Below, in pieces: positions 1-64,000 of a DNA stretch of 64,000 bases. The notes beneath the pieces are model-generated. The model made no database searches. It had not been told where the DNA came from and saw only the letters and a program-made list of their open reading frames with translations. Made by a program: the position numbers and the translations under genes. Location of the stretch: assembly GCF_900129855.1 (NCBI RefSeq), contig NZ_LT670819.1:1798001-1862000 (forward strand), read 5' to 3'. Source of the stretch: Streptomyces sp. 3214.6. Lineage in GTDB: Bacteria > Actinomycetota > Actinomycetes > Streptomycetales > Streptomycetaceae. How positions within the stretch are numbered: position 1 is the first letter of the stretch; each line of letters begins with the position of its first letter.

Positions 1-1
1 C

Positions 2-619
2 GTCGACGCCCGCCTCGCCCGGATCAGGAAGGCACTGTCGGTCATCCCCGGCGTCCACGTCGTCGGCGAGAAGTTCGCCGGACACGCTGTACACGACACC
101 GCCCGAGATCAGAACGCCCAGGTCCAGGCGGGCATCCCCAGCCTGGACCTGATGCGGGCACTGTCCTGGTACAGCGGCGAGGGAGGCGGCCATCTCGACT
201 TCTCCACCGTCTCACCCCTGCGCGGGGAGGACGTCGTACGGGTGCATGCCCTGCTGGACGACCAGCTGAGCGGCAGCGGGCTGGACTACGACCCCGCCAT
301 GATCCTGGGCCAGCGGCACATCACCAACGTCGCCCAGCTCTACTTCAACCCCTGCGACGAGAAGCAGACCGGCGACGCCTACCGGCTCTACCCCGAACTG
401 GTCCGCGCCCTCGCCGGGGCCGGCTACGGCGTCTACCGCACGCACGTCGACTTCATGGACGCCGTCGCCGACACCTTCGACTTCGGCGATCACGCGCTGC
501 GCCGCTTCAACGAGCGACTCAAGGACGCGCTCGACCCACACGGCATTCTCTCCCCCGGCAAGCAGGGCGTCTGGCCTTCCGGACTGCGCCACCTGCGCGA
601 CGTGTCGCCCAGCCGCTGA
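2..619 (+). CDS. FAD-linked oxidase, C-terminal part (5' end outside window)
   Basis: The reading frame is open from base 2, so the gene starts upstream of the window. About 205 C-terminal residues are visible. They match the C-terminal half of the flavoprotein at 5457-7067: both carry a GGHLD(F/Y)S segment, a GYGVYRTH segment followed by a DAVADTFDFG run, and an SPGKQG segment near the end. That family (vanillyl-alcohol oxidase / 4-cresol dehydrogenase flavoprotein, PCMH fold) oxidises para-substituted phenols. The visible part is the cap/substrate domain, so the FAD-binding half is not seen. It sits 73 bp upstream of an ABC importer on the same strand, which suggests uptake coupled to oxidation of an aromatic compound. 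The substrate is inferred only from the family. Confidence 0.85.
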   Translation, partial: VDARLARIRKALSVIPGVHVVGEKFAGHAVHDTARDQNAQVQAGIPSLDLMRALSWYSGEGGGHLDFSTVSPLRGEDVVRVHALLDDQLSGSGLDYDPAMILGQRHITNVAQLYFNPCDEKQTGDAYRLYPELVRALAGAGYGVYRTHVDFMDAVADTFDFGDHALRRFNERLKDALDPHGILSPGKQGVWPSGLRHLRDVSPSR

Positions 620-692
620 CCCGCTTCCGCCCGCGCGCCCTTCCTCCCTTCCCCTTCGCCCCAGTCGACCACCGTGAGCAACGGAGCCCATT

Positions 693-2024
693 GTGAAGAC
701 CAACGGCAATCGCCCGCACAGATCCACGAGCACCCGCGTGCTCACCGTCGCCGCCTGCGCACCCCTCCTGGCCCTGCTGGCCACCGGCTGCGCCTCCACC
801 GGCACCGACGCCGCCGCGGCCTCCTCCGCGAAGCCGTCCAAGGCCTCCAAGTGCGGCCTCGGCAACGGCAAGACGGCCACCGGGCCGGCCATCAAGCTCG
901 GTGCCATCGTCTCTGACACCCCCGGGCTGAGCTTCACCGACGTCACCGACATGGCGAACGCGTACTTCTCCTGCGTCAACGCCAACGGCGGCATCAACGG
1001 CCGCCCCGTGAAACTCGTCGTGGAAAAGGACGCGCTCGACCCGCAGTTGACCGCGTCCCTGGCGACCAAGCTGATCGACACCGAGAAGATCGTCGGCTTC
1101 ACCGCCAGCAGCAGCGTCCTGGACTGCTCGGTCAACGCCAAGACCTACGAGACGAAGGCCGTCTACGGCATCGACGCGGGCCTCGCCCTCGACTGCTTCA
1201 ACTCCCCCGCCATCGCGCCGGTCAACGTCGGCGCAAGTTACAGCGCGCTGGCCACCGCCCAGTACCTGCTCGACAAGGGCGCCAAGAAGCTGGTCGTCTT
1301 CACCAGCAACACACCCGGCTCCAACGCCATCAACGCCAGCATCAAGGAGCTCGGCAAGAAGGCCGGCGTCCCGGTCACCGCCTGGGTGGAGAACGTCCCG
1401 GTCGCCGACGCCAACGGGCTCGCGCTCAAGGCCGCCCAGGCCGCGGGCGCCGGCGGCGGTGTCGTGGTGAACCTCAACGCGGGTGAGGCTCTGAAGGTGT
1501 TCAAGGCAATCGAGCAGCAGGGACTGATCGACCAGGCCATATGGGGCTGCCCGGCGGGCTGCAACGACCAGTCCATGCTCCAGCAACTGGGCAGCGCCTG
1601 GGACGGCAAGCTCGGTGTCAACGCCGAGATGAACCTGGCCAGCTCGCCCGGTCCGGACAACCAGCTCTATCTCCAGCTGCGCCGGAAGTACGCCCCGAAG
1701 ACCCAGCTCGGAAACTTCGGCCAGCTCGGCTTCACCGCCGCACGGATCGCCGTCCAGGCGCTGCTGAGCATCAAGTCCGGCGACTACACCACCGCCACCG
1801 TGGGCGCGGCGTTCAAGGGTGTCAAGGACTACCGGTCCGACCTGTACTGCAAGCCCTGGTACTTCGGCACCCAGGCGTTCCACACCGCCAACAACACCAC
1901 CCGGACCATCACTCCGAAGAGCGGTCAGTGGACGCAGACCCAGGACTGCTCCGAGATGCCCGCCCTCCCGAACAACAACTTCGCCAAGATCCGCGCATAC
2001 GAGAAGCAGATCGGTCTCGGCTGA
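693..2024 (+). CDS. ABC transporter substrate-binding lipoprotein (branched-chain amino acid type)
   Basis: This is a 443-residue extracytoplasmic solute receptor of the Peripla_BP_6 (LivJ/LivK-like) family. The N-terminus has a basic start, a hydrophobic run and a lipobox LLATGC with the acceptor Cys near residue 33, so it should be a lipoprotein outside the membrane. The GTG start at 693 is chosen because a GGAG ribosome-binding site lies 7 bases upstream and the signal peptide begins directly after it. It is the first gene of a five-gene importer set (receptor, two permeases, two ATPases) followed directly by a flavoprotein oxidase. In catabolic clusters this receptor class often binds aromatic acids or amides rather than leucine, so the ligand is open. 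Confidence 0.9.
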   Translation: MKTNGNRPHRSTSTRVLTVAACAPLLALLATGCASTGTDAAAASSAKPSKASKCGLGNGKTATGPAIKLGAIVSDTPGLSFTDVTDMANAYFSCVNANGGINGRPVKLVVEKDALDPQLTASLATKLIDTEKIVGFTASSSVLDCSVNAKTYETKAVYGIDAGLALDCFNSPAIAPVNVGASYSALATAQYLLDKGAKKLVVFTSNTPGSNAINASIKELGKKAGVPVTAWVENVPVADANGLALKAAQAAGAGGGVVVNLNAGEALKVFKAIEQQGLIDQAIWGCPAGCNDQSMLQQLGSAWDGKLGVNAEMNLASSPGPDNQLYLQLRRKYAPKTQLGNFGQLGFTAARIAVQALLSIKSGDYTTATVGAAFKGVKDYRSDLYCKPWYFGTQAFHTANNTTRTITPKSGQWTQTQDCSEMPALPNNNFAKIRAYEKQIGLG

Positions 2025-2057
2025 CCGCCGGCGGCTGATCGGAACCGGACGTCTCCC

Positions 2058-2927
2058 ATGCCAAGCCTTCTGCCCTTCCTCGTTCTCGGACTGGCTCTCG
2101 GTGGTGTGTTCTCGCTCTCCGGCGTCGGCATCGTGGTGCTGTACCGCACCACCGGAGTGCTCTATCTGGCGGGCGGAGCGGTCGGCGCCGTCGGTGCCTT
2201 CACCGCCTGCTCCTTGGCCACCACCGCGGGCCTGTCCGTCTGGCCCGCGGCCGCACTCGGCGTGGCGCTGTCGGCGGCGATCACCCTGGTGTACGGCCTG
2301 CTCCTCGGTCCCCGGCTCGCTCAGCGCGAACCGCTGGTCAAGGCCGCGGCCACGCTCGGTCTGACGCTCGTCCTGCTGGGCACCATGTCCTGGATCTGGG
2401 GCGCGCAGACCTACTCCCTCTCCCTGCCCACGACCGCCTGGGGCATCGTCCTCGGCACCGTCCACGTCAACGGCACCCAGCTGATCAGCCTGGCGCTCGG
2501 CCTGCTGCTCACCGCCGTCACCGCGCAGTTCCTGGACCGCACGGCGCTGGGCACGGCGATGCGCGCGCTGGCCGACGACCGGGAGAGCAGCGCGCTGCTG
2601 GGCGTACCGGTACGCCGGGTGGAGGCGGCCGCCTGGCTGGGTTCCGGCGTCGTCTTCGGCGTGGCGGGGATCGTGCTGTCCAACCTGGTCGGCCTCGACA
2701 TCACCGGGCTGACGTTCCTGATCATCTCCGGGCTGGCCGCCGCCCTCGTCGGACGGCTGGAGTCGCTGTGGACCACGCTGGCTGCCGGCCTCGTCATCGG
2801 GGTCGCCCAGTCCCTGCTCACTCCCGTGGCGAGCCTGTCCTCCTACCGGTCCATGACGCCGTTCCTGGTGGCGATAGCGGTCGTGCTGGTCATGGCCGTC
2901 CGCCGCCCGTCACAGACAAGGGTCTGA
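2058..2927 (+). CDS. ABC transporter permease, LivH type
   Basis: A 289-residue, very hydrophobic inner-membrane protein with about eight membrane segments and the LivH-family C-terminal region. That region includes a TGLTFLIISGLAAALVGR stretch near residue 220, corresponding to the ATPase-contact region. It forms the membrane channel together with the next gene. It begins 34 bp after the receptor gene and ends 3 bp before the second permease, consistent with one transcript. The assignment to the branched-chain amino acid importer class is firm; the substrate is unknown. Confidence 0.9.
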   Translation: MPSLLPFLVLGLALGGVFSLSGVGIVVLYRTTGVLYLAGGAVGAVGAFTACSLATTAGLSVWPAAALGVALSAAITLVYGLLLGPRLAQREPLVKAAATLGLTLVLLGTMSWIWGAQTYSLSLPTTAWGIVLGTVHVNGTQLISLALGLLLTAVTAQFLDRTALGTAMRALADDRESSALLGVPVRRVEAAAWLGSGVVFGVAGIVLSNLVGLDITGLTFLIISGLAAALVGRLESLWTTLAAGLVIGVAQSLLTPVASLSSYRSMTPFLVAIAVVLVMAVRRPSQTRV

Positions 2928-2930
2928 CGA

Positions 2931-4001
2931 ATGAACGTCCTCGAAGACGCGCACCGCGCCACCGCACCGGACCATGCGCGGCACCCGACGGCGGCCATCG
3001 GGCACAGGCTGCGGCAGCCCCTGTCGGCGGCGGCCTGGCCGGCCGCTGTGGCGGCGGCCGCGCTCCTGCTGCCGCTGTTCACCAGCGCGTACTGGATCCA
3101 GGTCCTCACCGCCGCGGCGGTGTTCTCGGTCGCGGCCCTGGGTCTGAGCGTGCTGTACGGGCGGGTCGGGCTGATCTCACTGGGCCAGATCGCGATGCTC
3201 GCAGTCGGCGGCTGGACCGCGCAGCGGCTGGGCCAGACCGGCGCGTTGCCGTTCTGGCTGGTAGTGCTGGCCACCGGTGTGGTGACCGGACTGATCGGAA
3301 TCGTCATCGGGCTCCCCGCCCTGCGGCTGTCCGGCCTGTACCTGGCCCTGATCACCCTCATGCTGGCCGCTGCGGTCACCATCGTGCTGACCAACACCAA
3401 CTTCCCCAACGGCGGACCCGGCTTCCTCGGCTACGACCCCGTGAAATCCGGCACCGTGCCGCTGGCCCGGCCCGCCGTCGCCGCCGGCGACACCGCGTAC
3501 TTCCGCTACACGGTCGTGGTCTGTGCCCTGATGTTCCTGCTGGCCATCGTCCATACCCGGGGCAGGCCGGGCAGGGCCTGGGCGGCGATCCGGCAGAGCG
3601 AGCACGCGGCGGTGGCCGCCGGGATCAACGTCACCCTGTACAAGCTGTGGGCCTTCGCCCTGGCGTGCTTCATGACCGGTGTGGCCGGGGCCCTGCTGGC
3701 GGCCAGCGCGGGCGGGCTGACGGTCTACCAGTTCCCCCCGCAGGAGTCGATCACTCTGCTGGCCGCCCTGCTGATGGCGGGCATGTACCACTTCGCCGGA
3801 GCCGTCGTGGCAGGGCTGATGCTGAAGGCGATGCCCGCCCTGCTCGACACCTGGGGGGTCAGCGGCAACGTCCTGCTGATCGTCTTCGGGGTGGGCCTCG
3901 TGCAGACACTGGTCACCTCGCCGGAGGGCATCGCCGGCCAGATGAGCCGGGACCTGGCCCGGCTGGGCGCCCGGGTCCGGATGCGGAGGACCACGTCATG
4001 A
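2931..4001 (+). CDS. ABC transporter permease, LivM type
   Basis: A 356-residue polytopic membrane protein, the LivM-type partner of the preceding permease. It has a short cytoplasmic N-terminus of about 40 residues, then about nine to ten hydrophobic segments. The conserved cytoplasmic loop RGRPGRAWAAIRQSEHAA is seen near residues 207-224; in this family it is the coupling element that contacts the ATPases. Its stop codon overlaps the start of the next gene (ATGA at 3998-4001), so translation is probably coupled. Confidence 0.9.
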   Translation: MNVLEDAHRATAPDHARHPTAAIGHRLRQPLSAAAWPAAVAAAALLLPLFTSAYWIQVLTAAAVFSVAALGLSVLYGRVGLISLGQIAMLAVGGWTAQRLGQTGALPFWLVVLATGVVTGLIGIVIGLPALRLSGLYLALITLMLAAAVTIVLTNTNFPNGGPGFLGYDPVKSGTVPLARPAVAAGDTAYFRYTVVVCALMFLLAIVHTRGRPGRAWAAIRQSEHAAVAAGINVTLYKLWAFALACFMTGVAGALLAASAGGLTVYQFPPQESITLLAALLMAGMYHFAGAVVAGLMLKAMPALLDTWGVSGNVLLIVFGVGLVQTLVTSPEGIAGQMSRDLARLGARVRMRRTTS

Positions 4002-4714
4002 TCGAGATCAGGGAGTTGACCGTACGCTTCGGCGGCGTCACCCCCATCCAGGCCATGGATCTGACGCTGCCCGGCGGCGCCTGCGGCCTGATCGGCCCCA
4101 ACGGCGCCGGCAAGACCACCTTCTTCAACGTACTCAGCGGCTTCGTCACCCCGGCGACGGGCCGCGTCCTGGCATTCGGTGACGACCTGCTGGCCCTGCC
4201 GGGCCACCGCCGAGCCCGCTGGGGGCTGCGCCGCACCTTCCAGACCGAGCAGGCGATCGAGCAACTGTCGGTGTACGACAACGTGGCCATGGTCCACGAG
4301 CACACCGGGGGCCACCGCCGCGACCGCCACCGCGACGTGCTCACCGCCCTGGACTTCGTCGGCCTTTCCGTCAGCCCCACGGCCCCGGTCGGCGCCCTGG
4401 GCGCGGGGGAACGACGGCTGGTCGAGCTCGCCCGTGCGGTCGTCGGCCGCCCCCGCGTGGTCCTGCTCGACGAGCCCGCCGCGGGACTGCCGGACGAGGA
4501 GACGGGCCGGATCGGTGCCGTGATCCGCCGCATCCCGGCGGAGCTGGACGCCATGACCGTACTGGTCGACCACGACATGAGCCTGGTGTCTGCCTGCTGC
4601 GACGTCACCGCCGTGCTCGACTTCGGCCGGCTCATCGCCGCCGGTCCCACCCAGGAGGTCCTGCGCGACGAGCATGTCGTGCGCGCCTACCTCGGTACCG
4701 AGGAGGTCGCATGA
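3998..4714 (+). CDS. ABC transporter ATP-binding protein, LivG type
   Basis: A 238-residue cytoplasmic ATPase. Walker A is GPNGAGKTT near residue 36. The signature region reads LGAGERRLVELARA, so the usual LSGGE is LGAGE. Walker B with the catalytic Glu is VVLLDEPAAGL. The open frame extends far upstream, but ATG 3998 is the start because it overlaps the previous stop (ATGA) and begins exactly at the conserved first beta-strand. It energises import together with the LivF-type ATPase that follows, whose start again overlaps its stop (ATGA at 4711). Confidence 0.88.
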   Translation: MIEIRELTVRFGGVTPIQAMDLTLPGGACGLIGPNGAGKTTFFNVLSGFVTPATGRVLAFGDDLLALPGHRRARWGLRRTFQTEQAIEQLSVYDNVAMVHEHTGGHRRDRHRDVLTALDFVGLSVSPTAPVGALGAGERRLVELARAVVGRPRVVLLDEPAAGLPDEETGRIGAVIRRIPAELDAMTVLVDHDMSLVSACCDVTAVLDFGRLIAAGPTQEVLRDEHVVRAYLGTEEVA

Positions 4715-5460
4715 CCGTCACCACCGCGCCCGCGCTGCACGTCGAAGAGCTCCGTGTCGCACGCGGAACCCGGACCGTGCTGCACGACGTACGTCTCGAC
4801 ATCCCCGCCGGAGAGGTCACCGCTCTCCTCGGCCCCAACGGCGCGGGCAAGTCCACCCTGGTCCTCGCGCTGGGCGGCATCCTGCGCCCCACCGGCGGGC
4901 GCCTCCTGCTCGGCGAGCGCGAGCTGACGGGACGCCGGCCCGAGAAGGTGCGGGCGGCCGGGGTGGCAGTCGTACCCGAAGGACGGCGGCTGCTGCCCAG
5001 CCTGACCGTCCGTGACAACCTGCACGCCGCGGTCTACTCCCTCGGCCGCGAGGCCCGCCGGACCGGAGTCGAGTACGCGCTGGAGCTCTTCCCCGAGCTG
5101 AGGCAACGCTGGCACACCCCCGCCCGTGCCCTGTCCGGCGGGCAGCAGCAGATGGTCGTCCTGGCCCAGGCACTCGCCTCCCGGCCGTCCGTGCTGGTCG
5201 TGGACGAGCTGTCGCTGGGCCTGGCGCCGGTCGTGGTCAAGCGTCTGATGCCGGTCCTGGCCGACGTCGCCGCCGCCGGCACGGCCGTCCTGCTCATCGA
5301 GCAGTTCGCACACGTCGCCCTCGCCCTGGCCACCACCGCCCACATCCTGGAGGGCGGCCGCATCCGCTTCAGCGGCACGGCACAGGAGCTCAAGGACAAC
5401 CCCGAGAAGCTGAGCGCCGCGTACCTGCTGCGCACGAATGCCGAGGACTCCCCGTCATGA
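4711..5460 (+). CDS. ABC transporter ATP-binding protein, LivF type
   Basis: A 249-residue ATPase with Walker A GPNGAGKST near residue 42, signature LSGGQQQMVVLAQAL, and a Walker B region in which VVDELSLGLAP replaces the more usual DEPS. LivF proteins typically keep the SLGLAP stretch seen here. It pairs with the LivG-type ATPase upstream. The last codons overlap the start of the flavoprotein oxidase gene (ATGA at 5457), which ties the oxidase to the transporter transcript. Confidence 0.9.
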   Translation: MTVTTAPALHVEELRVARGTRTVLHDVRLDIPAGEVTALLGPNGAGKSTLVLALGGILRPTGGRLLLGERELTGRRPEKVRAAGVAVVPEGRRLLPSLTVRDNLHAAVYSLGREARRTGVEYALELFPELRQRWHTPARALSGGQQQMVVLAQALASRPSVLVVDELSLGLAPVVVKRLMPVLADVAAAGTAVLLIEQFAHVALALATTAHILEGGRIRFSGTAQELKDNPEKLSAAYLLRTNAEDSPS

Positions 5461-7067
5461 CCCGACCGCCCCTCTCCGCCGACGCTCTGGCCGCTCTCTC
5501 CGCCGCCCTCGGCCCGGAGCATGTCCTGCACCGCCCCGAGGACCTGCTGCCGTACCGCGATCCCTACGCCCACGCCTCCTGGCAGGAGCACATCCCCTCC
5601 GCTGTCGTCTCGCCCGCCACCGTCGAGGAGGTCCAGGCCGTCGTCCGGATCGCCGGCGAACACAGCCTGCCGCTGTGGACGTTCTCCCAGGGCCGCAACA
5701 ACGGATACGGCGGTCCGGCCCCGGCCACCACCGGCTCGGTCTCGGTCAGCCTGCGTCGCATGAACCGCATCCTGGAACTGGACGAAGACCTCGCGTACTG
5801 CGTGGTCGAGCCCGGTGTGCGCTTCTTCGACCTCTTCGAGGAGATCCGGCGGCGCGGCCTCGCCCTGTGGCCCTCCATCCCCGACCTCGGCTGGGGCAGC
5901 GTCATCGGCAACTGCCTCGATCACGGCGTCGGCTTCACCCCGCTCGGCGACCACCCCGGCCGCCAGAGCGGCATGGAGGTCGTCCTCGCTGACGGCTCCC
6001 TGCTGCGTACCGGCATGGGCGCCATGGAGGGCAACCCGTCCTGGCCCGTCCGCAAGCCCGGCTTCGGTCCGTCGGCCGACGGGATGTTCATGCAGTCCAA
6101 CTACGGCATCGTCACCAAGATGGGCTGCTGGCTCGTACCGCAGCCCGAGGTGTACATGTCCTGCGACGTGCGGGTCGATCGCGAGGAGGACATCGTCGCC
6201 CTCGTCGACACCGTCCGCCCGCTGCTCCTGGACCGCACCATCCCCAACTACCCCATCGCGTACAACACGATGCTCGTCGGCGGCGCGCTCAGCGGTGTGC
6301 CCCGCGAGTACTGGTACCGGGGAGAGGGCGCGCTTCCGGAGGAGGCCATCGACCGTATAGCCCGCGAGACGGACACGGGCCGCTGGTACATGCGCTTCGC
6401 CCTGTACGGCCACGCGGAAATCGTGGAGCAGCAGTACGAGATCTGCCGCCGCGCCTTCGAGGCCATCCCCGGCGCCCGCCTCACCGCTCGCGCATACGAC
6501 GGCGCCACCGCCGTCGACCGGCTCACGGCGCCCGTCGAACCCATCCCGGACGGCCCGGCCGCCGCCCTGCCGCGCATCCGGCACCAGTCCGACACCACCC
6601 AGGCCGGCGTCCCCACGCTCGACCTGTTGGACAACCTCAGCTGGGACGAACACGGCGTGGGCGGCCACCTCGACTACTCCCCCGTCGCCCCGCTCACCGG
6701 CGAGGAGGCGCTGGAGCAGAACCGCTGGCTGCGCTCCGCCCTCGCGGCAGAAGGCCTGGACTACGCCACCTCCCTGATGCTCACCCCGCGCGCCTTCGTC
6801 AACATCACCTCGTTGTGGTTCAACACGGCCGACGCGGCGCAGACCCGGCACGCGTACGACGTGATCGGCCGGCTCATCCCGGAAGGCGCCCGCCGCGGCT
6901 ACGGCGTCTACCGCACACACCTGCGCCACATGGATGCCGTCGCCGACACCTTCGACTTCGGCGGCCACGCCCAGCGACGCTTCAACGAAGCCGTCAAGGA
7001 CTGCCTCGACCCGCAGGGCATCTTCTCGCCCGGCAAGCAGGGGATCAGGGCGCGGGCGCTGCGCTGA
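5457..7067 (+). CDS. FAD-linked oxidase, vanillyl-alcohol oxidase / 4-cresol dehydrogenase family
   Basis: A 536-residue protein with an N-terminal PCMH-type FAD-binding domain. The stretches SQGRNNGYGG, CVVEPGVRFFDL and DLGWGSVIGN lie around residues 80-150, then GVGFTPLGDHPGRQSGMEVV and MFMQSNYGIVTKMG. A C-terminal substrate domain follows. The family oxidises p-substituted phenols such as vanillyl alcohol, eugenol or p-cresol. It is a paralogue of the truncated gene at the window start. The gene overlaps the ATPase gene upstream (ATGA), so it belongs to the importer operon. Its TGA stop uses the first base of the adjacent IS1182 end as its last base, so the native C-terminus may have been altered; it is about 10 residues shorter than the paralogue. 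Confidence 0.88.
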   Translation: MTRPPLSADALAALSAALGPEHVLHRPEDLLPYRDPYAHASWQEHIPSAVVSPATVEEVQAVVRIAGEHSLPLWTFSQGRNNGYGGPAPATTGSVSVSLRRMNRILELDEDLAYCVVEPGVRFFDLFEEIRRRGLALWPSIPDLGWGSVIGNCLDHGVGFTPLGDHPGRQSGMEVVLADGSLLRTGMGAMEGNPSWPVRKPGFGPSADGMFMQSNYGIVTKMGCWLVPQPEVYMSCDVRVDREEDIVALVDTVRPLLLDRTIPNYPIAYNTMLVGGALSGVPREYWYRGEGALPEEAIDRIARETDTGRWYMRFALYGHAEIVEQQYEICRRAFEAIPGARLTARAYDGATAVDRLTAPVEPIPDGPAAALPRIRHQSDTTQAGVPTLDLLDNLSWDEHGVGGHLDYSPVAPLTGEEALEQNRWLRSALAAEGLDYATSLMLTPRAFVNITSLWFNTADAAQTRHAYDVIGRLIPEGARRGYGVYRTHLRHMDAVADTFDFGGHAQRRFNEAVKDCLDPQGIFSPGKQGIRARALR

Positions 7068-8075
7068 GCTTGACTCTGTCGGGGATCGTGGAGTCGCTGG
7101 GGGTCAACTGCCGAGAGTTCGCCAGGACTTCAGCCGGGGGATCTCACGCTGGTCGAGGTAGTCCTGGAAGGCAGTCGGTGGGCGAGACGTCGGGGGTTCC
7201 TCGGTCGGTGACAGTCCGCTGAGGCGCTCGATGTTCACGGCGATGGCCGTCAGGACGTGCTGGATGTGGTCTCTTCCTTGTCCTCGGTAACGGCAGCGGC
7301 GCATGCCGTGTCCGTGGGCGAACTCGTTGACCGTGCTCTCCACTCCGGAGCGGGCCGCGTAGCGGGCCTTCCACTCGGGTGTCTGCTGTTCCGTGCGGAC
7401 GCGGAGTTGCGGGTCGCGGAGCTCTCGCGGGGGAAAACCCACGGTGCGGACGTTGTCGGCGGTGCTGGTGCACTGGGCGCGGACCGGGCAGGGGCGGCAC
7501 TGGGTCTTGGTGAACCGGGCCACGATCAGCGGGGCCGCGGTGGGCGAGGACGTCGGGTAGGGGCCGTGCCAGCCCGCGCTGACCTGTCCCTGGGGGCAGG
7601 TGACCTGCTGATTGTCGTAGTCGATGTGGAAGTCGTCCCGGGCGAAGCCCTCGTTTTGGCGGTGCTGGCGGGTGGGGTTGCTCTTCAGCGGGCCGGAGAC
7701 GGTGACCTGGTGTTCGCGGGCGGCTTGTTCCAGGTGGGGCAGGGAGGTGTAGCCGGCGTCGACCAGGTGCTCGGTGGGGAGCAGTCCGCGGCGGGCTAGG
7801 CGGGTATGGATGCCGGGTAGGACCTGGCTGTCGTGGGTGGTGGCCGCGGTGGTGGCCACGTCCGTGATCACGTTGGGGCGATCGGGAGCACAGGACTCGG
7901 TCAGATGGGCGGTGAACCCCTTCCAGCTGATGATGTGTCCGTGGCGTGCGTAGCGGGCCGAGGTGTCGTAGGGCGAGACAATCGCCCCGGAGGAGGGCGG
8001 CAGCCGGGGCCCGCCTTCCTTCTCGGCGGTGCGCCAGCACAGGCGGCCCGCGGCATCGCGGTGGTAGTTCTGCAC
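7067..8075 (-). mobile_element. IS1182-family element, truncated copy (right end retained)
   Basis: The segment is almost identical to the right-hand 1 kb of the complete IS1182 element at 28692-30536, in opposite orientation. Base 7067 begins the terminal inverted repeat (AGCTTGACTCTGTCGGGGAT...; one mismatch to the 29-base repeat of the complete copy). Identity stops abruptly at 8075, where IS5-type sequence begins. The left half of the element, including the transposase N-terminus, is missing, so this copy cannot move by itself. Confidence 0.85.
7104..8075 (-). pseudogene. IS1182-family transposase, C-terminal fragment
   Basis: This encodes the last 323 or so residues of a transposase that is 575 residues in the complete copy at 28773-30500. 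The fragment starts at the shared [14 protein letters not shown] segment and keeps the cysteine-rich [10 protein letters not shown] motif and the [12 protein letters not shown] segment. Only a handful of residues differ from the complete copy, so the two are recent relatives. The N-terminal half has been replaced by an IS5-family fragment at 8076. Confidence 0.88.
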
Positions 8076-8592
8076 GCCACGGCCGGAATCTTGTCCAACA
8101 GCGGCAGCAACTGGGTGACGTCGTTGCGATGTCCGCCGGTCAGCGACACTGCGAGCGGGATGCCCTGGCCGTCGGTGATGACGTGGTGTTTGCTGCCCGG
8201 GCGTGCGCGGTCGACCGGGCTGGGCCCGCTTTTGGGCCCCTGCGGGCGGCCCGGACGTGGGAGGAGTCGATCACCGCCCGGGACCAGTCCAGCTGGTTCT
8301 TCGAGCGCAGCTTGTTCAGCAGCAGCTGGTGCAGCTGGTCCCAGACGCCGGCCTCGTTCCAGGCGGCCAGCCGGCGCCAGCAGGTCATCTGCGAACCAAA
8401 ACCGAGCTCCTGCGGCAGGTACTCCCACTGGATGCCGGTGTGCAGCACGAACAGGATGCCGCACAGAGCCTGCCGGTCGGGCACCCGCGGCCGCCCCTCG
8501 ACCTGCTTGGGCGGTGGTGCCGGCAGCAACGGCTCGATCAGCGACCACAGTTCGTCCGACACGATCCACGGCCGCGACTGACGCTTCCCCAT
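8076..8592 (-). pseudogene. IS5-family transposase (two-frame orfA/orfB type), truncated
   Basis: The first frame starts at ATG 8592 with MGKRQSRPWIVSDELWSLIE and encodes the helix-turn-helix-like half, ending with the segment around [15 protein letters not shown]. The second frame (-1) continues with [16 protein letters not shown] and [20 protein letters not shown], then is cut at 8076. Many IS5 members of this group make the full transposase by -1 ribosomal frameshifting, so the change of frame is probably normal rather than a mutation. The loss of the C-terminal catalytic part makes it a remnant. Confidence 0.8.
8230..8236 (-). other. Candidate -1 ribosomal frameshift site of the IS5 transposase
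   Basis: Read on the minus strand, the bases are C CCA AAA in the phase of the upstream frame, which fits the X_XXY_YYZ slippery pattern. A one-base slip back turns GPKAGPARS into GPKSGPSPV and enters the conserved second half of the transposase. The site is seen directly; its use is inferred from known IS5 behaviour. Confidence 0.6.
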
Positions 8593-8803
8593 GCTCTCGC
8601 CAACGAGCGATCAAGCTGGCAGTCACATGATCAAACCGCTTTTGTCAGAGCCAGTTAGTCCACCCACGCCCGCCCGGCACGTACCTGCCCGCCAGAGCCC
8701 GGCTCGCAGGGGCGCGTTGGTCGGGGAAGCACTGTCAATCCACGGCAGGTGCGCGGATCCCATTCACATGCCAAGTCGCCTCAAGGGTGGGGCGGGGGCT
8801 TTC

Positions 8804-9652
8804 CTACTCTGGTGCCACTCGGGCGATGTGGAGTGCCAGGTAGGCGATCTCCTCGTTGGGCGGTTCCGCGCCGTAGGTCTGCCGCACATACGTGGCGATG
8901 CGGCCGGCCGCGTCCACCGCACGCGGGTATCGGCCCGCGAGCTGGGTGTAGAGGAAGTCGTCGGTGCTGGTCAGGAGTTTTCCGCTGAACAGCCGCTCAG
9001 CGAAGTACTGCAGGTGGCTGATGAACCGGGCCTTGTGCAGATCGTCCTCGTCGAACCGGGCCGAGGTGGTGTGGGTGACGATCTGCAGCACCGAGTTCAG
9101 CAGCTGAACGACGCGCATCGGGTCGGCGTGCTCGGCTCCTGTGTCCGCGTTGACCAAGTGGAACGCGACGTTGGCCGCTTCGTCCTCGGGCAGCTGAACC
9201 CCCAGTCGTTCCCGCAGGAGTTCGACACTGCGTACCCCGATCGTCCACTGTGCGGGGTAGAGCGTGCGCATCTCCCATGTGAAGCGGTTGGCGACCCGCA
9301 GTCCCTGTCTGGTCCGTTCGGCTGCGAAATGGAGGTGGTCTGTGAGGGCCAGGTAGATGTGCGGGTCGAGGTCGAGTCCTTTGTCTGCGGCCAGCGCGAC
9401 GATCTCCCGGGTGAGTTCGATGTAGCCGGGCGGTATCGCGGCCAGGAGCTCGGTGAGGTGCTGGCGGTCGTCGTCCGGTAGGGGGACGAAGATGCGGTCG
9501 GGGGCGTTGGGCGGCACCGTGTCGCCCGGTTTGTGCCCGAAGCCGATGCCCTTGCCGAGCAGCACCCGCTCCACCCCGGTGTCGTCCTCCACGAGGACGA
9601 CGCTGGAGTTGAGTACCTTCTTGATGGTCTGGCGAGACGACACTGTCTGCAT
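8804..9652 (-). CDS. BglG/LicT-family transcription antiterminator
   Basis: A 282-residue RNA-binding antiterminator. The N-terminal co-antiterminator domain (about residues 1-60) carries the family hallmarks KVLNSSVVLVEDD and LGKGIGFGHKPGD. Two PTS regulation domains follow, with conserved His residues in ELTREIV...DPHIYLALTDHLHFA (PRD1) and in DDLHKARFISHLQYFAERL and EIAYLALHIAR (PRD2). Such proteins bind a leader RNA hairpin and prevent termination when the PTS sugar is present, through phosphorylation by EII and HPr. It is the last gene of the bgl operon, 79 bp after the glucosidase. ATG 9652 is preferred; a TTG two codons earlier is also possible. The target is probably the leader hairpin at 13145-13197. 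Confidence 0.88.
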   Translation of the reverse strand: MQTVSSRQTIKKVLNSSVVLVEDDTGVERVLLGKGIGFGHKPGDTVPPNAPDRIFVPLPDDDRQHLTELLAAIPPGYIELTREIVALAADKGLDLDPHIYLALTDHLHFAAERTRQGLRVANRFTWEMRTLYPAQWTIGVRSVELLRERLGVQLPEDEAANVAFHLVNADTGAEHADPMRVVQLLNSVLQIVTHTTSARFDEDDLHKARFISHLQYFAERLFSGKLLTSTDDFLYTQLAGRYPRAVDAAGRIATYVRQTYGAEPPNEEIAYLALHIARVAPE

Positions 9653-9731
9653 CCTCAACGGGGTGAAAGCGGGTCGGGCGGCCTTACCCGCACTGGAACG
9701 GACGGCACGTGCAGGGCGGGGACGGTCCGGT

Positions 9732-13077
<3,346 letters not shown>

Positions 13078-13144
13078 ACCAATACTCCTTGCGCCTGTGG
13101 CCCGGTACGCGACTGATCTGGGAGGCAGGGTGTTTTCGGGCAAC

Positions 13145-13197
13145 AAAAAAGGACCCGGCGGCAAACGCGTTCGGTTACGCGTTTTCCGCTCGGATCC
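13145..13197 (-). promoter_or_regulatory. Leader terminator/antiterminator hairpin of the bgl PTS operon
   Basis: On the minus strand, GGATCCGAGCGG (from 13197) pairs with CCGCCGGGTCC (ending 13151). An inner perfect 8-bp stem AAACGCGT/ACGCGTTT encloses a 6-base loop, and six T residues follow. This is a textbook intrinsic terminator placed 70 bp before the bglF start. With a BglG/LicT protein encoded in the same operon, the left arm is the natural place for its RNA target. The GGAT start of the stem resembles that class, but I cannot show a clean consensus match. Confidence 0.7.
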
Positions 13198-13206
13198 TGC
13201 CTGCAT

Positions 13207-13872
13207 GACCAGTCACATGTCCTGGCGACAGGTTGCAGGAAGGTGACAGGGGTGTCAATACAGCGGGAAGAAACAACACGGCACGTTTCGCGCCAGGTCG
13301 TCGAGGGGGTGACGGCGAACAGCGCGTCAAGGCCCGCGCGGGGCGGGCGAGTTGTTCCTTCCACGGCCGTGCCCGCCGGACCTGGCCGACGCCGGCAAGA
13401 CGCTGGCCATGCCGGCAGGTGGGCGTTCCGCGCGCAGCGAGGCCCCGGGTGACGTGGCCTGCGTCACAGTTGCGTGTGGCGGGTGTCCCGCTTTACCTTG
13501 GCTGCCGCCCCAGCGGGTCATCTCCGGTCGGACGGCCGGGGTTCTCCAGTAGCTCTTCGACCTCCTTGCGAGCGGTCCAGCGGACGGACCGCTCACAGGT
13601 ACAGGTCGACGCGGCGCAATTCATCACTGCCCTGTGGTACTTCTTCGTCCGATCTCCCAACGGTCGCAAGCTCAAGGGCGATCGCACCGGCAGAGCACCG
13701 CCACGCGCACCGTCCGACCCCAGCCTGACGAGCCGCTCCCGGCTGCAGGTCCTGGAGTTCCGTCCGGGAGAGCCGCTCACCGAGGGCGAGGTCGCCCCCC
13801 TCATCTGCACGGCGTCCGGATGCTCGTCGAGTGCCGGAACCGGCAGGCCAACACGTCTCGAAAGGGTCCGAT
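13207..13872. other. Intergenic stretch without a recognisable gene
   Basis: About 0.67 kb separates the divergent bglF leader and ptsH. Open frames exist on both strands, but none has a recognisable fold, a good ribosome-binding site or consistent codon use. The stretch must hold the promoters of both operons. No clear operator was identified. Confidence 0.5.
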
Positions 13873-14130
13873 ATGCCCTCCCGCACTGTGACCGTCGGTT
13901 CCGCCGTCGGTCTGCACGCTCGTCCCGCCGCACTCATCGCGGCAGCGGTGAGCGAGTACGACGCCGGCATCACACTCGCCAAGCCGGGCGAGGAAGCGGT
14001 TGACGCCTCCTCGGCGCTGCTGATCATGACCCTTGGCGCCCAGCGGGGGGACACCGTAGAGGTGGCCGGTGAGGATCCGGCGGCTATCGATGTGATCGCC
14101 GACCTGATCGCACGCGACCTGGATGCCTGA
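13873..14130 (+). CDS. ptsH: Phosphocarrier protein HPr
   Basis: An 85-residue protein with the HPr phosphorylation site GLHARPAA (His15) and the second-site region VDASSALLIM, in which Ser46 corresponds to the regulatory serine of Firmicutes HPr. It transfers phosphate from Enzyme I to EIIA domains. The ATG at 13873 gives the normal HPr length; an upstream in-frame ATG would add 14 unrelated residues. The gene lies 6 bp before Enzyme I. Having HPr and Enzyme I beside a bgl operon suggests a dedicated or additional phosphorelay rather than the usual dispersed chromosomal arrangement. Confidence 0.93.
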   Translation: MPSRTVTVGSAVGLHARPAALIAAAVSEYDAGITLAKPGEEAVDASSALLIMTLGAQRGDTVEVAGEDPAAIDVIADLIARDLDA

Positions 14131-14136
14131 GGAGCG

Positions 14137-15822
14137 ATGATGACCGTGACGTCGAACATCCTCAGCGGCACGCCTGTGGTGCCCGGTGTCGTCTACGGCC
14201 CGGCGGCCCGGATCACCAACGAGATTCCCCTCAGTGCCGTTGACGCCTACCGCCGCCGCCCGCCAGGCGACCCCGAAGAACTCCTCCTCGCGTACGACAG
14301 TGCGGTGGCGCGGGTGGCCGAGTCGCTGCACGCTCGCTCCGCCAACGCCTCCGGGAGCGCGGCCGAGGTCCTCGTCGCGACCGCCGGACTCGTCCGGGAC
14401 AAGGGCCTGCGTCACTCTGTACACAAGCGGCTCGAGGCGCGCGAGCCGCTGCTGACCGCGGTCTCCGGGGCCGTGGAGGAGTTCACCGTCCTCTTCACCA
14501 AGATGGGCGGCCTCATGGCCGAACGGGTCACCGACCTGGAGGACATCGAGCGGCGGATCACCGCGCGGATCGTGGGGGTGGCGGAGCCGGGGCTCGTGCT
14601 CCCGGCCGAACCCAGCGTCCTCGTTGCCGAGGATCTGGCGCCGGCCGACACGGCCGGTCTGGACCCTGGGCGCATCCTCGCCCTGGTCACCGAGAGGGGC
14701 GGCCCCACCAGCCACACCGCCATCATCGCCCGGCAGCTGGGGCTTCCCTGCATCGTCGCAGCGTCCGGCGTCACCTCTGTCCCGGACGGCACACGGCTCT
14801 TGGTCGACGGCACGTCAGGAACCATCGAGTCCGAGCCCGACGCGACCCACGCGAACCGGCGGGTCGCGCAGGGCCGCGCGTGGCGTGAGCGGCTGGCGAC
14901 CTGGTGCGGCCCCGCGAGAACTGCCGACGGGGCGCCGGTAAAGCTGCTCGCCAACGTGGCCGACGGCCGGTCAGCCCGCGCCGCGGCCCCGACGCCCGTT
15001 GAGGGTGTCGGGCTGTTCAGGACCGAGCTCTGCTTCCTCAGCCGGGAAACCGAGCCCGACGTCGAGATACAGGCGGCGATCTACGCCGAGGTGCTCGCCG
15101 CGTTCGACACGGGACGAACCGTGGTGATCCGCACCCTCGACGCGGGTTCCGACAAGCCCATCCCCTACGCCACGTCGGCAGGCGAGGACAATCCCGCCCT
15201 CGGCGTCAGGGGATTGCGTCTCTCGTTCGGCAACCCCGGCCTCCTGAAGCGGCAGTTGGACGCCGTCGCTCTCGCCGCCGCGACGACAGGGACCTCCCCT
15301 TGGGTGATGGCGCCCATGGTCGCGACCGTCGACGAGGCGGCTGGCTTCGCAGCCGAGGTCCGCTCCCGTGGACTCACCGCCGGCATCATGGTCGAGACAC
15401 CCGCGGCGGCACTTCTGGCCGACCGGATCCTAGACGTCGTGGACTTCGTCTCCATCGGCACCAACGACCTCACCCAGTACGCCATGGCCGCCGATCGCCT
15501 GGCCGCGGACCTCGCGCACCTCACCGACCCCTGGCAGCCGGCAGTCCTGCGGCTGGTGGCGATGACGGCCGAAGCCGGCCGGCGGCTCGGCAAGCCTGTG
15601 GGGGTGTGCGGTGAAGCTGCCGCCGACCCCCTCCTCGCCTGCGTCCTTGTCGGCCTGGGCGTCACCTCTGTGTCCATGGCACCCGCGGCCGTACCGTCCG
15701 TCGGCGTCCAAGTGGAGAGCGTGGCCGCCAAGCAGTGCCGGGCGGCGGCCGAGAACGTCATGAGGGCCGTCGACCCGCAGGAAGCGCGCGAACTCGCCCG
15801 CGCGGTCCTCACGCCGGCGTGA
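14137..15822 (+). CDS. ptsI: PTS Enzyme I (phosphoenolpyruvate-protein phosphotransferase)
   Basis: A 561-residue enzyme that starts the PTS relay by autophosphorylation from PEP. The N-terminal HPr-binding/phosphohistidine domain carries GGPTSHTAIIARQLG with the active His near residue 193. The C-terminal PEP-binding barrel shows GVGLFRTELCFL, VIRTLDAGSDKP, NPALGVRGLRL, FVSIGTNDLTQY and the catalytic Cys in KPVGVCGEAA. Length and motif order are normal. It is co-transcribed with ptsH and followed by a strong hairpin terminator. Confidence 0.95.
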   Translation: MMTVTSNILSGTPVVPGVVYGPAARITNEIPLSAVDAYRRRPPGDPEELLLAYDSAVARVAESLHARSANASGSAAEVLVATAGLVRDKGLRHSVHKRLEAREPLLTAVSGAVEEFTVLFTKMGGLMAERVTDLEDIERRITARIVGVAEPGLVLPAEPSVLVAEDLAPADTAGLDPGRILALVTERGGPTSHTAIIARQLGLPCIVAASGVTSVPDGTRLLVDGTSGTIESEPDATHANRRVAQGRAWRERLATWCGPARTADGAPVKLLANVADGRSARAAAPTPVEGVGLFRTELCFLSRETEPDVEIQAAIYAEVLAAFDTGRTVVIRTLDAGSDKPIPYATSAGEDNPALGVRGLRLSFGNPGLLKRQLDAVALAAATTGTSPWVMAPMVATVDEAAGFAAEVRSRGLTAGIMVETPAAALLADRILDVVDFVSIGTNDLTQYAMAADRLAADLAHLTDPWQPAVLRLVAMTAEAGRRLGKPVGVCGEAAADPLLACVLVGLGVTSVSMAPAAVPSVGVQVESVAAKQCRAAAENVMRAVDPQEARELARAVLTPA

Positions 15823-15824
15823 CC

Positions 15825-15864
15825 GCGGACCCGGGCAGGGCGAGAGCCGGCTGCCCGGGTCCGC
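15825..15864 (+). terminator. Hairpin terminator after ptsI
   Basis: GCGGACCCGGGCAG (15825-15838) is the exact reverse complement of CTGCCCGGGTCCGC (15851-15864), giving a 14-bp GC-rich stem with a 12-base loop. There is no U-run, as is common in Streptomyces. It lies 3 bp after the ptsI stop codon. Confidence 0.8.
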
Positions 15865-15879
15865 CGGTCTGCCAGGAAC

Positions 15880-16240
15880 GTGTGCGGACGCGCGTTGCCC
15901 GCGGATCACCCATCCCGGGTCCTGGCCGGCCGCTTGGCATGGGCTGCCCTGACCACGACGCCCTCGATGCCGACCGTGCCCCAGACCGGGTCCAGCCGGC
16001 CCACGCGGTCGCCCGGTCGGTCGTGGACGGGCACAGGATGAACCGGGCGGCGAGCACTTCGCGGGCGAAGAGGTCCTCCCACTCGGTTCCCGCGGCCTTA
16101 AGCACGTCGAAATCGATCAACTGGGCAGGGCGGACAGCCTCAGCCCGGACGGCGCTGCGACGGCGCGGTTTCGAAAGTTCACCGAAGCTGCGGTACGACG
16201 AGCTCTCCGTCGAGCACGAGGGCCTCGCCGAGGCCGATCT
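15880..16240 (-). pseudogene. ATP-dependent DNA ligase, decayed fragment
   Basis: Read on the minus strand and moving between frames, the segment gives GEALVLDGELVVPQLR, then FDVLKAAGTEWEDLFARE, then ILCPSTTDR, then LDPVWGTVGIEGVVV. These fall in the order of the nucleotidyltransferase domain of ATP-dependent DNA ligases, including the DGE segment (motif III) and the EGVVV segment (motif IV; the invariant Lys normally follows soon after). At least three frame changes and several stops separate them. The catalytic lysine region and the C-terminal OB fold are absent. It is a small relic squeezed between ptsI and the ABC operon. Confidence 0.72.
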
Positions 16241-17252
16241 ATGACCGGACCGTATGGCGCACCGGGAAGACGGCGAAGCCCGTGCGGTGCGCCAGCGTCC
16301 CCCACAACCCCCGTGGCAGATACAGGGAGACCACGATCGCGGCCGCGCCCACCACGATCAGGTACCAGACACCGCTCTGCGCGAAGTACTTGTCGAGGAG
16401 GAAGTACGTGATCGCGCCGACGACGGGGCCCTCGATCGTGCCGATGCCACCGATGATCACCATGAAGACCATCAGGGCCGAGTACTGCACCCCGAAGATC
16501 TGCGTCGGCGACGCCACCCCCAGGCTGTTGACGCAGATCACCGCACCGGCGGCGGCACATCCGGCGGCCGCTGTGATGTAAATGATCCGCTTGCCGCGTG
16601 TGACGTTCACGCCGAGGGAAGCGGCGGCCGTGTCGTCGTCACGGATGGCCTGGAGGCTCAGGCCGAGCCGGCTGCGCAGGACGGCGTAGGTGCCGAGCAC
16701 GGCCGTGGCCATCACGGCGAGCGCCAGCCAGTAGGTGAAGGCGCGCCGCAGCACCGGATCGGTGGTGACGTCCGAGAGGGTGCGTCCACTTGCAGCACCC
16801 AGGGAGTCGAAGCGGACCACGATCAGGCGGACGACCTCGGCGATCACCCAGGTGCCGACGGCGAAGTAGCCGCCGCGCAGCCGGAAGGCGAGGTACGACA
16901 CCGGCCAGGCGAGCAGAGCCACCGCGGCGGAGACGACGAGCGTGCCGGCGTAGACGTTCACGCCGTGGTCGTTGACGACGAACAGCAGGTAGGCGCCCAG
17001 GCCGATGAACGCCTGCTGGCCCATCGACATCATGCCCGCGTACCCCGCGAGCAGGTTCCACATGGAGGCCAGGGCCACCAGGTAGCAGAGCTTCACCAGT
17101 TGGGCCGTCACCCCCGATTCGACGACGTAGGGGAGGGCCGCCATCGTCAGGAGGACGACGGCCGTTCCTGCCAGGCCCAGGACGGTAGCGCGGCCACCGC
17201 GGTGTACGGCCGGAAGTACGGTCGCCTCGGCGGGTGCTGTCTGGACGGTCAT
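16239..17252 (-). CDS. ABC transporter permease, LivM type (second system)
   Basis: A 337-residue polytopic permease with the LivM-family loop LRSRLGLSLQAIRDDDTAAASLGVN, written here in part as LGLSLQAIRDDDTAA. The ATG at 17252 overlaps the stop of the LivH-type gene (17249) in an ATGA arrangement, which fixes the start. It is the last gene of a five-gene minus-strand operon (receptor, LivG, LivF, LivH, LivM) that reads divergently from the nitrile/mandelate genes. Its stop lies at the edge of the DNA ligase relic. Confidence 0.9.
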   Translation of the reverse strand: MTVQTAPAEATVLPAVHRGGRATVLGLAGTAVVLLTMAALPYVVESGVTAQLVKLCYLVALASMWNLLAGYAGMMSMGQQAFIGLGAYLLFVVNDHGVNVYAGTLVVSAAVALLAWPVSYLAFRLRGGYFAVGTWVIAEVVRLIVVRFDSLGAASGRTLSDVTTDPVLRRAFTYWLALAVMATAVLGTYAVLRSRLGLSLQAIRDDDTAAASLGVNVTRGKRIIYITAAAGCAAAGAVICVNSLGVASPTQIFGVQYSALMVFMVIIGGIGTIEGPVVGAITYFLLDKYFAQSGVWYLIVVGAAAIVVSLYLPRGLWGTLAHRTGFAVFPVRHTVRS

Positions 17253-18121
17253 GCGAGGACACTCCTGCCGAACAGGCCCTGCGGGCGGAACACCAGGACC
17301 AGGAGGAAGACCACGTGCCCCGTGAGCAGGGGAAGGTCCGGGGAGATCTGGGCGCCGACGGACTGCGCCACACCGAGCACCACACCACCCGCGAGCGTGC
17401 CCCACAGCGAGCCGAGACCGCCGATGATGACCGTCTCGAAGGCGAACAGGACGGTGAGCTGACCCTCGAAGGGGGTGACGCCGCCCTGTCGCATCGTGTA
17501 CAGGACACCGGCCAGGGCCACCGTCGCGAAGGCGATGACCGAAGTCAGGGCGTACACGCGGCGGTTGTCGACGCCCATGAGGCGGACCACCGCGCGGTCG
17601 TCGGACGTGGCCCGGACTATGCGGCCGGGCTGCGTGCGGAAGAGGAAGAGGTGGAGGGAGGAAAGGACCGCCACCGCCGCGCCCACCGTGATCAGGGGGA
17701 ACCAGCCGATGGCCAGGCCACCGCCGAGGTCGATGCTCGCGGTGCCGAGCGAGCCGATGGGCAGGGGCTGCGCGTCGCTGCTGAACACCTGGACCAGGAC
17801 GTTCGGGATGATCACCGAGATGCCGAAGGTGACCAGCATCGGGGCGAGTTCGCCGAGGCCCATCGCCCGGTCCAGCAGGGAGCGTTGGACCAGGTAGCCG
17901 AGCCCGCCCACCGCGATCATCGACACCACGACGGTGACGGGGACCGGGACGCCGTAGTGGGCAGCGGTCACCGAGGCCACATAACCGCCGAGGATCATCA
18001 GGTCCCCGTGGGCGAGGTTGGCGATCCGCATCACGCCGAAGACGAGGGAAAGTCCCGCGGCGGCCATGGCGAAGATGCCGCCGAGCAGGACGCCCTGCAG
18101 GATTGCGTTGAGCCAGTTCAT
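17249..18121 (-). CDS. ABC transporter permease, LivH type (second system)
   Basis: A 290-residue membrane protein starting MNWLNAILQGVLLGGIFAMA, the usual LivH start, with about eight hydrophobic segments and the conserved LSLVFGVMRIANLAHGDLM stretch near residue 30. ATG 18121 overlaps the LivF stop (18118), which supports this start over an upstream in-frame one. It forms the translocation path with the LivM-type protein. Confidence 0.92.
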   Translation of the reverse strand: MNWLNAILQGVLLGGIFAMAAAGLSLVFGVMRIANLAHGDLMILGGYVASVTAAHYGVPVPVTVVVSMIAVGGLGYLVQRSLLDRAMGLGELAPMLVTFGISVIIPNVLVQVFSSDAQPLPIGSLGTASIDLGGGLAIGWFPLITVGAAVAVLSSLHLFLFRTQPGRIVRATSDDRAVVRLMGVDNRRVYALTSVIAFATVALAGVLYTMRQGGVTPFEGQLTVLFAFETVIIGGLGSLWGTLAGGVVLGVAQSVGAQISPDLPLLTGHVVFLLVLVFRPQGLFGRSVLA

Positions 18122-18846
18122 GGGGTCTTCACCTCCGGGAAGGCACCGGTGCCGAAGTACGCGGCGGTCACCTCGTCGCGGGTGAGTCCGGCCGTCGTGC
18201 CGGTTAGCACGATCCGGCCCTCCAGGACACACGCGATGCGGTCCGCCACGGCGAACGTGCGGTTCAGGTCCTGCTCGACCAGGATCACGGTCGCGCCCTC
18301 GGCACGGATACCGGGCAGCGCCGTGTAGAGCTGGTCCACGACGAGCGGGGCCAGGCCCAGGGAGACCTCGTCGAGGAGCAGCAGACGCGGATTGCCCATC
18401 AGGGCGCGGCCGATGGCGACGGCCTGCTGCTCACCGCCGGAGAGCCGGGCTGCCTTGCGGGTACGGCGGTCGGCGACGAGCGGGATCGCCTCGTACACCT
18501 TGGCCAGGTTCCAGGGGCCCTTGCGCCCGGTGGCGGCGCCCACCTGGAGGTTCTCCTCCACGGTGAGCGACGGGAAGAGCCGGCGGCCCTCCGGGACCAG
18601 ACAGACACCCTTGCGGGCCCGGCGGATGTCCGGCTCGGCGGTGACGTCGTCACCGGCCAGGCCGATGGTGCCGCGGAAGGGCTTCAGGGCTCCCGCGACG
18701 GTTTTCAACAGAGTTGATTTCCCTGCGCCGTTGGCGCCGACAAGGGCGAGCAGCTCACCCTCGGCCACGTCGAGGTCGATGCCGAACAGGGCCTGGAAGT
18801 CGCCGTATCCGGCATCGACGGAGTCGACTCGCAGCAGCGTGCTCAT
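18118..18846 (-). CDS. ABC transporter ATP-binding protein, LivF type (second system)
   Basis: A 242-residue ATPase with Walker A GANGAGKST near residue 40, signature LSGGEQQAVAIGRAL, and Walker B LLLLDEVSLGLAP, typical of LivF proteins. ATG 18846 overlaps the LivG stop (18843). An upstream in-frame extension exists but is the shadow of the LivG gene in another frame. Confidence 0.92.
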   Translation of the reverse strand: MSTLLRVDSVDAGYGDFQALFGIDLDVAEGELLALVGANGAGKSTLLKTVAGALKPFRGTIGLAGDDVTAEPDIRRARKGVCLVPEGRRLFPSLTVEENLQVGAATGRKGPWNLAKVYEAIPLVADRRTRKAARLSGGEQQAVAIGRALMGNPRLLLLDEVSLGLAPLVVDQLYTALPGIRAEGATVILVEQDLNRTFAVADRIACVLEGRIVLTGTTAGLTRDEVTAAYFGTGAFPEVKTP

Positions 18847-19571
18847 GCCGCCGCACCTCCCAGATAGACCTCCGCGACCTCGTCGCTGGCCAGTACCTCG
18901 TGCGGGTCGCCGTCGACGCGGATCCGGCCGTAGGCGAGGCAGACCAGCCGGTCGACGACCTGGACCAGGGCCTTGACGACATGCTCGATCCACAGGATCG
19001 TCACGCCGGACTCCTTCAGGGACAGCACGGTGGTGACGAGTTCCTCCGCCTCGGCCTCGGTGAGGCCGCCCGCGATCTCGTCGAGGAGGAGCAGGTCGGG
19101 GCCGGTGGCGAGCGCCCGCGCCAGCTCCAGCCGTTTGCGGCCGAGGAGGGGCAGTGAACCGGCGGGCTTGTTGGCGAGGTGGAGCAGCCCGGCGGTCTCC
19201 AGCGCGCGCAGGGCCTGCTCGCGGGCGGGGGCGCCGCGCAGCCGGGCTCCCCGCTCGGCCCCGACCAGGGCGTTCTCGAACACGGTCAGGTCGCCGAAGG
19301 GGCGCGGTATCTGGAAGGAGCGGCCGACGCCGAGCCGACATCGCTGCGCCGCGGAGGTGCGGGTGACATCGCGGCCCGCCAGCCGCACGGAACCCGCGGT
19401 CGCGCGCTCGACGCCCGAGATCGCACTGAGCAGGGTCGACTTGCCCGCGCCGTTCGGGCCGACGATGCCGACGGCCTGCCCCCGGGGTACGGTCAGCTCG
19501 ACGTCTTCCAGGACCCGCAACTCCCCGAAGTGCACGGCGAGATGGTCCACTTCGAGCAGGGGGCCGGTCAC
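18843..19571 (-). CDS. ABC transporter ATP-binding protein, LivG type (second system)
   Basis: A 242-residue ATPase with Walker A GPNGAGKST near residue 40, signature LPLLGRKRLELARAL (degenerate, as in many LivG proteins), and Walker B LLLLDEIAGGLTEAE. It overlaps the receptor gene stop by 4 bp (19568) and is translated with the rest of the operon. Confidence 0.92.
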   Translation of the reverse strand: MTGPLLEVDHLAVHFGELRVLEDVELTVPRGQAVGIVGPNGAGKSTLLSAISGVERATAGSVRLAGRDVTRTSAAQRCRLGVGRSFQIPRPFGDLTVFENALVGAERGARLRGAPAREQALRALETAGLLHLANKPAGSLPLLGRKRLELARALATGPDLLLLDEIAGGLTEAEAEELVTTVLSLKESGVTILWIEHVVKALVQVVDRLVCLAYGRIRVDGDPHEVLASDEVAEVYLGGAAA

Positions 19572-20890
19572 AGTTCCGCCGCCTTGGCGTCGGGCTTGAC
19601 CTCGGGCAGCAAGCTGTTGCTGATGACCTTCAGTTCGTACGCCTCACCGCTGCCCTTGACCCACTGGGTGCCGACCATGGGGATGGTGGCGACGTTCTTG
19701 ACCGGGTTGGCCGCACCGCCGCCGGTCCAGGAGAGGTGGCCGAGGACGGTGTCGAGGCTGGTCTTCGCGATCTGGGCGGCGACGGCCTCGCGGTCCTTGG
19801 GGTTCGCGTTGCGCAGGACGTGGTTGGCGACCTCGAACAGCGCGTGGTTGGGGCCGAGCCCCTGGTTCCACGAACGGCCCTTGGACAGCGGGGACTTCTC
19901 GTAGTCGTCGGCGAGCGCGGTGGCCGTCTGACCGGTGATCGTGGAGGTGAACGGGAACTGCGGCACCCACCAGCTCGCCGTGCACAGGCCGTTGCCGAGG
20001 TTGTTCGGCAGGGAGGCCACCGTCGACTCGAAGAGGATGGCCTTGGAGATGGTGGCGATCTTGGGCTTGAAGTTCTGCTGCGCGGCCTGGGTCCAGAACG
20101 TCGCGAAGTCGGGCGGCGAGGGCACGCCGGCGAGGATCTCGACGCCCTCCTTCTTGAAGTCCGCGATGATCGACGAGAAGTCCTTGGTGCCGGGCTCGTA
20201 GGAACCGGGGTCGACGAAGGTGAAGCCCTTGGTCGGGGGCTGCGCGCGGTAACCGGTGGTCTTGTCGCGGAAGGCGTTGCCGTCGGAGTCGTTGGGCCAC
20301 AGCACGCCGACCTTCTTGTTGGTGGCGTGCTGCCGCCACATGTCGCTCTCGACCCTGGCCACGTGCTCGATGCCGTCGAAGAAGTGGAACGTGTACGTGA
20401 AGGTCTTCTTCGGCGTGCCGCCGCGTCCGAAGAACCAGGCCTGCCAGGGCTCGATGGTCGAGACGCAGGGCACGCCCTCGCTCTCGCACTTGGCCGCCAC
20501 CGGGTGGATCGTGTCCGGCGTCGCGGTGACGAGGACCAGGTCGACCTGCTGCCGGGAGATCAGCTCGTCCGCAATGGTGGCCGCCTGCTGGGGGTCCGAG
20601 CCGGTGTCGCGGTCCAGGATCTTCACGTCGTAGTTCTTGCCGTCGTGGGTGATCCCCTTGGCGAAGAAGGCACGCATCTGCTGGAGGATGTAGGCGTCGG
20701 ACTCGGCGAAGGCCGCGTAGGCGCCGGTGCGCGGACTGACGTAGCCGATCTTGATGGTGTCGCCGGTCGAGGTGCCCGAGCCCTTGAGGCCGGAGGAACA
20801 GGCGGAGAGGATCGGGGAGGCCGCCACGGCAGTGGCTCCGAGGCCTCTGAGGACGCTGCGGCGGGAGGGCTTGATCGCGGGGTGTTCCAT
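19568..20890 (-). CDS. ABC transporter substrate-binding lipoprotein (second system)
   Basis: A 440-residue receptor of the branched-chain amino acid/amide class (Peripla_BP_6). The N-terminus shows a twin-arginine pair in PSRRSVLRGLG (Arg10-Arg11), then a hydrophobic stretch and the lipobox ILSAC (Cys31), so it may be a Tat-exported lipoprotein. The ATG at 20890 is the first codon compatible with that signal. It is the first gene of the minus-strand importer. The divergent promoter region towards the amidase contains two IclR-like palindromes, so this importer may bring in the nitrile, amide or hydroxy acid used by the neighbouring pathway. That link is inferred from position. Confidence 0.9.
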   Translation of the reverse strand: MEHPAIKPSRRSVLRGLGATAVAASPILSACSSGLKGSGTSTGDTIKIGYVSPRTGAYAAFAESDAYILQQMRAFFAKGITHDGKNYDVKILDRDTGSDPQQAATIADELISRQQVDLVLVTATPDTIHPVAAKCESEGVPCVSTIEPWQAWFFGRGGTPKKTFTYTFHFFDGIEHVARVESDMWRQHATNKKVGVLWPNDSDGNAFRDKTTGYRAQPPTKGFTFVDPGSYEPGTKDFSSIIADFKKEGVEILAGVPSPPDFATFWTQAAQQNFKPKIATISKAILFESTVASLPNNLGNGLCTASWWVPQFPFTSTITGQTATALADDYEKSPLSKGRSWNQGLGPNHALFEVANHVLRNANPKDREAVAAQIAKTSLDTVLGHLSWTGGGAANPVKNVATIPMVGTQWVKGSGEAYELKVISNSLLPEVKPDAKAAEL

Positions 20891-20993
20891 TGCGGGCTCC
20901 GGAGGGCCTTGAGCCGCAGGTCGCGGACTGCGGCGGGTGGAGGAAGTGGCCGCGAACGTAGGCCCGCCGTCGGAGCCTGGACAGGGCATGGAT

Positions 20994-21004
20994 TCGATAT
21001 GCGA
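20994..21004. promoter_or_regulatory. Candidate IclR operator, upstream of the ABC operon
   Basis: The 11-mer TCGATATGCGA is a weaker version of the palindrome at 21121 and 24336, and the following GACAGC also resembles the flank of the 21121 site. It lies about 100 bp upstream of the receptor gene start on the minus strand. Confidence 0.4.
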
Positions 21005-21120
21005 GACAGCTGAGCCGTCGGTGACCTCAATGAGACGTCCAGTTGCAGGCAGGGGACGTGGAGGGGATACGACACGTCCATCACGGGGTCGCGAGGGCTC
21101 CCGGAGACCTGTCTGGAGTC

Positions 21121-21131
21121 TCGCATTGCGA
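21121..21131. promoter_or_regulatory. Candidate IclR operator, upstream of the amidase
   Basis: TCGCATTGCGA is an inverted repeat (TCGC/GCGA, 3-base spacer) within GTCTCGCATTGCGAAAC (21118-21134). It lies 46 bp before the amidase start. The same core recurs at 24336, on the other side of the iclR gene. Confidence 0.55.
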
Positions 21132-21176
21132 AACAGCCCTGTTCACCGGCAGCGGCGAGGCCCTTATGGTCCGCCC

Positions 21177-22544
21177 ATGCACACCGCCCTCTCCCGGCTC
21201 GCCGCCGGGACGCCCACCAGCGTCTCGCTCACCGAGGAACTCCTCACACGTGCCGAGCGGGCCGGCGACCTGGGGGCCTACGTCACCCTCGACGCCGACC
21301 GCGCTCTCGCCGAGGCCGCAGCGGCGGACCGTGGCCCCGCGCGGGGCCCGCTGCACGGGCTGCCGATCGCGGTCAAGGACAACATCCATGTCGCCGGACT
21401 CCCCAACACCGCGGGCTGCGAGGCGCTCGCCGGATTCGTCCCGGACCGCGACGCGCAGGCGATCACCCGGCTGCGCGCCGCAGGCGCGATCGTGCTGGGC
21501 AAGACCAACATGCACGAGCTCGCCCTGGGAGCCACCACCGCGGGCGGCCCGTACGGTCCCGCCCGCAATCCGGCCGACCCCGGCCGTTTCGCGGGCGGAA
21601 GCAGCGGCGGCACCGCCACGGCCGTCGCCGCGGGTCTGGCCCCGGCCGGGCTGGGCACCGACACCGGCGGCTCGGTCCGCGTCCCGGCCGCGCTCACCGG
21701 CATCGCCGGTCTCCGCCCGACCACGGGCCGTTACCCGGCCGGGGGAGTGACCCCGCTGTCGTGGACCCGCGACACCATCGGACCCATGGCCCCGACCGTC
21801 GCGGACCTGGTCCTGCTGGATGCCGTCCTCGCCGCCGACCACGACCCGGCCGAGGAACCCGACCCGCGCGATGTCGTGCTCGCAGTACCCGAGCACCACT
21901 TCACCGAGCCCCTGCATCCCCGTACCGCCGAGGTGTGGGAGCACTCCCTGGACGTCCTGAGGACCGCCGGGGTCAGGCTCGTGCCGGTACGGCTGCCGGA
22001 GGTCGAGACGGCCGAGGAACGGGCCGGATTCCCGATCACCCTCTACGAGGTGGCCAGGCAGCTGCCCGAGTATCTGAGCACGGCGACGGGCGGCATCGAT
22101 CCGGCGGAACTCCTGACCCGCATCACCCACCCGGACGTACGCACGACCATGGAGAGGGTCGTGTTCCCGCAGGCGGTCACCGAGACGGCGTACAAGGCCG
22201 CCCTCGAGGTCCGCGACCGTGTCCTCGTGGACGGCTACCGGCGGATCTTCCGCGAAACCGGAGCCCATGCCGTGCTCTTCCCCACCACCCCCCTGCCCGC
22301 CGGACGCATCGACACCGACACCGAGCGTGTACGGCTCGACGGTGTCCTGCGTCCGTCCTTCCCCACCTACATCCGCAACACGGGACCCGGCAGCGTCGCC
22401 GCTCTTCCCGGCCTCACCGTGCCCGTCCGGTCGGCGGGCCCGGGACTTCCGGTGGGGGCGGCGCTCGACGCGCCCTGGAACACCGACCGACGGCTCCTGG
22501 GCCTCGGCCTGCTGGTCGAAAAGCTCCTGGAAGCGGGAGCATGA
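21177..22544 (+). CDS. Amidase (amidase-signature family), possible mandelamide hydrolase
   Basis: A 455-residue enzyme with the complete Ser-cisSer-Lys machinery of the amidase-signature family: Lys67 in GLPIAVKDNIHVAG, cis-Ser143 in FAGGSSGGTATAV, and nucleophile Ser166 in TDTGGSVRVPAAL. The enzyme hydrolyses a carboxamide to acid and ammonia. The ATG at 21177 gives the usual N-terminal length; a longer in-frame extension into the promoter region is unlikely. It is directly followed (20 bp) by a nitrilase and then by iclR, a decarboxylase and two dehydrogenases. By analogy with mdlY of Pseudomonas, mandelamide is a reasonable substrate, but this is inference from context. Confidence 0.88.
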   Translation: MHTALSRLAAGTPTSVSLTEELLTRAERAGDLGAYVTLDADRALAEAAAADRGPARGPLHGLPIAVKDNIHVAGLPNTAGCEALAGFVPDRDAQAITRLRAAGAIVLGKTNMHELALGATTAGGPYGPARNPADPGRFAGGSSGGTATAVAAGLAPAGLGTDTGGSVRVPAALTGIAGLRPTTGRYPAGGVTPLSWTRDTIGPMAPTVADLVLLDAVLAADHDPAEEPDPRDVVLAVPEHHFTEPLHPRTAEVWEHSLDVLRTAGVRLVPVRLPEVETAEERAGFPITLYEVARQLPEYLSTATGGIDPAELLTRITHPDVRTTMERVVFPQAVTETAYKAALEVRDRVLVDGYRRIFRETGAHAVLFPTTPLPAGRIDTDTERVRLDGVLRPSFPTYIRNTGPGSVAALPGLTVPVRSAGPGLPVGAALDAPWNTDRRLLGLGLLVEKLLEAGA

Positions 22545-22564
22545 AGAGAAGGAGACGACCGGAC

Positions 22565-23569
22565 ATGACAGACACCATCCGCCGCTTCAAGGCCGCGGCC
22601 GTCCAGGCCGAGCCCGCCTGGCTCGACGCGGAGGCCGGGGTCGCCAAGACCGTCGACCTGATCGCGGAAGCGGCCCGGGGCGGTGCCTCGCTCATCGCCT
22701 TCCCGGAAGTGTGGATCCCCGGCTATCCGCACTTCCTGTGGCTGGGCGCGGTCGCCGACCAGGTCCCCTTCGTCGGCCGCTACCACGCCGCCTCGCTCGC
22801 TCCCGACGGCGACGGACTGACCACGATCCGCCGCGCCGCCCGGCAGCACGGCATCACCGTCGCGCTCGGATACAGCGAGAAGGACCACGGCACCCTCTAC
22901 ATCACCCAGACCGTGATCGCCGCCGACGGCAGCGTGCTGCTGCACCGCCGCAAGCTCAAGCCGACCCACGTCGAGCGCACCTTGTTCGGCGAGGGCGACG
23001 GCAGCGACCTGAAGGTCGTCGACAGCGCGCTCGGCCGGCTCGGCGCCCTGAACTGCGCCGAGCATGTCCAGCCGCTCAGCAAGTACGCCCTGTACGCGCA
23101 GAACGAGCAGGTGCACGTGGCCAGTTGGCCGTGCTTCGGGCTCTACCGCGACCTCGCCTTCCAGCTCAGCGCCGAGGCCAACATCGCCGCGTCCCAGGTC
23201 TACGCCATCGAGGGCAGCGCCTTCGTCCTGATGGCCACGCAGGTCATCTCCCCGGCTGGCATCGACGTCTTCGCGTCCACGCCCGAGCAGCGCCGCCTGC
23301 TCACCGCCGGCGGCGGGTGCTCACGGATCTTCGGCCCCGACGGACGTACCCTCACCAAGGACGTCGACGAGGGCGAGGAGGCACTGGTGTACGCCGACAT
23401 CGACCTCGACGAGATCGACCTCGCGAAGAACGCCTACGACCCGGCCGGGCACTACGCACGCGCCGACGCCACGTACCTCGTTCACCGGCGCGAAGCCCGC
23501 CGCCCCGTGCTCGGGGAGGCGGTTCCCGCCGAGAGCGCGTTCCCGGCGCTGGACGACGAGATCACCTGA
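22565..23569 (+). CDS. Nitrilase, arylacetonitrilase-like
   Basis: A 334-residue carbon-nitrogen hydrolase with the catalytic triad Glu48 (IAFPEVWIPGYPHF), Lys130 (HRRKLKPTHVER) and Cys164 (GALNCAEHVQPLSKYA). It converts a nitrile to the acid plus ammonia. Most nitrilases have Trp after the Cys (CWEH); here it is Ala (CAEH). As I recall, that residue is typical of arylacetonitrilases acting on mandelonitrile-type substrates. The ATG at 22565 lies after an AGGAG-like GAAGGAG site. It overlaps nothing and sits 20 bp after the amidase and 2 bp before the regulator, so it is part of one transcript. Confidence 0.9.
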   Translation: MTDTIRRFKAAAVQAEPAWLDAEAGVAKTVDLIAEAARGGASLIAFPEVWIPGYPHFLWLGAVADQVPFVGRYHAASLAPDGDGLTTIRRAARQHGITVALGYSEKDHGTLYITQTVIAADGSVLLHRRKLKPTHVERTLFGEGDGSDLKVVDSALGRLGALNCAEHVQPLSKYALYAQNEQVHVASWPCFGLYRDLAFQLSAEANIAASQVYAIEGSAFVLMATQVISPAGIDVFASTPEQRRLLTAGGGCSRIFGPDGRTLTKDVDEGEEALVYADIDLDEIDLAKNAYDPAGHYARADATYLVHRREARRPVLGEAVPAESAFPALDDEIT

Positions 23570-23571
23570 CC

Positions 23572-24306
23572 ATGACCCGACCCGCCGAAGACCCCCCGCC
23601 GAGCCGGCCCTCCGTCCAGACCCTGGACCGGGGGCTCAGGCTCCTGGAAGTGATCGCGTTGTCGGACGTGCCGCTGACGCTGGCCGAACTGAGCCAGCAG
23701 ATGGGGCTGCACCGCTCGATCGTCTACCGGCTGCTGCGCACCCTCCAGGACCACCACCTGGTCGCGCACACCACCCACGGGTACGTCATCGGCACCCGCG
23801 CCCAGTCACTGGGCCGGCGCACCCTGCCCATGCTCCAGCGGATCGTCAAACCGGAGATCGCCAGGCTGGCCGCGCGGGTGGGCCTGACCTCCTTCTTCGT
23901 CGTCCGGGACGGCGAAGAAGCGGTGACGCTGGTCTCCGTCGAGGTCGAGAGCACGCGCTCGCGCACCGTCTACAGCCCCGGCGACCGGCATCCGCTGACC
24001 CTGGGCTCCCCGGGCATTGCCATGCTGTCCGCCGAGCCCCAACTGCTCGGTGAGCGACCGGAGATCAGCCGGGCCCGGACCAGCGGATACGCCACCACAC
24101 GCAATGAGGTCGTGCGCGGCCTCGGGACGATCTCGGCACCGGTCGTGTCGGCGCCCGGCCACGCCGTCGCCGCCGTGTCGATCGCCTTCACCGTCGAACA
24201 CCCCGGCCCGCCACAGATCGAGGCCGTCCTCGACACAGCACGCCGCATCACCGGCCGGTTGCGCGGCGAACTGTCCACCGGGGCGGTTCTGCCCGGGGTC
24301 GAATGA
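23572..24306 (+). CDS. IclR-family transcriptional regulator
   Basis: A 244-residue regulator. The N-terminal winged helix-turn-helix is about residues 15-75 (LTLAELSQQMGLHRSIVYRL), and the C-terminal effector-binding domain includes LGSPGIAMLS and VVRGLGTISAPV. It starts 2 bp after the nitrilase stop and lies between the nitrilase and the decarboxylase. The likely targets are the similar palindromes at 20994, 21121 and 24336, which bracket the gene set. The effector is unknown; a pathway acid such as mandelate or benzoylformate would be natural. Confidence 0.9.
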   Translation: MTRPAEDPPPSRPSVQTLDRGLRLLEVIALSDVPLTLAELSQQMGLHRSIVYRLLRTLQDHHLVAHTTHGYVIGTRAQSLGRRTLPMLQRIVKPEIARLAARVGLTSFFVVRDGEEAVTLVSVEVESTRSRTVYSPGDRHPLTLGSPGIAMLSAEPQLLGERPEISRARTSGYATTRNEVVRGLGTISAPVVSAPGHAVAAVSIAFTVEHPGPPQIEAVLDTARRITGRLRGELSTGAVLPGVE

Positions 24307-24335
24307 CGTGTCCGCTTACGCGGGTACGACTCGTT

Positions 24336-24346
24336 TCGCATAGCGA
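24336..24346. promoter_or_regulatory. Candidate IclR operator, upstream of the decarboxylase
   Basis: TCGCATAGCGA sits inside GTTTCGCATAGCGAAC (24333-24348), with arms TTCGC/GCGAA and a 3-base spacer. It is about 65 bp before the decarboxylase start and is near-identical to the site at 21121. Confidence 0.55.
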
Positions 24347-24411
24347 ACGTGCCTGTGGTTCGCGGAGGATGCACGGCCTAGCGTCCCGTCCTGGCAGAAA
24401 GGGGACCAGAG

Positions 24412-26040
24412 ATGACCACGGCCGCCCACGCCAGGACCGTCAAGGAACAGACCTTCGACGTTCTGCGCGAGTACGACCTCACCACCCTCTTCAGCAATCC
24501 GGGGTCCACCGAGGTCGGCTTCCTCGCCGACCTGCCGGCCGACATCTCCTTCGTGCTCGGCCTGCACGAGGGCTCGGTCGTCGGGATGGCCTCCGGCAGC
24601 GCCCTGGCCACCGGTCGCCCCGCGCTCGTCCTGCTGCACACCACCGCCGGATACGGCAACGCCGTCAGCGCCCTGGCCACCGCCCGCGCGAACCGCGCGC
24701 CCCTGGTGGTGATCGTGGGCCAGCAGGACCGCCGGCATCTGGCCCACGAGCCCTTCCTGGCAGGCAGGTTGGACGGCCTGGCGGGGGAGTACCCGGTATG
24801 GCAGCACACGCCGGCCCGTCCGCAGGATGTCCCCGGCGCCGTGGCCCGCGCCTGGCACGAGGCCCAGGAAGGCCGTGGTCCGGCGGTCGTCGTGGTCCCG
24901 ATGGACGACTGGTTCGCCGAGGCCGAGGAGGATGTCGCTCCGGCCGCGCCGCGCGGGCCGCTCGCGGTACGAGGCCGTCGTACGGCCTCCGACGACGCTC
25001 TGGCCGACCTCGGCGCGCTCTTGACGGCCGCCGAATCGCCCTGTCTCGTGGCGGGCGCCGGCAACGACTCGGCGGACGGCTGGCAGGCGCTCGTCACGCT
25101 GGCCGAGCGCCTCGAATGCCCGGTCTACCAGGAGCCGTTCGGCGCCCGTGCCGGATTCCCCCAGGACCACCGTCTCTTTGCCGGCCACCTCCCCGCGGTC
25201 CGCCCCGCACTGCGCGAGGCGCTCGCCCCGTACGACACGGTCCTGGCCGTCGGAGCCGCCGCGTTCCGTCAATACACCTACGCTCCGGGCGACTTCACTG
25301 TGGCGGGCACCCGGGTCGCCGTCATCACGGACGATCGGGAGGAGGCCCACCGCAGCCCGGCGGAGCTGGTCCTGCTCGCCGAACCGGCCGACACCGTACG
25401 CCGGTTGGCGCCACTGGTGCCCGACATGCCGCGTTCCTCGACACTGAACCGGCAGACAACGCCCCAGCCCCCCGCGCCCGGTGAGCCCCTGCGGGCCGCT
25501 CACGTACTGGCCGCCCTCGCGGAGAGGCTCGATCCGAAGACCGTGGTGGTCGAAGAGACCCCCTCCAGCCGCCCGGACCTGCACCGGCTGCTGCCCGCCC
25601 GCGCGCCGCTCGGCTTCCTCAGCGCGGCCATGGGCGGGCTGGGCTTCGCCATGCCGGCCGCGATCGGAGTCCGCCACGGCGCCCCGGACCGGCCCGTGGT
25701 GGCCGTGCTCGGCGACGGCTCCTCCCTCTACTCGATCCAGGCCCTGTGGAGCGCCGCCCACTACGGCATCGGCGTCCTGTACGTCGTCCTCGCCAACGGC
25801 CGCTACGCGATCATGGACCGCCTCTCCGAGCGTGAGGGCTCGGCGGCCCCGGCCTGGCCCGCGTTCACCGAGCTGAGCGTGTCGACCCTCGCCCGGGGGC
25901 TGGGCTGCCCGGCCGAACGGGTCGAGGACCACGCCGCGTTGCTGTCCGTCCTGGACAAGGTCCTGCCGACGCTGGCGGACCGGCATGAGCCGCTCGTGCT
26001 CGAGGTCACCGTCCAGGCCGACGCCCACTACTCCTCCTGA
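24412..26040 (+). CDS. mdlC: ThDP-dependent decarboxylase, benzoylformate decarboxylase-like
   Basis: A 542-residue thiamine diphosphate enzyme. Resemblance to benzoylformate decarboxylase is strong: NPGSTEVGFL (active Ser near residue 27), VLGLHEGSVVGMASG with the ThDP-activating Glu, LLHTTAGYGNA with the active His, LGFAMPAAIGV, and the ThDP/Mg motif GDGSSLYSIQ ending in LANGRYAIM. In the mandelate pathway it would turn benzoylformate into benzaldehyde and CO2. One oddity is FRQYTYAPGDF, where the Pseudomonas enzyme has FRYHQYDPG; the second catalytic His (His281 there) aligns with Tyr. The neighbouring dehydrogenases fit before and after this step. Confidence 0.85.
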   Translation: MTTAAHARTVKEQTFDVLREYDLTTLFSNPGSTEVGFLADLPADISFVLGLHEGSVVGMASGSALATGRPALVLLHTTAGYGNAVSALATARANRAPLVVIVGQQDRRHLAHEPFLAGRLDGLAGEYPVWQHTPARPQDVPGAVARAWHEAQEGRGPAVVVVPMDDWFAEAEEDVAPAAPRGPLAVRGRRTASDDALADLGALLTAAESPCLVAGAGNDSADGWQALVTLAERLECPVYQEPFGARAGFPQDHRLFAGHLPAVRPALREALAPYDTVLAVGAAAFRQYTYAPGDFTVAGTRVAVITDDREEAHRSPAELVLLAEPADTVRRLAPLVPDMPRSSTLNRQTTPQPPAPGEPLRAAHVLAALAERLDPKTVVVEETPSSRPDLHRLLPARAPLGFLSAAMGGLGFAMPAAIGVRHGAPDRPVVAVLGDGSSLYSIQALWSAAHYGIGVLYVVLANGRYAIMDRLSEREGSAAPAWPAFTELSVSTLARGLGCPAERVEDHAALLSVLDKVLPTLADRHEPLVLEVTVQADAHYSS

Positions 26041-26079
26041 CCCGTTGAACTGACCCGCTGAGCACGGAAGGCACAACAC

Positions 26080-27021
26080 GTGAAGGTCGTCATCATCGGA
26101 GGCGCCGGCGGCATCGGCTCCTCCGCCGCGTTCAATCTGCTCTCCGCGCAGGGGACGTACGAGATCGTGCTCGTCGACACCCGCCCGAACATGATCACCA
26201 GCCACACCATGGACCTGGAGAACGCCCTCGGCCTCGGCGCCACCGCCGACACCGTCCGGGGCGGCACCCCGGAGGACGCGCTCGACGCGGACGTGGTGGT
26301 GCTGAGCGCCGCCGTCCCGCTGCGGCTGAACTCCTCCCGTTCCGTCTTCCTCGCCGACAACGCGCGGATCGTGAACGAGTGCCTGCGTCCCCTGCGGGAG
26401 GCGGGAGCGGACTTCGGCGGACTGGTGCTCCTGCTCACCAACCCCGTCGACCCGCTGCTGACCTGGGTGCAGCGGCAGGGCTGGCTGCCCCGTGAGCGGC
26501 TGATCGGCTACACCCTCAACGACAGCCTCCGGCTGCGCACCGGGATCGCGTTCGCGCTCGGGGTGCCGCCGAGGGACGTCGACGCCTGGATGCTCGGCGA
26601 GCACGGCGAGGGCCAGGTCCCGCTGTACAGCCGGGTCACGGTCGGCGGGGAACCCGTCGTGCTCGGCGACGAACAGCGGTCGGCCGCCGAGGAGTACGTG
26701 GACACCTGGTACTCCAAGCACGTCGCCCTGGACTCCGGCCGCACCTCCACCTGGACCACCGGCCTGGGCACCGCCCGCCTCATCGAGGCGATCGCCACCG
26801 GTTCCGGAACCCTTGTTCCCGCCTCTGTCGTGCTGGACGGCGAGTACGGCGTGCACGGCACCAGCCTCACCGTGCCCGTCGAACTCGGGCCCGAAGGTGT
26901 ACGCCGCATAGCGGCCTGGGATCTGCCGGAGGAGGAAGCGGACGGCATGGTCCGGGCCGCGGCCCGTGTCGAGGCGAGCGCCTCCGAACTGACCGACCAG
27001 GCCGTGGCCCGGCAGTCCTGA
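26080..27021 (+). CDS. NAD-dependent lactate/malate-type dehydrogenase (possible mandelate dehydrogenase)
   Basis: A 313-residue member of the LDH/MDH superfamily. It has the Rossmann motif IGGAGGIGSS at the N-terminus, Asp in IVLVDTR indicating NAD preference, the LLTNPVDPLLTW segment, substrate Arg in the DSLRLRTGIA region, and the catalytic His in LGEHGEGQVP. The GTG start at 26080 follows a GGAAGG site. It oxidises a 2-hydroxy acid to a 2-oxo acid. Placed between a benzoylformate-decarboxylase-like gene and an aldehyde dehydrogenase, a mandelate-type substrate is plausible. Known mandelate dehydrogenases mostly belong to other families, so this would be an unusual recruit. Confidence 0.82.
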   Translation: MKVVIIGGAGGIGSSAAFNLLSAQGTYEIVLVDTRPNMITSHTMDLENALGLGATADTVRGGTPEDALDADVVVLSAAVPLRLNSSRSVFLADNARIVNECLRPLREAGADFGGLVLLLTNPVDPLLTWVQRQGWLPRERLIGYTLNDSLRLRTGIAFALGVPPRDVDAWMLGEHGEGQVPLYSRVTVGGEPVVLGDEQRSAAEEYVDTWYSKHVALDSGRTSTWTTGLGTARLIEAIATGSGTLVPASVVLDGEYGVHGTSLTVPVELGPEGVRRIAAWDLPEEEADGMVRAAARVEASASELTDQAVARQS

Positions 27022-27080
27022 CACCGCTCACCACGCACCACCACGTATCAACGACGCTACGTAGCAAGGAGAACGACCCC

Positions 27081-28541
27081 ATGGCCATCACCCGAGACCT
27101 GTACGTCGCCGGCAGAGACGTGCCCGCCGCCTCCGGCCGCACCACCGACGACATCAACCCCTTCACCGGGGAGGTGTACGCCACCGTCGCCGCCGCCGGT
27201 CCCGAGGACGTCGTGCGTGCCGTGGACGCAGCCGACTCGGCGTTCGAGGAGTGGGCTGCACTGGCCCCCTTCGCCCGTCGGGCGATCTTCCTGAGGGCCG
27301 CCCACCTGCTGGACGGACGCGGCACACAGGTCGCCGACCTCATGGCGCAGGAGGCGGGCGGCACCCGGCCGTGGGCGTTCTTCAACGTGGGGTTGGCGGC
27401 GAACATCCTGCGCGAGGCCGCGGCCGCGATCACCGCCCCGCGCGGCGAGGTGCTCAGCGCGCAGGAACAGGGCGCGCTGGGCCTGGCGGTGCGCGAACCG
27501 CTGGGCGTGGTCGCCGCGTTCGCGCCCTGGAACGCACCCGTCATCCTGGGCGTGCGCGCTGTGGCGGCGCCCTTGGCCGCGGGCAACACGGTCGTCGTCA
27601 AAGCGAGCGAGGACGCGCCGATCGCCTGCGGGCTGCTGGTCGCCGACGTGCTGCGGGAGGCCGGGTTGCCGGACGGCGTGCTCAATGTCATCACCAACGC
27701 CCGTGAGGACGCGGCCGAGATCGCCGAGGCGCTGATCGCCGACGAGCGGGTGCGGGCGGTGAACTTCACCGGCTCCACCGCTGTCGGGAGGATCATCGGC
27801 GAGCTGGCGGCCCGTCACCTCAAGCCCTCCGTGCTGGAGTTGGGTGGCAAGAACGCGGTGCTCGTCCTCGACGACGCGGACGTGGACTACGCCGTGGACG
27901 CCGTGACGTTCAGCGTGTTCATGAACGCAGGGCAGATCTGCATGTCCGGCGACCGGATCCTCGTCCACGAGTCCCTGGCGGAGGAGTTCACCCGGAAGTT
28001 CACCGCGAAGGCGGACTCGCTGGCGGCCGGTGACCCAGGGGAGCCGTACACGGTCGTGGGCCCGCTGGTGAGCGCACAGGCCGCACGGCGGGTGGCCGAC
28101 CTGGTCGCGGACGCCGTGGCCAAGGGTGCGAAGATCCTGGTCGGCGGTGGTGAACCGGACGGCGCGGTCCACCCGGCGACCGTCCTCACCGATGTCCCGA
28201 GGGACGCGGACCTTTACCACGCGGAGGCGTTCGGCCCGGTCTGCGTCATGGAGACCTTCACCGACGACGACACCGCGGTGACCCTCGCCAACGACACCGA
28301 CAGCGGCCTGACCTGCGGCATCATCACGGAGAACGCCACCCACGGACTGACGGTGGCGCGCCGGATCCGTACGGGCATCGTGCACATCAACGACCAGTCC
28401 GTGGCCGACGAGCCGCAAGCCCCGTTCGGTGGGGCGAAAGCCTCCGGGTACGGGCGCTTCGGCGGTCGTTGGGGAATCGAGGCGTTCTCCAACACCCGCT
28501 GGGTGACCATCGCCACCCAGCAAGCGCACTACCCCTTCTGA
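27081..28541 (+). CDS. Aldehyde dehydrogenase (benzaldehyde/vanillin dehydrogenase-like)
   Basis: A 486-residue NAD(P)-dependent aldehyde dehydrogenase. Visible motifs are AAFAPWNAPVILGVRA, FTGSTAVGRIIGE, the general base Glu in VLELGGKNAVLVL, the catalytic Cys in NAGQICMSGDRILV, and the C-terminal GIVHINDQSVADEPQAPFGG that recurs in benzaldehyde/vanillin dehydrogenases. It is the last gene of the cluster and would oxidise the aldehyde made by the decarboxylase to an aromatic acid. A second gene of the same subfamily is at 37973-39430. Confidence 0.88.
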   Translation: MAITRDLYVAGRDVPAASGRTTDDINPFTGEVYATVAAAGPEDVVRAVDAADSAFEEWAALAPFARRAIFLRAAHLLDGRGTQVADLMAQEAGGTRPWAFFNVGLAANILREAAAAITAPRGEVLSAQEQGALGLAVREPLGVVAAFAPWNAPVILGVRAVAAPLAAGNTVVVKASEDAPIACGLLVADVLREAGLPDGVLNVITNAREDAAEIAEALIADERVRAVNFTGSTAVGRIIGELAARHLKPSVLELGGKNAVLVLDDADVDYAVDAVTFSVFMNAGQICMSGDRILVHESLAEEFTRKFTAKADSLAAGDPGEPYTVVGPLVSAQAARRVADLVADAVAKGAKILVGGGEPDGAVHPATVLTDVPRDADLYHAEAFGPVCVMETFTDDDTAVTLANDTDSGLTCGIITENATHGLTVARRIRTGIVHINDQSVADEPQAPFGGAKASGYGRFGGRWGIEAFSNTRWVTIATQQAHYPF

Positions 28542-28691
28542 ACCGACTTGTCGGTCACTTTGTGGTAGGCCTGGGGAAACGTTCCCCTGCGCACTGGGAG
28601 TCGTCGCCGATCCAGAGACTTTCACGAACGACCTGTCCGGCGGTGACTTCCTGCGCAGAGGGGTGCTGGAGCGGGCTGGGAAGGATGACTT

Positions 28692-30536
28692 AGCTTGACT
28701 CTGTCGGGGATCTTGGAGTCTCCCGGCGCGGCAGTAGGGTCAGCGGGCATGCTCGGTTGGTTCCGATGACTGATGCAGCTGTCGAGGTGCCCGTTGTCCC
28801 TCCGCCCCCGTTCCGGTGAACGAGTCCCGCCTCTGACTGCGCAGGTCGCGCGGGCGAGCAACCCGGACGGCACGACGGCGATATGGGTGCGCGACCGGCT
28901 GGATGGGCTGTGGTGTGACGAGGACTTCGCCGACTGGTACCCGCGGGACGGGCGTCCGGGTCTCTCGCCCGCTCAACTGGCCACGGTCTGTGTGCTGCAG
29001 TTCCTGCTCGGCCTGTCGGACCGGCATGCCGCCGAGGCGGTCCGCTGCCGGATCGACTTCAAGTACGCGATGGCCATGGAGCTGGACGATCCAGGTTTCC
29101 ACCACAGCGTGCTGGCCGACTTCCGGGACCGTCTCGCCGAGGACGGCCGGGCCGACCGTCTCCTCGACCTCGCGCTCGCACGCCTGAAGGAAGCCGGTCT
29201 CGTCCGCGAGCGCACCACCCAGCGCACCGATTCCACCCACGTCCTGGCAGCAGTGCGCGACCTGACCCGCCTGGAGCTGGTCACCGAGGCGGTCCGCGCG
29301 GCACTTGAAGAAGTCGCCGGCATGTCCCCTCACCTGCTCGACGAGCTGGTCGATGAGGACTGGGGGCTCCGCTACGGCCGTCCAATCCGCCTGGGCAAGA
29401 ACCCCACCAAACCCAAGACCAGGATCCTCGCGACCGGAAACGACGCCGTCCGGCTCCTGGAACACCTCCACCGTCACGGAGCCGACCGTGCGTCGGGCCC
29501 GCGTGTCCAGGCCCTGCGTCAGATCATGGTGCAGAACTACCACCGCGATGCCGCGGGCCGCCTGTGCTGGCGCACCGCCGAGAAGGAAGGCGGGCCCGGG
29601 CTGCCGCCCTCCTCCGGGGCGATTGTCTCGCCCTACGACACCTCGGCCCGCTACGCACGCCACGGACACATCATCAGCTGGAAGGGGTTCACCGCCCATC
29701 TGACCGAGTCCTGTGCTCCCGATCGCCCCAACGTGATCACGGACGTGGCCAGCACCGCGGCCACCACCCACGACAGCCAGGTCCTACCCGGCATCCATAC
29801 CCGCCCCGCCCGCCGCGGACTGCTCCCCACCGAGCACCTGGTCGACGCCGGCTACACCTCCCTGCCCCACCTGGAACAAGCCGCCCGCGAACACCAGGTC
29901 ACCGTCTCCGGCCCGCTGAAGAGCAACCCCACCCGCCAACACCGCCAAAACGAGGGCTTCGCCCGGGACGACTTCCACATCGACTACGACAATCAGCAGG
30001 TCACCTGCCCCCAGGGACAGGTCAGCGCGGGCTGGCACGGCCCCTACCCGACGTCCTCGCCCACCGCGGCCCCGCTGATCGTGGCCCGGTTCACCAAGAC
30101 CCAGTGCCGCCCCTGCCCGGTCCGCGCCCAGTGCACCAGCACCGCCGACAACGTCCGCACCGTGGGTTTTCCCCCGCGAGAGCTCCGCGACCTGCAACTC
30201 CGCGTCCGCACGGAACAGCAGACACCCGAGTGGAAGGCCCGCTACGCGGCCCGCTCCGGAGTGGAGAGCACGGTCAACGAGTTCGCCCACGGACACGGCA
30301 TGCGCCGCTGCCGTTACCGAGGACAGGGAAGAGCCCACATCCAGCACGTCCTGACGGCCATCGCCGTGAACATCGAGCGCCTCAGCGGACTGTCACCGGC
30401 CGAGGAACCCCCGACGTCTCGCCCACCGACTGCCTTCCAGGACTACCTCGACCAGTGTGAGATCCCCCGGCTGAAGTCCTGGCGAACTCTGGGCAGTTGA
30501 CCCCAGCGACTCCAAGATCCCCGACAGAGTCAAGCT
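28692..30536 (+). mobile_element. Complete IS1182-family insertion sequence
   Basis: A 1,845-bp element bounded by perfect 29-bp inverted repeats (28692-28720 and 30508-30536; they begin AGCTTGACTCTGTCGGGGAT). It contains one transposase gene. The flanking bases (GACTT on the left, GAGAA on the right) show no obvious target duplication, which is not unusual for this family. It lies just downstream of the mandelate-type cluster. A truncated, inverted copy lies at 7067-8075. Confidence 0.9.
28773..30500 (+). CDS. IS1182-family transposase
   Basis: A 575-residue DDE transposase of the IS1182 family. The N-terminal DUF772-like part ([30 protein letters not shown]) carries [13 protein letters not shown] with a likely first catalytic Asp. 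The catalytic part has [32 protein letters not shown] (second Asp), [10 protein letters not shown] and the Glu-bearing [15 protein letters not shown]. The frame is intact, so this copy may be active. The exact start is uncertain within the first 20 codons. Confidence 0.9.
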
Positions 30537-30633
30537 GAGAAGCCGTTGTCGTACCGAACTTGATCGGTGTGTTTCCGCAGCTCATGCATGATGTCGGTGT
30601 TGGCGGGACAGGCTCGGCGGGTCGAGTTGTCTC

Positions 30634-30780
30634 GTGGGTGAAGGTGCCGGGATGGCGTCGGTCGTGGGTCTGCTGGAGGAGCGGGTGCTCGCCGCACTCG
30701 CCGAGGCGGAGACAAACTGGCAGGAATGGCTGATCGCGCGTCAGCGGGTCGGCGAGGTCCTGTCCGCGCCGAGGCCCGTG
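30634..30780 (+). pseudogene. Fragment of an IS-associated conserved protein
   Basis: About 45 residues (MASVVGLLEERVLAALAEAE, then TNWQEWLIARQRVGEVLS) look like the coiled N-terminus of a helper-type protein often found beside actinobacterial insertion sequences. It then runs at about 30781 into sequence read from the other strand as an IS5 transposase. I recognise the type only by general resemblance. Confidence 0.35.
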
Positions 30781-30782
30781 GA

Positions 30783-31150
30783 AGCCGTCGATCACCGCGG
30801 CGGTCGGCTCCGGGTCGCGGCCTGCGTCCTCGCAACCATGCCCCGCAGCCGATCGTGGAACTCAGCCAGCAGGCCCCGCGCGCGCCACCGCCGCGCGAAG
30901 GCGTAGACCCGGTCCCAGGCGGCGAAGTCCGCCGGCATCGCCCACCACTTGATGCCGTTGTCGACCAGGTAGCGCACGGCGTCCGACATCTGCCGGTGGC
31001 AGTAGCCCTCCGGCTGCCCGCCCCGCCCCTGCAGCCACGGCGGCACGGGCATCGCGTCCCGTACGGTGACCCACTCGGTGTCCGTCATGTCCAAGTCGTA
31101 GCCGCGCGCACGGTCCGGACGGTTGCCCGCATTCCCGAACCAGTGAGCGA
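30783..31150 (-). pseudogene. IS5-family transposase, N-terminal fragment
   Basis: The minus strand encodes YDLDMTDTEWVTVRDAMPVP, GRGGQPEGYCHRQM, VRYLVDNGIKWWAMPADF and WDRVYAFARRWRARGLLAEF, the DUF4096-like N-terminal domain of IS5 transposases. After a one-base frame change near 30835 it continues as GRDPEPTAAVIDG, and the sequence is then lost at 30783. The catalytic domain is absent. It belongs to a different IS5 subgroup from the fragment at 8076-8652. Confidence 0.75.
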
Positions 31151-31338
31151 GGCAATCACACGACCGGGTAGCCGAGTTGGAGGACACAGGCACAGGAACG
31201 CAAGACTGCGACAGAGGGCCTCCTGGCCGGCTCGTTTGGACTTCGACAATCCCGAGCTGGACAGGAGGCCCTGCCTTCATACGCGAACCGGCTGGAGATC
31301 ACCCGACCGAGTCACCTCAATCGAACCGATGCCCACCA

Positions 31339-32187
31339 CTAGGCCGCCTCGGGAAGCGGGAAGCTGCGGCGCATCAGGGCGTCGAAGGCGGCGTCGGGGA
31401 GCAGGCGCTTGGCCAACATGGTGGCGCGGGCGAGCGCGCCGATCGCGTACCGGGCGCGGGGCTTGGCGGTGGTGGCGGCGCGGACGATCACCTTGGTGGC
31501 GGCCTCGGCGGGGACGGCGCCGCTGCGGCGGGTGAAGGCGTGGTTGGCGTACATGTCGGCGAGCTTGGCTCGGAAGCCGGCGTACGGGTCGGCGGCGTCC
31601 GAGGCGGGGGCCATGGTGCCGACCGCGGTGCCGCTGAACTCGGTGATGGTGGGCCCGGGTTGGACGACTACGACCTCGACGCCGAAGGGTGCGACCTCCA
31701 GGCGCAGCGAGTCGCTGATCGCCTCCACGGCGTGCTTGCTGGCGTGGTAGAAGGCGCCGCCGGGAGGGGAGAAGCGGCCGGCCATGGAGGAGAGGTTGAC
31801 GATCCGGCCGTGCCCGGCGCGGCGCATGCCCGGCAGCACCAGCTGGGCCATCCGGACCAGTCCGAAGACGTTGGTGTCGAACTGGGCGCGGACCTCGGCC
31901 GGGGTGGCGGACTCCACGGGCAGGTGCAGCCCGAATCCGGCGTTGTTGATCAGGATGTCGACGCTGCCGTGCTCGGCCTCGACGGCGGCCACCGCGTCGG
32001 CCATCGACTGGTCGTCGGTGACGTCGAGCGGCAGGGTGGACATGCCGAGCGCGGCCAGGTCGGCCAGGGTCTCGGGGCGGCGAGCGGTGGCGTACACGCG
32101 GTGGCCGAGCCGGTGCAGGGCCAGCGCGGCCTGCCGGCCCATGCCGGAGGAGCAGCCGGTGATCAGGATGGTCCGTGTCGGGGTCAT
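31339..32187 (-). CDS. Short-chain dehydrogenase/reductase
   Basis: A 282-residue classical SDR: cofactor motif TGCSSGMGRQAA at residues 10-21, NNAG in DILINNAGFGL, active-site Ser in IVNLSSMAGR and the YxxxK pair in AFYHASKHAVEA. The extended C-terminus is typical of NADP-dependent 280-290-residue SDRs. ATG 32187 follows an AAAGG site. Its upstream region contains the left copy of the TTGCAG-N4-CTGCAA operator and the broken tetR duplicate, so it is probably repressed by the TetR protein encoded at 33295-33885. The substrate is unknown. Confidence 0.88.
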   Translation of the reverse strand: MTPTRTILITGCSSGMGRQAALALHRLGHRVYATARRPETLADLAALGMSTLPLDVTDDQSMADAVAAVEAEHGSVDILINNAGFGLHLPVESATPAEVRAQFDTNVFGLVRMAQLVLPGMRRAGHGRIVNLSSMAGRFSPPGGAFYHASKHAVEAISDSLRLEVAPFGVEVVVVQPGPTITEFSGTAVGTMAPASDAADPYAGFRAKLADMYANHAFTRRSGAVPAEAATKVIVRAATTAKPRARYAIGALARATMLAKRLLPDAAFDALMRRSFPLPEAA

Positions 32188-32287
32188 GGGGTGGCCTTTC
32201 GGTGCAGGAGGTCCCAGATGCGGCTTTGGCGCGGTCCAGGTCATCGGTGGGGAGGGAGTCGAGGCCGCCGGGGCGGGCGAGTTTCAT

Positions 32288-32804
32288 CCTAAGCTAAGTT
32301 TGCAGCGGACTGCAACATTGCGGTGGGCTGTAACTTGCGAGCATTCTGAGAGCAAGGTCTGCGGGAGCGCGGTAAGGCACGGCGCAGCGAGGCGGTCATC
32401 CGTGCCGCCTTCGAGTTGTTCGCCGAGCAGGGCTAAACGCCACGACGGTCGCCGAGATCGCGGAACGGGCCGAAGTCTCGCCGCGCACGGTGGCCATGTA
32501 CTTCCGCTCCAAGCAGGACATCGCCATGTCCAAGTTCAGCGAGGGCGCGGACCGGCTGACCGAGGCGATGCGCGAGCGGAGCCCCGACGAGCGTGCGGTG
32601 GACGTCCTCGGGCGGTGGCTGCTGGCGGAACACGAGTCGGGCGACGACGAGATGGTCGCACTGGAACGCCGCATGTTCGTCGCCAACCCCGAACTGGCTG
32701 CGCTGCGGACGGCACGGATGGACGCCGCCATCCGCGAATCGACCAGAGTCGTCGCCGAGGATCTCGGCGTCGCCCCGGATTCCGTCGGGCCATCATCACC
32801 GAGC
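32288..32804. repeat. Left arm of a large inverted duplication (tetR and operator)
   Basis: From CCTAAGCTAA at 32288 to about 32804 the sequence is the reverse complement of 33396-33952. Identity is almost complete over the coding part and looser over the operator. The left arm has lost about 28 bp near 32788 relative to the right arm and carries small changes that destroy the start codon and frame. Confidence 0.85.
32300..32315. promoter_or_regulatory. Candidate TetR operator, left copy
   Basis: TTGCAG-CGGA-CTGCAA is a perfect 6-bp inverted repeat with a 4-base spacer. The same arms occur at 33925-33940 between the intact tetR and the MMPL exporter gene. Confidence 0.6.
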
Positions 32805-32812
32805 CGTACCGC
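32340..32812 (+). pseudogene. TetR-family regulator, broken duplicate
   Basis: The sequence from about 32355 matches the intact tetR (33295-33885) nearly base for base but is disabled. The ATG context reads ATTCTGAGAGC instead of ATGGTGAAGC. A small indel changes GGCTACGACGCC to GGCTAAACGCC, creating TAA and a frameshift at about residue 28. About 28 bp are deleted before GCCATCATCA near 32788, after which similarity fades. It is the product of the inverted duplication. Confidence 0.85.
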
Positions 32813-33294
32813 TGCGCACCACACCGCGCGGACACCGCACCAGCCCCGCCCCGCCGCGCTCCAGCTCACCCGGGCGACGCCGCCCGGCCGCACCACCGGA
32901 CGCCGGCAGCGCACCCCGCCCCCGGCACGTGAACCACCCCCAGTGCCCCCCGGCCCGCAGCCCTGCTCCCGCTGGTCGATTCCCGGGCCCCCAGACACAC
33001 CCCGGACCCGGCCCACACCCCACCCCGCGTTCCGCCTCGCCTTCGCGATCCCCGCGGCCCTGGCGCTCCTACCCCTGGTGACCGCTCGCGCTTTCGCCCA
33101 CGGGGTGCACCACTCCTGAAAGTGCGGAGAGCCGGCGTGCGGTGCCAATGCCGCGGCAGGCAACCTTCGCCCCGTCGCGACGCTTCCCCCGGCCCCAAGG
33201 GGGGCGGGAGGTGCCCCCATGCACGCTCGCCCAGCCTTCGGCCGGGAGGTGCCCCCTTCGCCGCAACTGGCCGAAAACTCAAGGACACCCGGCG
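32813..33294. other. Spacer between the two tetR copies, no convincing gene
   Basis: A proline/arginine-rich frame continues from the broken tetR copy and ends at 33119 with a short hydrophobic stretch (FAIPAALALLPLVTARAFA), but it has no recognisable family. Around 33200-33255 the element GGGAGGTGCCCCC occurs twice. That resembles a common intergenic repeat of Streptomyces. Confidence 0.4.
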
Positions 33295-33885
33295 CTAGCC
33301 GGCGTCCCGAGGAAGGGACTCGATGGCCGCCTCAATGAGGCGCAGGGCGACCACCGCGGCCTGTTCGAGGTCGGACTCCTGGGTGCCGGTGAAGAGCTCG
33401 ATGATGATGGCGGTCGCCGCGACGGCCACCATCCGGGGGCCGACGGAATCCGGGGCGACGCCGAGATCCTCGGCGACGACTCTGGTCGATTCGCGGATGG
33501 CGGCGTCCATCCGTGCCGTCCGCAGCGCAGCCAGTTCGGGGTTGGCGACGAACATGCGGCGTTCCAGTGCGACCATCTCGTCGTCGCCCGACTCGTGTTC
33601 CGCCAGCAGCCACCGCCCGAGGACGTCCACCGCACGCTCGTCGGGGCTCCGCTCGCGCATCGCCTCGGTCAGCCGGTCCGCGCCCTCGCTGAACTTGGAC
33701 ATGGCGATGTCCTGCTTGGAGCGGAAGTACATGGCCACCGTGCGCGGCGAGACTTCGGCCCGTTCCGCGATCTCGGCGACCGTCGTGGCGTCGTAGCCCT
33801 GCTCGGCGAACAACTCGAAGGCGGCACGGATGACCGCCTCGCTGCGCCGTGCCTTACCGCGCTCCCGCAGACCTTGCTTCACCAT
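33295..33885 (-). CDS. TetR-family transcriptional regulator
   Basis: A 196-residue regulator. The N-terminal helix-turn-helix (residues 12-57) contains VIRAAFELFAEQGYDATTVA and VSPRTVAMYFRSKQDI. The C-terminal ligand domain is helical. It is divergent from the MMPL exporter gene (105 bp apart), with the TTGCAG-N4-CTGCAA palindrome in the gap, so it probably represses the exporter and itself. An identical operator core lies before the SDR gene at the other duplication arm. Confidence 0.92.
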   Translation of the reverse strand: MVKQGLRERGKARRSEAVIRAAFELFAEQGYDATTVAEIAERAEVSPRTVAMYFRSKQDIAMSKFSEGADRLTEAMRERSPDERAVDVLGRWLLAEHESGDDEMVALERRMFVANPELAALRTARMDAAIRESTRVVAEDLGVAPDSVGPRMVAVAATAIIIELFTGTQESDLEQAAVVALRLIEAAIESLPRDAG

Positions 33886-33952
33886 GGCGCCAAGATTACT
33901 GCAAAATTACAGCTCCTCGCAATATTGCAGCGCACTGCAAATTTAGCTTAGG
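33396..33952. repeat. Right arm of the large inverted duplication (tetR and operator)
   Basis: This is the reverse-complement partner of 32288-32804. The right arm keeps the intact tetR start and frame and is therefore the parental copy. Confidence 0.85.
33925..33940. promoter_or_regulatory. Candidate TetR operator, right copy
   Basis: TTGCAG-CGCA-CTGCAA lies in the tetR-MMPL intergenic region, 40 bp before the tetR start and 51 bp before the MMPL start. Its arms equal those of the site at 32300. Confidence 0.6.
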
Positions 33953-33990
33953 CTGCAGTCGTCTCGACAGATCGGCGACAGGGAACAGTC

Positions 33991-36216
33991 ATGGCTGGAA
34001 AGTTGTACGCACTCGGCCGGTGGGCGGCGCGCCGCCGGCGCTGGGTGGTGGCGGGCTGGCTGCTGCTGCTCGCGGTGGTGGGCGGGCTCGGGATCACCCT
34101 CCACGGGAACCTCTCCACACAGTTCAGCGTGCCGGGGATCGAGGCGCAGCGGGCCACGGACCTGCTGAAGAAGGAGTTTCCGGAAGCTGCCGGCGCCGAC
34201 GCACGCGTGGTGTTCGCCGCGCCGCCCGGTGCCACGCTGCTCGGCGGGAAGGAGCAGGCCGCGATCGCCTCGAGCCTGCACAACGCCGCCTCGGTGCCCG
34301 GGGTGCTCTCCGTGTCCGACCCGGTGACGGGCCAGACGATGTCCGCCGACCACACGATCGGCTTCGCCGACGTCCAGTTCACCAAGGCGGCGGGAGAGGT
34401 GCCGAAGTCCGCCACCGATGCGCTGACCTCGGCGATGGGACCGGCCCGGGACGCCGGCCTCACGGTCGAGTACGACGGCTCGGCGATGGATCCGACCGTC
34501 TCGGTGAGCGGCCCCGCCGAGATCATCGGGATCGTCGTCGCGTTCCTCGTACTCGCCCTCGCCCTCGGGTCGCTGGTCGCGGCCGGACTGCCCATGGTCA
34601 CCGCCTTCGTCGGAGTGGCGATCGGCGTTCTGGGCGTCGAGTTCGTGGCCGGGTTCGTCCAGATGACCGAGACCGCGACCACCCTGGCGCTGATGATCGG
34701 CCTGGCCGTCGGCATCGACTACGCCCTGTTTCTGGTGTCCCGCCACCGCGAGCAGCTGGCCGGCCAGGGTGACGACGAGCTCGACGTGCAGGACTCGATC
34801 GGTCGCGCCACCGCCACCGCGGGCAGCGCCGTGGCGTTCGCCGGACTCACGGTGATCATTGCGCTGGCGGCCTTGTCTGCCACCGGCATCCCGTTCCTGA
34901 CCGTCATGGGCCTGGCCGCGGCCTTCACCGTGCTCCTCGCCGTCCTGGTCTCGCTCACCCTGGTGCCGGCCGTGCTGGCCTTCGCCGGTGAACGGCTGCG
35001 TCCCCGCGCCAAGCAGCGCCGCTCCCGGAGCGCACGTCCCGACTCCGCCCGGGCGTGGGGCCTGGCCTGGGCACGCATGATCACCCGCCGACCCGTCGCC
35101 GCCCTGCTCGTCTGCCTGGCGGCTCTCGGAACCGTCGCGCTGCCGGTCGGCCACCTGCGTCTCGGCCTGCCCGGCAGCGAGACCCAACCCGTCGCCAGCA
35201 CCCAGCACCGCGGCTACGACCTGCTCGGCCAGGGACTCGGGCCGGGCTACAACGCCACCGTCACCGTCGCCGTCGACACCGCCCGCGTCCCGGACGCCCA
35301 GCGCACCTCGCTCCTCGACAACCTGGCCGACACGCTGCGGCGCGACACCGGCGTCGCCGCCGTCGCCCCGCCGGTGACCAACCAGTCCGGCACGGTCTCC
35401 CTCCTCAGCGTCATCCCCACAACCGGACCGGACGACCAGGCCACCACCGACCTGGTGCACCGGATGCGCGACGACGACAAGCAAGCCGTCACCCAGGCCG
35501 GCGGCGTCATGTACGTCACCGGCACCACCGCCACCGCTATCGACGTCTCCGCCAAACTGGCCGACGCACTGCCCCTGTTCATCGCCATCATCACGATCCT
35601 GGCCATCGTCCTGCTGACCATCGCCTTCCGGTCACTGCTGGTCCCCCTCAAGGCCGTACTCGGCTTCCTGCTGTCCACCGCGGCCAGCCTCGGCTTCGCC
35701 GTCTGGGTCTTCCAGGACGGCAACCTCACCGACGCCTTCGGAGTCGCCGCCGCCGCACCCGTGGTGGCCTTCCTCCCCGTCCTGCTCGTCGGAGTGCTCT
35801 TCGGCCTCGCCATGGACTACGAGGTCTTCCTGGTCAGCCGCATGCGCGAACACTTCGAGCACACCGGCGACGCCCGCGAAGCCGTCGCCCACGGCGTGGC
35901 CAGGAGCGGACGCGTGGTCGTCGCCGCCGCACTGATCATGATGGTCGTTTTCGGCGGGTTCATCTTCACCGACGACCCCGTCATCAAGTCGATCGCCTTT
36001 TCCCTCGCCTTCGGCGTGCTCTTCGACGCCTTCGTCGTCCGCCTGACCATCGTCCCCGCCGTCATGGCCCTGCTCGGACACCGTGCCTGGTGGCTCCCCC
36101 GCTGGCTCGACCGCGTACTGCCCGACGTCGACATCGAAGGCGCCCGCCTGCCCGCTCCCACACCGACCGCCAACACCCCGGCGACCAACCCGGTCCGGCA
36201 GCTCGACCACGTCTGA
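33991..36216 (+). CDS. MMPL-family (RND superfamily) exporter
   Basis: A 741-residue membrane transporter with the duplicated RND layout. There is one N-terminal membrane helix (WVVAGWLLLLAVVGGLGI), a periplasmic-type domain, a block of five or so helices with the GLAVGIDYALFLVSRHRE motif (about residues 245-262), a second external domain, and a second helix block with GLAMDYEVFLVSRMRE near residue 605. The paired Asp-Tyr motifs are the proton-relay hallmark. Such proteins export lipids, antibiotics or toxic hydrophobics. It is divergent from tetR, which probably controls it, and ends at a strong terminator. Confidence 0.93.
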   Translation: MAGKLYALGRWAARRRRWVVAGWLLLLAVVGGLGITLHGNLSTQFSVPGIEAQRATDLLKKEFPEAAGADARVVFAAPPGATLLGGKEQAAIASSLHNAASVPGVLSVSDPVTGQTMSADHTIGFADVQFTKAAGEVPKSATDALTSAMGPARDAGLTVEYDGSAMDPTVSVSGPAEIIGIVVAFLVLALALGSLVAAGLPMVTAFVGVAIGVLGVEFVAGFVQMTETATTLALMIGLAVGIDYALFLVSRHREQLAGQGDDELDVQDSIGRATATAGSAVAFAGLTVIIALAALSATGIPFLTVMGLAAAFTVLLAVLVSLTLVPAVLAFAGERLRPRAKQRRSRSARPDSARAWGLAWARMITRRPVAALLVCLAALGTVALPVGHLRLGLPGSETQPVASTQHRGYDLLGQGLGPGYNATVTVAVDTARVPDAQRTSLLDNLADTLRRDTGVAAVAPPVTNQSGTVSLLSVIPTTGPDDQATTDLVHRMRDDDKQAVTQAGGVMYVTGTTATAIDVSAKLADALPLFIAIITILAIVLLTIAFRSLLVPLKAVLGFLLSTAASLGFAVWVFQDGNLTDAFGVAAAAPVVAFLPVLLVGVLFGLAMDYEVFLVSRMREHFEHTGDAREAVAHGVARSGRVVVAAALIMMVVFGGFIFTDDPVIKSIAFSLAFGVLFDAFVVRLTIVPAVMALLGHRAWWLPRWLDRVLPDVDIEGARLPAPTPTANTPATNPVRQLDHV

Positions 36217-36223
36217 CCCGAAC

Positions 36224-36260
36224 ACCCGCTGACGCGCAGTATGACGGTGCGTCAGCGGGT
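36224..36260 (+). terminator. Hairpin terminator after the MMPL gene
   Basis: ACCCGCTGACGC (36224-36235) is the exact reverse complement of GCGTCAGCGGGT (36249-36260), with a 13-base loop. It starts 8 bp after the MMPL stop codon. Confidence 0.8.
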
Positions 36261-36580
36261 ACTCCCGGCTGCGGCCTCGCGCGGTCAGCCGCCGCGAACC
36301 TCGAATCCCCACTGGCCGAACGCCGGTCAGACAGACACAGGGTGATGCCGTGTCAGGAGATCGTCGCCTCACCGGGGCTGGCGCCGGTCCCGGCCAGTGT
36401 GGAGGGCGTGCAACGGCTTCTGACAGCACATACGTGAGCCGGGCCCGCGGCACCAGGCCGCAGGCCGCAGGCCGCAGGCCCGACGTGTCTCACGCGGAGG
36501 TGTTCGGACACAAGAGTGCCGGGGGACCCGAACTCGCGGGTCACGCCCGGCACCTGCCCCGTCCTCCTCCGCCGGAGGGT
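36261..36580. other. Intergenic stretch with a short tandem repeat
   Basis: No gene is supported in these 320 bases. Four tandem 7-base units (CAGGCCG, the last with C) lie at 36454-36481. The stretch separates the convergent MMPL and SDR genes. Confidence 0.5.
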
Positions 36581-37345
36581 TCACATCGCCGACGCCCCCG
36601 CGTCGACCGGCAGACCGACCCCCGTCACGAAGCTCGCCTGGTCCGAGCAGAGCCACACCACCGCCGCCGCGACCTCCTCCGGCTCGCCGAGCCGCTTGAT
36701 GGCCATGCGGCTGACCCACTGGGCAACCTGATCGTCCGTCAGCGCGTCCATGAGCGGTGTGCGAATGGAGGCAGGACACACGGCGTTCACCCGGATTCCG
36801 GACTCGGCGTACTCCACGGCGGCCGTCTTGGTGAGGCCGAGCACACCGTGCTTGCTCGCCACGTACGCTCCGAGCAGCGGCGGCGACACCAGCCCGGCCA
36901 GCGAGGATGTGTTGACGATCGCGCCGGTGCCGCCCTGGGCGAGCATCTGCCGGATCTGGTGCTTCAGCCCCAGCCAGACGCCCTTGAGGTTGACGGCGAT
37001 GACCCGGTCGAAGTCGGCGGCCTCCATGTCGACGAGGCTCGCCTGGTGCTCGACGCCGGCGTTGTTCAGCGCGAAGTCCAGCCGCCCGTAAGCTCGTACG
37101 GTTTCGGCGACCAGCCGTTCCTGGTCCGCTTCGCGGGTGACATCGCAGGGAACGAAGCGGGCACGGCCCCCCTCCTTCCCGATCAGCTCGACCGTCTGCT
37201 CCCCGCCGTCCCGGCAGCTCTCCAGGTCGCTGACAAGCACCGCGGCACCCGCCCGTGCGAAGGCGAGCGCGCTGGCCCGGCCGATACCGCCGGCGCCGCC
37301 CGTCACCAGTCCGGACTTCCCCTCCATGAACGGTGTGCCGGTCAC
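36581..37345 (-). CDS. Short-chain dehydrogenase/reductase
   Basis: A 254-residue classical SDR with TGGAGGIGRASA (cofactor), NNAGVEHQAS, Ser in IVNTSSLAGL, the Tyr-Lys pair in GAYVASKHGVLGL and the family C-terminus GVGLPVDAGAS. It overlaps the VOC gene by 4 bp (37342-37345), so the two are translated together, and they diverge from the aldehyde dehydrogenase/ThDP pair. The substrate is unknown; a ring-hydroxy or keto intermediate of aromatic catabolism would fit. Confidence 0.9.
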   Translation of the reverse strand: MTGTPFMEGKSGLVTGGAGGIGRASALAFARAGAAVLVSDLESCRDGGEQTVELIGKEGGRARFVPCDVTREADQERLVAETVRAYGRLDFALNNAGVEHQASLVDMEAADFDRVIAVNLKGVWLGLKHQIRQMLAQGGTGAIVNTSSLAGLVSPPLLGAYVASKHGVLGLTKTAAVEYAESGIRVNAVCPASIRTPLMDALTDDQVAQWVSRMAIKRLGEPEEVAAAVVWLCSDQASFVTGVGLPVDAGASAM

Positions 37346-37812
37346 AGCGTTGCTCCCTCGCGAATCTGGATCAGCTCGATCAGGTTGCCTTCGGGATCGG
37401 CGAGATAGCCGAAGCGGACATCAGGGTGGGGGGCCGGGCCCGGTGGCACGATCACTGAGGCGCCCGCGGCGAGCACTCGGTCGTAGAGGCCGTCCAAGTC
37501 GCTCACCCGAAGGCAGAAATGCCCGTAACCCTGGCGCAGTACGGCCGTGTTCGGGTCGGACGCGGGGGGCGAGGGGACCGAATCGGGGCGGGACATGAGC
37601 TCCACCGCGTAGCCGTCGGCGGCGCGCAGCACCACAGCACGCATGCGCTGGTCCTCGACCTCGAAGCGGAACTCCTCGGTGAGTCCGAGGGCTTTGGTGT
37701 AGAAGACGACGGCCGCGTCGAGATCACGGACCGACAGTCCGACATGGTCGATGGCCGTGGTTGCGGCCGAGGCCCGGGGTGCCGCTGCCGACGTGGGGTG
37801 CATCGAGCACAT
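37342..37812 (-). CDS. VOC-family (glyoxalase/dioxygenase fold) protein
   Basis: A 156-residue protein with two betaalphabetabetabeta modules: IDHVGLSVRDLDAAVVFYTK (metal-ligand His, residue 22) and the second half GHFCLRVSDLDGLYDRV (His) ending FGYLADPEGNLIELIQ (Glu). This metal-binding layout is shared by glyoxalases, epimerases and ring-cleavage dioxygenases. ATG 37812 is chosen because AGGAGG lies five bases upstream; a second ATG lies three codons later. Its function is not assignable beyond the fold. It is co-operonic with the SDR. Confidence 0.85.
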   Translation of the reverse strand: MCSMHPTSAAAPRASAATTAIDHVGLSVRDLDAAVVFYTKALGLTEEFRFEVEDQRMRAVVLRAADGYAVELMSRPDSVPSPPASDPNTAVLRQGYGHFCLRVSDLDGLYDRVLAAGASVIVPPGPAPHPDVRFGYLADPEGNLIELIQIREGATL

Positions 37813-37943
37813 CGCTGCCTCCTGTGGAGTAGTCAACAATCTAAGATATCTAAGCAGTCTGGCGATGTCGGCAACAAGACTTCTGCAGGTGGAAGGACCA
37901 TCCGTGCACAGGTCTTGCGAAATTGAAACACACGACAATACTG

Positions 37944-37961
37944 TGAAGTCTAATCACTTCA
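37944..37961. promoter_or_regulatory. Candidate operator before the aldehyde dehydrogenase
   Basis: TGAAGT-CTAATC-ACTTCA is a perfect 6-bp inverted repeat with a 6-base spacer, ending 11 bp before the GTG start at 37973. The direct repeat TCTAAG-ATA-TCTAAG lies about 100 bp upstream in the same divergent promoter region. No regulator gene is adjacent. Confidence 0.4.
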
Positions 37962-37972
37962 GGGAGTGCATC

Positions 37973-39430
37973 GTGAGCCTTCTCGACGCGGACACATGGA
38001 CTGCGAAGATCTTTGCCGACGGCTGGTCCGGCGGTTCCGGCGGGACCGCCCCGGTCATCGAGCCCGCCACCGGGGACCGGCTCGGCGCCATCGGGATGGC
38101 CGACGCGGAGGACGCGCGCAAGGCCGCCACCCGAGCGGCGGCCGCGCAGGCACAGTGGGCGGCCCGGCCGCCCGGGGAGCGGGCCGCCGTCCTGCGCAGG
38201 GCCGGCGCGCTGTGGGAGGCGCACGCCGAGGAGATCCAGGACTGGATCGTCCGCGAGAGCGGCGCCATCCGCGCCAAGGCGGCGCTGGAGACCCACATCG
38301 CCGCCCAGGAGTGCTACGAGGCCGCCGCGCTGCCCAGCCATCCGCACGGCACTGTGCTGCCGTCCGACGAGGCACGCTGGAGCTTCGCCCGGCGCCGCCC
38401 GGCGGGCGTGGTCAGCGTCATCGCACCCTTCAACTTCCCGGTCATCCTGTCCATCCGCTCCGTCGCCCCGGCCCTCGCGCTGGGCAACGCGGTACTCCTC
38501 AAGCCCGACCCGCGCACGGCGGTGTGCGGCGGAGTCGCCCTCGTACGGATCTTCCAGGAAGCCGGTCTGCCGGAGGGACTCCTCCAACTACTACCCGGCG
38601 GCGCCGACGTGGGCGAGGCCGTGGTCACCGCTCCCGAGGTCCGCGTCGTCTCCTTCACCGGCTCCACGGCGGCGGGCCGCCGGGTCGGAGAGCTGGGTGC
38701 CCGCCATCTCAAGCGCACGCACCTGGAACTCGGCGGCAACAACGCCCTCATCGTGCTGCCCGGCGCGGACCTGGCGCTGGCCTCCTCCGCCGGCGCCTTC
38801 GGCTCCTTCATGCACCAGGGCCAGATATGCATGTCCACCGGCCGCCACCTGGTCCACGAAAGCCTGCACGACGCCTACGTGGAAGCCCTGTCCGCCAAGG
38901 CCACCCACCTGCCCGTCGGCGACCCGGCGTCCGGTCAGGTCGCGCTCGGCCCGCTCATCGACGACCGGCAGCTCGGGCGCGTCGACGACCTCGTGCGGCG
39001 GACCGTGGCCGCCGGCGCCCGGCTCGCCGCCGGCGGCACCTACCAGGACCTCTTCTATGCCCCGACCGTGCTGGCGGCCGTGACCCCGGCGATGCCCGCC
39101 TGGACGGACGAGGTGTTCGGCCCCGTGGCGCCCGTCGTGCCCTTCGCCACGACGGAGGAGGCCATCGCTCTCGCGTCCGAGAGCGAGTACGGGCTCTCCC
39201 TCGGCATCCTCGGTGACGTCGGCGACGCCATGGCCATCGCGGACGCGGTTCCCAGCGGCATCGTCCACATCAACGAGCAGACCGTCTCCGACGAGGCGAA
39301 CGCCCCCTTCGGCGGCGTCGGCGCCTCCGGTACCGGGTCGCGCTTCGGCGGCCCCGAGGCCAACATCGAGGCCTTCACCGAGACCCAGTGGCTGACCGCG
39401 CGCCCCCGGATCGCCCCCTACCCCTTCTGA
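37973..39430 (+). CDS. Aldehyde dehydrogenase (benzaldehyde/vanillin dehydrogenase-like)
   Basis: A 485-residue enzyme with SVIAPFNFPVILSIRS, FTGSTAAGRRVGE, general base Glu in HLELGGNNALIVL, catalytic Cys in HQGQICMSTGRHLV and the C-terminal GIVHINEQTVSDEANAPFGG. The last matches the subfamily of benzaldehyde and vanillin dehydrogenases, as in its relative at 27081-28541. GTG 37973 with an AGGGAG site 6 bp upstream is preferred. It is 45 bp before a ThDP enzyme on the same strand, so aldehyde made by decarboxylation may be passed to it. Confidence 0.87.
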   Translation: MSLLDADTWTAKIFADGWSGGSGGTAPVIEPATGDRLGAIGMADAEDARKAATRAAAAQAQWAARPPGERAAVLRRAGALWEAHAEEIQDWIVRESGAIRAKAALETHIAAQECYEAAALPSHPHGTVLPSDEARWSFARRRPAGVVSVIAPFNFPVILSIRSVAPALALGNAVLLKPDPRTAVCGGVALVRIFQEAGLPEGLLQLLPGGADVGEAVVTAPEVRVVSFTGSTAAGRRVGELGARHLKRTHLELGGNNALIVLPGADLALASSAGAFGSFMHQGQICMSTGRHLVHESLHDAYVEALSAKATHLPVGDPASGQVALGPLIDDRQLGRVDDLVRRTVAAGARLAAGGTYQDLFYAPTVLAAVTPAMPAWTDEVFGPVAPVVPFATTEEAIALASESEYGLSLGILGDVGDAMAIADAVPSGIVHINEQTVSDEANAPFGGVGASGTGSRFGGPEANIEAFTETQWLTARPRIAPYPF

Positions 39431-39475
39431 CCGGGCATCCTCAACCAGCATCACCAGAACAGGAGTCGCGCCGCC

Positions 39476-41176
39476 ATGGGCGAGATCAACGCCGGTCAGG
39501 CCATCGTCAATGCCCTGCGGGCCGAGGGTGTCAGCCATGTGTTCGGCATGCCGGGCGGCCATGTCCTGCCCCTCTACGACGCCATCCACCGCACGCCCGG
39601 CATCAGCAGCTTCCTGGTTCGCCATGAGCATCACGCGGCGGCCATGGCGGCGGCGTACGCCCAGCTCACCGGCGAGCCCGCCGTGGTCCTGGTCACCGCC
39701 GGACCGGGCGTCACCAACACCCTCACCGCGGTCGCGGAGGCATACGTCGGGGCCCTGCCCATGATCGTGCTCGGCGGCCGCGGCGCCACGGCGACCGCGC
39801 ACCGGGGCGCCAGCCAGGAGGTCGCCACCGACCAGGTGTTCGCCCCCGTCACCAAGTGGTCGGTCCGGGTCGACCGGGCCGACCTCCTCACCGACGTCCT
39901 GCGGCAGGGTTTCGCCCGCGCCCGCGGCGGCAGGCCGGGCCCCGTCCTGATCGACATCCCGCGTGACCTGCTGACCCTCGACGTCCCCGACAAGCCGTAC
40001 CTGCCGGTCGGCCCGCCCGCCCGGCTCGCCGCCGATCAACCGGCCGTCGACGCCGCGGCAGCGGCCCTCGCCGCTGCCCGCAGCCCGCTCCTCGTCGCGG
40101 GTGGCGGAGTCGCCTCCTCCGGCGCCTTCGACGAACTGCGCGCCCTGGCCGAACGCCTGTCGGCCCCCGTACTGACCAGCCTCGCCGGACGCGGCAGCCT
40201 CCCCGACGACCACCCCCTCGCGGCCGGTGGCCTCGGCGCCCACCGCAACCCCGTCGCCAAACGGCTGCTCGCCGAGGCGGACGTGGTCCTCGGCCTCGGC
40301 ACCCGCTTCGAGGAGATGGAGACCAACTGGCAGCCCACCGCCCTCCCGTCCCCCGACGCCACCTACATCCAGGTCGACATCGACCCGGCCGAACTGGGCC
40401 GCGCCATCCCGGCCCACGTCCCCGTCAACGGCGACATCAAGAGAGTCCTGGAGCAACTGCTCACCGCCCTGCCCGAGGACACACACGCCTCCCCCGGCCG
40501 CACGGAGCGCCTCCTCCAGGACATCACCGCCCTCAACGCCGCCGTCGACCGCATGGCACTCGACGACAGGGCCCCGATCCATCCCGCCCGCGTCATCCGC
40601 ACCGCCCGCTCCGTCTTCCCCCGCGACACCGTCCTCGGCGTCGACGTCGGCGCCCTCGCCCAGCACATCGGCGGCGCGTTCCCCTTCTTCCGCGTCTACC
40701 AACCGCGCTCCGTCATCACCCCGTCCAGCTTCTACGGCATGGGGTTCGCGGCCGCCGCCCTGCCCGCCGCCCGCCTGGTCCACCCGCGGCGGCCCGCCCT
40801 GTGCTTCGTCGGCGACGGTTCCTTCCAAATGGTCATGAACATCGTGCCGATGGCCGCCCAGTACGGACTCGCAGTCACCTGGTGCGTGCTCAACGACGAC
40901 GCCCTCGGCTCCATCCGGGACCTCCAGGAACACACCTACGGCAACCGCATCCAGGACACCGAGTTCCCCTTCCAGCCCGACTTCGCCCGCCTGGCCGAGG
41001 CCTGCGGCGCGTACGGCGAACGCGTCGACGACCCGGCCGCCGTACCTGACGCCCTGAAGCGCGCCCTCGCGGAGAACGCGGCCGGCCGCCCCGCCGTCCT
41101 GGACTTCGCCGTCGCGCGCACCCGGCTCGCGCAGACCAAGGAGCACTACTTCACGACCTACCCGCAGGACGAGTGA
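39476..41176 (+). CDS. ThDP-dependent enzyme, acetolactate synthase/decarboxylase type
   Basis: A 566-residue three-domain ThDP enzyme: N-terminal VFGMPGGHVLPLYDAI, activating Glu in FLVRHEHHAAAMAAAYAQ, LVTAGPGVTNTLTAVAEA, then the ThDP/Mg motif GDGSFQMVMN...CVLNDDALGSIRD. Overall it resembles the acetolactate synthase catalytic subunit family, but no small subunit gene follows. Together with the aldehyde dehydrogenase it may decarboxylate or ligate an aromatic 2-oxo acid. Specificity cannot be read from sequence. Confidence 0.85.
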   Translation: MGEINAGQAIVNALRAEGVSHVFGMPGGHVLPLYDAIHRTPGISSFLVRHEHHAAAMAAAYAQLTGEPAVVLVTAGPGVTNTLTAVAEAYVGALPMIVLGGRGATATAHRGASQEVATDQVFAPVTKWSVRVDRADLLTDVLRQGFARARGGRPGPVLIDIPRDLLTLDVPDKPYLPVGPPARLAADQPAVDAAAAALAAARSPLLVAGGGVASSGAFDELRALAERLSAPVLTSLAGRGSLPDDHPLAAGGLGAHRNPVAKRLLAEADVVLGLGTRFEEMETNWQPTALPSPDATYIQVDIDPAELGRAIPAHVPVNGDIKRVLEQLLTALPEDTHASPGRTERLLQDITALNAAVDRMALDDRAPIHPARVIRTARSVFPRDTVLGVDVGALAQHIGGAFPFFRVYQPRSVITPSSFYGMGFAAAALPAARLVHPRRPALCFVGDGSFQMVMNIVPMAAQYGLAVTWCVLNDDALGSIRDLQEHTYGNRIQDTEFPFQPDFARLAEACGAYGERVDDPAAVPDALKRALAENAAGRPAVLDFAVARTRLAQTKEHYFTTYPQDE

Positions 41177-41226
41177 TCGTGGCCCGCCTCGGGCCCTCCG
41201 AAGCGGGCGCCTTCCAGGGCTCCTTG

Positions 41227-42094
41227 TCAGCCCGCGTCGGGGATCCAGCTGCCGTGGAAGCCGAGGGGGACCCGGGCCGGCAGATGGACGGTGGCCACGG
41301 GGGCCGCGGTGACGTCCTGGGCCGCCAGGATCACCAGGTCGGTGGCGGAGCCGCTCGGGGTCATGGACGAACACCAACAGATAGCCGTCGTCCTCGGCGC
41401 CACCGGCCGCGGGCACGAAGACCGGCTCGGCGAGCGTCGCGGCCCTGCCGAACGTGCGGATCTCCTGGGTCCCGCGGTGGAGATCGTGCTTGATCAACCG
41501 GTTGGAGAACGCGTCGTCAGGGAGCTGCTCGAGTTCAAGGGTGCTGGCACAGGACTCGATCAGATCGGTGGTGGCCGCCGTGTAGCCGTAGCGGTACGGC
41601 AGCGAGATCAGCCGGTCGTTGATCCGGGGGAACTCCTGCGGTCGGTCGTCGAGGCGCTGCACAGTGGCCTTCCCCGCGGCCGGGTCGAGGGTGGGCGGTC
41701 CAGGGCGGGCGTGCCGTGGCCTTCGATGGAGCCGGTGGCTTTGGACATCATCCTCGGGTGGGTGACCACGTCCAGAACCACGCGCTCCCTGTCGTCGTAG
41801 GCGTTCAGCGTGTGGAAGATCCATACGGGATCCACATCGACCCACCGCACGTCGGCCGCGATTCCCGCCCGCGGCATCACCCCTATGCGGGCCTGGTGCG
41901 CGTCGTTCCACTCGTAGGGAACCGGCGCGCCGCGCAGGGCGGCCTCGCGGCTGAAGGTGACCGGCAGGTCGTAGATGAGGACGTGGTTCTGGGTCAGGGC
42001 GAAGTCGTGCATCATCGCGCCTGACGGCACGGAGATGTTTTCGCTGCGGGTGACCCGGCCCTCGGGGCCGACCACGTGATAGGAGACCTAGCAA
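41227..42094 (-). pseudogene. Carotenoid/lignostilbene oxygenase family, degraded fragment
   Basis: On the minus strand, MMHDFALTQNHVLIYDLPVT, VDPVWIFHTLNAYDDRERVV, then in another frame EFPRINDRLISLPYRYGYTA and EPVFVPAAGGAEDDGYLL, and in a third frame VPLGFHGSWIPDAG, are the ordered C-terminal two-thirds of an iron-dependent carotenoid cleavage oxygenase. Iron-ligand His residues in MMHDFA and WIFHTLN are present. At least two frameshifts (near 41690 and 41340) and loss of the N-terminal third at about 42090 inactivate it. Bacterial relatives cleave lignostilbenes to vanillin, which would suit the nearby aldehyde dehydrogenases. Confidence 0.82.
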
Positions 42095-43484
42095 GCGAGG
42101 CGAATAATGGCGCTTCGCTTCGGCCGTTCGCCGTACCGCCGGAAGGAGCTCGACTGCACATCACCGTCCATGCCCCTGGTCTGGTGGCCCTCGGTGATCT
42201 GCAACAGGAGCTCACGGTCTACCCAGGACGCGACTCGGACGTCGTCCGCTTCGGACTGCGGACAGCAGCCCCCGGCGTGCACCGCGTGACAGCACCGGCC
42301 TTCCGAGGCGGCACCTTTCTCGGAGAGGTGCACTGTCAAATCTCGGTCGAGGACGGCGGACCGACCAGGGACGGCCGTACGCAGACCGCCCTCCTGCCCA
42401 CCTTGGCCTTCGAGCCCGGAGAAGTCACGCTGCAGGTGCTGGAGAAGGACCGGCGGGCCGGCACCTTCACTTTCCAATTGCTCAGTGCCGACTGCCATCC
42501 GCCGGAGGTCTTCAGTTTCCGCGCTGGGGACCCCCGAGAAGCGACCCGGCAGATCTTCGAGGAACTGAAGCGGGCCGCCAAGGCGGCCGCCGACGGTGAC
42601 CGCAGCGTGCACCCGGACAAGCTTCGACGGCGCCTGCGCGCTCACGGAGTTCAGCTGTGGACTTCCGCCGTCCCGGAAGCGGTACAGCACCAGTTCTGGG
42701 AAGAGGTGGATCGGATCACCGCGTTCACTGTCCTCGGGGAGCAGGACATCGTTCCCTGGGAACTCATGTACCCGCTGAACGAGGGACGCGAGGACAGCGG
42801 CTTCCTGGCGGAGTGGCTCCCGGTAGTCCGCCGCGTGTTCGACCAGGAACGGGTCGGAAGTATCGCACTGCCCAACACGGCCTTCGTCGTACCCCCCAAC
42901 TCGCCGCCCGACGCCCACGACGAAGTCGACGTGCTGAGGGCCAGCCTCGGCGCCGAGGTCGTCGACAGGGGAGTGCTCACCGATGGCGAAGCCCTGGGAG
43001 AGCTGATCGAAGGGCTATGCGGGGCTACTTCACTTCGCATGCCACAACTCGTTCAGTGGTGCGGGCTCCCGTGTGCGGATGGCGGATGGTGCCTTTGATC
43101 CGATCGACCTCGCTGCAGCGGCCCAACTGCGCAGTCTGCGCCCATACGGCCCGCTGGTGTTCTTCAACGCCTGCCGCAGCGCCGGCGAGATCGACTGGTT
43201 CGGCGCAAGCCTGGGGGGCCTCGCAGTTCCTGCAGGCCGGTGCCGGGGCGTTCGTTGGAACGCTCTGGCCGGTACGGTCCCAGTCCGCACTGATGTTCGC
43301 CGACGCCTTCTATCGCCAACTCGTCCTGAAGAAGCAGCCACTCGGACAGGCCTCGCTGGCCGCACGTCGAGCCATTAGCGATCAGGACGGTGACCCGACC
43401 TGGCTCGCCTATTCCGTCTACGGCAGCCCGGCCGCCACCGCACACACCACCACTCCCGGAAGTATCGGCGTCAGAAACTCTTGA
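42076..43484 (+). pseudogene. CHAT-domain (caspase-like peptidase) protein, frameshifted
   Basis: The first frame (to about 43015) has a beta-rich N-terminal part, then EQDIVPWELMYPLNEGRED and SGFLAEWLPVVRR, typical of the region before the CHAT core. A frame change near 43020 gives LLHFACHNSFSG (catalytic His) and PLVFFNACRSAGEID (catalytic Cys). A second change in a run of six G near 43210 gives QFLQAGAGAFVGTLWPVRSQ to the C-terminus. CHAT proteins are caspase-like peptidases used in conflict and cell-death systems. The 5' end abuts the broken oxygenase, so the native start is probably lost. Two single-base indels could also be sequencing errors. Confidence 0.78.
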
Positions 43485-43498
43485 GGGAGCCGCAGAAC

Positions 43499-44815
43499 AT
43501 GGACGATTCGGTCTTCGTCATCCACGGCGTGGCCAACCGTGACCAGCAGGGCTTCGCAGCTATGGTCGCCGACCTGCAGACCGCGTCCGGCCTCGACATG
43601 GTGCCGGTCTATTGGGGCGACCTGGGAGCCGACGACCGGTTCATCACGGCCGCGCTGCCTACCCGCCGCGCCGCCGTCCCCGGCGCCCACAAGGACAGTG
43701 GACTGCGCGACGCTGATGAACCACCGAGCGTCGCCCTGCCCGAACCCGTGCTCGTGTCGGCCCTGGCGTCACAACCCGAGGTCCCCGAGCAGTGGCCGCA
43801 GGTGGAGGCCGCCGTGCGTGAGCGGCTGGCGCGCGACGAGCTGCAATTCGGTTCATCGGGGCTACGGCACGCCCCGCTTCGAGAAGACCCGGAGGACGCC
43901 CTCGAGTATCTGGCCGAGGAATGGCCCAAGACGGAATGGCTGCGGCGCACCGACGCCCCTCTCCTGCTCTTCGAAACGAGCCGTTCCCTGGCCGAGGCCC
44001 TCATCGAGGCCGCCGATCTCTGGGCCGACGGCGGTGGCTCCTACGACGGACTGCGGGCCAGCGACGGAGACGCGGGACGGCTGCGGACACTGGTACGCAA
44101 TCGACTGCGCGGCCTGGACCGGGTGGCGGGAGCCGCGATCCAGGCGGCGGCCGGGCGCCTGGATCCCACGCTGCGCACCGAGTTCGGGCCCGGGACCACC
44201 CAGCTCCTGGGGGACGTCCTGGTTTACCAGCGCCACCTGCGGCACGGCGAGTCGCAAAACGTCACGGACAACATCGCCGGGGCCGTGCCGAACGCTTCGC
44301 TGACCGAGCGAGGCCATGAGCAGGCCGCCCTCGCGGCCCGGCCCCTGGTCGGCGAGCGGATCGGCGCGGTCTACTCCAGCACGGCCTTGCGCGCACAGCA
44401 GACAGCCCAGCCGCTTGCCACCGCCGCCGGCGTCGATGTCCAGGTCCTGCCCGACCTCGTGGAGGTCGGCATCGGCAGGCACGAGGGAAGCAGCAACCCC
44501 GCCGTCCGACGGCAGACCGCCGACGTGCTCAGCTCCTGGGTGGTCGACAACGACCTGACACAGCAGGTCGCGGACGGCGAGACCGGCCTCGCGGTCACGG
44601 CCCGCATGAGCAAGGTGTTCCAGGTCATCGCCGAGCAGCACCGGGGCGAGACCGTCGCCGTCGTCGGCCACGTCGCCAGCCTCACCGTCGCACTCGGCCA
44701 GCTCTGCACCGTGGGAGCCGCTGTCTGGGGCACACCCCTGCCCCACGCGCAGCCCTTCCTCATCGAATGGCACGGCTCCACCTGGTGCTGCCCCTCATGG
44801 CCAGAAGCGAACTGA
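43499..44815 (+). CDS. Two-domain protein: alpha/beta-hydrolase-like N-terminus fused to histidine phosphatase
   Basis: A 438-residue protein. The first ~240 residues start VFVIHGVANRDQQGFAAMV, which looks like the opening of an alpha/beta-hydrolase-type domain. The last ~190 residues are a histidine phosphatase/phosphoglycerate-mutase domain: LRHGESQNVTDN with the phospho-His, LTERGHEQAALAA, YSSTALRAQQTAQPLA, and VAVVGHVASLTVAL with the second His. ATG 43499 follows GAGGGAG, and an in-frame TTG lies six codons upstream. It begins 14 bp after the CHAT gene. The role of the fusion is unknown; it may process a small molecule or phosphoprotein in the same system. Confidence 0.7.
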   Translation: MDDSVFVIHGVANRDQQGFAAMVADLQTASGLDMVPVYWGDLGADDRFITAALPTRRAAVPGAHKDSGLRDADEPPSVALPEPVLVSALASQPEVPEQWPQVEAAVRERLARDELQFGSSGLRHAPLREDPEDALEYLAEEWPKTEWLRRTDAPLLLFETSRSLAEALIEAADLWADGGGSYDGLRASDGDAGRLRTLVRNRLRGLDRVAGAAIQAAAGRLDPTLRTEFGPGTTQLLGDVLVYQRHLRHGESQNVTDNIAGAVPNASLTERGHEQAALAARPLVGERIGAVYSSTALRAQQTAQPLATAAGVDVQVLPDLVEVGIGRHEGSSNPAVRRQTADVLSSWVVDNDLTQQVADGETGLAVTARMSKVFQVIAEQHRGETVAVVGHVASLTVALGQLCTVGAAVWGTPLPHAQPFLIEWHGSTWCCPSWPEAN

Positions 44816-44838
44816 CGCACCGCAGCCCAGACGACCCA

Positions 44839-44862
44839 ATCCACAAGTCTTGACTATTGCTC
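44839..44862 (+). repeat. Solo copy of an IS256-type terminal sequence
   Basis: ATCCACAAGTCTTGACTATT (then GCTC) matches the right terminus of the IS256-family element at 53316-55024 except at two positions. No other part of that element is present here, so it is an end left behind by deletion or a related site. Confidence 0.6.
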
Positions 44863-45021
44863 GTCGCTGCCCTCCACTTCTCCGGCAGGGGGAGCATCGT
44901 GGTGATACGGCCCTACTCAGGCGCAGGAGCGGACCTAACAACGGCTGCTGGCACTGGCGCCCGACTCGGTGAAGAGGATCAGCCCGTACGTGCACCGGGA
45001 GAAACCATGACGGTGCAACGG

Positions 45022-45519
45022 TCAGCTCGGCCGAACAATGTCTGGAGGGGGAAGGAGAAGCCCTGCGGGTAGAGCGGTCAGCACCAAGTCGTCGAACTGG
45101 GGTGGCGAATCCCACGAGGCGACAGAATGGAAGTCCACGCTGCCGCTGGGGAACGTCACGCCGTGGAGGCTGACCTCTCCGCCAGAGAACGTCGCATCAT
45201 CAAACTTGACCGTACTGCCGGAGAACACCGCGTCATCGAAACTGACCTCGCTGCCGGAGAACGTCGCGCGGGTGAACCGGACCCCCTTCATACGGCATGG
45301 ACCGTATTACCACTGTTGCTTGGCACGGGGGTCCTCGATCTCGTTGTCTGTCGCGATATGGCCATGCTCCTGATAGGGCATCTCGTCCGGGTGCCGTTCG
45401 AGCCTGGTGCGCCGCCAGGCCGCGTCGAAAGAGAGATTGCCCTGGCTCGCCCGGGCGAGTTGCCACGCCCGCCAGCTCGTCCAGGGCGAGAGGAGCCATC
45501 GCCACACTGACGTACTCAC
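45022..45519 (-). pseudogene. Pentapeptide-repeat protein with an in-frame stop
   Basis: From GTG 45519 the frame reads VSTSVWRWLLSPWTSWRAWQ to NEIEDPRAKQQW and then meets TAA (45307-45309). In the same frame it continues from ATG 45291 as VRFTRATFSGSEVSFDDAVF, STVKFDDATFSGGEVSLHGV, a right-handed beta-helix repeat of the A/F-x-x-x-x type, ending at 45022. The residues on both sides of the stop look like one protein, so TAA is probably a nonsense mutation. Alternatively there are two small genes (70 and 89 codons). It follows the unknown gene 45566-46332 on the same strand. Confidence 0.6.
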
Positions 45520-45565
45520 CGGACCACCACGTCTGCGAGGCCGAGGCAGATACCAGCCGTCCCCC

Positions 45566-46332
45566 TCACGACTCGCCCTCCGGCTGGGTGGCGGCGTGCC
45601 CGTTGACCAGGGCTTGTGCCTTCGCGGCGTGGTGTGGCCTCTGGGCGCTGTCCATGCCGGCGGCCAAAAGCGTGTACACATGCGCTTTTGGGTGTGGTCA
45701 GGGAAGCTGGCGAGGAACTCGCGCAGTACTTCGACGGCCTCGTGCTCGACGCTCCGCTCGTCCTCGGGGCGATACCGGGCGAATACCTCCGCGACCACGT
45801 TTGCATCGTCAGCCAAGCGCACAAGTTGCGACCAGTCGGCATTGTCCCGCTCGATCCATCGTGCCAACAGGGCTGCGGGATGGGCCAGTTCGGCAGCGAG
45901 TGCGCCGGTCTTCTGCAGCCGCAGGGTGTCGGTCACGGCCTGTCGGCGCTGAGCGGCCAGCAGCGCTGCCACGGCGGCCCGGTCGTCCGGTAGCAGGTCG
46001 AGGGTGAGCTTGGCCTTGAACTCGATGAGAGGGTCGGTGGGCAGCTGACGTACTCGGCCGAGGTGCTGGCCGCAGATGTCCCGCGCCGAGGCGAGGTCGG
46101 CCGGGTCACAGGTCTTCGAGACCTTGCTCGCGGCGTCCCTGAGTGTGGTGCGCACGGCTCCTGCGATCTCCTCGACGAGGCTGGGGTAGGGCGGCTCAGT
46201 GAGCACGGTCGCCGTGATCCGGGCGGTGAAGCCGATCCCGGGACAGGCGCTGCGCAGGCGGACCTCGAACCGGGTCAGACCGCGCTGTACCGCTTTGCGC
46301 GCACGGCGGCGCGACCATCGGGTGGAAGTCAT
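45566..46332 (-). pseudogene. Unknown helical protein, frameshifted near its end
   Basis: ATG 46332 opens a frame of about 215 residues (KFEVRLRSACPG-type start, then ARITATVLTEPPYPSLVEEI, DPLIEFKAKLTLDLLPDDR, ARWIERDNADWSQLVRLADD). Near 45690 coding character moves to the -1 frame, HVYTLLAAGMDSAQ...ALVNGHAATQPEGES, ending at a TGA at 45566. The change is explained by loss of one C in a CCCAAAA run. No family is recognised. It starts 3 bp after the stop of the P-loop gene and so was co-expressed with it. Confidence 0.55.
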
Positions 46333-46335
46333 CGG

Positions 46336-48401
46336 TCAGGACTCCGCCGACGCGCGCTCGTGTGCGGTGATCAAGGAGGAGAGCGTCGGAGGCAGCCGGA
46401 GGTCCTTGCGCAGTTCGATGACCGCTTCGCCGTCGGCCACTCCGGGTTCCCCGAAGATGAGCGCGGCGACTGGGGAGGCGACCAGATGGCCCAGCATGAT
46501 CTGGTTGAGAAGGTCCGTCAGGAGCTCGGTCGGCATGTCCGCCGCCTTTCGCGCCTCGGCCCAAGCGGTCAGCAACTGCCGGCATTCAGCTTCGACCCGG
46601 GTGTCGGCCAAGGCCGCGTTCCAGCCGTCCAGGAGCGCTTCCTTGATGTCTTCCTTCTGTTCGGCCGCCGCGAGCATGACTTGCAGAACGTACGGGTCCA
46701 CCCGCGGATCCAGCAGCGACAGGAAGGCCCGATGTCCGGCCAGGTGCTTCTTCTCAGTGGCCCATTTGATGACGGTGCTCCACACCCGCGGCAGCTGGCC
46801 GTCGCGTGCCGCGATGTCCCGCAGCGCATCCTGCGCTGCCTGCACGGCCTCGTCCGTCTCAGACCGGTCGAGGATGTGCCTCAGGCGCACGAGGGCCTGA
46901 CGTGGGTAGTGCTCGGCGAACTCGCCCTGGCAGACCAGTGCCACGACGGTCGCGACGGCCTCCGATTCGTCCTGAGCTGAGTCCAGGAGCAGGGCACGGA
47001 CCTGGACGCCCAGTGTGTCCGCTTCGGCGGCGACTGTCAGGACACGGGCGATCAACTCACGGTGCTCCGTGCTGTCGGCGCCTTTGTCGATCCAGGCGTG
47101 GATCTGCTTGACGACACGGATGTCGTTCTCCGCGACGGCCAGTTCGACCAGAAGGTCGCCGATGGCGGCCAGCCGGTCGGCCCCGGGGCCCTTGGGCGCT
47201 GTGAGGGTGTCCAGCCACTGCAACAGATGGGGGTGGATGTCAGCCCGCTGCTGCCACAGGTGGAGCAGGACGGCACGTGCGTAGCCGGATTTGTGATCGA
47301 GGGAGACCGTCCTTCCGTTGACCTCTGCGCCCATCTTCGTCAGTCGGGTGGTCAGATCGGGTCCGGTAAGGATGGTGCGGACGTCCGTTTCCGGATCATC
47401 GCCCAGCAGCGCTCGGGCGCTGTTCTGGATGGTGAGCGCATCCTTGCCGTTGAGGAACAGGGACGCGATGAGCAGGGCACGGTCCTCGGGCTTGTCCTCG
47501 GTCTCCCTGAATACGTTCTTTACGGCCGTGCGCCACTCCCGGAAGGAGCCGAGGGCGTTCTTGAGGCCATCCGGCGAGTCGTCCGCGGAGGCAAGCTTGG
47601 CGGCCAGTCGGGCAGCATCGTCGGGACGACTGCTGTCGGTCAGCAGATGCCCAGCCTCGCCGGCAGAGCCTTCCTCCGTCGGCGTGGTGAGCCAGCGGAT
47701 TCTGTCAGGAAGGTGGTGCACGTACTCCAGGTGCGACCTGGCCACGCGGTGCGGGGAGGGTCGGGCCGTGGCGCGGGCGACAACGCTGGCGACACGCCCT
47801 CGGGCCAGCCGTGTTCGTCGGCGATCACGACGAGGAAGGAGCCCGAGAACTTCAATTCCTCGGCGTAACTCACCAGTTGCTGGGCGACGAGACCGGGCTT
47901 GTGCCAGGAACTGATCTCCGCGGCCACGTCCAGCAGGTAGCACGTTCCCGGCTCGTCGGGCAGCTCGGTGATATCCGGTAAGCCTGGCCTTTCCCAGTCT
48001 GGCGCGATCGACTGGAGCTTCAGCGCCTTGCCCCCGGAGCGCTCCTCCGCTTGCGAGACCTCCCACAATGCCTTGATGCCGGCAGCGCGTTTGCCGTACC
48101 CGGAAGGCCCGGCGATGACGGCCAGCCGCGGCCCGCCCCCGGTAAGCCGCTCGATCGCGTCGGATGCCGTCCGCACCCTTTCGTCGCGCACGCTCAGCTC
48201 CACCCACGCCCGGCGTACGGCGCGGAGTTCGCTCTGCGGGATGTCGGTGACCGGCAGCGGTGGTTTCCTCGTCATCGTGACGGAGCCCGCGGCTACGATG
48301 ATCTTCGAGTTCTGGTTCCCGCGGATCTGCACTTGCTGGCCGGGCGTCGGTGGGACGCCGGGTGGGGGCGGCACGGCCCCGTGAGCGGTCTCCTCGCTCA
48401 C
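46336..48401 (-). pseudogene. P-loop NTPase-like conflict protein, frameshifted
   Basis: From GTG 48401 the frame reads a low-complexity start, then GNQNSKIIVAAGSVTM, then LAVIAGPSGYGKRAAGIKAL. That is a Walker-A-like loop in which the usual Ser/Thr after GK is Arg. The Asp in GTCYLLDVAAEI and LVVIADEH follow. Near 47797 a two-base insertion (GTGT) throws the frame out; the adjacent frame carries on ASVVARATARPS and SHLEYVHHLPDRIRWL through a long helical region (about 470 residues) to 46336. The helical tail resembles repeat-type sensor regions of STAND-like proteins, but no named family is evident. It overlaps the small gene upstream by 4 bp. Confidence 0.65.
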
Positions 48402-48829
48402 CGGCTCTGCTCCGGTGAGCGGTAGTGGAAGCCACCCGAGGCATTGATGTCGCCGTTGGAGATGACGACCATGCTCTCGGTGTTGTGGTGCACACTCGTC
48501 CGCGCCCCGTCACCGTTGTCTGCTCCCTTGACCTGGTCAATCAGGTCCTGCAGCTCCTGGACTGCGTCGGGATGCTTCCTCAGGAATACCGCCAACTGCA
48601 TTTCCAGCTCGCTTCGCAGCTGTTGTTCCACCGACCCGCGTTCACTGGCCGCGCTGTCGAGGAGTTGCTGCCGTGACGAGTCGACCAGCTGCAGTTCCTG
48701 TTCAGCGCTCTCCTCACCACCACGCCGGAAGAGCCGGGCGACAGCAGCCCGCACGGAATCCCACGTGCTCTTGGCCATCTCGGTGACCAGAGCTCCGGCT
48801 CCCACGCCCGCGACTTGCATGATGTCCAA
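48398..48829 (-). CDS. Small protein with coiled middle and Gly/Asn-rich C-terminal motif
   Basis: A 143-residue protein of unknown function. There is a short Gly/Ala N-terminal segment (VAGVGAGALVTEMAKSTWDS), a charged helical middle (about residues 45-105) that could form a coiled coil, and a C-terminal tail TESMVVISNGDINASGGFHY. The tail resembles short Gly/Asn/His-rich motifs found in many Streptomyces conflict proteins. The next gene (P-loop protein) overlaps its stop by GTGA and carries a comparable motif at its own N-terminus, suggesting that the two proteins interact. Confidence 0.6.
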   Translation of the reverse strand: MDIMQVAGVGAGALVTEMAKSTWDSVRAAVARLFRRGGEESAEQELQLVDSSRQQLLDSAASERGSVEQQLRSELEMQLAVFLRKHPDAVQELQDLIDQVKGADNGDGARTSVHHNTESMVVISNGDINASGGFHYRSPEQSR

Positions 48830-49531
48830 CGCGTCCCCCAGGGTCGTATCCCCTACTCGGCGAGGCGTGCAGGGGTCGGCGGCATATTCGACACATCAGG
48901 GTGGATGTCTGTGCGGGGGTCGGTAATCGAAAGTATTTGCCACATATCTGAACGCGTAATTTTCAACTACCCGGAACCGGTCAGTCCTTGCGGGTGTGGT
49001 GAGGCGCACGTGAGACGAGGTAACTAAAACTCGGGCAAAACGGTCCACTGGCGGATGTTTTCCGAGGACATTTGGCCAATGGGTCGCTTTGGGTAATTGT
49101 CCTGAAGTGGGCGCAGTATGCAGATGTGAGCCCCGGGCGTCGGTTAGGCGGGTGACGCGTGAGCGGTAAACGGGGCGTGTGCGGTCCCCGGGTATAGAAC
49201 CGGCCACGTAAGAGGGCCACGACAGCGGGACCGCTCGCACGCCATTGCTTCGGCCTGCACAGGGTCGGTTTCCTGCCCGGACTTCCCGATCGCACTGGGC
49301 GCATTGAGCGCTGCGGCGGCGGAGAGCCTCCAAGCTCCAGGGTCCGTCTGAGGACTGGGGCGAACCCAGCCGCGCCACGGGTGGGGATGTACTCGGTGGG
49401 CCAGGGCCGAGCTACAGCGCCTTCGCCCGCACCCGAAGATCAGCACGGACGACGACCCGCCGCAACCACACTGAAATGCCCGTTTTCCGAGGCCGCCTGT
49501 GCACCCTGGTCGGAAACACGGAAAGAAGACC
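48830..49531. other. Intergenic gap, AT-richer, possible transposon end
   Basis: No gene is supported in these 0.7 kb. From 48900 to 49110 the sequence is clearly more AT-rich than its surroundings and contains four (G/C)GTAA(T/C) elements (48922, 48955, 49019, 49092), three of them followed by an AA-containing half. Tn7-like ends carry several short transposase-binding sites, so this could be one end of the module encoded to the right. This is a guess from composition and position. Confidence 0.3.
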
Positions 49532-51016
49532 ATGGACGTCCCAAGCTCCTTGCGCAGGCTGGCGTTGGTCCCCGAGCCGTACTCTGGTGAGTCGCTGCTC
49601 AGCTGGGTGGATGCGCTCGCGCGCCTCAATCAGGTCTCCCGGCCCATGGCGCTGCGACTGACGGGCATAGCCAACACCTCAGCGCTGTCGGACAGCTTCG
49701 GCCACCACATCAGCGACACCGTCGTTCACTCGGTTCGCCTCACCACCGGGCTGACGGAAGAACAGGTGCGGGGCATAACGCTTGCCCGCTACGCAGGAGT
49801 GGCACTGGACCCACTGCCGCAACCTGACGCGGAAGGACGGTACGCCCTGGGCGGCTGGAGATATTGGCAGCGGAAAGTGTTGCGCCCGCATTCCAGCGCC
49901 TGCCCGGTGTGTCTGAGTGAGAACGGCGCCCGGTGGCTGTTGAAGTGGCGGCTGATTTGGTCCTTCGCGTGTGTCGAGCACCAGCGTTACCTGATCTCGG
50001 AATGCCGAGGTTGTGACGCTGGCCTCCATCCCCCGAGGCCCGGGACTCCTCAGTCCTGGATCTGCCCCGGGCCAGCTCCTGGCTGGGGACGCTACAAGCC
50101 GAGCAGGCCCTGTGGCCGTGACATCCGCCGCATGACTGCGAAGCCAGTCCATGACGTCCAACTTCTCGACTGCCAGCAGCGGATCGACCGCCTCCTGGAT
50201 GGTTCTGGAGACCCATCACGCGAGCAAGTGCGCGAGCTTTTCGGAGCGTTGTACCGATCGATGCAGGAGGCGTGGAACGCGGAGCGGCCGGTGCACCTCC
50301 CTCGCACCGACAAGGTCGTCGACCAGGCCTGGGGCAGAGACCACGCACCCGACGGCTTCCGCTGGCAGCCTCGCCCACTGATCGTGGCCGCCGCTCTTAA
50401 GATCGCAACCGAGGCTGGCCTCGGCTCGGAGAACGGTAGGACAAGCAAAGCAGCAGACCAGGTGAAGGCGCGGCCGAACTGGGGGCCTCCCCGGCCGCGG
50501 ATCCTCGTACCCCGTGGCGAGTTCCAACTGCCTGCGAACCGCTTCGGAGGTTACTGCCACCACGAAGGCTGCGGAACCTGGGTGCCGGCTGGGCACGGTG
50601 CGAGGGTGAACGACGCATCAGGCGGAGGCACTTACTGTCCACAGCACGCGGACCAGTTCATCGCCCAGGCATGTCCTCGGGCACACTCCGGACCGATCAC
50701 GAGCACTGACCCCCGACTCCGATTCCTCGACGCGCGGCTCTGTGAGGAAGAACGGCGGCTTCAAGAGGGGAACGCCGAACTGTCAGAGCGGGTGATCGCG
50801 GGTCAGCGGCTGATCCTGGACGCCTGCATAGACACCGATCCACGAACCAGCGAGGGGAAAGCGCTGCGGTATGCCGCACGGTGCCTGCTGCTGCCCTACG
50901 TCAGCCACCCGGAGTTTCGGCCGACGTGGCTGCCTCGACGGGGTGAGAACCCCGCGTACCCCATCGCGGAGGGCTCGACCGGCGGGGCCAACGGCGAGAT
51001 GGTGGGCCGTGGCTGA
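49532..51016 (+). CDS. tniQ: TniQ-family protein (first copy)
   Basis: A 494-residue TniQ/TnsD-type target-selection protein. The N-terminal TniQ domain shows LALVPEPYSGESLLSWVDAL, LRLTGIANTS and a zinc-binding cluster CPVCLSENGARWLLKWRL...CVEHQRYLISECRGC. The C-terminal region has further CHHEGCGTWVP and YCPQHADQF zinc-type segments. ATG 49532 with a GAAAGAAG site is preferred. Such proteins choose the target for Tn7/Tn5053-type transposition. It is the longest of three tniQ genes and is closely related in its first 30 residues to the one at 52026-53141. It overlaps the second tniQ by 8 bp. Confidence 0.87.
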   Translation: MDVPSSLRRLALVPEPYSGESLLSWVDALARLNQVSRPMALRLTGIANTSALSDSFGHHISDTVVHSVRLTTGLTEEQVRGITLARYAGVALDPLPQPDAEGRYALGGWRYWQRKVLRPHSSACPVCLSENGARWLLKWRLIWSFACVEHQRYLISECRGCDAGLHPPRPGTPQSWICPGPAPGWGRYKPSRPCGRDIRRMTAKPVHDVQLLDCQQRIDRLLDGSGDPSREQVRELFGALYRSMQEAWNAERPVHLPRTDKVVDQAWGRDHAPDGFRWQPRPLIVAAALKIATEAGLGSENGRTSKAADQVKARPNWGPPRPRILVPRGEFQLPANRFGGYCHHEGCGTWVPAGHGARVNDASGGGTYCPQHADQFIAQACPRAHSGPITSTDPRLRFLDARLCEEERRLQEGNAELSERVIAGQRLILDACIDTDPRTSEGKALRYAARCLLLPYVSHPEFRPTWLPRRGENPAYPIAEGSTGGANGEMVGRG

Positions 51017-51965
51017 CCAAGAGCGAGTCCGGCGGCTCGGGTCGGTTGCGACTCCGTTGGCCGGGGAGTCGTTTCTCAGCTGGGTCGACACCCTGGCTGT
51101 TACCTGGAATGTGCAGCGCGGAGTGGCTTTGCGGGAACTGGGGCTGCCCGGCCGGCCGGATTTCGGCGCAGCGCAAATTCATCTGAGCCCTGAAGGGCTT
51201 GAAGGAGTGTGCCGACGGACGGGGCTGCGGCCGGTGCAGGTGAAGCGGATACTGTTTTCCTTCTACGCTCCTACGGCACTGCCCCAGTTCGCGTCCTACG
51301 AAAGTCGGAAGTGGCCCGTCCGCGTTCCTTGGCTGCGGCGCGATCACTCGGCGGCGTGTCCTCTTTGCCTGCAGGCGTCGGAGGGCCGCTGGTTGCTCAG
51401 CTGGAGGTTGAAATGGACCTTCCTGTGTGCGGATCACCTGGTGTACTTGGTGGACCGTTGTCCACGCTGCAATCTGCGGCTCTATTGGCGTCATGAGTGG
51501 ACCGGTGCTGGACAGCGGGAGCACTGCACTCGGCCCTTGGGGCAGCGAAATCGTGCGGCCATCCGCGCAGGTGCCACAGTGTGCGGGTTCCGGGTCCTGG
51601 AGATTCCAGCAGTCCCTGTGGACGACGAAGAGGCTGTCCACGTCCAACGCCGTGTCTCCGCGCTGCTCACACCCGCAGACGCCTCGCACAATGATCTGTC
51701 GCGCCGCTTGATGGTAAAGATGTCAGAGATCGTCCGAGATGCTGCACAAAGGAAGACGATGGGCGCCATGCTCGACCGGATGGAAGACAGCGTCGTACGA
51801 GCCGTCGAGAGCGTGAGGCCACCTTTCGATGACCACCCACCGTTGTCGTGGACGCTGGAGAACGGATCGCCCGCCGCCGTTTCCGCCCTCGTGCGTATTG
51901 CCGCCCGCACTGTGCTGTTGGACAGCCCGGGTGCCGACGCCGCCGCTGACGGTGCGATCAACTAA
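51009..51965 (+). CDS. tniQ: TniQ-family protein (second, divergent copy)
   Basis: A 318-residue protein starting at GTG 51009 inside the end of the first tniQ. It has LGSVATPLAGESFLSWVDTL, the HLSPEGLEGVCRRTGLRPVQ helix-turn-helix-like part and the zinc cluster CPLCLQASEGRWLLSWRLKW...CADHLVYLVDRCPRC. It lacks the extra C-terminal zinc segments of the other two copies. Being co-translated with the first copy, it could act as a partner, as in Tn7-like systems that need two TniQ-type proteins. Confidence 0.85.
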   Translation: MADQERVRRLGSVATPLAGESFLSWVDTLAVTWNVQRGVALRELGLPGRPDFGAAQIHLSPEGLEGVCRRTGLRPVQVKRILFSFYAPTALPQFASYESRKWPVRVPWLRRDHSAACPLCLQASEGRWLLSWRLKWTFLCADHLVYLVDRCPRCNLRLYWRHEWTGAGQREHCTRPLGQRNRAAIRAGATVCGFRVLEIPAVPVDDEEAVHVQRRVSALLTPADASHNDLSRRLMVKMSEIVRDAAQRKTMGAMLDRMEDSVVRAVESVRPPFDDHPPLSWTLENGSPAAVSALVRIAARTVLLDSPGADAAADGAIN

Positions 51966-52025
51966 TAGGGCCCCGGCCTGACTGCAACGAGTCACGGCGT
52001 GCCGTGGCGAGAATGCCTCGACGAC

Positions 52026-53141
52026 TCAGCGAGGCACAGAGCCGCAATTGTCTGATGTGGTGGCGCGATCGACGTGCTTGGAGCACAGAACCAGCGGACC
52101 GTCCTTCGTCTGTGCCACGACTCCTTGCCCTGGCGGTACCCAGACCAGGCAGGCGACAGCCCGGCACGTGCCGCCGAAGCGGTTGACCGGCGCCACGGCT
52201 CCGGTCGCCCTGGGAAAGCCGTCCGTCGACCACGAGGCCATGTCCACCTGATCGTGGACCCTTTGGGCGGTGCCGAGGCCACCCAGCGTGGCGATCTTGA
52301 TAAGGGCCGCGGTCAGCAGCGGATCGTCCAGATACGACAAGATACCGCCGTGGCCGCGCCACCGCCGGTGGAGCACGGCCTCGGTGTCCGGAAGCGACGG
52401 GGCGAAGTCGTAGCCGCCGGTGATGTCCTCCAGCGCCAGGTGCAACGTGCGCAGGATGTCTGTGCTGCCCGGACGGTGTGGATGGTCGACGAGATCGTCG
52501 AGACGGCGCTGGCATTCAAGGAGGTGTGGGTCGGACAGTCGGGGCGGACGCATGCGCCAGATGGAGCGCTGGCAGACGACCCCCGGACGTCTCCAGTCGG
52601 GCTGGCCGCACACCACAGCGCTTCCCAGACTAGGAATCACCTGATGCAGACCCCTGCCGCAACCGCGGCAGGAACTGATCAGGAAAGCGCGGTGGCGTAC
52701 ACAGGCGAAGGACCAGATCAGACGCCATCGCAGCAACCACCGTCCGCCGTTTTCCACCAGACAGGCTGGACACGCGCGCGACCGGAGCGGCTGGGCAAGT
52801 CGCTGGCGGTGCAACCGCATGGCGATCGTCCGATGGTTCACAGAGGAAGGCGCCCCCGCCAGAACACCATCCGCATAATGCATGAGCGTTATCCGACGGA
52901 GTTCCCCGGCCGACAAGCCGGTGGTCACCCCCACGCGAGCCATCGTTCCTGTCGGAAGATGGGTGCCGAAGCGCACGCTGGGCCGGTACGTGGAGCCGCC
53001 GGGGCGGGCAAAGGCCGAGAAGCGCAGGGCATGCAGGCGGCTGATCCGGTTGAGTCGGGCGAGTGCGTCGACCCAGCTGAGCAGGGACTCACCGGGATAC
53101 GGCTCCGGTACCAGAGCAAGGCGACGCAACGATTCGGACAC
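52026..53141 (-). CDS. tniQ: TniQ-family protein (third copy, downstream of tniB)
   Basis: A 371-residue TniQ protein on the minus strand, from GTG 53141, with LALVPEPYPGESLLSWVDAL, the zinc cluster CPACLVENGGRWLLRWRLIW...CVRHRAFLISSCRGC, and a C-terminal segment FGGTCRAVACLVWVPPGQG. It lies directly downstream of the tniB tail (56 bp) and so is the original last gene of the tnsA-tniA-tniB-tniQ operon. The first two copies face it convergently with a 60-bp gap. Confidence 0.88.
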   Translation of the reverse strand: MSESLRRLALVPEPYPGESLLSWVDALARLNRISRLHALRFSAFARPGGSTYRPSVRFGTHLPTGTMARVGVTTGLSAGELRRITLMHYADGVLAGAPSSVNHRTIAMRLHRQRLAQPLRSRACPACLVENGGRWLLRWRLIWSFACVRHRAFLISSCRGCGRGLHQVIPSLGSAVVCGQPDWRRPGVVCQRSIWRMRPPRLSDPHLLECQRRLDDLVDHPHRPGSTDILRTLHLALEDITGGYDFAPSLPDTEAVLHRRWRGHGGILSYLDDPLLTAALIKIATLGGLGTAQRVHDQVDMASWSTDGFPRATGAVAPVNRFGGTCRAVACLVWVPPGQGVVAQTKDGPLVLCSKHVDRATTSDNCGSVPR

Positions 53142-53196
53142 ACGCAGAGCATGCCAGTGAGCCCTTATCGGGCCACGTCAGGCGCTACTTGTGTCC

Positions 53197-53315
53197 TCAG
53201 GCACTTCCGTCTGCTGCGGCCGACTTCTTTTTCGGCTTGCTTGTGCTCTTAGACGACGGGCGGGACCGCAGTTCGACAACCTTGGCGTAGGTACGTTCGT
53301 GGTCGTACCGACAGG
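53197..53315 (-). pseudogene. tniB: tniB, displaced 3' end
   Basis: On the minus strand this encodes YDHERTYAKVVELRSRPSSK and a lysine-rich tail KPKKKSAAADGSA with a stop at 53197. Joined to the tniB body at 55025, across the removed IS256 element and one target copy, it makes a continuous C-terminus LSYDHERTYAKVVE. The basic tail is reasonable for a DNA-associated AAA+ ATPase. Confidence 0.72.
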
Positions 53316-53438
53316 GAGCAATGCTCAAGACTTGTGGATCAGCCTCGGGTTGGCGCGTGAAGGGCGTACCTTCCCGAATGATCCTGTGATGGTCATCGAG
53401 TAGGCCGACGTTGGCGCGTCGGTCGGGAAGGCACGCCC

Positions 53439-54689
53439 GTGCTCACGGTAGTCAACGAAGACGGAACGACACCACACGGCTCCCTGATCGACGAGATCGT
53501 CCGGGAGGGCGCACGGCGGATGCTGGCCGCCGCGCTGGAAGCCGAAGTCAACACCTACATAGCCGAGTTGGCTGATCAGCGGGACGCGTCCGGGCGGCGT
53601 CTGGTGGTGCGCAACGGCTTCCACCAGCCGCGGAAGGTCACGACCGCGGCCGGGGCGATCGAGGTGAAGGCCCCGCGGGTCAATGACAAGCGCGTCGACG
53701 AGGCCACCGGGGAGCGCAAGCGGTTCTCCTCGGCGATCCTGCCGCCCTGGGCCCGCAAGTCCCCGAAGATCAGCGAGGTGCTCCCTCTGCTCTATCTGCA
53801 CGGCCTGTCGTCGGGTGACTTCGTGCCCGCGCTGGAGCAGTTCCTCGGCTCCTCCGCCGGCCTCTCGCCCGCCACGGTCACCCGGCTGACCGGGCAGTGG
53901 CAGGCCGATCACACGGCATTCGGCGAGCGTGACCTGTCGGCGACGGACTACGTGTACGTGTGGGCCGACGGCATCCACCTGCGGATCCGCCTGGCCGAGG
54001 CGAAGTCCTGCGTGCTGGTCGTCATGGGGGTGCGCGCGGACGGCACGAAGGAGCTGATCGCGATGGCCGACGGCTACCGCGAGTCCGCCGAGTCCTGGGC
54101 CGACCTGCTGCGTGACTGCGCACGGCGCGGGATGCGCGCTCCGGTCCTCGCGGTCGGCGACGGAGCACTGGGCTTTTGGAAGGCCCTGGCAGAGGTGTTT
54201 CCCGAGGCCCGCCATCAGCGGTGCTGGGTTCATAAAACGGCCAATGTGCTCAACGCGATCCCGACGTCGGCCCAGCCCAGCGCGCGAAAGGCGCTGCAGG
54301 ACATCTACAACGCCGAGGACCGCGACCATGCGGTGAAAGCCGTCGCCGCATTCGAGAAGACCTACGGCGCGAAGTGGCCCAAGGCCGTCAAGAAGATCAC
54401 CGACGACGTTGACGAGCTGCTGGCGTTCTACGACTTCCCGGCCGAGCACTGGGTTCACCTGCGCACCACGAATCCGATCGAATCGACCTTCGCGACAGTG
54501 CGGCTGAGGACCAAGGTCACCAAGGGCGCCGGCAGCGCGGCCGCCGCACTTGCCATGGTCTTCAAGCTCGTCGAATCCGCCCAGGCGCGCTGGCGAGCGG
54601 TCAACGCGCCCCACCTCGTGGCACTCGTCCGTGCCGGAGCCCGCTTCGAACGCGGCCTCCTGGCCGAGCGGCCGAAGGCGGCGGCGTGA
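53439..54689 (+). CDS. IS256-family transposase
   Basis: A 416-residue DDE transposase of the IS256/mutator family. The frame is complete: RDASGRRLVVRNGFHQPRKV, the Asp in VYVWADGIHLRIR, GMRAPVLAVGDGALGFWKAL (second Asp), HQRCWVHKTANVLNAIP and the C-terminal Glu region TTNPIESTFATVRLRT. The start at 53439 or a nearby codon fits the family N-terminus. It has no visible damage, so the element may be active. Confidence 0.93.
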   Translation: MLTVVNEDGTTPHGSLIDEIVREGARRMLAAALEAEVNTYIAELADQRDASGRRLVVRNGFHQPRKVTTAAGAIEVKAPRVNDKRVDEATGERKRFSSAILPPWARKSPKISEVLPLLYLHGLSSGDFVPALEQFLGSSAGLSPATVTRLTGQWQADHTAFGERDLSATDYVYVWADGIHLRIRLAEAKSCVLVVMGVRADGTKELIAMADGYRESAESWADLLRDCARRGMRAPVLAVGDGALGFWKALAEVFPEARHQRCWVHKTANVLNAIPTSAQPSARKALQDIYNAEDRDHAVKAVAAFEKTYGAKWPKAVKKITDDVDELLAFYDFPAEHWVHLRTTNPIESTFATVRLRTKVTKGAGSAAAALAMVFKLVESAQARWRAVNAPHLVALVRAGARFERGLLAERPKAAA

Positions 54690-54994
54690 TGAACCAAAGA
54701 CGCCGACCGGGGCGATCTTGGCCGCGAAGCAACCGCGGCTACGCTCTACTCAAAGTGGACATCGTCGAGGACGACGCCTGGTCGTCCCAGCCAGAAGCCG
54801 CCCGCAGCCTGGGCATCACGCTCATCCGCGTCGGGATGCTCATCGCCAACCGCCGTCTCATACCGGCAGAGAACCCGGCTGGTCAGGCTGGAGTCACAAC
54901 TGCCAGCGTCCAAGCCGAGGAAATCTGGCGAGCGAACGCGACAAAGCGAGCGAAGCTCGCCCGTCTCCTGAAGGACACGATCAACTGGTTCTGA
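54689..54994 (+). CDS. Small accessory protein of the IS256 element
   Basis: A short protein (about 100 residues) whose ATG at 54689 overlaps the transposase stop (TGATG), indicating coupled translation. The middle PEAARSLGITLIRVGMLIAN looks like a helix-turn-helix, and the C-terminus is helical and basic (RANATKRAKLARLLKD). No named family is recognised. It ends just before the right terminal repeat. Confidence 0.6.
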   Translation: MNQRRRPGRSWPRSNRGYALLKVDIVEDDAWSSQPEAARSLGITLIRVGMLIANRRLIPAENPAGQAGVTTASVQAEEIWRANATKRAKLARLLKDTINWF

Positions 54995-55024
54995 TCACTG
55001 ATCCACAAGTCTTGACGATAGCTC

Positions 55025-55860
55025 TACGACAGGACGATGGAGTCCATGATCTCGCGCGTGATGGCCTCAGTTCCGAGCTTGACAGCGCGCACGGCACTGC
55101 GGCGGATGAGAGCGTGGAGACCAGCGATGCTGCCGTTGGTGCGGTCGTGGAGGTAGCGCCAGTGTCGGCGGGTCAGGCTCTTCTTCTCGTGCGCGTGGTT
55201 GGCGATGAACTTGATGTGGTCATTGGAGGCCCGCCCCTCCTTTTGGGAGCAGTCCAGGAAATGCAGGTCGTCAAAGACGAGCAACTGCGTACCGCATGCC
55301 TTGAGCGCGGTCAGGACACGATCGTCGATGGTGTCCTTGGTGCCGCTGGTAGGCACATTCAGGTAACGGGCGATCGCGATGGAGATCTGCTTGGGGGTGA
55401 CCTGGTCGGCGAGGGAGATGTAGACAACGGGGACGTACGCCCCCAGCCGATCAGGGGCAAACCGCTCGGGGAAATCCTCGCGGAGGTCGAGCTCGAACTT
55501 CCGGCCGATCATCTTGACCAGAGTGGACTTACCGACCGTAGGTGGGCCGTCGATGAGAAGTCCCAGCCGAGCTCCGGGTGGAGCCATCTCGTTCGCATCG
55601 AGCAGTTCCGTGATCTCCGATTCGAAGTGCTGAACGGCAGGAGTCCAGGCCAGAACCAAGGCGCTGTGATACCGGTTGCGGCTGCGGATCAGACGACGCC
55701 GTTCCGGATCGTCTTCGGCCATCGCCACATAGGTGTCGTACGGGGGAAGGCGAGGACGGGGTGGCGGTTCGTAGAAGACGTACGCGAACCAGTCCTCCTT
55801 GGTACGCGGTTCGGCCAGACCGGGATGGGTGCTGTCGGAGTCCTTCGGCGGCAGGGCCAT
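55025..55860 (-). pseudogene. tniB: tniB (TnsC-type AAA+ ATPase), interrupted and internally deleted
   Basis: ATG 55860 overlaps the tniA stop (TGATG). The protein has an N-terminal linker, Walker A LLIDGPPTVGKSTLVKM and Walker B TQLLVFDDLHFLDC, typical of the transposition regulators TniB/TnsC. After HIKFIANHAHEKK it jumps to RRHWRYLHDRTNGSIAGLHA. By comparison with family members as I recall them, some 60-80 residues including the sensor region are missing, an in-frame internal deletion. The IS256 element then interrupts the 3' end at 55024 and a TAG ends the frame two bases inside the junction. Confidence 0.8.
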
Positions 55861-56606
55861 CACAGTGTGTCGTCCTCCTCTGGACGGCCGCCCCACACCT
55901 CGTACGCCGGCAGAGTGTCGAAGTCGATCGTGGCCTCTCCTTCGTCGTCCGCGGGCAGCGGTGGCACGGCCCGCAGGTGGGAATCCTTGACCGATGCCTC
56001 GGCGGCGGAATCGACAAGGTCGGTGCGAGCTTTGTCCCGCGCCGCCGCCCTGGCTCGCTCGGCGTCCCGGGCCCGCGCCCGGCGGGAGCGTGCGGTGGAC
56101 GCCTCGGCGGCGTCCGTGCGGTTCTGCAAGTCCAGCAACGCGTCCAACACGGCCTCTTGATCCTCTGGATTGCGCCCTCGTTCGCGCAATTCCTGCTTGA
56201 CCTGGCGCAGCGTGATGTCCGTGAACGGCTCCAGCCCGGTCAGGGCATGCGTCCAGCGCAGAGTGTGCCAGTCGCCGGTGTAGGGGTCGTGGAGGTAGAC
56301 CTGTGTCATGTCCCGCGGGTCGTAGCGGACCGGCCAGGCGCCCGTGGCGTGTGCGTAGGGGGACTTGGCACCGTTGTACGTGCCCGTGATGGGCGCGCTG
56401 TAGTGCAGGTAGTCCTTCTGGATGCGGCGGTCGTGAATCCCGCACCAGTGGATCGGCAGCAGCTCCAGGAACAGGTTCGGATCGCGTGGGGCAGCGATGT
56501 AGCCGCAGCGGTGCACCGCCAGCCGGTAAGCGTCGTTGGGTGACAGGCTGATCTCCGGGAATCCCGGCAGCACCAGCCCTTTGTGCTGGCGCCGCTGGTA
56601 GACCGC
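55860..56606 (-). pseudogene. tniA: tniA, C-terminal part (separated by an inserted element)
   Basis: The minus strand reads AVYQRRQHKGLVLPGFPEIS and LAVHRCGYIAAPRDPNLFLE, then LLPIHWCGIHDRRIQKDYLH. This is the Mu-transposase-type C-terminal barrel of TniA, with a charged helical tail for contact with TniB. It is the direct continuation of the frame broken at 61611. Its 5' boundary at 56606 is the ACCGC repeat of the inserted tyrosine-recombinase element. Confidence 0.82.
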
Positions 56607-56792
56607 TTTACCGACCGCAGGAGCTCGTGAACCGGCTCTGAACTGCGGCGATTCATAGACTACATGTTCGTGACGATGGGATGGGGTCCTCGCTGTAACT
56701 CGACCCTGCGGACCTCGACCCCGGACTGTTGTTGATCACTCCGGGCCAGATATTCGCTGTGTCCGGGGGCCGGGTGTTCGTAGGGTCCGTGC

Positions 56793-57158
56793 ATGACGGA
56801 CGAGAGTGAGCGGGCAGTGCAAGCGGCCATTGATGGGGAGTTGCGGCTTCTGGATCCTGAGGTGCGTGCTTCTCCAGCCCTCGTTTTGGAGCTTCTGGAT
56901 CCGGAGTTCACCGAGATCGGAGCGTCTGGTCGCTGGTGGGACGTGGAGTCGATCCTCACGGTGACGAGTGGGGGAACAGTGTCCTCGGAGTCGCCGGTCA
57001 AGGTCAGCAAGATGTCCGGGACCGTCCTGGCTCCGGGGATCGTTCACCTGACGTACTTCGCCGACAACCAGGAGCGCCGGGCATGGCGGAGCTCCTTGTG
57101 GCGCCTGACCGAGACGGGCTGGCGCCTGTACTTTCACCAAGGCACTTTGGCCAGTTGA
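56793..57158 (+). CDS. NTF2-like (DUF4440-type) small protein, element cargo
   Basis: A 121-residue protein beginning TDESERAVQAAIDGELRLLD, with FTEIGASGRWWDVESILTVT and the closing strands WRSSLWRLTETGWRLYFHQG. This is the SnoaL/NTF2-like cone fold of the DUF4440 group. It may bind a small ligand or act as an enzyme; no catalytic residues can be assigned. It is the only gene of the inserted element on the plus strand, so it is probably cargo. A bidirectional terminator separates it from tnpC. Confidence 0.75.
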   Translation: MTDESERAVQAAIDGELRLLDPEVRASPALVLELLDPEFTEIGASGRWWDVESILTVTSGGTVSSESPVKVSKMSGTVLAPGIVHLTYFADNQERRAWRSSLWRLTETGWRLYFHQGTLAS

Positions 57159-57260
57159 AGGATGTCTGCCCCGCCGTCGGCGAGGGCGGCAGGAGCACAT
57201 CTGTCCTCCCACCGAAAGGCCGCAGGTGGGGCCAAACACTCACTTCCGGAATCAGTGGGA

Positions 57261-57291
57261 TGGCCCGTCCACCGGGACGGTGGACGGGCCA
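57261..57291. terminator. Bidirectional hairpin terminator
   Basis: TGGCCCGTCCACC (57261-57273) is the exact complement of GGTGGACGGGCCA (57279-57291), with a 5-base loop. It lies between the convergent NTF2-like gene and the tnpC-type gene and can serve both. Confidence 0.85.
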
Positions 57292-57312
57292 TGAGATGCC
57301 GGCGGGATGTGA

Positions 57313-57894
57313 TCAGGCTGGTGGTTCCGGCCCGGTGAGGCGGGCTTCGAGGTCGGCGACCCGTCGGTCCTGGAAGCGGAGGTTGGATCGGGCGGCTTTG
57401 AGCCGCTCGTCGAGGGTGCGGTTGTCGGCGGTCAGCTGGCGGACCCTTTGCTTGAGGGTGGTGTTCTCCGTGGTGATCCGCTGGACGACCTCTTCGGTCC
57501 ACTCGGCTTGCAAGTCCCTGATCTGGCCGAGGAGTTCACCGATTCGGGTGCGCTGGGCGAGGATCTCGGCCTGGGCGGCCTTGAGTGCGTCCTCGGCGTT
57601 CAGCGCGCGCTCGCGCCAGGTCGCCTCGCGCTCGTCGTCCTGTTCGACGAGCATCCGGGTCCGGTGATCACCTGCCTCGGTCATCGCCGTGGCGATGGCG
57701 GCCCGGGCCTCGGGGTTGGCATAGAGGAAGGTGCGTGAGACGTTCGCCCGCCGGGCGACAGCGGCGACGCTGACCTGGGCCTTCTCCCGGTGGAGCCGGG
57801 CGATGGACTCACGGACCCGTAGGAGGGCCGTTTCGGTCTTGCTGCGTCGGGCCGCCAGGGCAGCGGCAGTGCGGGGTTCGGGGACGCTGTTCAT
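57313..57894 (-). CDS. TnpC-type accessory protein (DUF6262-like)
   Basis: A 193-residue protein with an N-terminal helix-turn-helix-like stretch VSVAAVARRANVSRTFLYAN (about residues 42-61) and a long coiled-coil region (about 95-185: heptad-rich RTRIGELLGQIRDLQAEW and LTADNRTLDERLKAARSNLR). This layout is that of the TnpC proteins that accompany TnpA/TnpB recombinases in Tn554-type elements. ATG 57894 overlaps the tnpB stop (57891). Confidence 0.75.
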   Translation of the reverse strand: MNSVPEPRTAAALAARRSKTETALLRVRESIARLHREKAQVSVAAVARRANVSRTFLYANPEARAAIATAMTEAGDHRTRMLVEQDDEREATWRERALNAEDALKAAQAEILAQRTRIGELLGQIRDLQAEWTEEVVQRITTENTTLKQRVRQLTADNRTLDERLKAARSNLRFQDRRVADLEARLTGPEPPA

Positions 57895-60310
57895 GCGACG
57901 TCCTGTTCGGGATCGGTGTCCTCGGCTGTGCACGTATCGCTGTACTCGTCTGGCTCGGCGCCGCCCGCGTGAGCGAGGTCGGCGGCGCGGAAGGCCGTGG
58001 ACCACACGCGGTGGAAGTAGTCCTGGGGTTTGCGCAGATCGAGGGCGAGGGCGTCATCGAGAAGGCCAAGGCCGGCCAGGGCCTTCTCCAGGCCGTAGAT
58101 GGCGCGGGCGGTCGGCTCGAAGTAGCGGTGCAGGTAGTCGGCGGTCGCGTCGTCGGGGGCGCCCTCGGCCAGCAGCCGCCACTGCTCGCGCTTGCGCCGC
58201 CAGTAGAGGAGGTCGGCGCCGGACAGGACGAACTTGTCGCAGTTGTGGCAGTCAAGGTTCCAGGGGCAGGCGCCGCCGTCGATGACGGGCTGGAAGGTGC
58301 AGAACCCGCCCTCGGCAGGTGTGCTGCGGCGGGACAGGTCGATCGCGAGGGACTGGGCCTGCTCGCGGGTGAGCGGGGCCGTCGGCTCGGTGAGGAGTTC
58401 GCCGGGGTTGGCGGTGCCGGGGCCGGTGACCCAGACGTGCTGGAGGACGTCCTCCAGGTCGGACTGGGTCAGGTGGATGTAGTGCTCGGCCATCCGCTCG
58501 GAGACGTGGCCGAGGTAGCGGCGGACGTGGGTCAGGCTCGCCCCGGCCCGCAGCAGGCTGGTGGCCAGACTGTGCCGGGCCTGGTGAGGGACCCACCGGC
58601 CGATGTCGAGTTCGTCGATCCACGGTTTGAAGCCCTTGTGGAACCAGTTATAGGACAGCGGCGTGCGTCCGTTGCGGTTGCGCTGGTTCGTCGGGAACAG
58701 CGCCATCTGGGCCCGTTCCTCGACGGTGGGCGGCCGGTTGTTCCGGGTCTCGAACAAGGCGAGGGTCTTGCGCTGGCGGTCCTGCAGGAGCTGGTGGACC
58801 CGTTCCGGGACCCTCAGCGCCTGGTCGTAGTTGCCGACCTTGGTCTGGTCATGCCAGAGCATGGGGAGTCCGCCGTAACGGCCGAGGCAGTCCAAGCGAA
58901 GTTTGAGCACCTCGCTGCAGCGGCGGCCGGTGACGATGATGGTCTCCCAGGCGTCCCGCAGGCCGCGGTCGAAAGGGTCGTAGGTCTCCGCGAGCCCGCG
59001 CAGGTTGGTCTCGTCGGCGAGCGCGCGGGCGACACCGTCGGCGAACGGCGGCCGAGCGCGGCTGACCATCCGCCCTGGGGCGGGCATGGCGGCGATGAAG
59101 CCCCGGTCCAGGCCGAGGCGTTCGGCCTCTGGAGTTCCAGGAAAGTGCTCATCTCCAGACCGGCTCGGCGCATGTCGTCGAAGGTGCCTCCGCTGCGGGG
59201 ACAGCTCGGAGAACGCAGGATCGCGACCAGGTGGTCCCAGATCAGGTCACGCAGCCATCGCTGCGAGACACCGGTGAGGTCGATGCGGATCGCGCGGCCG
59301 GTGAGCTTGCGGCCGAAGTGCTCGGTGAGGATGTAGCCGAGTTCGCGCGTCTCGTCCGGCGTCATGTAGAGAGGGTGCAGGGCGCCTGCGATGGCCTGGG
59401 CGATGTAGACGCCCTCGCGGGTGACCGCCTTGCGCCGGTCCGCCTCGTCCCAGTCCAGGTCGGTCAACGAGCGCAGACCGTGTGCGCGGCCGTAGTTCGC
59501 CAGCCGCTGCAGCGGGGCCAACTCCCAGCGGCCGTGGGGTCGTTGGGTATGCCAGAACATGCCCCACTGAACCTCGGCTCGCAGCAGCGGGTGCAGGTCC
59601 CGGAGATTGACCTGCGCGGGCCGCAGCACCGCCGCGGCCGTCGTGCACCACCGGCGGAAGGCCGGCTCGTCCGCGTACTCGACCGGAGTGGGCCGGCCTG
59701 TGCGTTCATAGCGGTTGCCCCACTGACTGGGCAGAACCGCCCCTCCGGGGCGGCCCTGATTTCGGTAGTGCCGGTCGTGGCGGAAGCACAGCCCCAGCGG
59801 TGAGTCGGCCAGGTCGGGGCAGACCCGGACCAGGCAGTTTCCGTAGCCGGGGGCCGCTTGCTGGTCGGCGAGCCAGTCGTCGAAGTCGGCGTCGGCGCCG
59901 TGACGGTCACGGTGGTGATACCACCGGAACTGATGGTGGTGGCAGAGGTCCAGAGTCAGGTGGCGAGCGGGCCGGTCGGGGCAGATCCGGCATGGGCGCT
60001 CTTCCACCTCCTGGCCGGGGCCGGCGGGAGGTGCCGTGCGCAGGAAGTCGGCTCGTGATGTTCCGGCATCGCGCTGCCGACGCCAGAGCATCTCGTGGGC
60101 CGAGCACAGGTCGCCGTGGCCCATCGTGGTCCGTTCGCAGTCCGTGACCAGGCAGTTCCAGCGGTAGACGGGGTGATCGGGCGGGATCGTGATGATGCCC
60201 GGGCGGAACAGCGGATCGAAGGAAGGCGCGTTGATCAGCGCGGCGAGGACCTCCAGCCGGTCCCGGCCCGTGCGGGTGTCCTGCTGTGTCGGCAGGGTCG
60301 TCACGATCAC
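57891..60310 (-). pseudogene. TnpB-type tyrosine recombinase, frameshifted
   Basis: From ATG 60310 the first frame runs about 395 residues with Cys/His clusters (WNCLVTDCERTTMGHGDLCS, RICPDRPARHLTLDLCHHH) and core-binding sequence to FLELQ near 59130. There coding passes to another frame with EAERLGLDRGFIAAMPAPGR and the recombinase catalytic domain: Arg in VTGRRCSEVLKLRL, HxxR in VPHQARHSLATSLL, LGHVSERMAEHYIHL with the nucleophile Tyr. One base is gained or lost at the junction. It overlaps tnpA (60307) and tnpC (57894). Without the frameshift it would be about 805 residues. Confidence 0.75.
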
Positions 60311-61513
60311 TTGCCCTCACCCCAGACCGTGCGCAGGGCGGCATCGAAGGTGGGGTCGTGGAGGTCGACGTGGCCGTAGACCTCGTCGACCGTGGCGGCC
60401 GAGGCCCAGCCGCCGGCGTCCCGGGCTATCAGCAGGTTGCCGTCGGCGGCGTCGAGGACCGCGGAGGTGAACGTGTGCCGGAAGGCATGGGGTTTCACCA
60501 GCCCGAGCCCGGCGCGTTTCCCGGCGCGGCCGAGCATGCGCCGGGCCCCGACGGGCGCCCACGGCTGTCCGGCGCGGGCGCCATGCAGTTGGACCAGGAG
60601 CATGCCGTGTCCCGCTCCGCGCGGGTACTCGCTGGTGAGGTACTCGAAGTAGGTGTGCACCATCTCCGGACTGACCCGCTTGATCAGTCCGCCGGTGACC
60701 GTGCCGTGCTCGACCTGCCAGGGGTGCTTGGTCTTGGCCTCGGCCCGGTTGGGGTTCTCCGGCCGGTGGCAGACATGCAGGTGAGGGCTGCGGCACTCGT
60801 TGCAGGCCGCGTTCTCCCGCAGGTGCAGGTCGACCAGGTGCAGCCCGCACAACTCGCCGATCCGAAGCCCGCCGTCGGCCAGCCAGGTCACCACCATCCG
60901 GTCCCGGGCCGAGTGCACCGACTCCAGCAGCTTCTCCCTCGCCCCGTCGGGCAGCATCTTCGGGTGCCTGCGGTGAGGTCCCTTCGGCGCGAGCGGGTTC
61001 GCCGGCATCGCTGACTTCACGTGCCCGAGGAACGAGCGGCGACGGTCCACCCGCGACGGCAGCCGTGTGCCGTCGAGCTTCTCACCGAGGTCGACGTTGA
61101 CGCCGAGGGAGGCTTGGTGCAGGTAGAAGCCCTTCAGGCAGGACGCCGCGATCGACAGAGCGGACCGGCCGTAGGGGCGTTTTGCCAACCCGCCACGGCT
61201 CCCCGAGCGGCATGTGGACCTCAGCGCCGATGATGCCCATGTACCGTTCCAGGTCGCGCAGTTGGACCGTGTCGAAGGCCAGGCACTCGCGCTCCAGCCA
61301 CCGCAGATGGTCCACCAGGTAGTACGCGTACGTCTTCTGCGTGCCCGAGCCGTCATGGATGCGAAGGAACCGGTCCGCCTCGGCGTGAAGCGTGCCCTCC
61401 GGCCAGACGATCGTCCACGATCTCCGTCCGCCCTTCCGCTCGATCTGCTGGACCCGCAAGTCCCCGACCACAAGCTGCCGTACCACTCGTCCTCCGTACC
61501 GACTCCAGAACAT
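60307..61513 (-). pseudogene. TnpA-type tyrosine recombinase, frameshifted
   Basis: The first frame (from about 61513) has the core-binding N-terminus VVRQLVVGDLRVQQIERKGG, TYAYYLVDHLRWLERECLAF and LERYMGIIGAEVHMPLGE. Near 61195 coding moves frame to RGGLAKRPYGRSALSIAASC and the catalytic domain, with Arg in LADGGLRIGELCGLHLVDL, HxxR in KPHAFRHTFTSAVL and a Tyr in ASAATVDEVYGHVD. The end overlaps tnpB (ATGA). The start codon is uncertain. The single-base frameshift would inactivate it unless it is a sequencing error. Confidence 0.75.
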
Positions 61514-61610
61514 GACGAACGTCCTGAACCCGGTCGGTAAACAAGCCCATGACGTCCACGCCACAGGCTCGAACGGACATCACGAACAGCACAAACTGCG
61601 GTCGGTAAAA

Positions 61611-63025
61611 ACCGCGACGACGTACTCGGCGAAGAACTCCTCCAGTTCCTCGATCGTCCACCGGGCGATCGCGTCGACATTCCGGCCGCGGTGCACCACA
61701 TGGTTGCCCTTGTAGCCGGCGATGTGCTCGGAGAACTGGCTTCTGATCGTCTTGAAAGCGGCCTCGACTTGAGGCTTGTCGGTAGGCCGGTACTTACGGG
61801 TGTCCTGGATGGTGATCCCATGGCGGCGGCACACGTTCTTCACCGCCTGAGAGGCGAACGCCTTGCCGTGGTCGATCACGATCTTCTCGGGAAACACGAC
61901 CGGGCGGGCTGCAGCGGCCGCGAATCGCTCGTCCTGCGCGAGCAAGGGTTCGCATGGTAGGCGCAGGATCCGGTGCCGCAGCCCCCCGGGCCAGCCCGGA
62001 CGCATAGGCTCCGGCATCATCGCATCCGCGATGACCAGTCCCGCGTCTACGCTCTTCGTCCCCTTGGGCACCAGACGCCATCCCAGCAGACTGCGGGTAC
62101 ACACGTCGATTGCGATGGTCAGATCCACCGAAAAGACGACGTCCTCGACCGGATCGTAGGCACGTACGTCCAGCCAGCTGGTGTCGATCATCACGAGTTC
62201 ACCGGGACGGCTGGCGGTGATCGGACGGTAGTATCCGTCTGGCCGGTTCGCCACAGACTGCCGTGTCGTGGCCTGTCCAGTGGTGTAGCGGCCGGGCAGG
62301 AGGGCGGCGACGTACCGGTTGAAGGTCTTCAGCACCGGCATCTTCACCGCGTCAGGTCCATGCGTGTCTACAAGGCGCCGCTCGACTCGGCGACGCAGCC
62401 GGTTCAGACTGCCGGTCGAGTCGTCCGCCTCCGTCACGTTGTATTGGGTGATGATCGCGTCGATCAACCGTGGATCCGCCCCAGCCAAAGGATCCGACGG
62501 CCGATGGCTACGCCGGTCCACCAGCCCCCACGGGCCTTCTTCCCGCCACTTCCGCAGACGTCGCCACATCTGCTGCTCGCTGTAACCCAGTTCCCGCGCT
62601 TTGCTCTGCACACGCTGGGCCAGCGACACACCGGGGGCGTACTCCGGTCTGGGTTCTCCGGGCGCTGCGTCCTGTGGATCCCCAGTGCGAAATCCGGTCG
62701 TCATCTCCAGAAGGTGCTCCTGGGCGCGCTGCAGTCTCTCCAACTGTTTGTCGCTCAGCTGGTCGAACAGGGCGGCGGCGTCCAGCCACAGCTTCGCTGT
62801 CGAGGCGTCGTGTTCAGAAGAGTCCTCGCGCTCCCCGCTCGCGTCGCCCTCGTAGGGGCGGAAGGTCGGATCCGCGAGAAGGTGGCCCACACCGATCACG
62901 GTCCACGAACCGCTCTCCGAACGCAGTCGCACCCCGTCGTCTGTCACCCCGGTCACCGTGTGCACCTCATCGTCCAGCCACACCCTGGATCCACGCTGCA
63001 GGCGTACGGCGCCGTCAATCGTCAT
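61611..63025 (-). pseudogene. tniA: tniA (TnsB-type DDE transposase), N-terminal and catalytic part
   Basis: ATG 63025 overlaps the tnsA stop (ATGA). About 470 residues are visible. There is an N-terminal DNA-binding region with a helix-turn-helix stretch ARELGYSEQQMWRRLRKWRE, then the rve/RNase-H-like core with catalytic Asp near 281 (GELVMIDTSWLDV), Asp near 385 (KIVIDHGKAFAS) and Glu near 421 (DKPQVEAAFKTIRS). At VVAV the frame is cut by the inserted recombinase element; it resumes at 56606. It is the strand-transfer transposase of the Tn7-like module. Confidence 0.85.
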
Positions 63026-63783
63026 GCCCGTGCCTCCGCCGCGGTCGTCACCAACGTTGTGTCCCGCAACGGGAGATCCAGATCGGTGACGATCCGCTGA
63101 TGCCACATCAGGTGATACAGCACCCCGCGTGCCAGGTCCGGATACTCCATGAACCGGACGAGCTCCCCAATCTCTACTGGATCACGGGCCAGTTCGAGCA
63201 GGCGGGGAACCAGATCCGCACCCAGGTGCAGCGGGCGCCGAGCGCTGGACAGCAGATCGACGTTCACCCAGCGCTGCCCACTCGGCTCCGAAACCATGGC
63301 GTAGTCCCAGCCCAGCCGCTCGCACGTATATCGGGTGCGCTCCTCCTGCAACAGCACCTTCGGATCGTCACGCAGTTCGGAGTTCTTCACGTCCAGCAGC
63401 AGTGCGCTGCCGTCGCGGTGGCGTACGAAGACGTCCGGCGTGTGCTGCCAGGCCCCACGGGCGTCGATCGCATCGAACTCCAAGGGCTGAGTCACGAATG
63501 CGGTCACTTCCGAGTCGAAGTCCAGCAGCATGAGCCACTTCGACTCCAGCACGCTTTCGTAGTCAGCGAAGTCCCCCCACTTCGCCACCCAGTACTGGCC
63601 CGGCATGTGCCCTTGGTCCCGGTGGCTGGGAATCTCCCGCACCATCCTGCCGTTCTCGAACGGCAGGTCAGCAGCCTCCTCCAACGGCACCAGATGCTGA
63701 ACTCCTTCAGAATCGACGTACCGTACCCGCACCACGTCGACGTCTCGAACAGATGACTCCGGTACCTGCGCATCACGGCTCAC
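63022..63783 (-). CDS. tnsA: TnsA-type endonuclease
   Basis: A 253-residue protein with a TnsA N-terminal nuclease fold. The PD-(D/E)xK residues are visible as Glu76 or Glu80 in ADYESVLESKWLMLLDF, Asp117 in HTPDVFVRHRDG and Asp131-Val-Lys133 in ALLLDVKNSE; the spacing resembles E63/D114/K132 of Tn7 TnsA. A helical C-terminal part for TnsC contact follows. GTG 63783 is preceded by GAGGAGG. In Tn7 this enzyme cuts the 5' ends so that transposition is cut-and-paste. It is first in the operon with tniA, whose start it overlaps. Confidence 0.85.
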   Translation of the reverse strand: MSRDAQVPESSVRDVDVVRVRYVDSEGVQHLVPLEEAADLPFENGRMVREIPSHRDQGHMPGQYWVAKWGDFADYESVLESKWLMLLDFDSEVTAFVTQPLEFDAIDARGAWQHTPDVFVRHRDGSALLLDVKNSELRDDPKVLLQEERTRYTCERLGWDYAMVSEPSGQRWVNVDLLSSARRPLHLGADLVPRLLELARDPVEIGELVRFMEYPDLARGVLYHLMWHQRIVTDLDLPLRDTTLVTTAAEARA

Positions 63784-64000
63784 CGCGAGTACCTCCTCTC
63801 CGCGGACTTCTGGTCGAAGAGCCCCAGCGGCACCTGCGCTGCCACTGCCCTCGCGAAAACCCCCGGCATCGGGAGCCGCATCAACGGACGAGGCGTCAAG
63901 CAGCCTTCTTCAACCGCCGTACGCACCAGCGGCGCTAACCCTCGAGTCAACTCCTGCCTGTCGGCCGCTGCCAAAAGAGGGGTAACCACCGTGAGGAACG
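63780..64000 (-). CDS. Unknown protein, C-terminal part (5' end outside window)
   Basis: The frame is open to the window edge and ends at 63780, overlapping the tnsA GTG start. The visible residues TPLLAAADRQELTRGLAPLV and MPGVFARAVAAQVPLGLFDQ are not recognised. A GTG at 63989 could be a start for a 69-residue protein, but an upstream continuation is equally possible. The overlap indicates that it is translated with tnsA. Confidence 0.5.
   Translation of the reverse strand, partial: FLTVVTPLLAAADRQELTRGLAPLVRTAVEEGCLTPRPLMRLPMPGVFARAVAAQVPLGLFDQKSAERRYSR

Follow-up and report, generated by a model that had tools for sequence, protein, structure and literature searches.

A decayed Streptomyces locus is a patchwork of gene fragments and carries an operon resembling Bell/BASS homotypic-motif signalling pairs

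Bell/BASS-NLR gene pairs are said to be bacterial amyloid signalosomes, reportedly described by Dyrka and co-workers in 2020. Passages of several papers describe such pairs as a small helical protein with a C-terminal motif, followed by a protein of NTPase fold whose N-terminus carries a similar motif; the same passages name TIR among the other first domains and report actinobacterial cases (PMC7889193, PMC8086366, PMC12261475, PMC9815663). One of them states the layout of a BASS pair, in which the C-terminus of gene 1 and the N-terminus of gene 2 bear the tail (PMC7889193), and part of another gives a BASS3 peptide that contains GVQVGDGNVQI (PMC8086366). A different association, the pairing of caspase-superfamily and alpha/beta-hydrolase proteins, has already been published for conflict systems of the vWA-MoxR and GTPase-centric kinds (Kaur et al., 2020, PMC7159879).

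We analyzed a locus in the window, by which we mean the whole stretch of 64,000 nucleotides from Streptomyces sp. 3214.6 that was examined. The initial annotation had described positions 42076-48829 as six genes forming a single decayed conflict system. All six proteins were located there: a CHAT remnant (A), an open frame with an alpha/beta-hydrolase-like and a histidine-phosphatase part (B), a pentapeptide fragment (C), the helical protein D, the P-loop protein E with its long helical tail, and its small partner F. Judged from its sequence, the stretch is a patchwork of fragments in which three unrelated blocks meet and not one system, with its genes present and decayed. The blocks are what remains of a pair formed by a CHAT protease and an alpha/beta-hydrolase (42076-44235, + strand), a stand-alone histidine-phosphatase gene (44236-44866, + strand) and a wrecked four-gene operon, F-E-D-G (45307-48829, - strand). 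The count of six genes was too low, since a seventh gene, G, had been merged into the open frame of D. Four of the six genes had been called disrupted, whereas small frame changes were found in three only: two in A, one in E and one in D. B keeps one open frame but is chimeric, C is fragmentary and F is intact.

The left neighbour of the first block is a carotenoid-oxygenase (RPE65) fragment (41608-42075, - strand; Pfam RPE65, E 2.6e-25, profile positions 185-291 of 469). It is cut where the CHAT remnant starts, and the 5' end of A abuts it. A (42076-43484, + strand) is a 5'-truncated remnant of a CHAT (caspase-superfamily) peptidase gene that runs through three reading frames (about 42076-43013, 43013-43218 and 43218-43484), with shifts near 43013 and 43218. 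It was found to align with residues 434-713 of an 857-aa CHAT protein encoded by the Hymenobacter plasmid NZ_CP095052. The sequences HFACH and NACRSA in the middle piece, carrying the His and Cys motifs, align with the corresponding motifs of that protein, and the C-terminal piece is 53% identical to it over 73 columns. The assignment as a CHAT-type peptidase was thereby upheld, though the gene is frameshifted. The two A pieces scanned had no match in Pfam, and a search of 296 class genomes at E 0.001 returned three weak matches to A besides the window.

B consists of two parts. B1 (43481-44235, + strand) is the N-terminal half of an alpha/beta-hydrolase-type effector, without the catalytic half. 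It is 29% identical to residues 1-246 of a 422-aa Hymenobacter protein, which has a weak Pfam Abhydrolase match (E 0.0087) at 265-342, and it stops where this hydrolase continues into its catalytic half. B2 (44236-44866, + strand; Pfam His_Phos_1, E 3.4e-35) is a stand-alone histidine-phosphatase gene (branch 1) with a DNA identity of 92.5% and 90% to stand-alone genes in the loci L057 and L058. In five other genomes (L057, L058 and three more at 44236-44237) B2 homology sets in at 44236-44240. The proposed hydrolase/histidine-phosphatase fusion therefore reflects a junction in the DNA, at about 44236, and this sharp homology edge rules out a genuine fusion. The CHAT/hydrolase remnant would have been joined to the histidine-phosphatase gene by accident. 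What raw sequence suggests to be a "fusion" or a "multi-gene system" can thus be the junction product of unrelated fragments.

The pentapeptide-repeat fragment C (45022-45291, - strand; Pfam Pentapeptide_3, E 9.4e-8) was considered as a component of the operon and rejected. DNA homology to L034 covers 45328-48996 and 49073-49154, homology to both L034 and L040 ends within G, short of C, and no match to C was found in the stretches fetched around F-E-D-G copies. As far as homology reaches, the fragment belongs to none of the three blocks.

It is highly improbable that the protease, hydrolase/phosphatase, pentapeptide, helical, P-loop and partner genes represent a decayed copy of one conflict system, even though they are physically close, have decay in common and, in each half separately, resemble conflict-system parts. 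This reading is at odds with the phosphatase homology edge, with the operon homology that stops before the pentapeptide piece and with the opposed strands of the CHAT/hydrolase half (+) and the F-E-D-G half (-). The CHAT N-terminal region of A and the hydrolase half B1 each matched only the window's own genome when 150 genus genomes were searched at E 1e-5, although E was found in 49 of them, and no piece of A or B matched in the stretches fetched around three F-E-D-G copies. Since A and B1 lack genus relatives while F-E-D-G occurs in three genomes, A and B are regarded as separate from F-E-D-G. Homologues of the six genes do not co-occur in the 149 other genus genomes, as expected of two unrelated loci. 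The earlier suggestion that intact relatives could define a system not known by name holds for F-E-D-G, a conflict-type operon that matches no PADLOC system, and fails for the six-gene set.

Sequencing error as the sole cause of the breaks was rejected as unlikely, by an argument from position and not by a read-based test, because five genes at 34.0-41.2 kb are long open frames and the truncated or shifted genes start at about 41.6 kb. To the right of the blocks lie TniQ genes, from 49499, and the stretch is probably a graveyard of separate fragments adjoining a decaying mobile element. No left transposon end with a copy of the right-end repeats, direct or inverted, was found; the search gave only three overlapping or single 12-base seeds.

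The first gene of the operon, F (48398-48829, - strand), is intact and encodes a small helical component with a C-terminal motif tail, 73% identical to the L034 copy. A single-sequence structure model (pLDDT 54) has five helices and no helix or strand past residue 104, and the peak 19-residue hydropathy is modest (1.23). An identification of F as AbiEii was discarded, the PADLOC match being weak (0.0025). The F and E genes overlap by 4 bases in the window and in L035. E (46336-48401, - strand) encodes a P-loop protein with a degenerate, non-canonical Walker A, a long helical tail and an N-terminal motif. Its frame changes once, between 47775 and 47805; at the amino-acid level it is 79% identical to the L034 copy, which is open, and its C-terminal 426 aa, used as a query, matched at 80% in G099 and 59% in G083. 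None of 11 E proteins had a NACHT or NB-ARC match in Pfam at E 0.05, the best match being nSTAND_NTPase5 at 0.032 in one of the 11. The E piece of the window matched Pfam AAA_16 at 0.01, below the model cut-off, and the E profile gave generic P-loop matches only in the PDB, at 0.0016 or worse.

The third gene of these operons is either the soluble D or a membrane-type homologue. D (45566-46332, - strand), with its frame changed once, has 255-aa open homologues in L034 and L040, and its profile matched that of the membrane-type component with an hhalign probability of 96.4 (E 1.3e-9). The membrane-type profile had no match in the PDB, and a Foldseek search with a low-confidence structure model of D (pLDDT 54) found nothing at E ≤ 0.001. 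The non-significant matches of this model include flotillin (rank 6, E 0.52) and stomatin SPFH (rank 17, E 1.9) and give only a hint that D may be SPFH-like. G (about 45307-45525, - strand; start codon uncertain) encodes a small conserved protein with 16 invariant positions in a 7-member alignment. Scans of E, D and G against Pfam, PADLOC and NCBIfam (the last with window pieces only) gave no confident match; PADLOC likewise had none for pieces of A (N-terminal piece only), B, C, D and E or for the 11 E proteins. The members of the alignments A2, A3 and A4 (11, 6 and 10, respectively) were chosen by hand.

An unbroken F-E-D-G operon was found in three of the 149 other genus genomes (G104, G099 and G083), the contig of the G099 copy starting inside F. 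The operon is part of a broad family: E-type proteins are present in 49 of 150 genus genomes, the window's own included, or roughly one in three of the Streptomyces-like genomes that were sampled. Matches to the G profile were found in 45 of the 150, and E and G occurred together in 27 genomes compared to about 15 expected from these two counts. F-type matches, found in 72 of the 150, are commoner than E, so many F-type proteins are not tied to E. The wider search at 1e-10 found E in 8 of 296 class genomes, again including that of the window. There were 53 E places, for which 50 stretches were fetched; the remaining three were the window, a short G050 contig and a second G048 place on the same stretch as the first. 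The first protein varies between helical F, TIR and others, 26 of 40 matching Pfam TIR_2. One first protein is possibly cyclase-like; a PDB search of it gave no match.

It is improbable that F-E-D-G is no conflict system but serves Streptomyces in housekeeping or developmental signalling, lying near defence genes by chance. E-type proteins are indeed common, several TIR-type operons adjoin one same gene, which by eye is presumably metK, and the defence neighbours of two copies, IetA/IetS-like at L034 and GajA/OLD-like at L035, were picked by eye and without an enrichment test. Such neighbours nevertheless fit a housekeeping operon poorly, as does the presence of E-type genes on eight plasmid records. 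The close F-E-D-G family is also patchy, with three other clear cases of 150 and E fragments in a fourth genome, and it decays: in the window, in G048 and in G108, where a G-like sequence lies without E or D nearby. No paper describing an E-D-G operon was found among the open-access papers searched, judged on titles and abstract starts.

The motif in the tail of the first protein is often found again at the beginning of E, the protein encoded next. The pair set comprised 49 loci (L041, with E fragments, was left out), of which 44 have E as an open frame; L036, L037, L063, L078 and L098 do not. A first gene within 400 bases was absent at L045, L087, L094 and L095, which left 40 pairs, or 41 with the window. 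Tail and E N-terminus matched at p ≤ 0.01 in 26 of the 41 pairs and at p ≤ 0.05 in 31 (window 0.014, L034 0.002, L040 0.01). The other ten missed p 0.05, L035 among them; with a longer E N-terminus, L035 scored 84 at rank 1. For 22 cluster representatives the mean score was 53.0 for cognate and 31.9 for non-cognate pairs, and none of 20,000 permutations was as high (p 5e-5), with the cognate partner ranking first among all partners in only 7 of the 22. Eight pairs from loci fetched around G gave a clear match in three, which are near-copies of each other, and none in five. The Streptomyces anulatus plasmid locus L140 was left out of this scoring, its E being only partly called, and its motifs were read directly. 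The alignment of its F with that of the window extends through the tail; VIQIG stands in the F tail of L140 and VQVG close to the N-terminus of its E. These are RHIM-like cores; the window motif is without the glutamine of the RHIM/BASS3 core.

The operon could be real and its motif a non-amyloid beta-strand docking tag that binds the first protein to E, in enzymatic or regulatory signalling with F as a regulator and not a killer. We regard this as possible but rather unlikely. It would suit first proteins that are often TIR and possibly cyclase-like, motifs that are Gly/Asn-rich and differ between families, an F without a strong transmembrane segment and an E without a canonical Walker A. The RHIM-like cores of the plasmid homologue speak against it, and the placing of the motif at the C-terminus of gene 1 and the N-terminus of gene 2 is the layout that part of the BASS literature states (PMC7889193).

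We favour the reading of a patchwork of separate fragments in which F-E-D-G is an operon for Bell/BASS-like signalling by homotypic motifs, probably leading to cell death on infection, and the left half is the remnant of a caspase/hydrolase pair of a known kind; we hold this to be fairly likely. E, with its degenerate P-loop and long helical part, would act as the sensor and oligomerise on detecting infection. Its exposed N-terminal motif may then template the matching motif of the F C-terminal tail, in a homotypic and probably cross-beta interaction by analogy with Bell/BASS-NLR pairs. Clustering of the helical domain of F might kill the cell, through membrane damage or by another route. D, which is of the membrane type in sister systems, could hold the complex at a surface, and G may be an accessory. 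Such a role in defence could extend beyond F-E-D-G: the chances seem evenly balanced that it is one branch of a modular, unnamed family of Streptomyces immune signalosomes. In such a family the first gene, Bell-like helical, TIR or possibly cyclase-like, would be freely exchanged, a homotypic tail motif co-evolving pair by pair would keep the link to the degenerate-P-loop sensor, the third component would be constant, membrane-type or soluble, and one branch would add G. If tail pairing is a templating switch, these operons provide a large natural set of matched sensor and effector motifs for testing signalling specificity.

Compared to the vWA-MoxR and GTPase-centric systems, A and B1 are alike in that a CHAT-type peptidase gene adjoins a putative alpha/beta-hydrolase gene, of which the N-terminal half is left. 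They differ in that both are truncated and no MoxR, vWA or GTPase core lies beside the remnant; a scan of 20 protein pieces of the window, from 41.6 to 63.8 kb, showed neither a MoxR nor a vWA core protein. On plasmids, relatives of the Hymenobacter hydrolase are encoded close to an AAA/MoxR ATPase and FxsT or FxsC, or adjoin a caspase-family gene, but they match mainly the hydrolase half lost by B, and their link to B1 runs via the Hymenobacter protein. In the plasmid collection, relatives of A and of B1 occur together in NZ_CP095052 alone, side by side in a CHAT/hydrolase/CHAT/TerB gene set, which differs from A-B1 in gene order and number, has about 26-29% identity and comes from another phylum. 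F-E-D-G differs from Bell/BASS-NLR pairs in that E is not recognised as NACHT/NB-ARC, in its two extra conserved genes, D and G, and in a window motif without the Q of the RHIM-like core. It resembles them in its adjacent or overlapping genes, in the tail motif of a helical first protein and in the like motif at the N-terminus of an NTPase-fold protein.

The window comes from a chromosome of 9.38 Mb assembled as a single contig, Streptomyces-like as judged by its composition and the relatives identified. The six genes that the initial annotation placed at 42076-48829 are all present, with A (a CHAT-type peptidase remnant) and B (one open frame) on the plus strand, followed by C (a pentapeptide fragment), D, E and F on the minus strand. 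Four of them had been described as broken, whereas we identified small frame changes in three. A occupies three reading frames, shifting near 43013 and again near 43218, D carries one small indel, and E, a P-loop protein, has one frame change between 47775 and 47805; F, a small helical protein, is intact. A small seventh gene, G (about 45307-45525), was overlooked because the frame change in D merged D and G into one long open frame; tblastn and a seven-member alignment identified G as a separate conserved protein. Directly abutting A on the left is a fragment of an RPE65 (carotenoid oxygenase) gene, covering profile positions 185-291 of 469 only. The proposal that the six genes formed one decayed conflict system around the CHAT protease was not supported, but an operon within the stretch was.

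B had been taken for a hydrolase/phosphatase fusion. Residues 253-438, at the C-terminal end, are a histidine phosphatase (Pfam His_Phos_1, E 3.4e-35). Taken with a short length of flanking DNA, this part has stand-alone counterparts in Streptomyces tateyamensis (L057, 92.5% identity) and Streptomyces sp. VRA16 (L058, 90%). In these two the homology spans 44236-44863 and 44240-44866, respectively, and in three genomes of another family (G442, G446 and G449) the match starts at 44236-44237. A Hymenobacter plasmid protein of 422 aa aligns over its residues 1-246 with residues 1-250 of B (29% identity); its weak alpha/beta-hydrolase match, at residues 265-342, lies beyond the end of the alignment. 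B therefore consists of half of one gene joined at 44236 to another gene, and among the matches listed in 40 other genomes none spanned the junction. By eye, the phosphatase gene lies behind remains resembling the end of an IS256-type transposase in both Streptomyces relatives (L057 about 7850-8000, L058 7563-7991). The histidine-phosphatase gene may travel with this element. Over 302 bases, L058 is also 73.5% identical in DNA to the IS256-type gene of the window.

The single relative of A in the plasmid collection was an 857-aa CHAT protein, encoded on the same Hymenobacter plasmid directly after the hydrolase relative. A aligns to its C-terminal part, from residue 434, so that a large N-terminal part of A has probably been lost. 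In VMAP ternary systems a caspase-superfamily domain is said always to neighbour an alpha/beta-hydrolase gene, according to passages of Kaur et al. (2020; PMC7159879). The pair in the left half, a CHAT-type peptidase with an alpha/beta-hydrolase, is of this already known kind. Plasmid relatives of the Hymenobacter hydrolase were found near AAA or MoxR ATPase and FxsT or FxsC genes, or beside a caspase-family gene; a fourth one examined had no annotated caspase. These relatives match mainly the half absent from B, and their link to the hydrolase-type half of B therefore runs through the Hymenobacter protein. Neither A nor this half of B was found in any of 149 other genomes of the genus (E 1e-5), and A had three weak matches outside the window's genome among 296 genomes of the class (E 0.001). 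The Hymenobacter plasmid itself (NZ_CP095052, L059 2835-9275) encodes, one after another, a TerB-family protein, a CHAT protein, the alpha/beta-hydrolase-like protein and another CHAT protein. This set is itself a candidate conflict system, and PADLOC matched none of the three proteins scanned from it.

To the right lies a decayed Tn7-like element (window 49499-63783, and 780-1895 of L033, a stretch reaching beyond the window). It contains three TniQ-like frames in the window with Pfam or PADLOC matches, a fourth recognised by eye in L033, a TniB/TnsC fragment, and TnsA-like and TnsB-like frames below the Pfam cut-off, the latter with an rve match. The sequence at 55863-56573, which had no Pfam match, resembles the remainder of TnsB; between it and the TnsB-like frame lie two recombinases of the phage-integrase type and a DUF6262 protein, as in a Tn554-like insertion. 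Just past the fourth TniQ-like frame are two near-identical 23-base repeats, 32 bases apart (window-equivalent 64924 and 64956, L033 about 1924 and 1956), which may serve as binding sites for the transposase at the right end. Between window position 40 kb and the end of L033 no further copy was present when up to six mismatches were allowed, and the left end may therefore be lost.

When the C-terminal 426 residues of E were used to search 150 genomes of the genus (E 1e-5 or better), matches were found in 49, the window's own included. Close relatives were found in genomes G099 (80%), G104 (79%) and G083 (59%). All three have kept the order and orientation F-E-D-G with E open throughout, the contig of G099 beginning inside F. 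The right half is thus a real operon, F-E-D-G. DNA homology between the window and G104 covers 45328-48996 and 49073-49154 and stops within G, which places C outside the operon. Genome G048 had E fragments only. E, F and G were each found at one place in the window's genome, and these searches revealed no intact spare copy of the operon there. In genome G108 a G-like sequence (L120, about 4306-4512) lies beside TniQ- and IS256-looking pieces recognised by eye, as in the window; no E- or D-profile match was found near it, and the two pieces scanned had no Pfam match. The G108 sequence may be what is left of another island of this kind, likewise decayed.

Genes in the regions fetched around E matches were called with a simple composition-based caller, and the usual layout was a first gene, E and a third gene. 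Pfam TIR_2 matched 26 of 40 first genes. The remainder include F-type helical proteins and some proteins that we take to be cyclase-like, which Pfam and PDB did not confirm. F-type proteins are commoner than E (72 of 150 genomes, E 0.001). At TIR-type loci the third gene usually opens with a hydrophobic-looking segment, as judged by eye; the sole maximum hydropathy computed, for L042, was 2.5. An alignment of six soluble D proteins matched one of ten TIR-locus third proteins (hhalign probability 96.4, E 1.3e-9, 139 columns), and by this profile comparison D is the soluble form of a common third component. The G profile matched in 45 of the 150 genomes. Of these, 27 also had E, where the two counts would predict about 15; an E place was within 3 kb for 17 of the 57 G places, and the stretches fetched around 20 further G places included an E-type open frame in 8 cases. 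The P-loop of E is degenerate, the Walker A lysine lacking the following Ser/Thr in the close group and being itself absent in several others. Six TIR-E-membrane-protein operons (L042, L043, L044, L079, L082 and L097) adjoin one and the same gene in several genomes, identified by eye to be metK; a fixed chromosomal site would be unusual for a conflict-like operon.

The tail of F in the window, NTESMVVISNGDINASG, resembles the start of E, NQNSKIIVAAGSVTM, and the likeness is stronger in relatives. We scored first-gene tails against the first 60 residues of E, relative to shuffles of those residues, in 41 pairs. A p of 0.01 or less was obtained for 26 pairs and 0.05 or less for 31, with ten above; the window pair had an uncorrected p of 0.014. 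To see if tails prefer their own partner over other E proteins, each tail of 22 cluster representatives was compared with the N-terminal 95 residues of every E. Cognate pairs averaged 53.0 and the others 31.9, a cognate mean that no permutation out of 20,000 reached (p 5e-5). The cognate partner ranked first in only seven of the 22, which we ascribe to many TIR-type motifs resembling one another. Among eight pairs from G-centred loci, three matched strongly, these being near-copies of one another, and five did not. At L121, L122 and L124, 261-aa first proteins of unknown family carry a tail, VSFSHTGEHGIQAYN, almost identical to VRFSHSGEHGIQAYN near the start of the next E. On a Streptomyces anulatus plasmid F and E overlap by four bases; the tail of F contains VIQIG, E has VQVG close to its N-terminus, and a G-like frame, seen by eye in translation, comes next. 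The alignment of this F with F of the window extends through the tail (31% identity, E 2e-12).

Some relatives have defence-type neighbours, picked by eye as illustration and not as an enrichment test: the operon follows IetA- and IetS-like genes in G104 (PADLOC E 6.9e-67 and 2.4e-33), and adjoins a GajA/OLD-like nuclease gene in G083 (E 1.5e-24). A restriction-type helicase lies near a more distant locus (L045), and one further neighbour, beside G in the G104 locus, had no match. In the open-access literature searched we found no description of the E-D-G operon; a mention in Dyrka 2020 is possible. The window's copy is dead; the family to which it points is widespread, unannotated and open to testing.

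Bacterial amyloid signalosomes are described, in passages of PMC7889193, as products of adjacent genes: one is a small helical Bell domain carrying a BASS motif at its C-terminus, the other an NLR whose N-terminus bears that same motif, TIR and CHAT being named as other partners. Excerpts of two further papers report a Frankia BASS3 peptide containing GVQVGDGNVQI (PMC8086366) and foci formed in a fungal model by a BASS3 motif from Streptomyces atratus (PMC9815663). The anatomy of F and E matches the signalosome description, and in a low-confidence single-sequence model F forms five helices, with its tail unstructured. What the sequences show is the anatomy, the conservation and the pairing of motifs. 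Based on this match, the BASS3 motifs and the model, we infer a mechanism of sensing, templating and killing in defence, in which E would become activated and template F through the shared motif, F would drive cell damage, and D would place the complex at a surface. Because neither a NACHT nor an NB-ARC domain was recognised in E and the motif of the window lacks the RHIM-type Q, we do not file F-E-D-G as a member of the Bell/BASS-NLR systems, yet by analogy it would work like such a pair.
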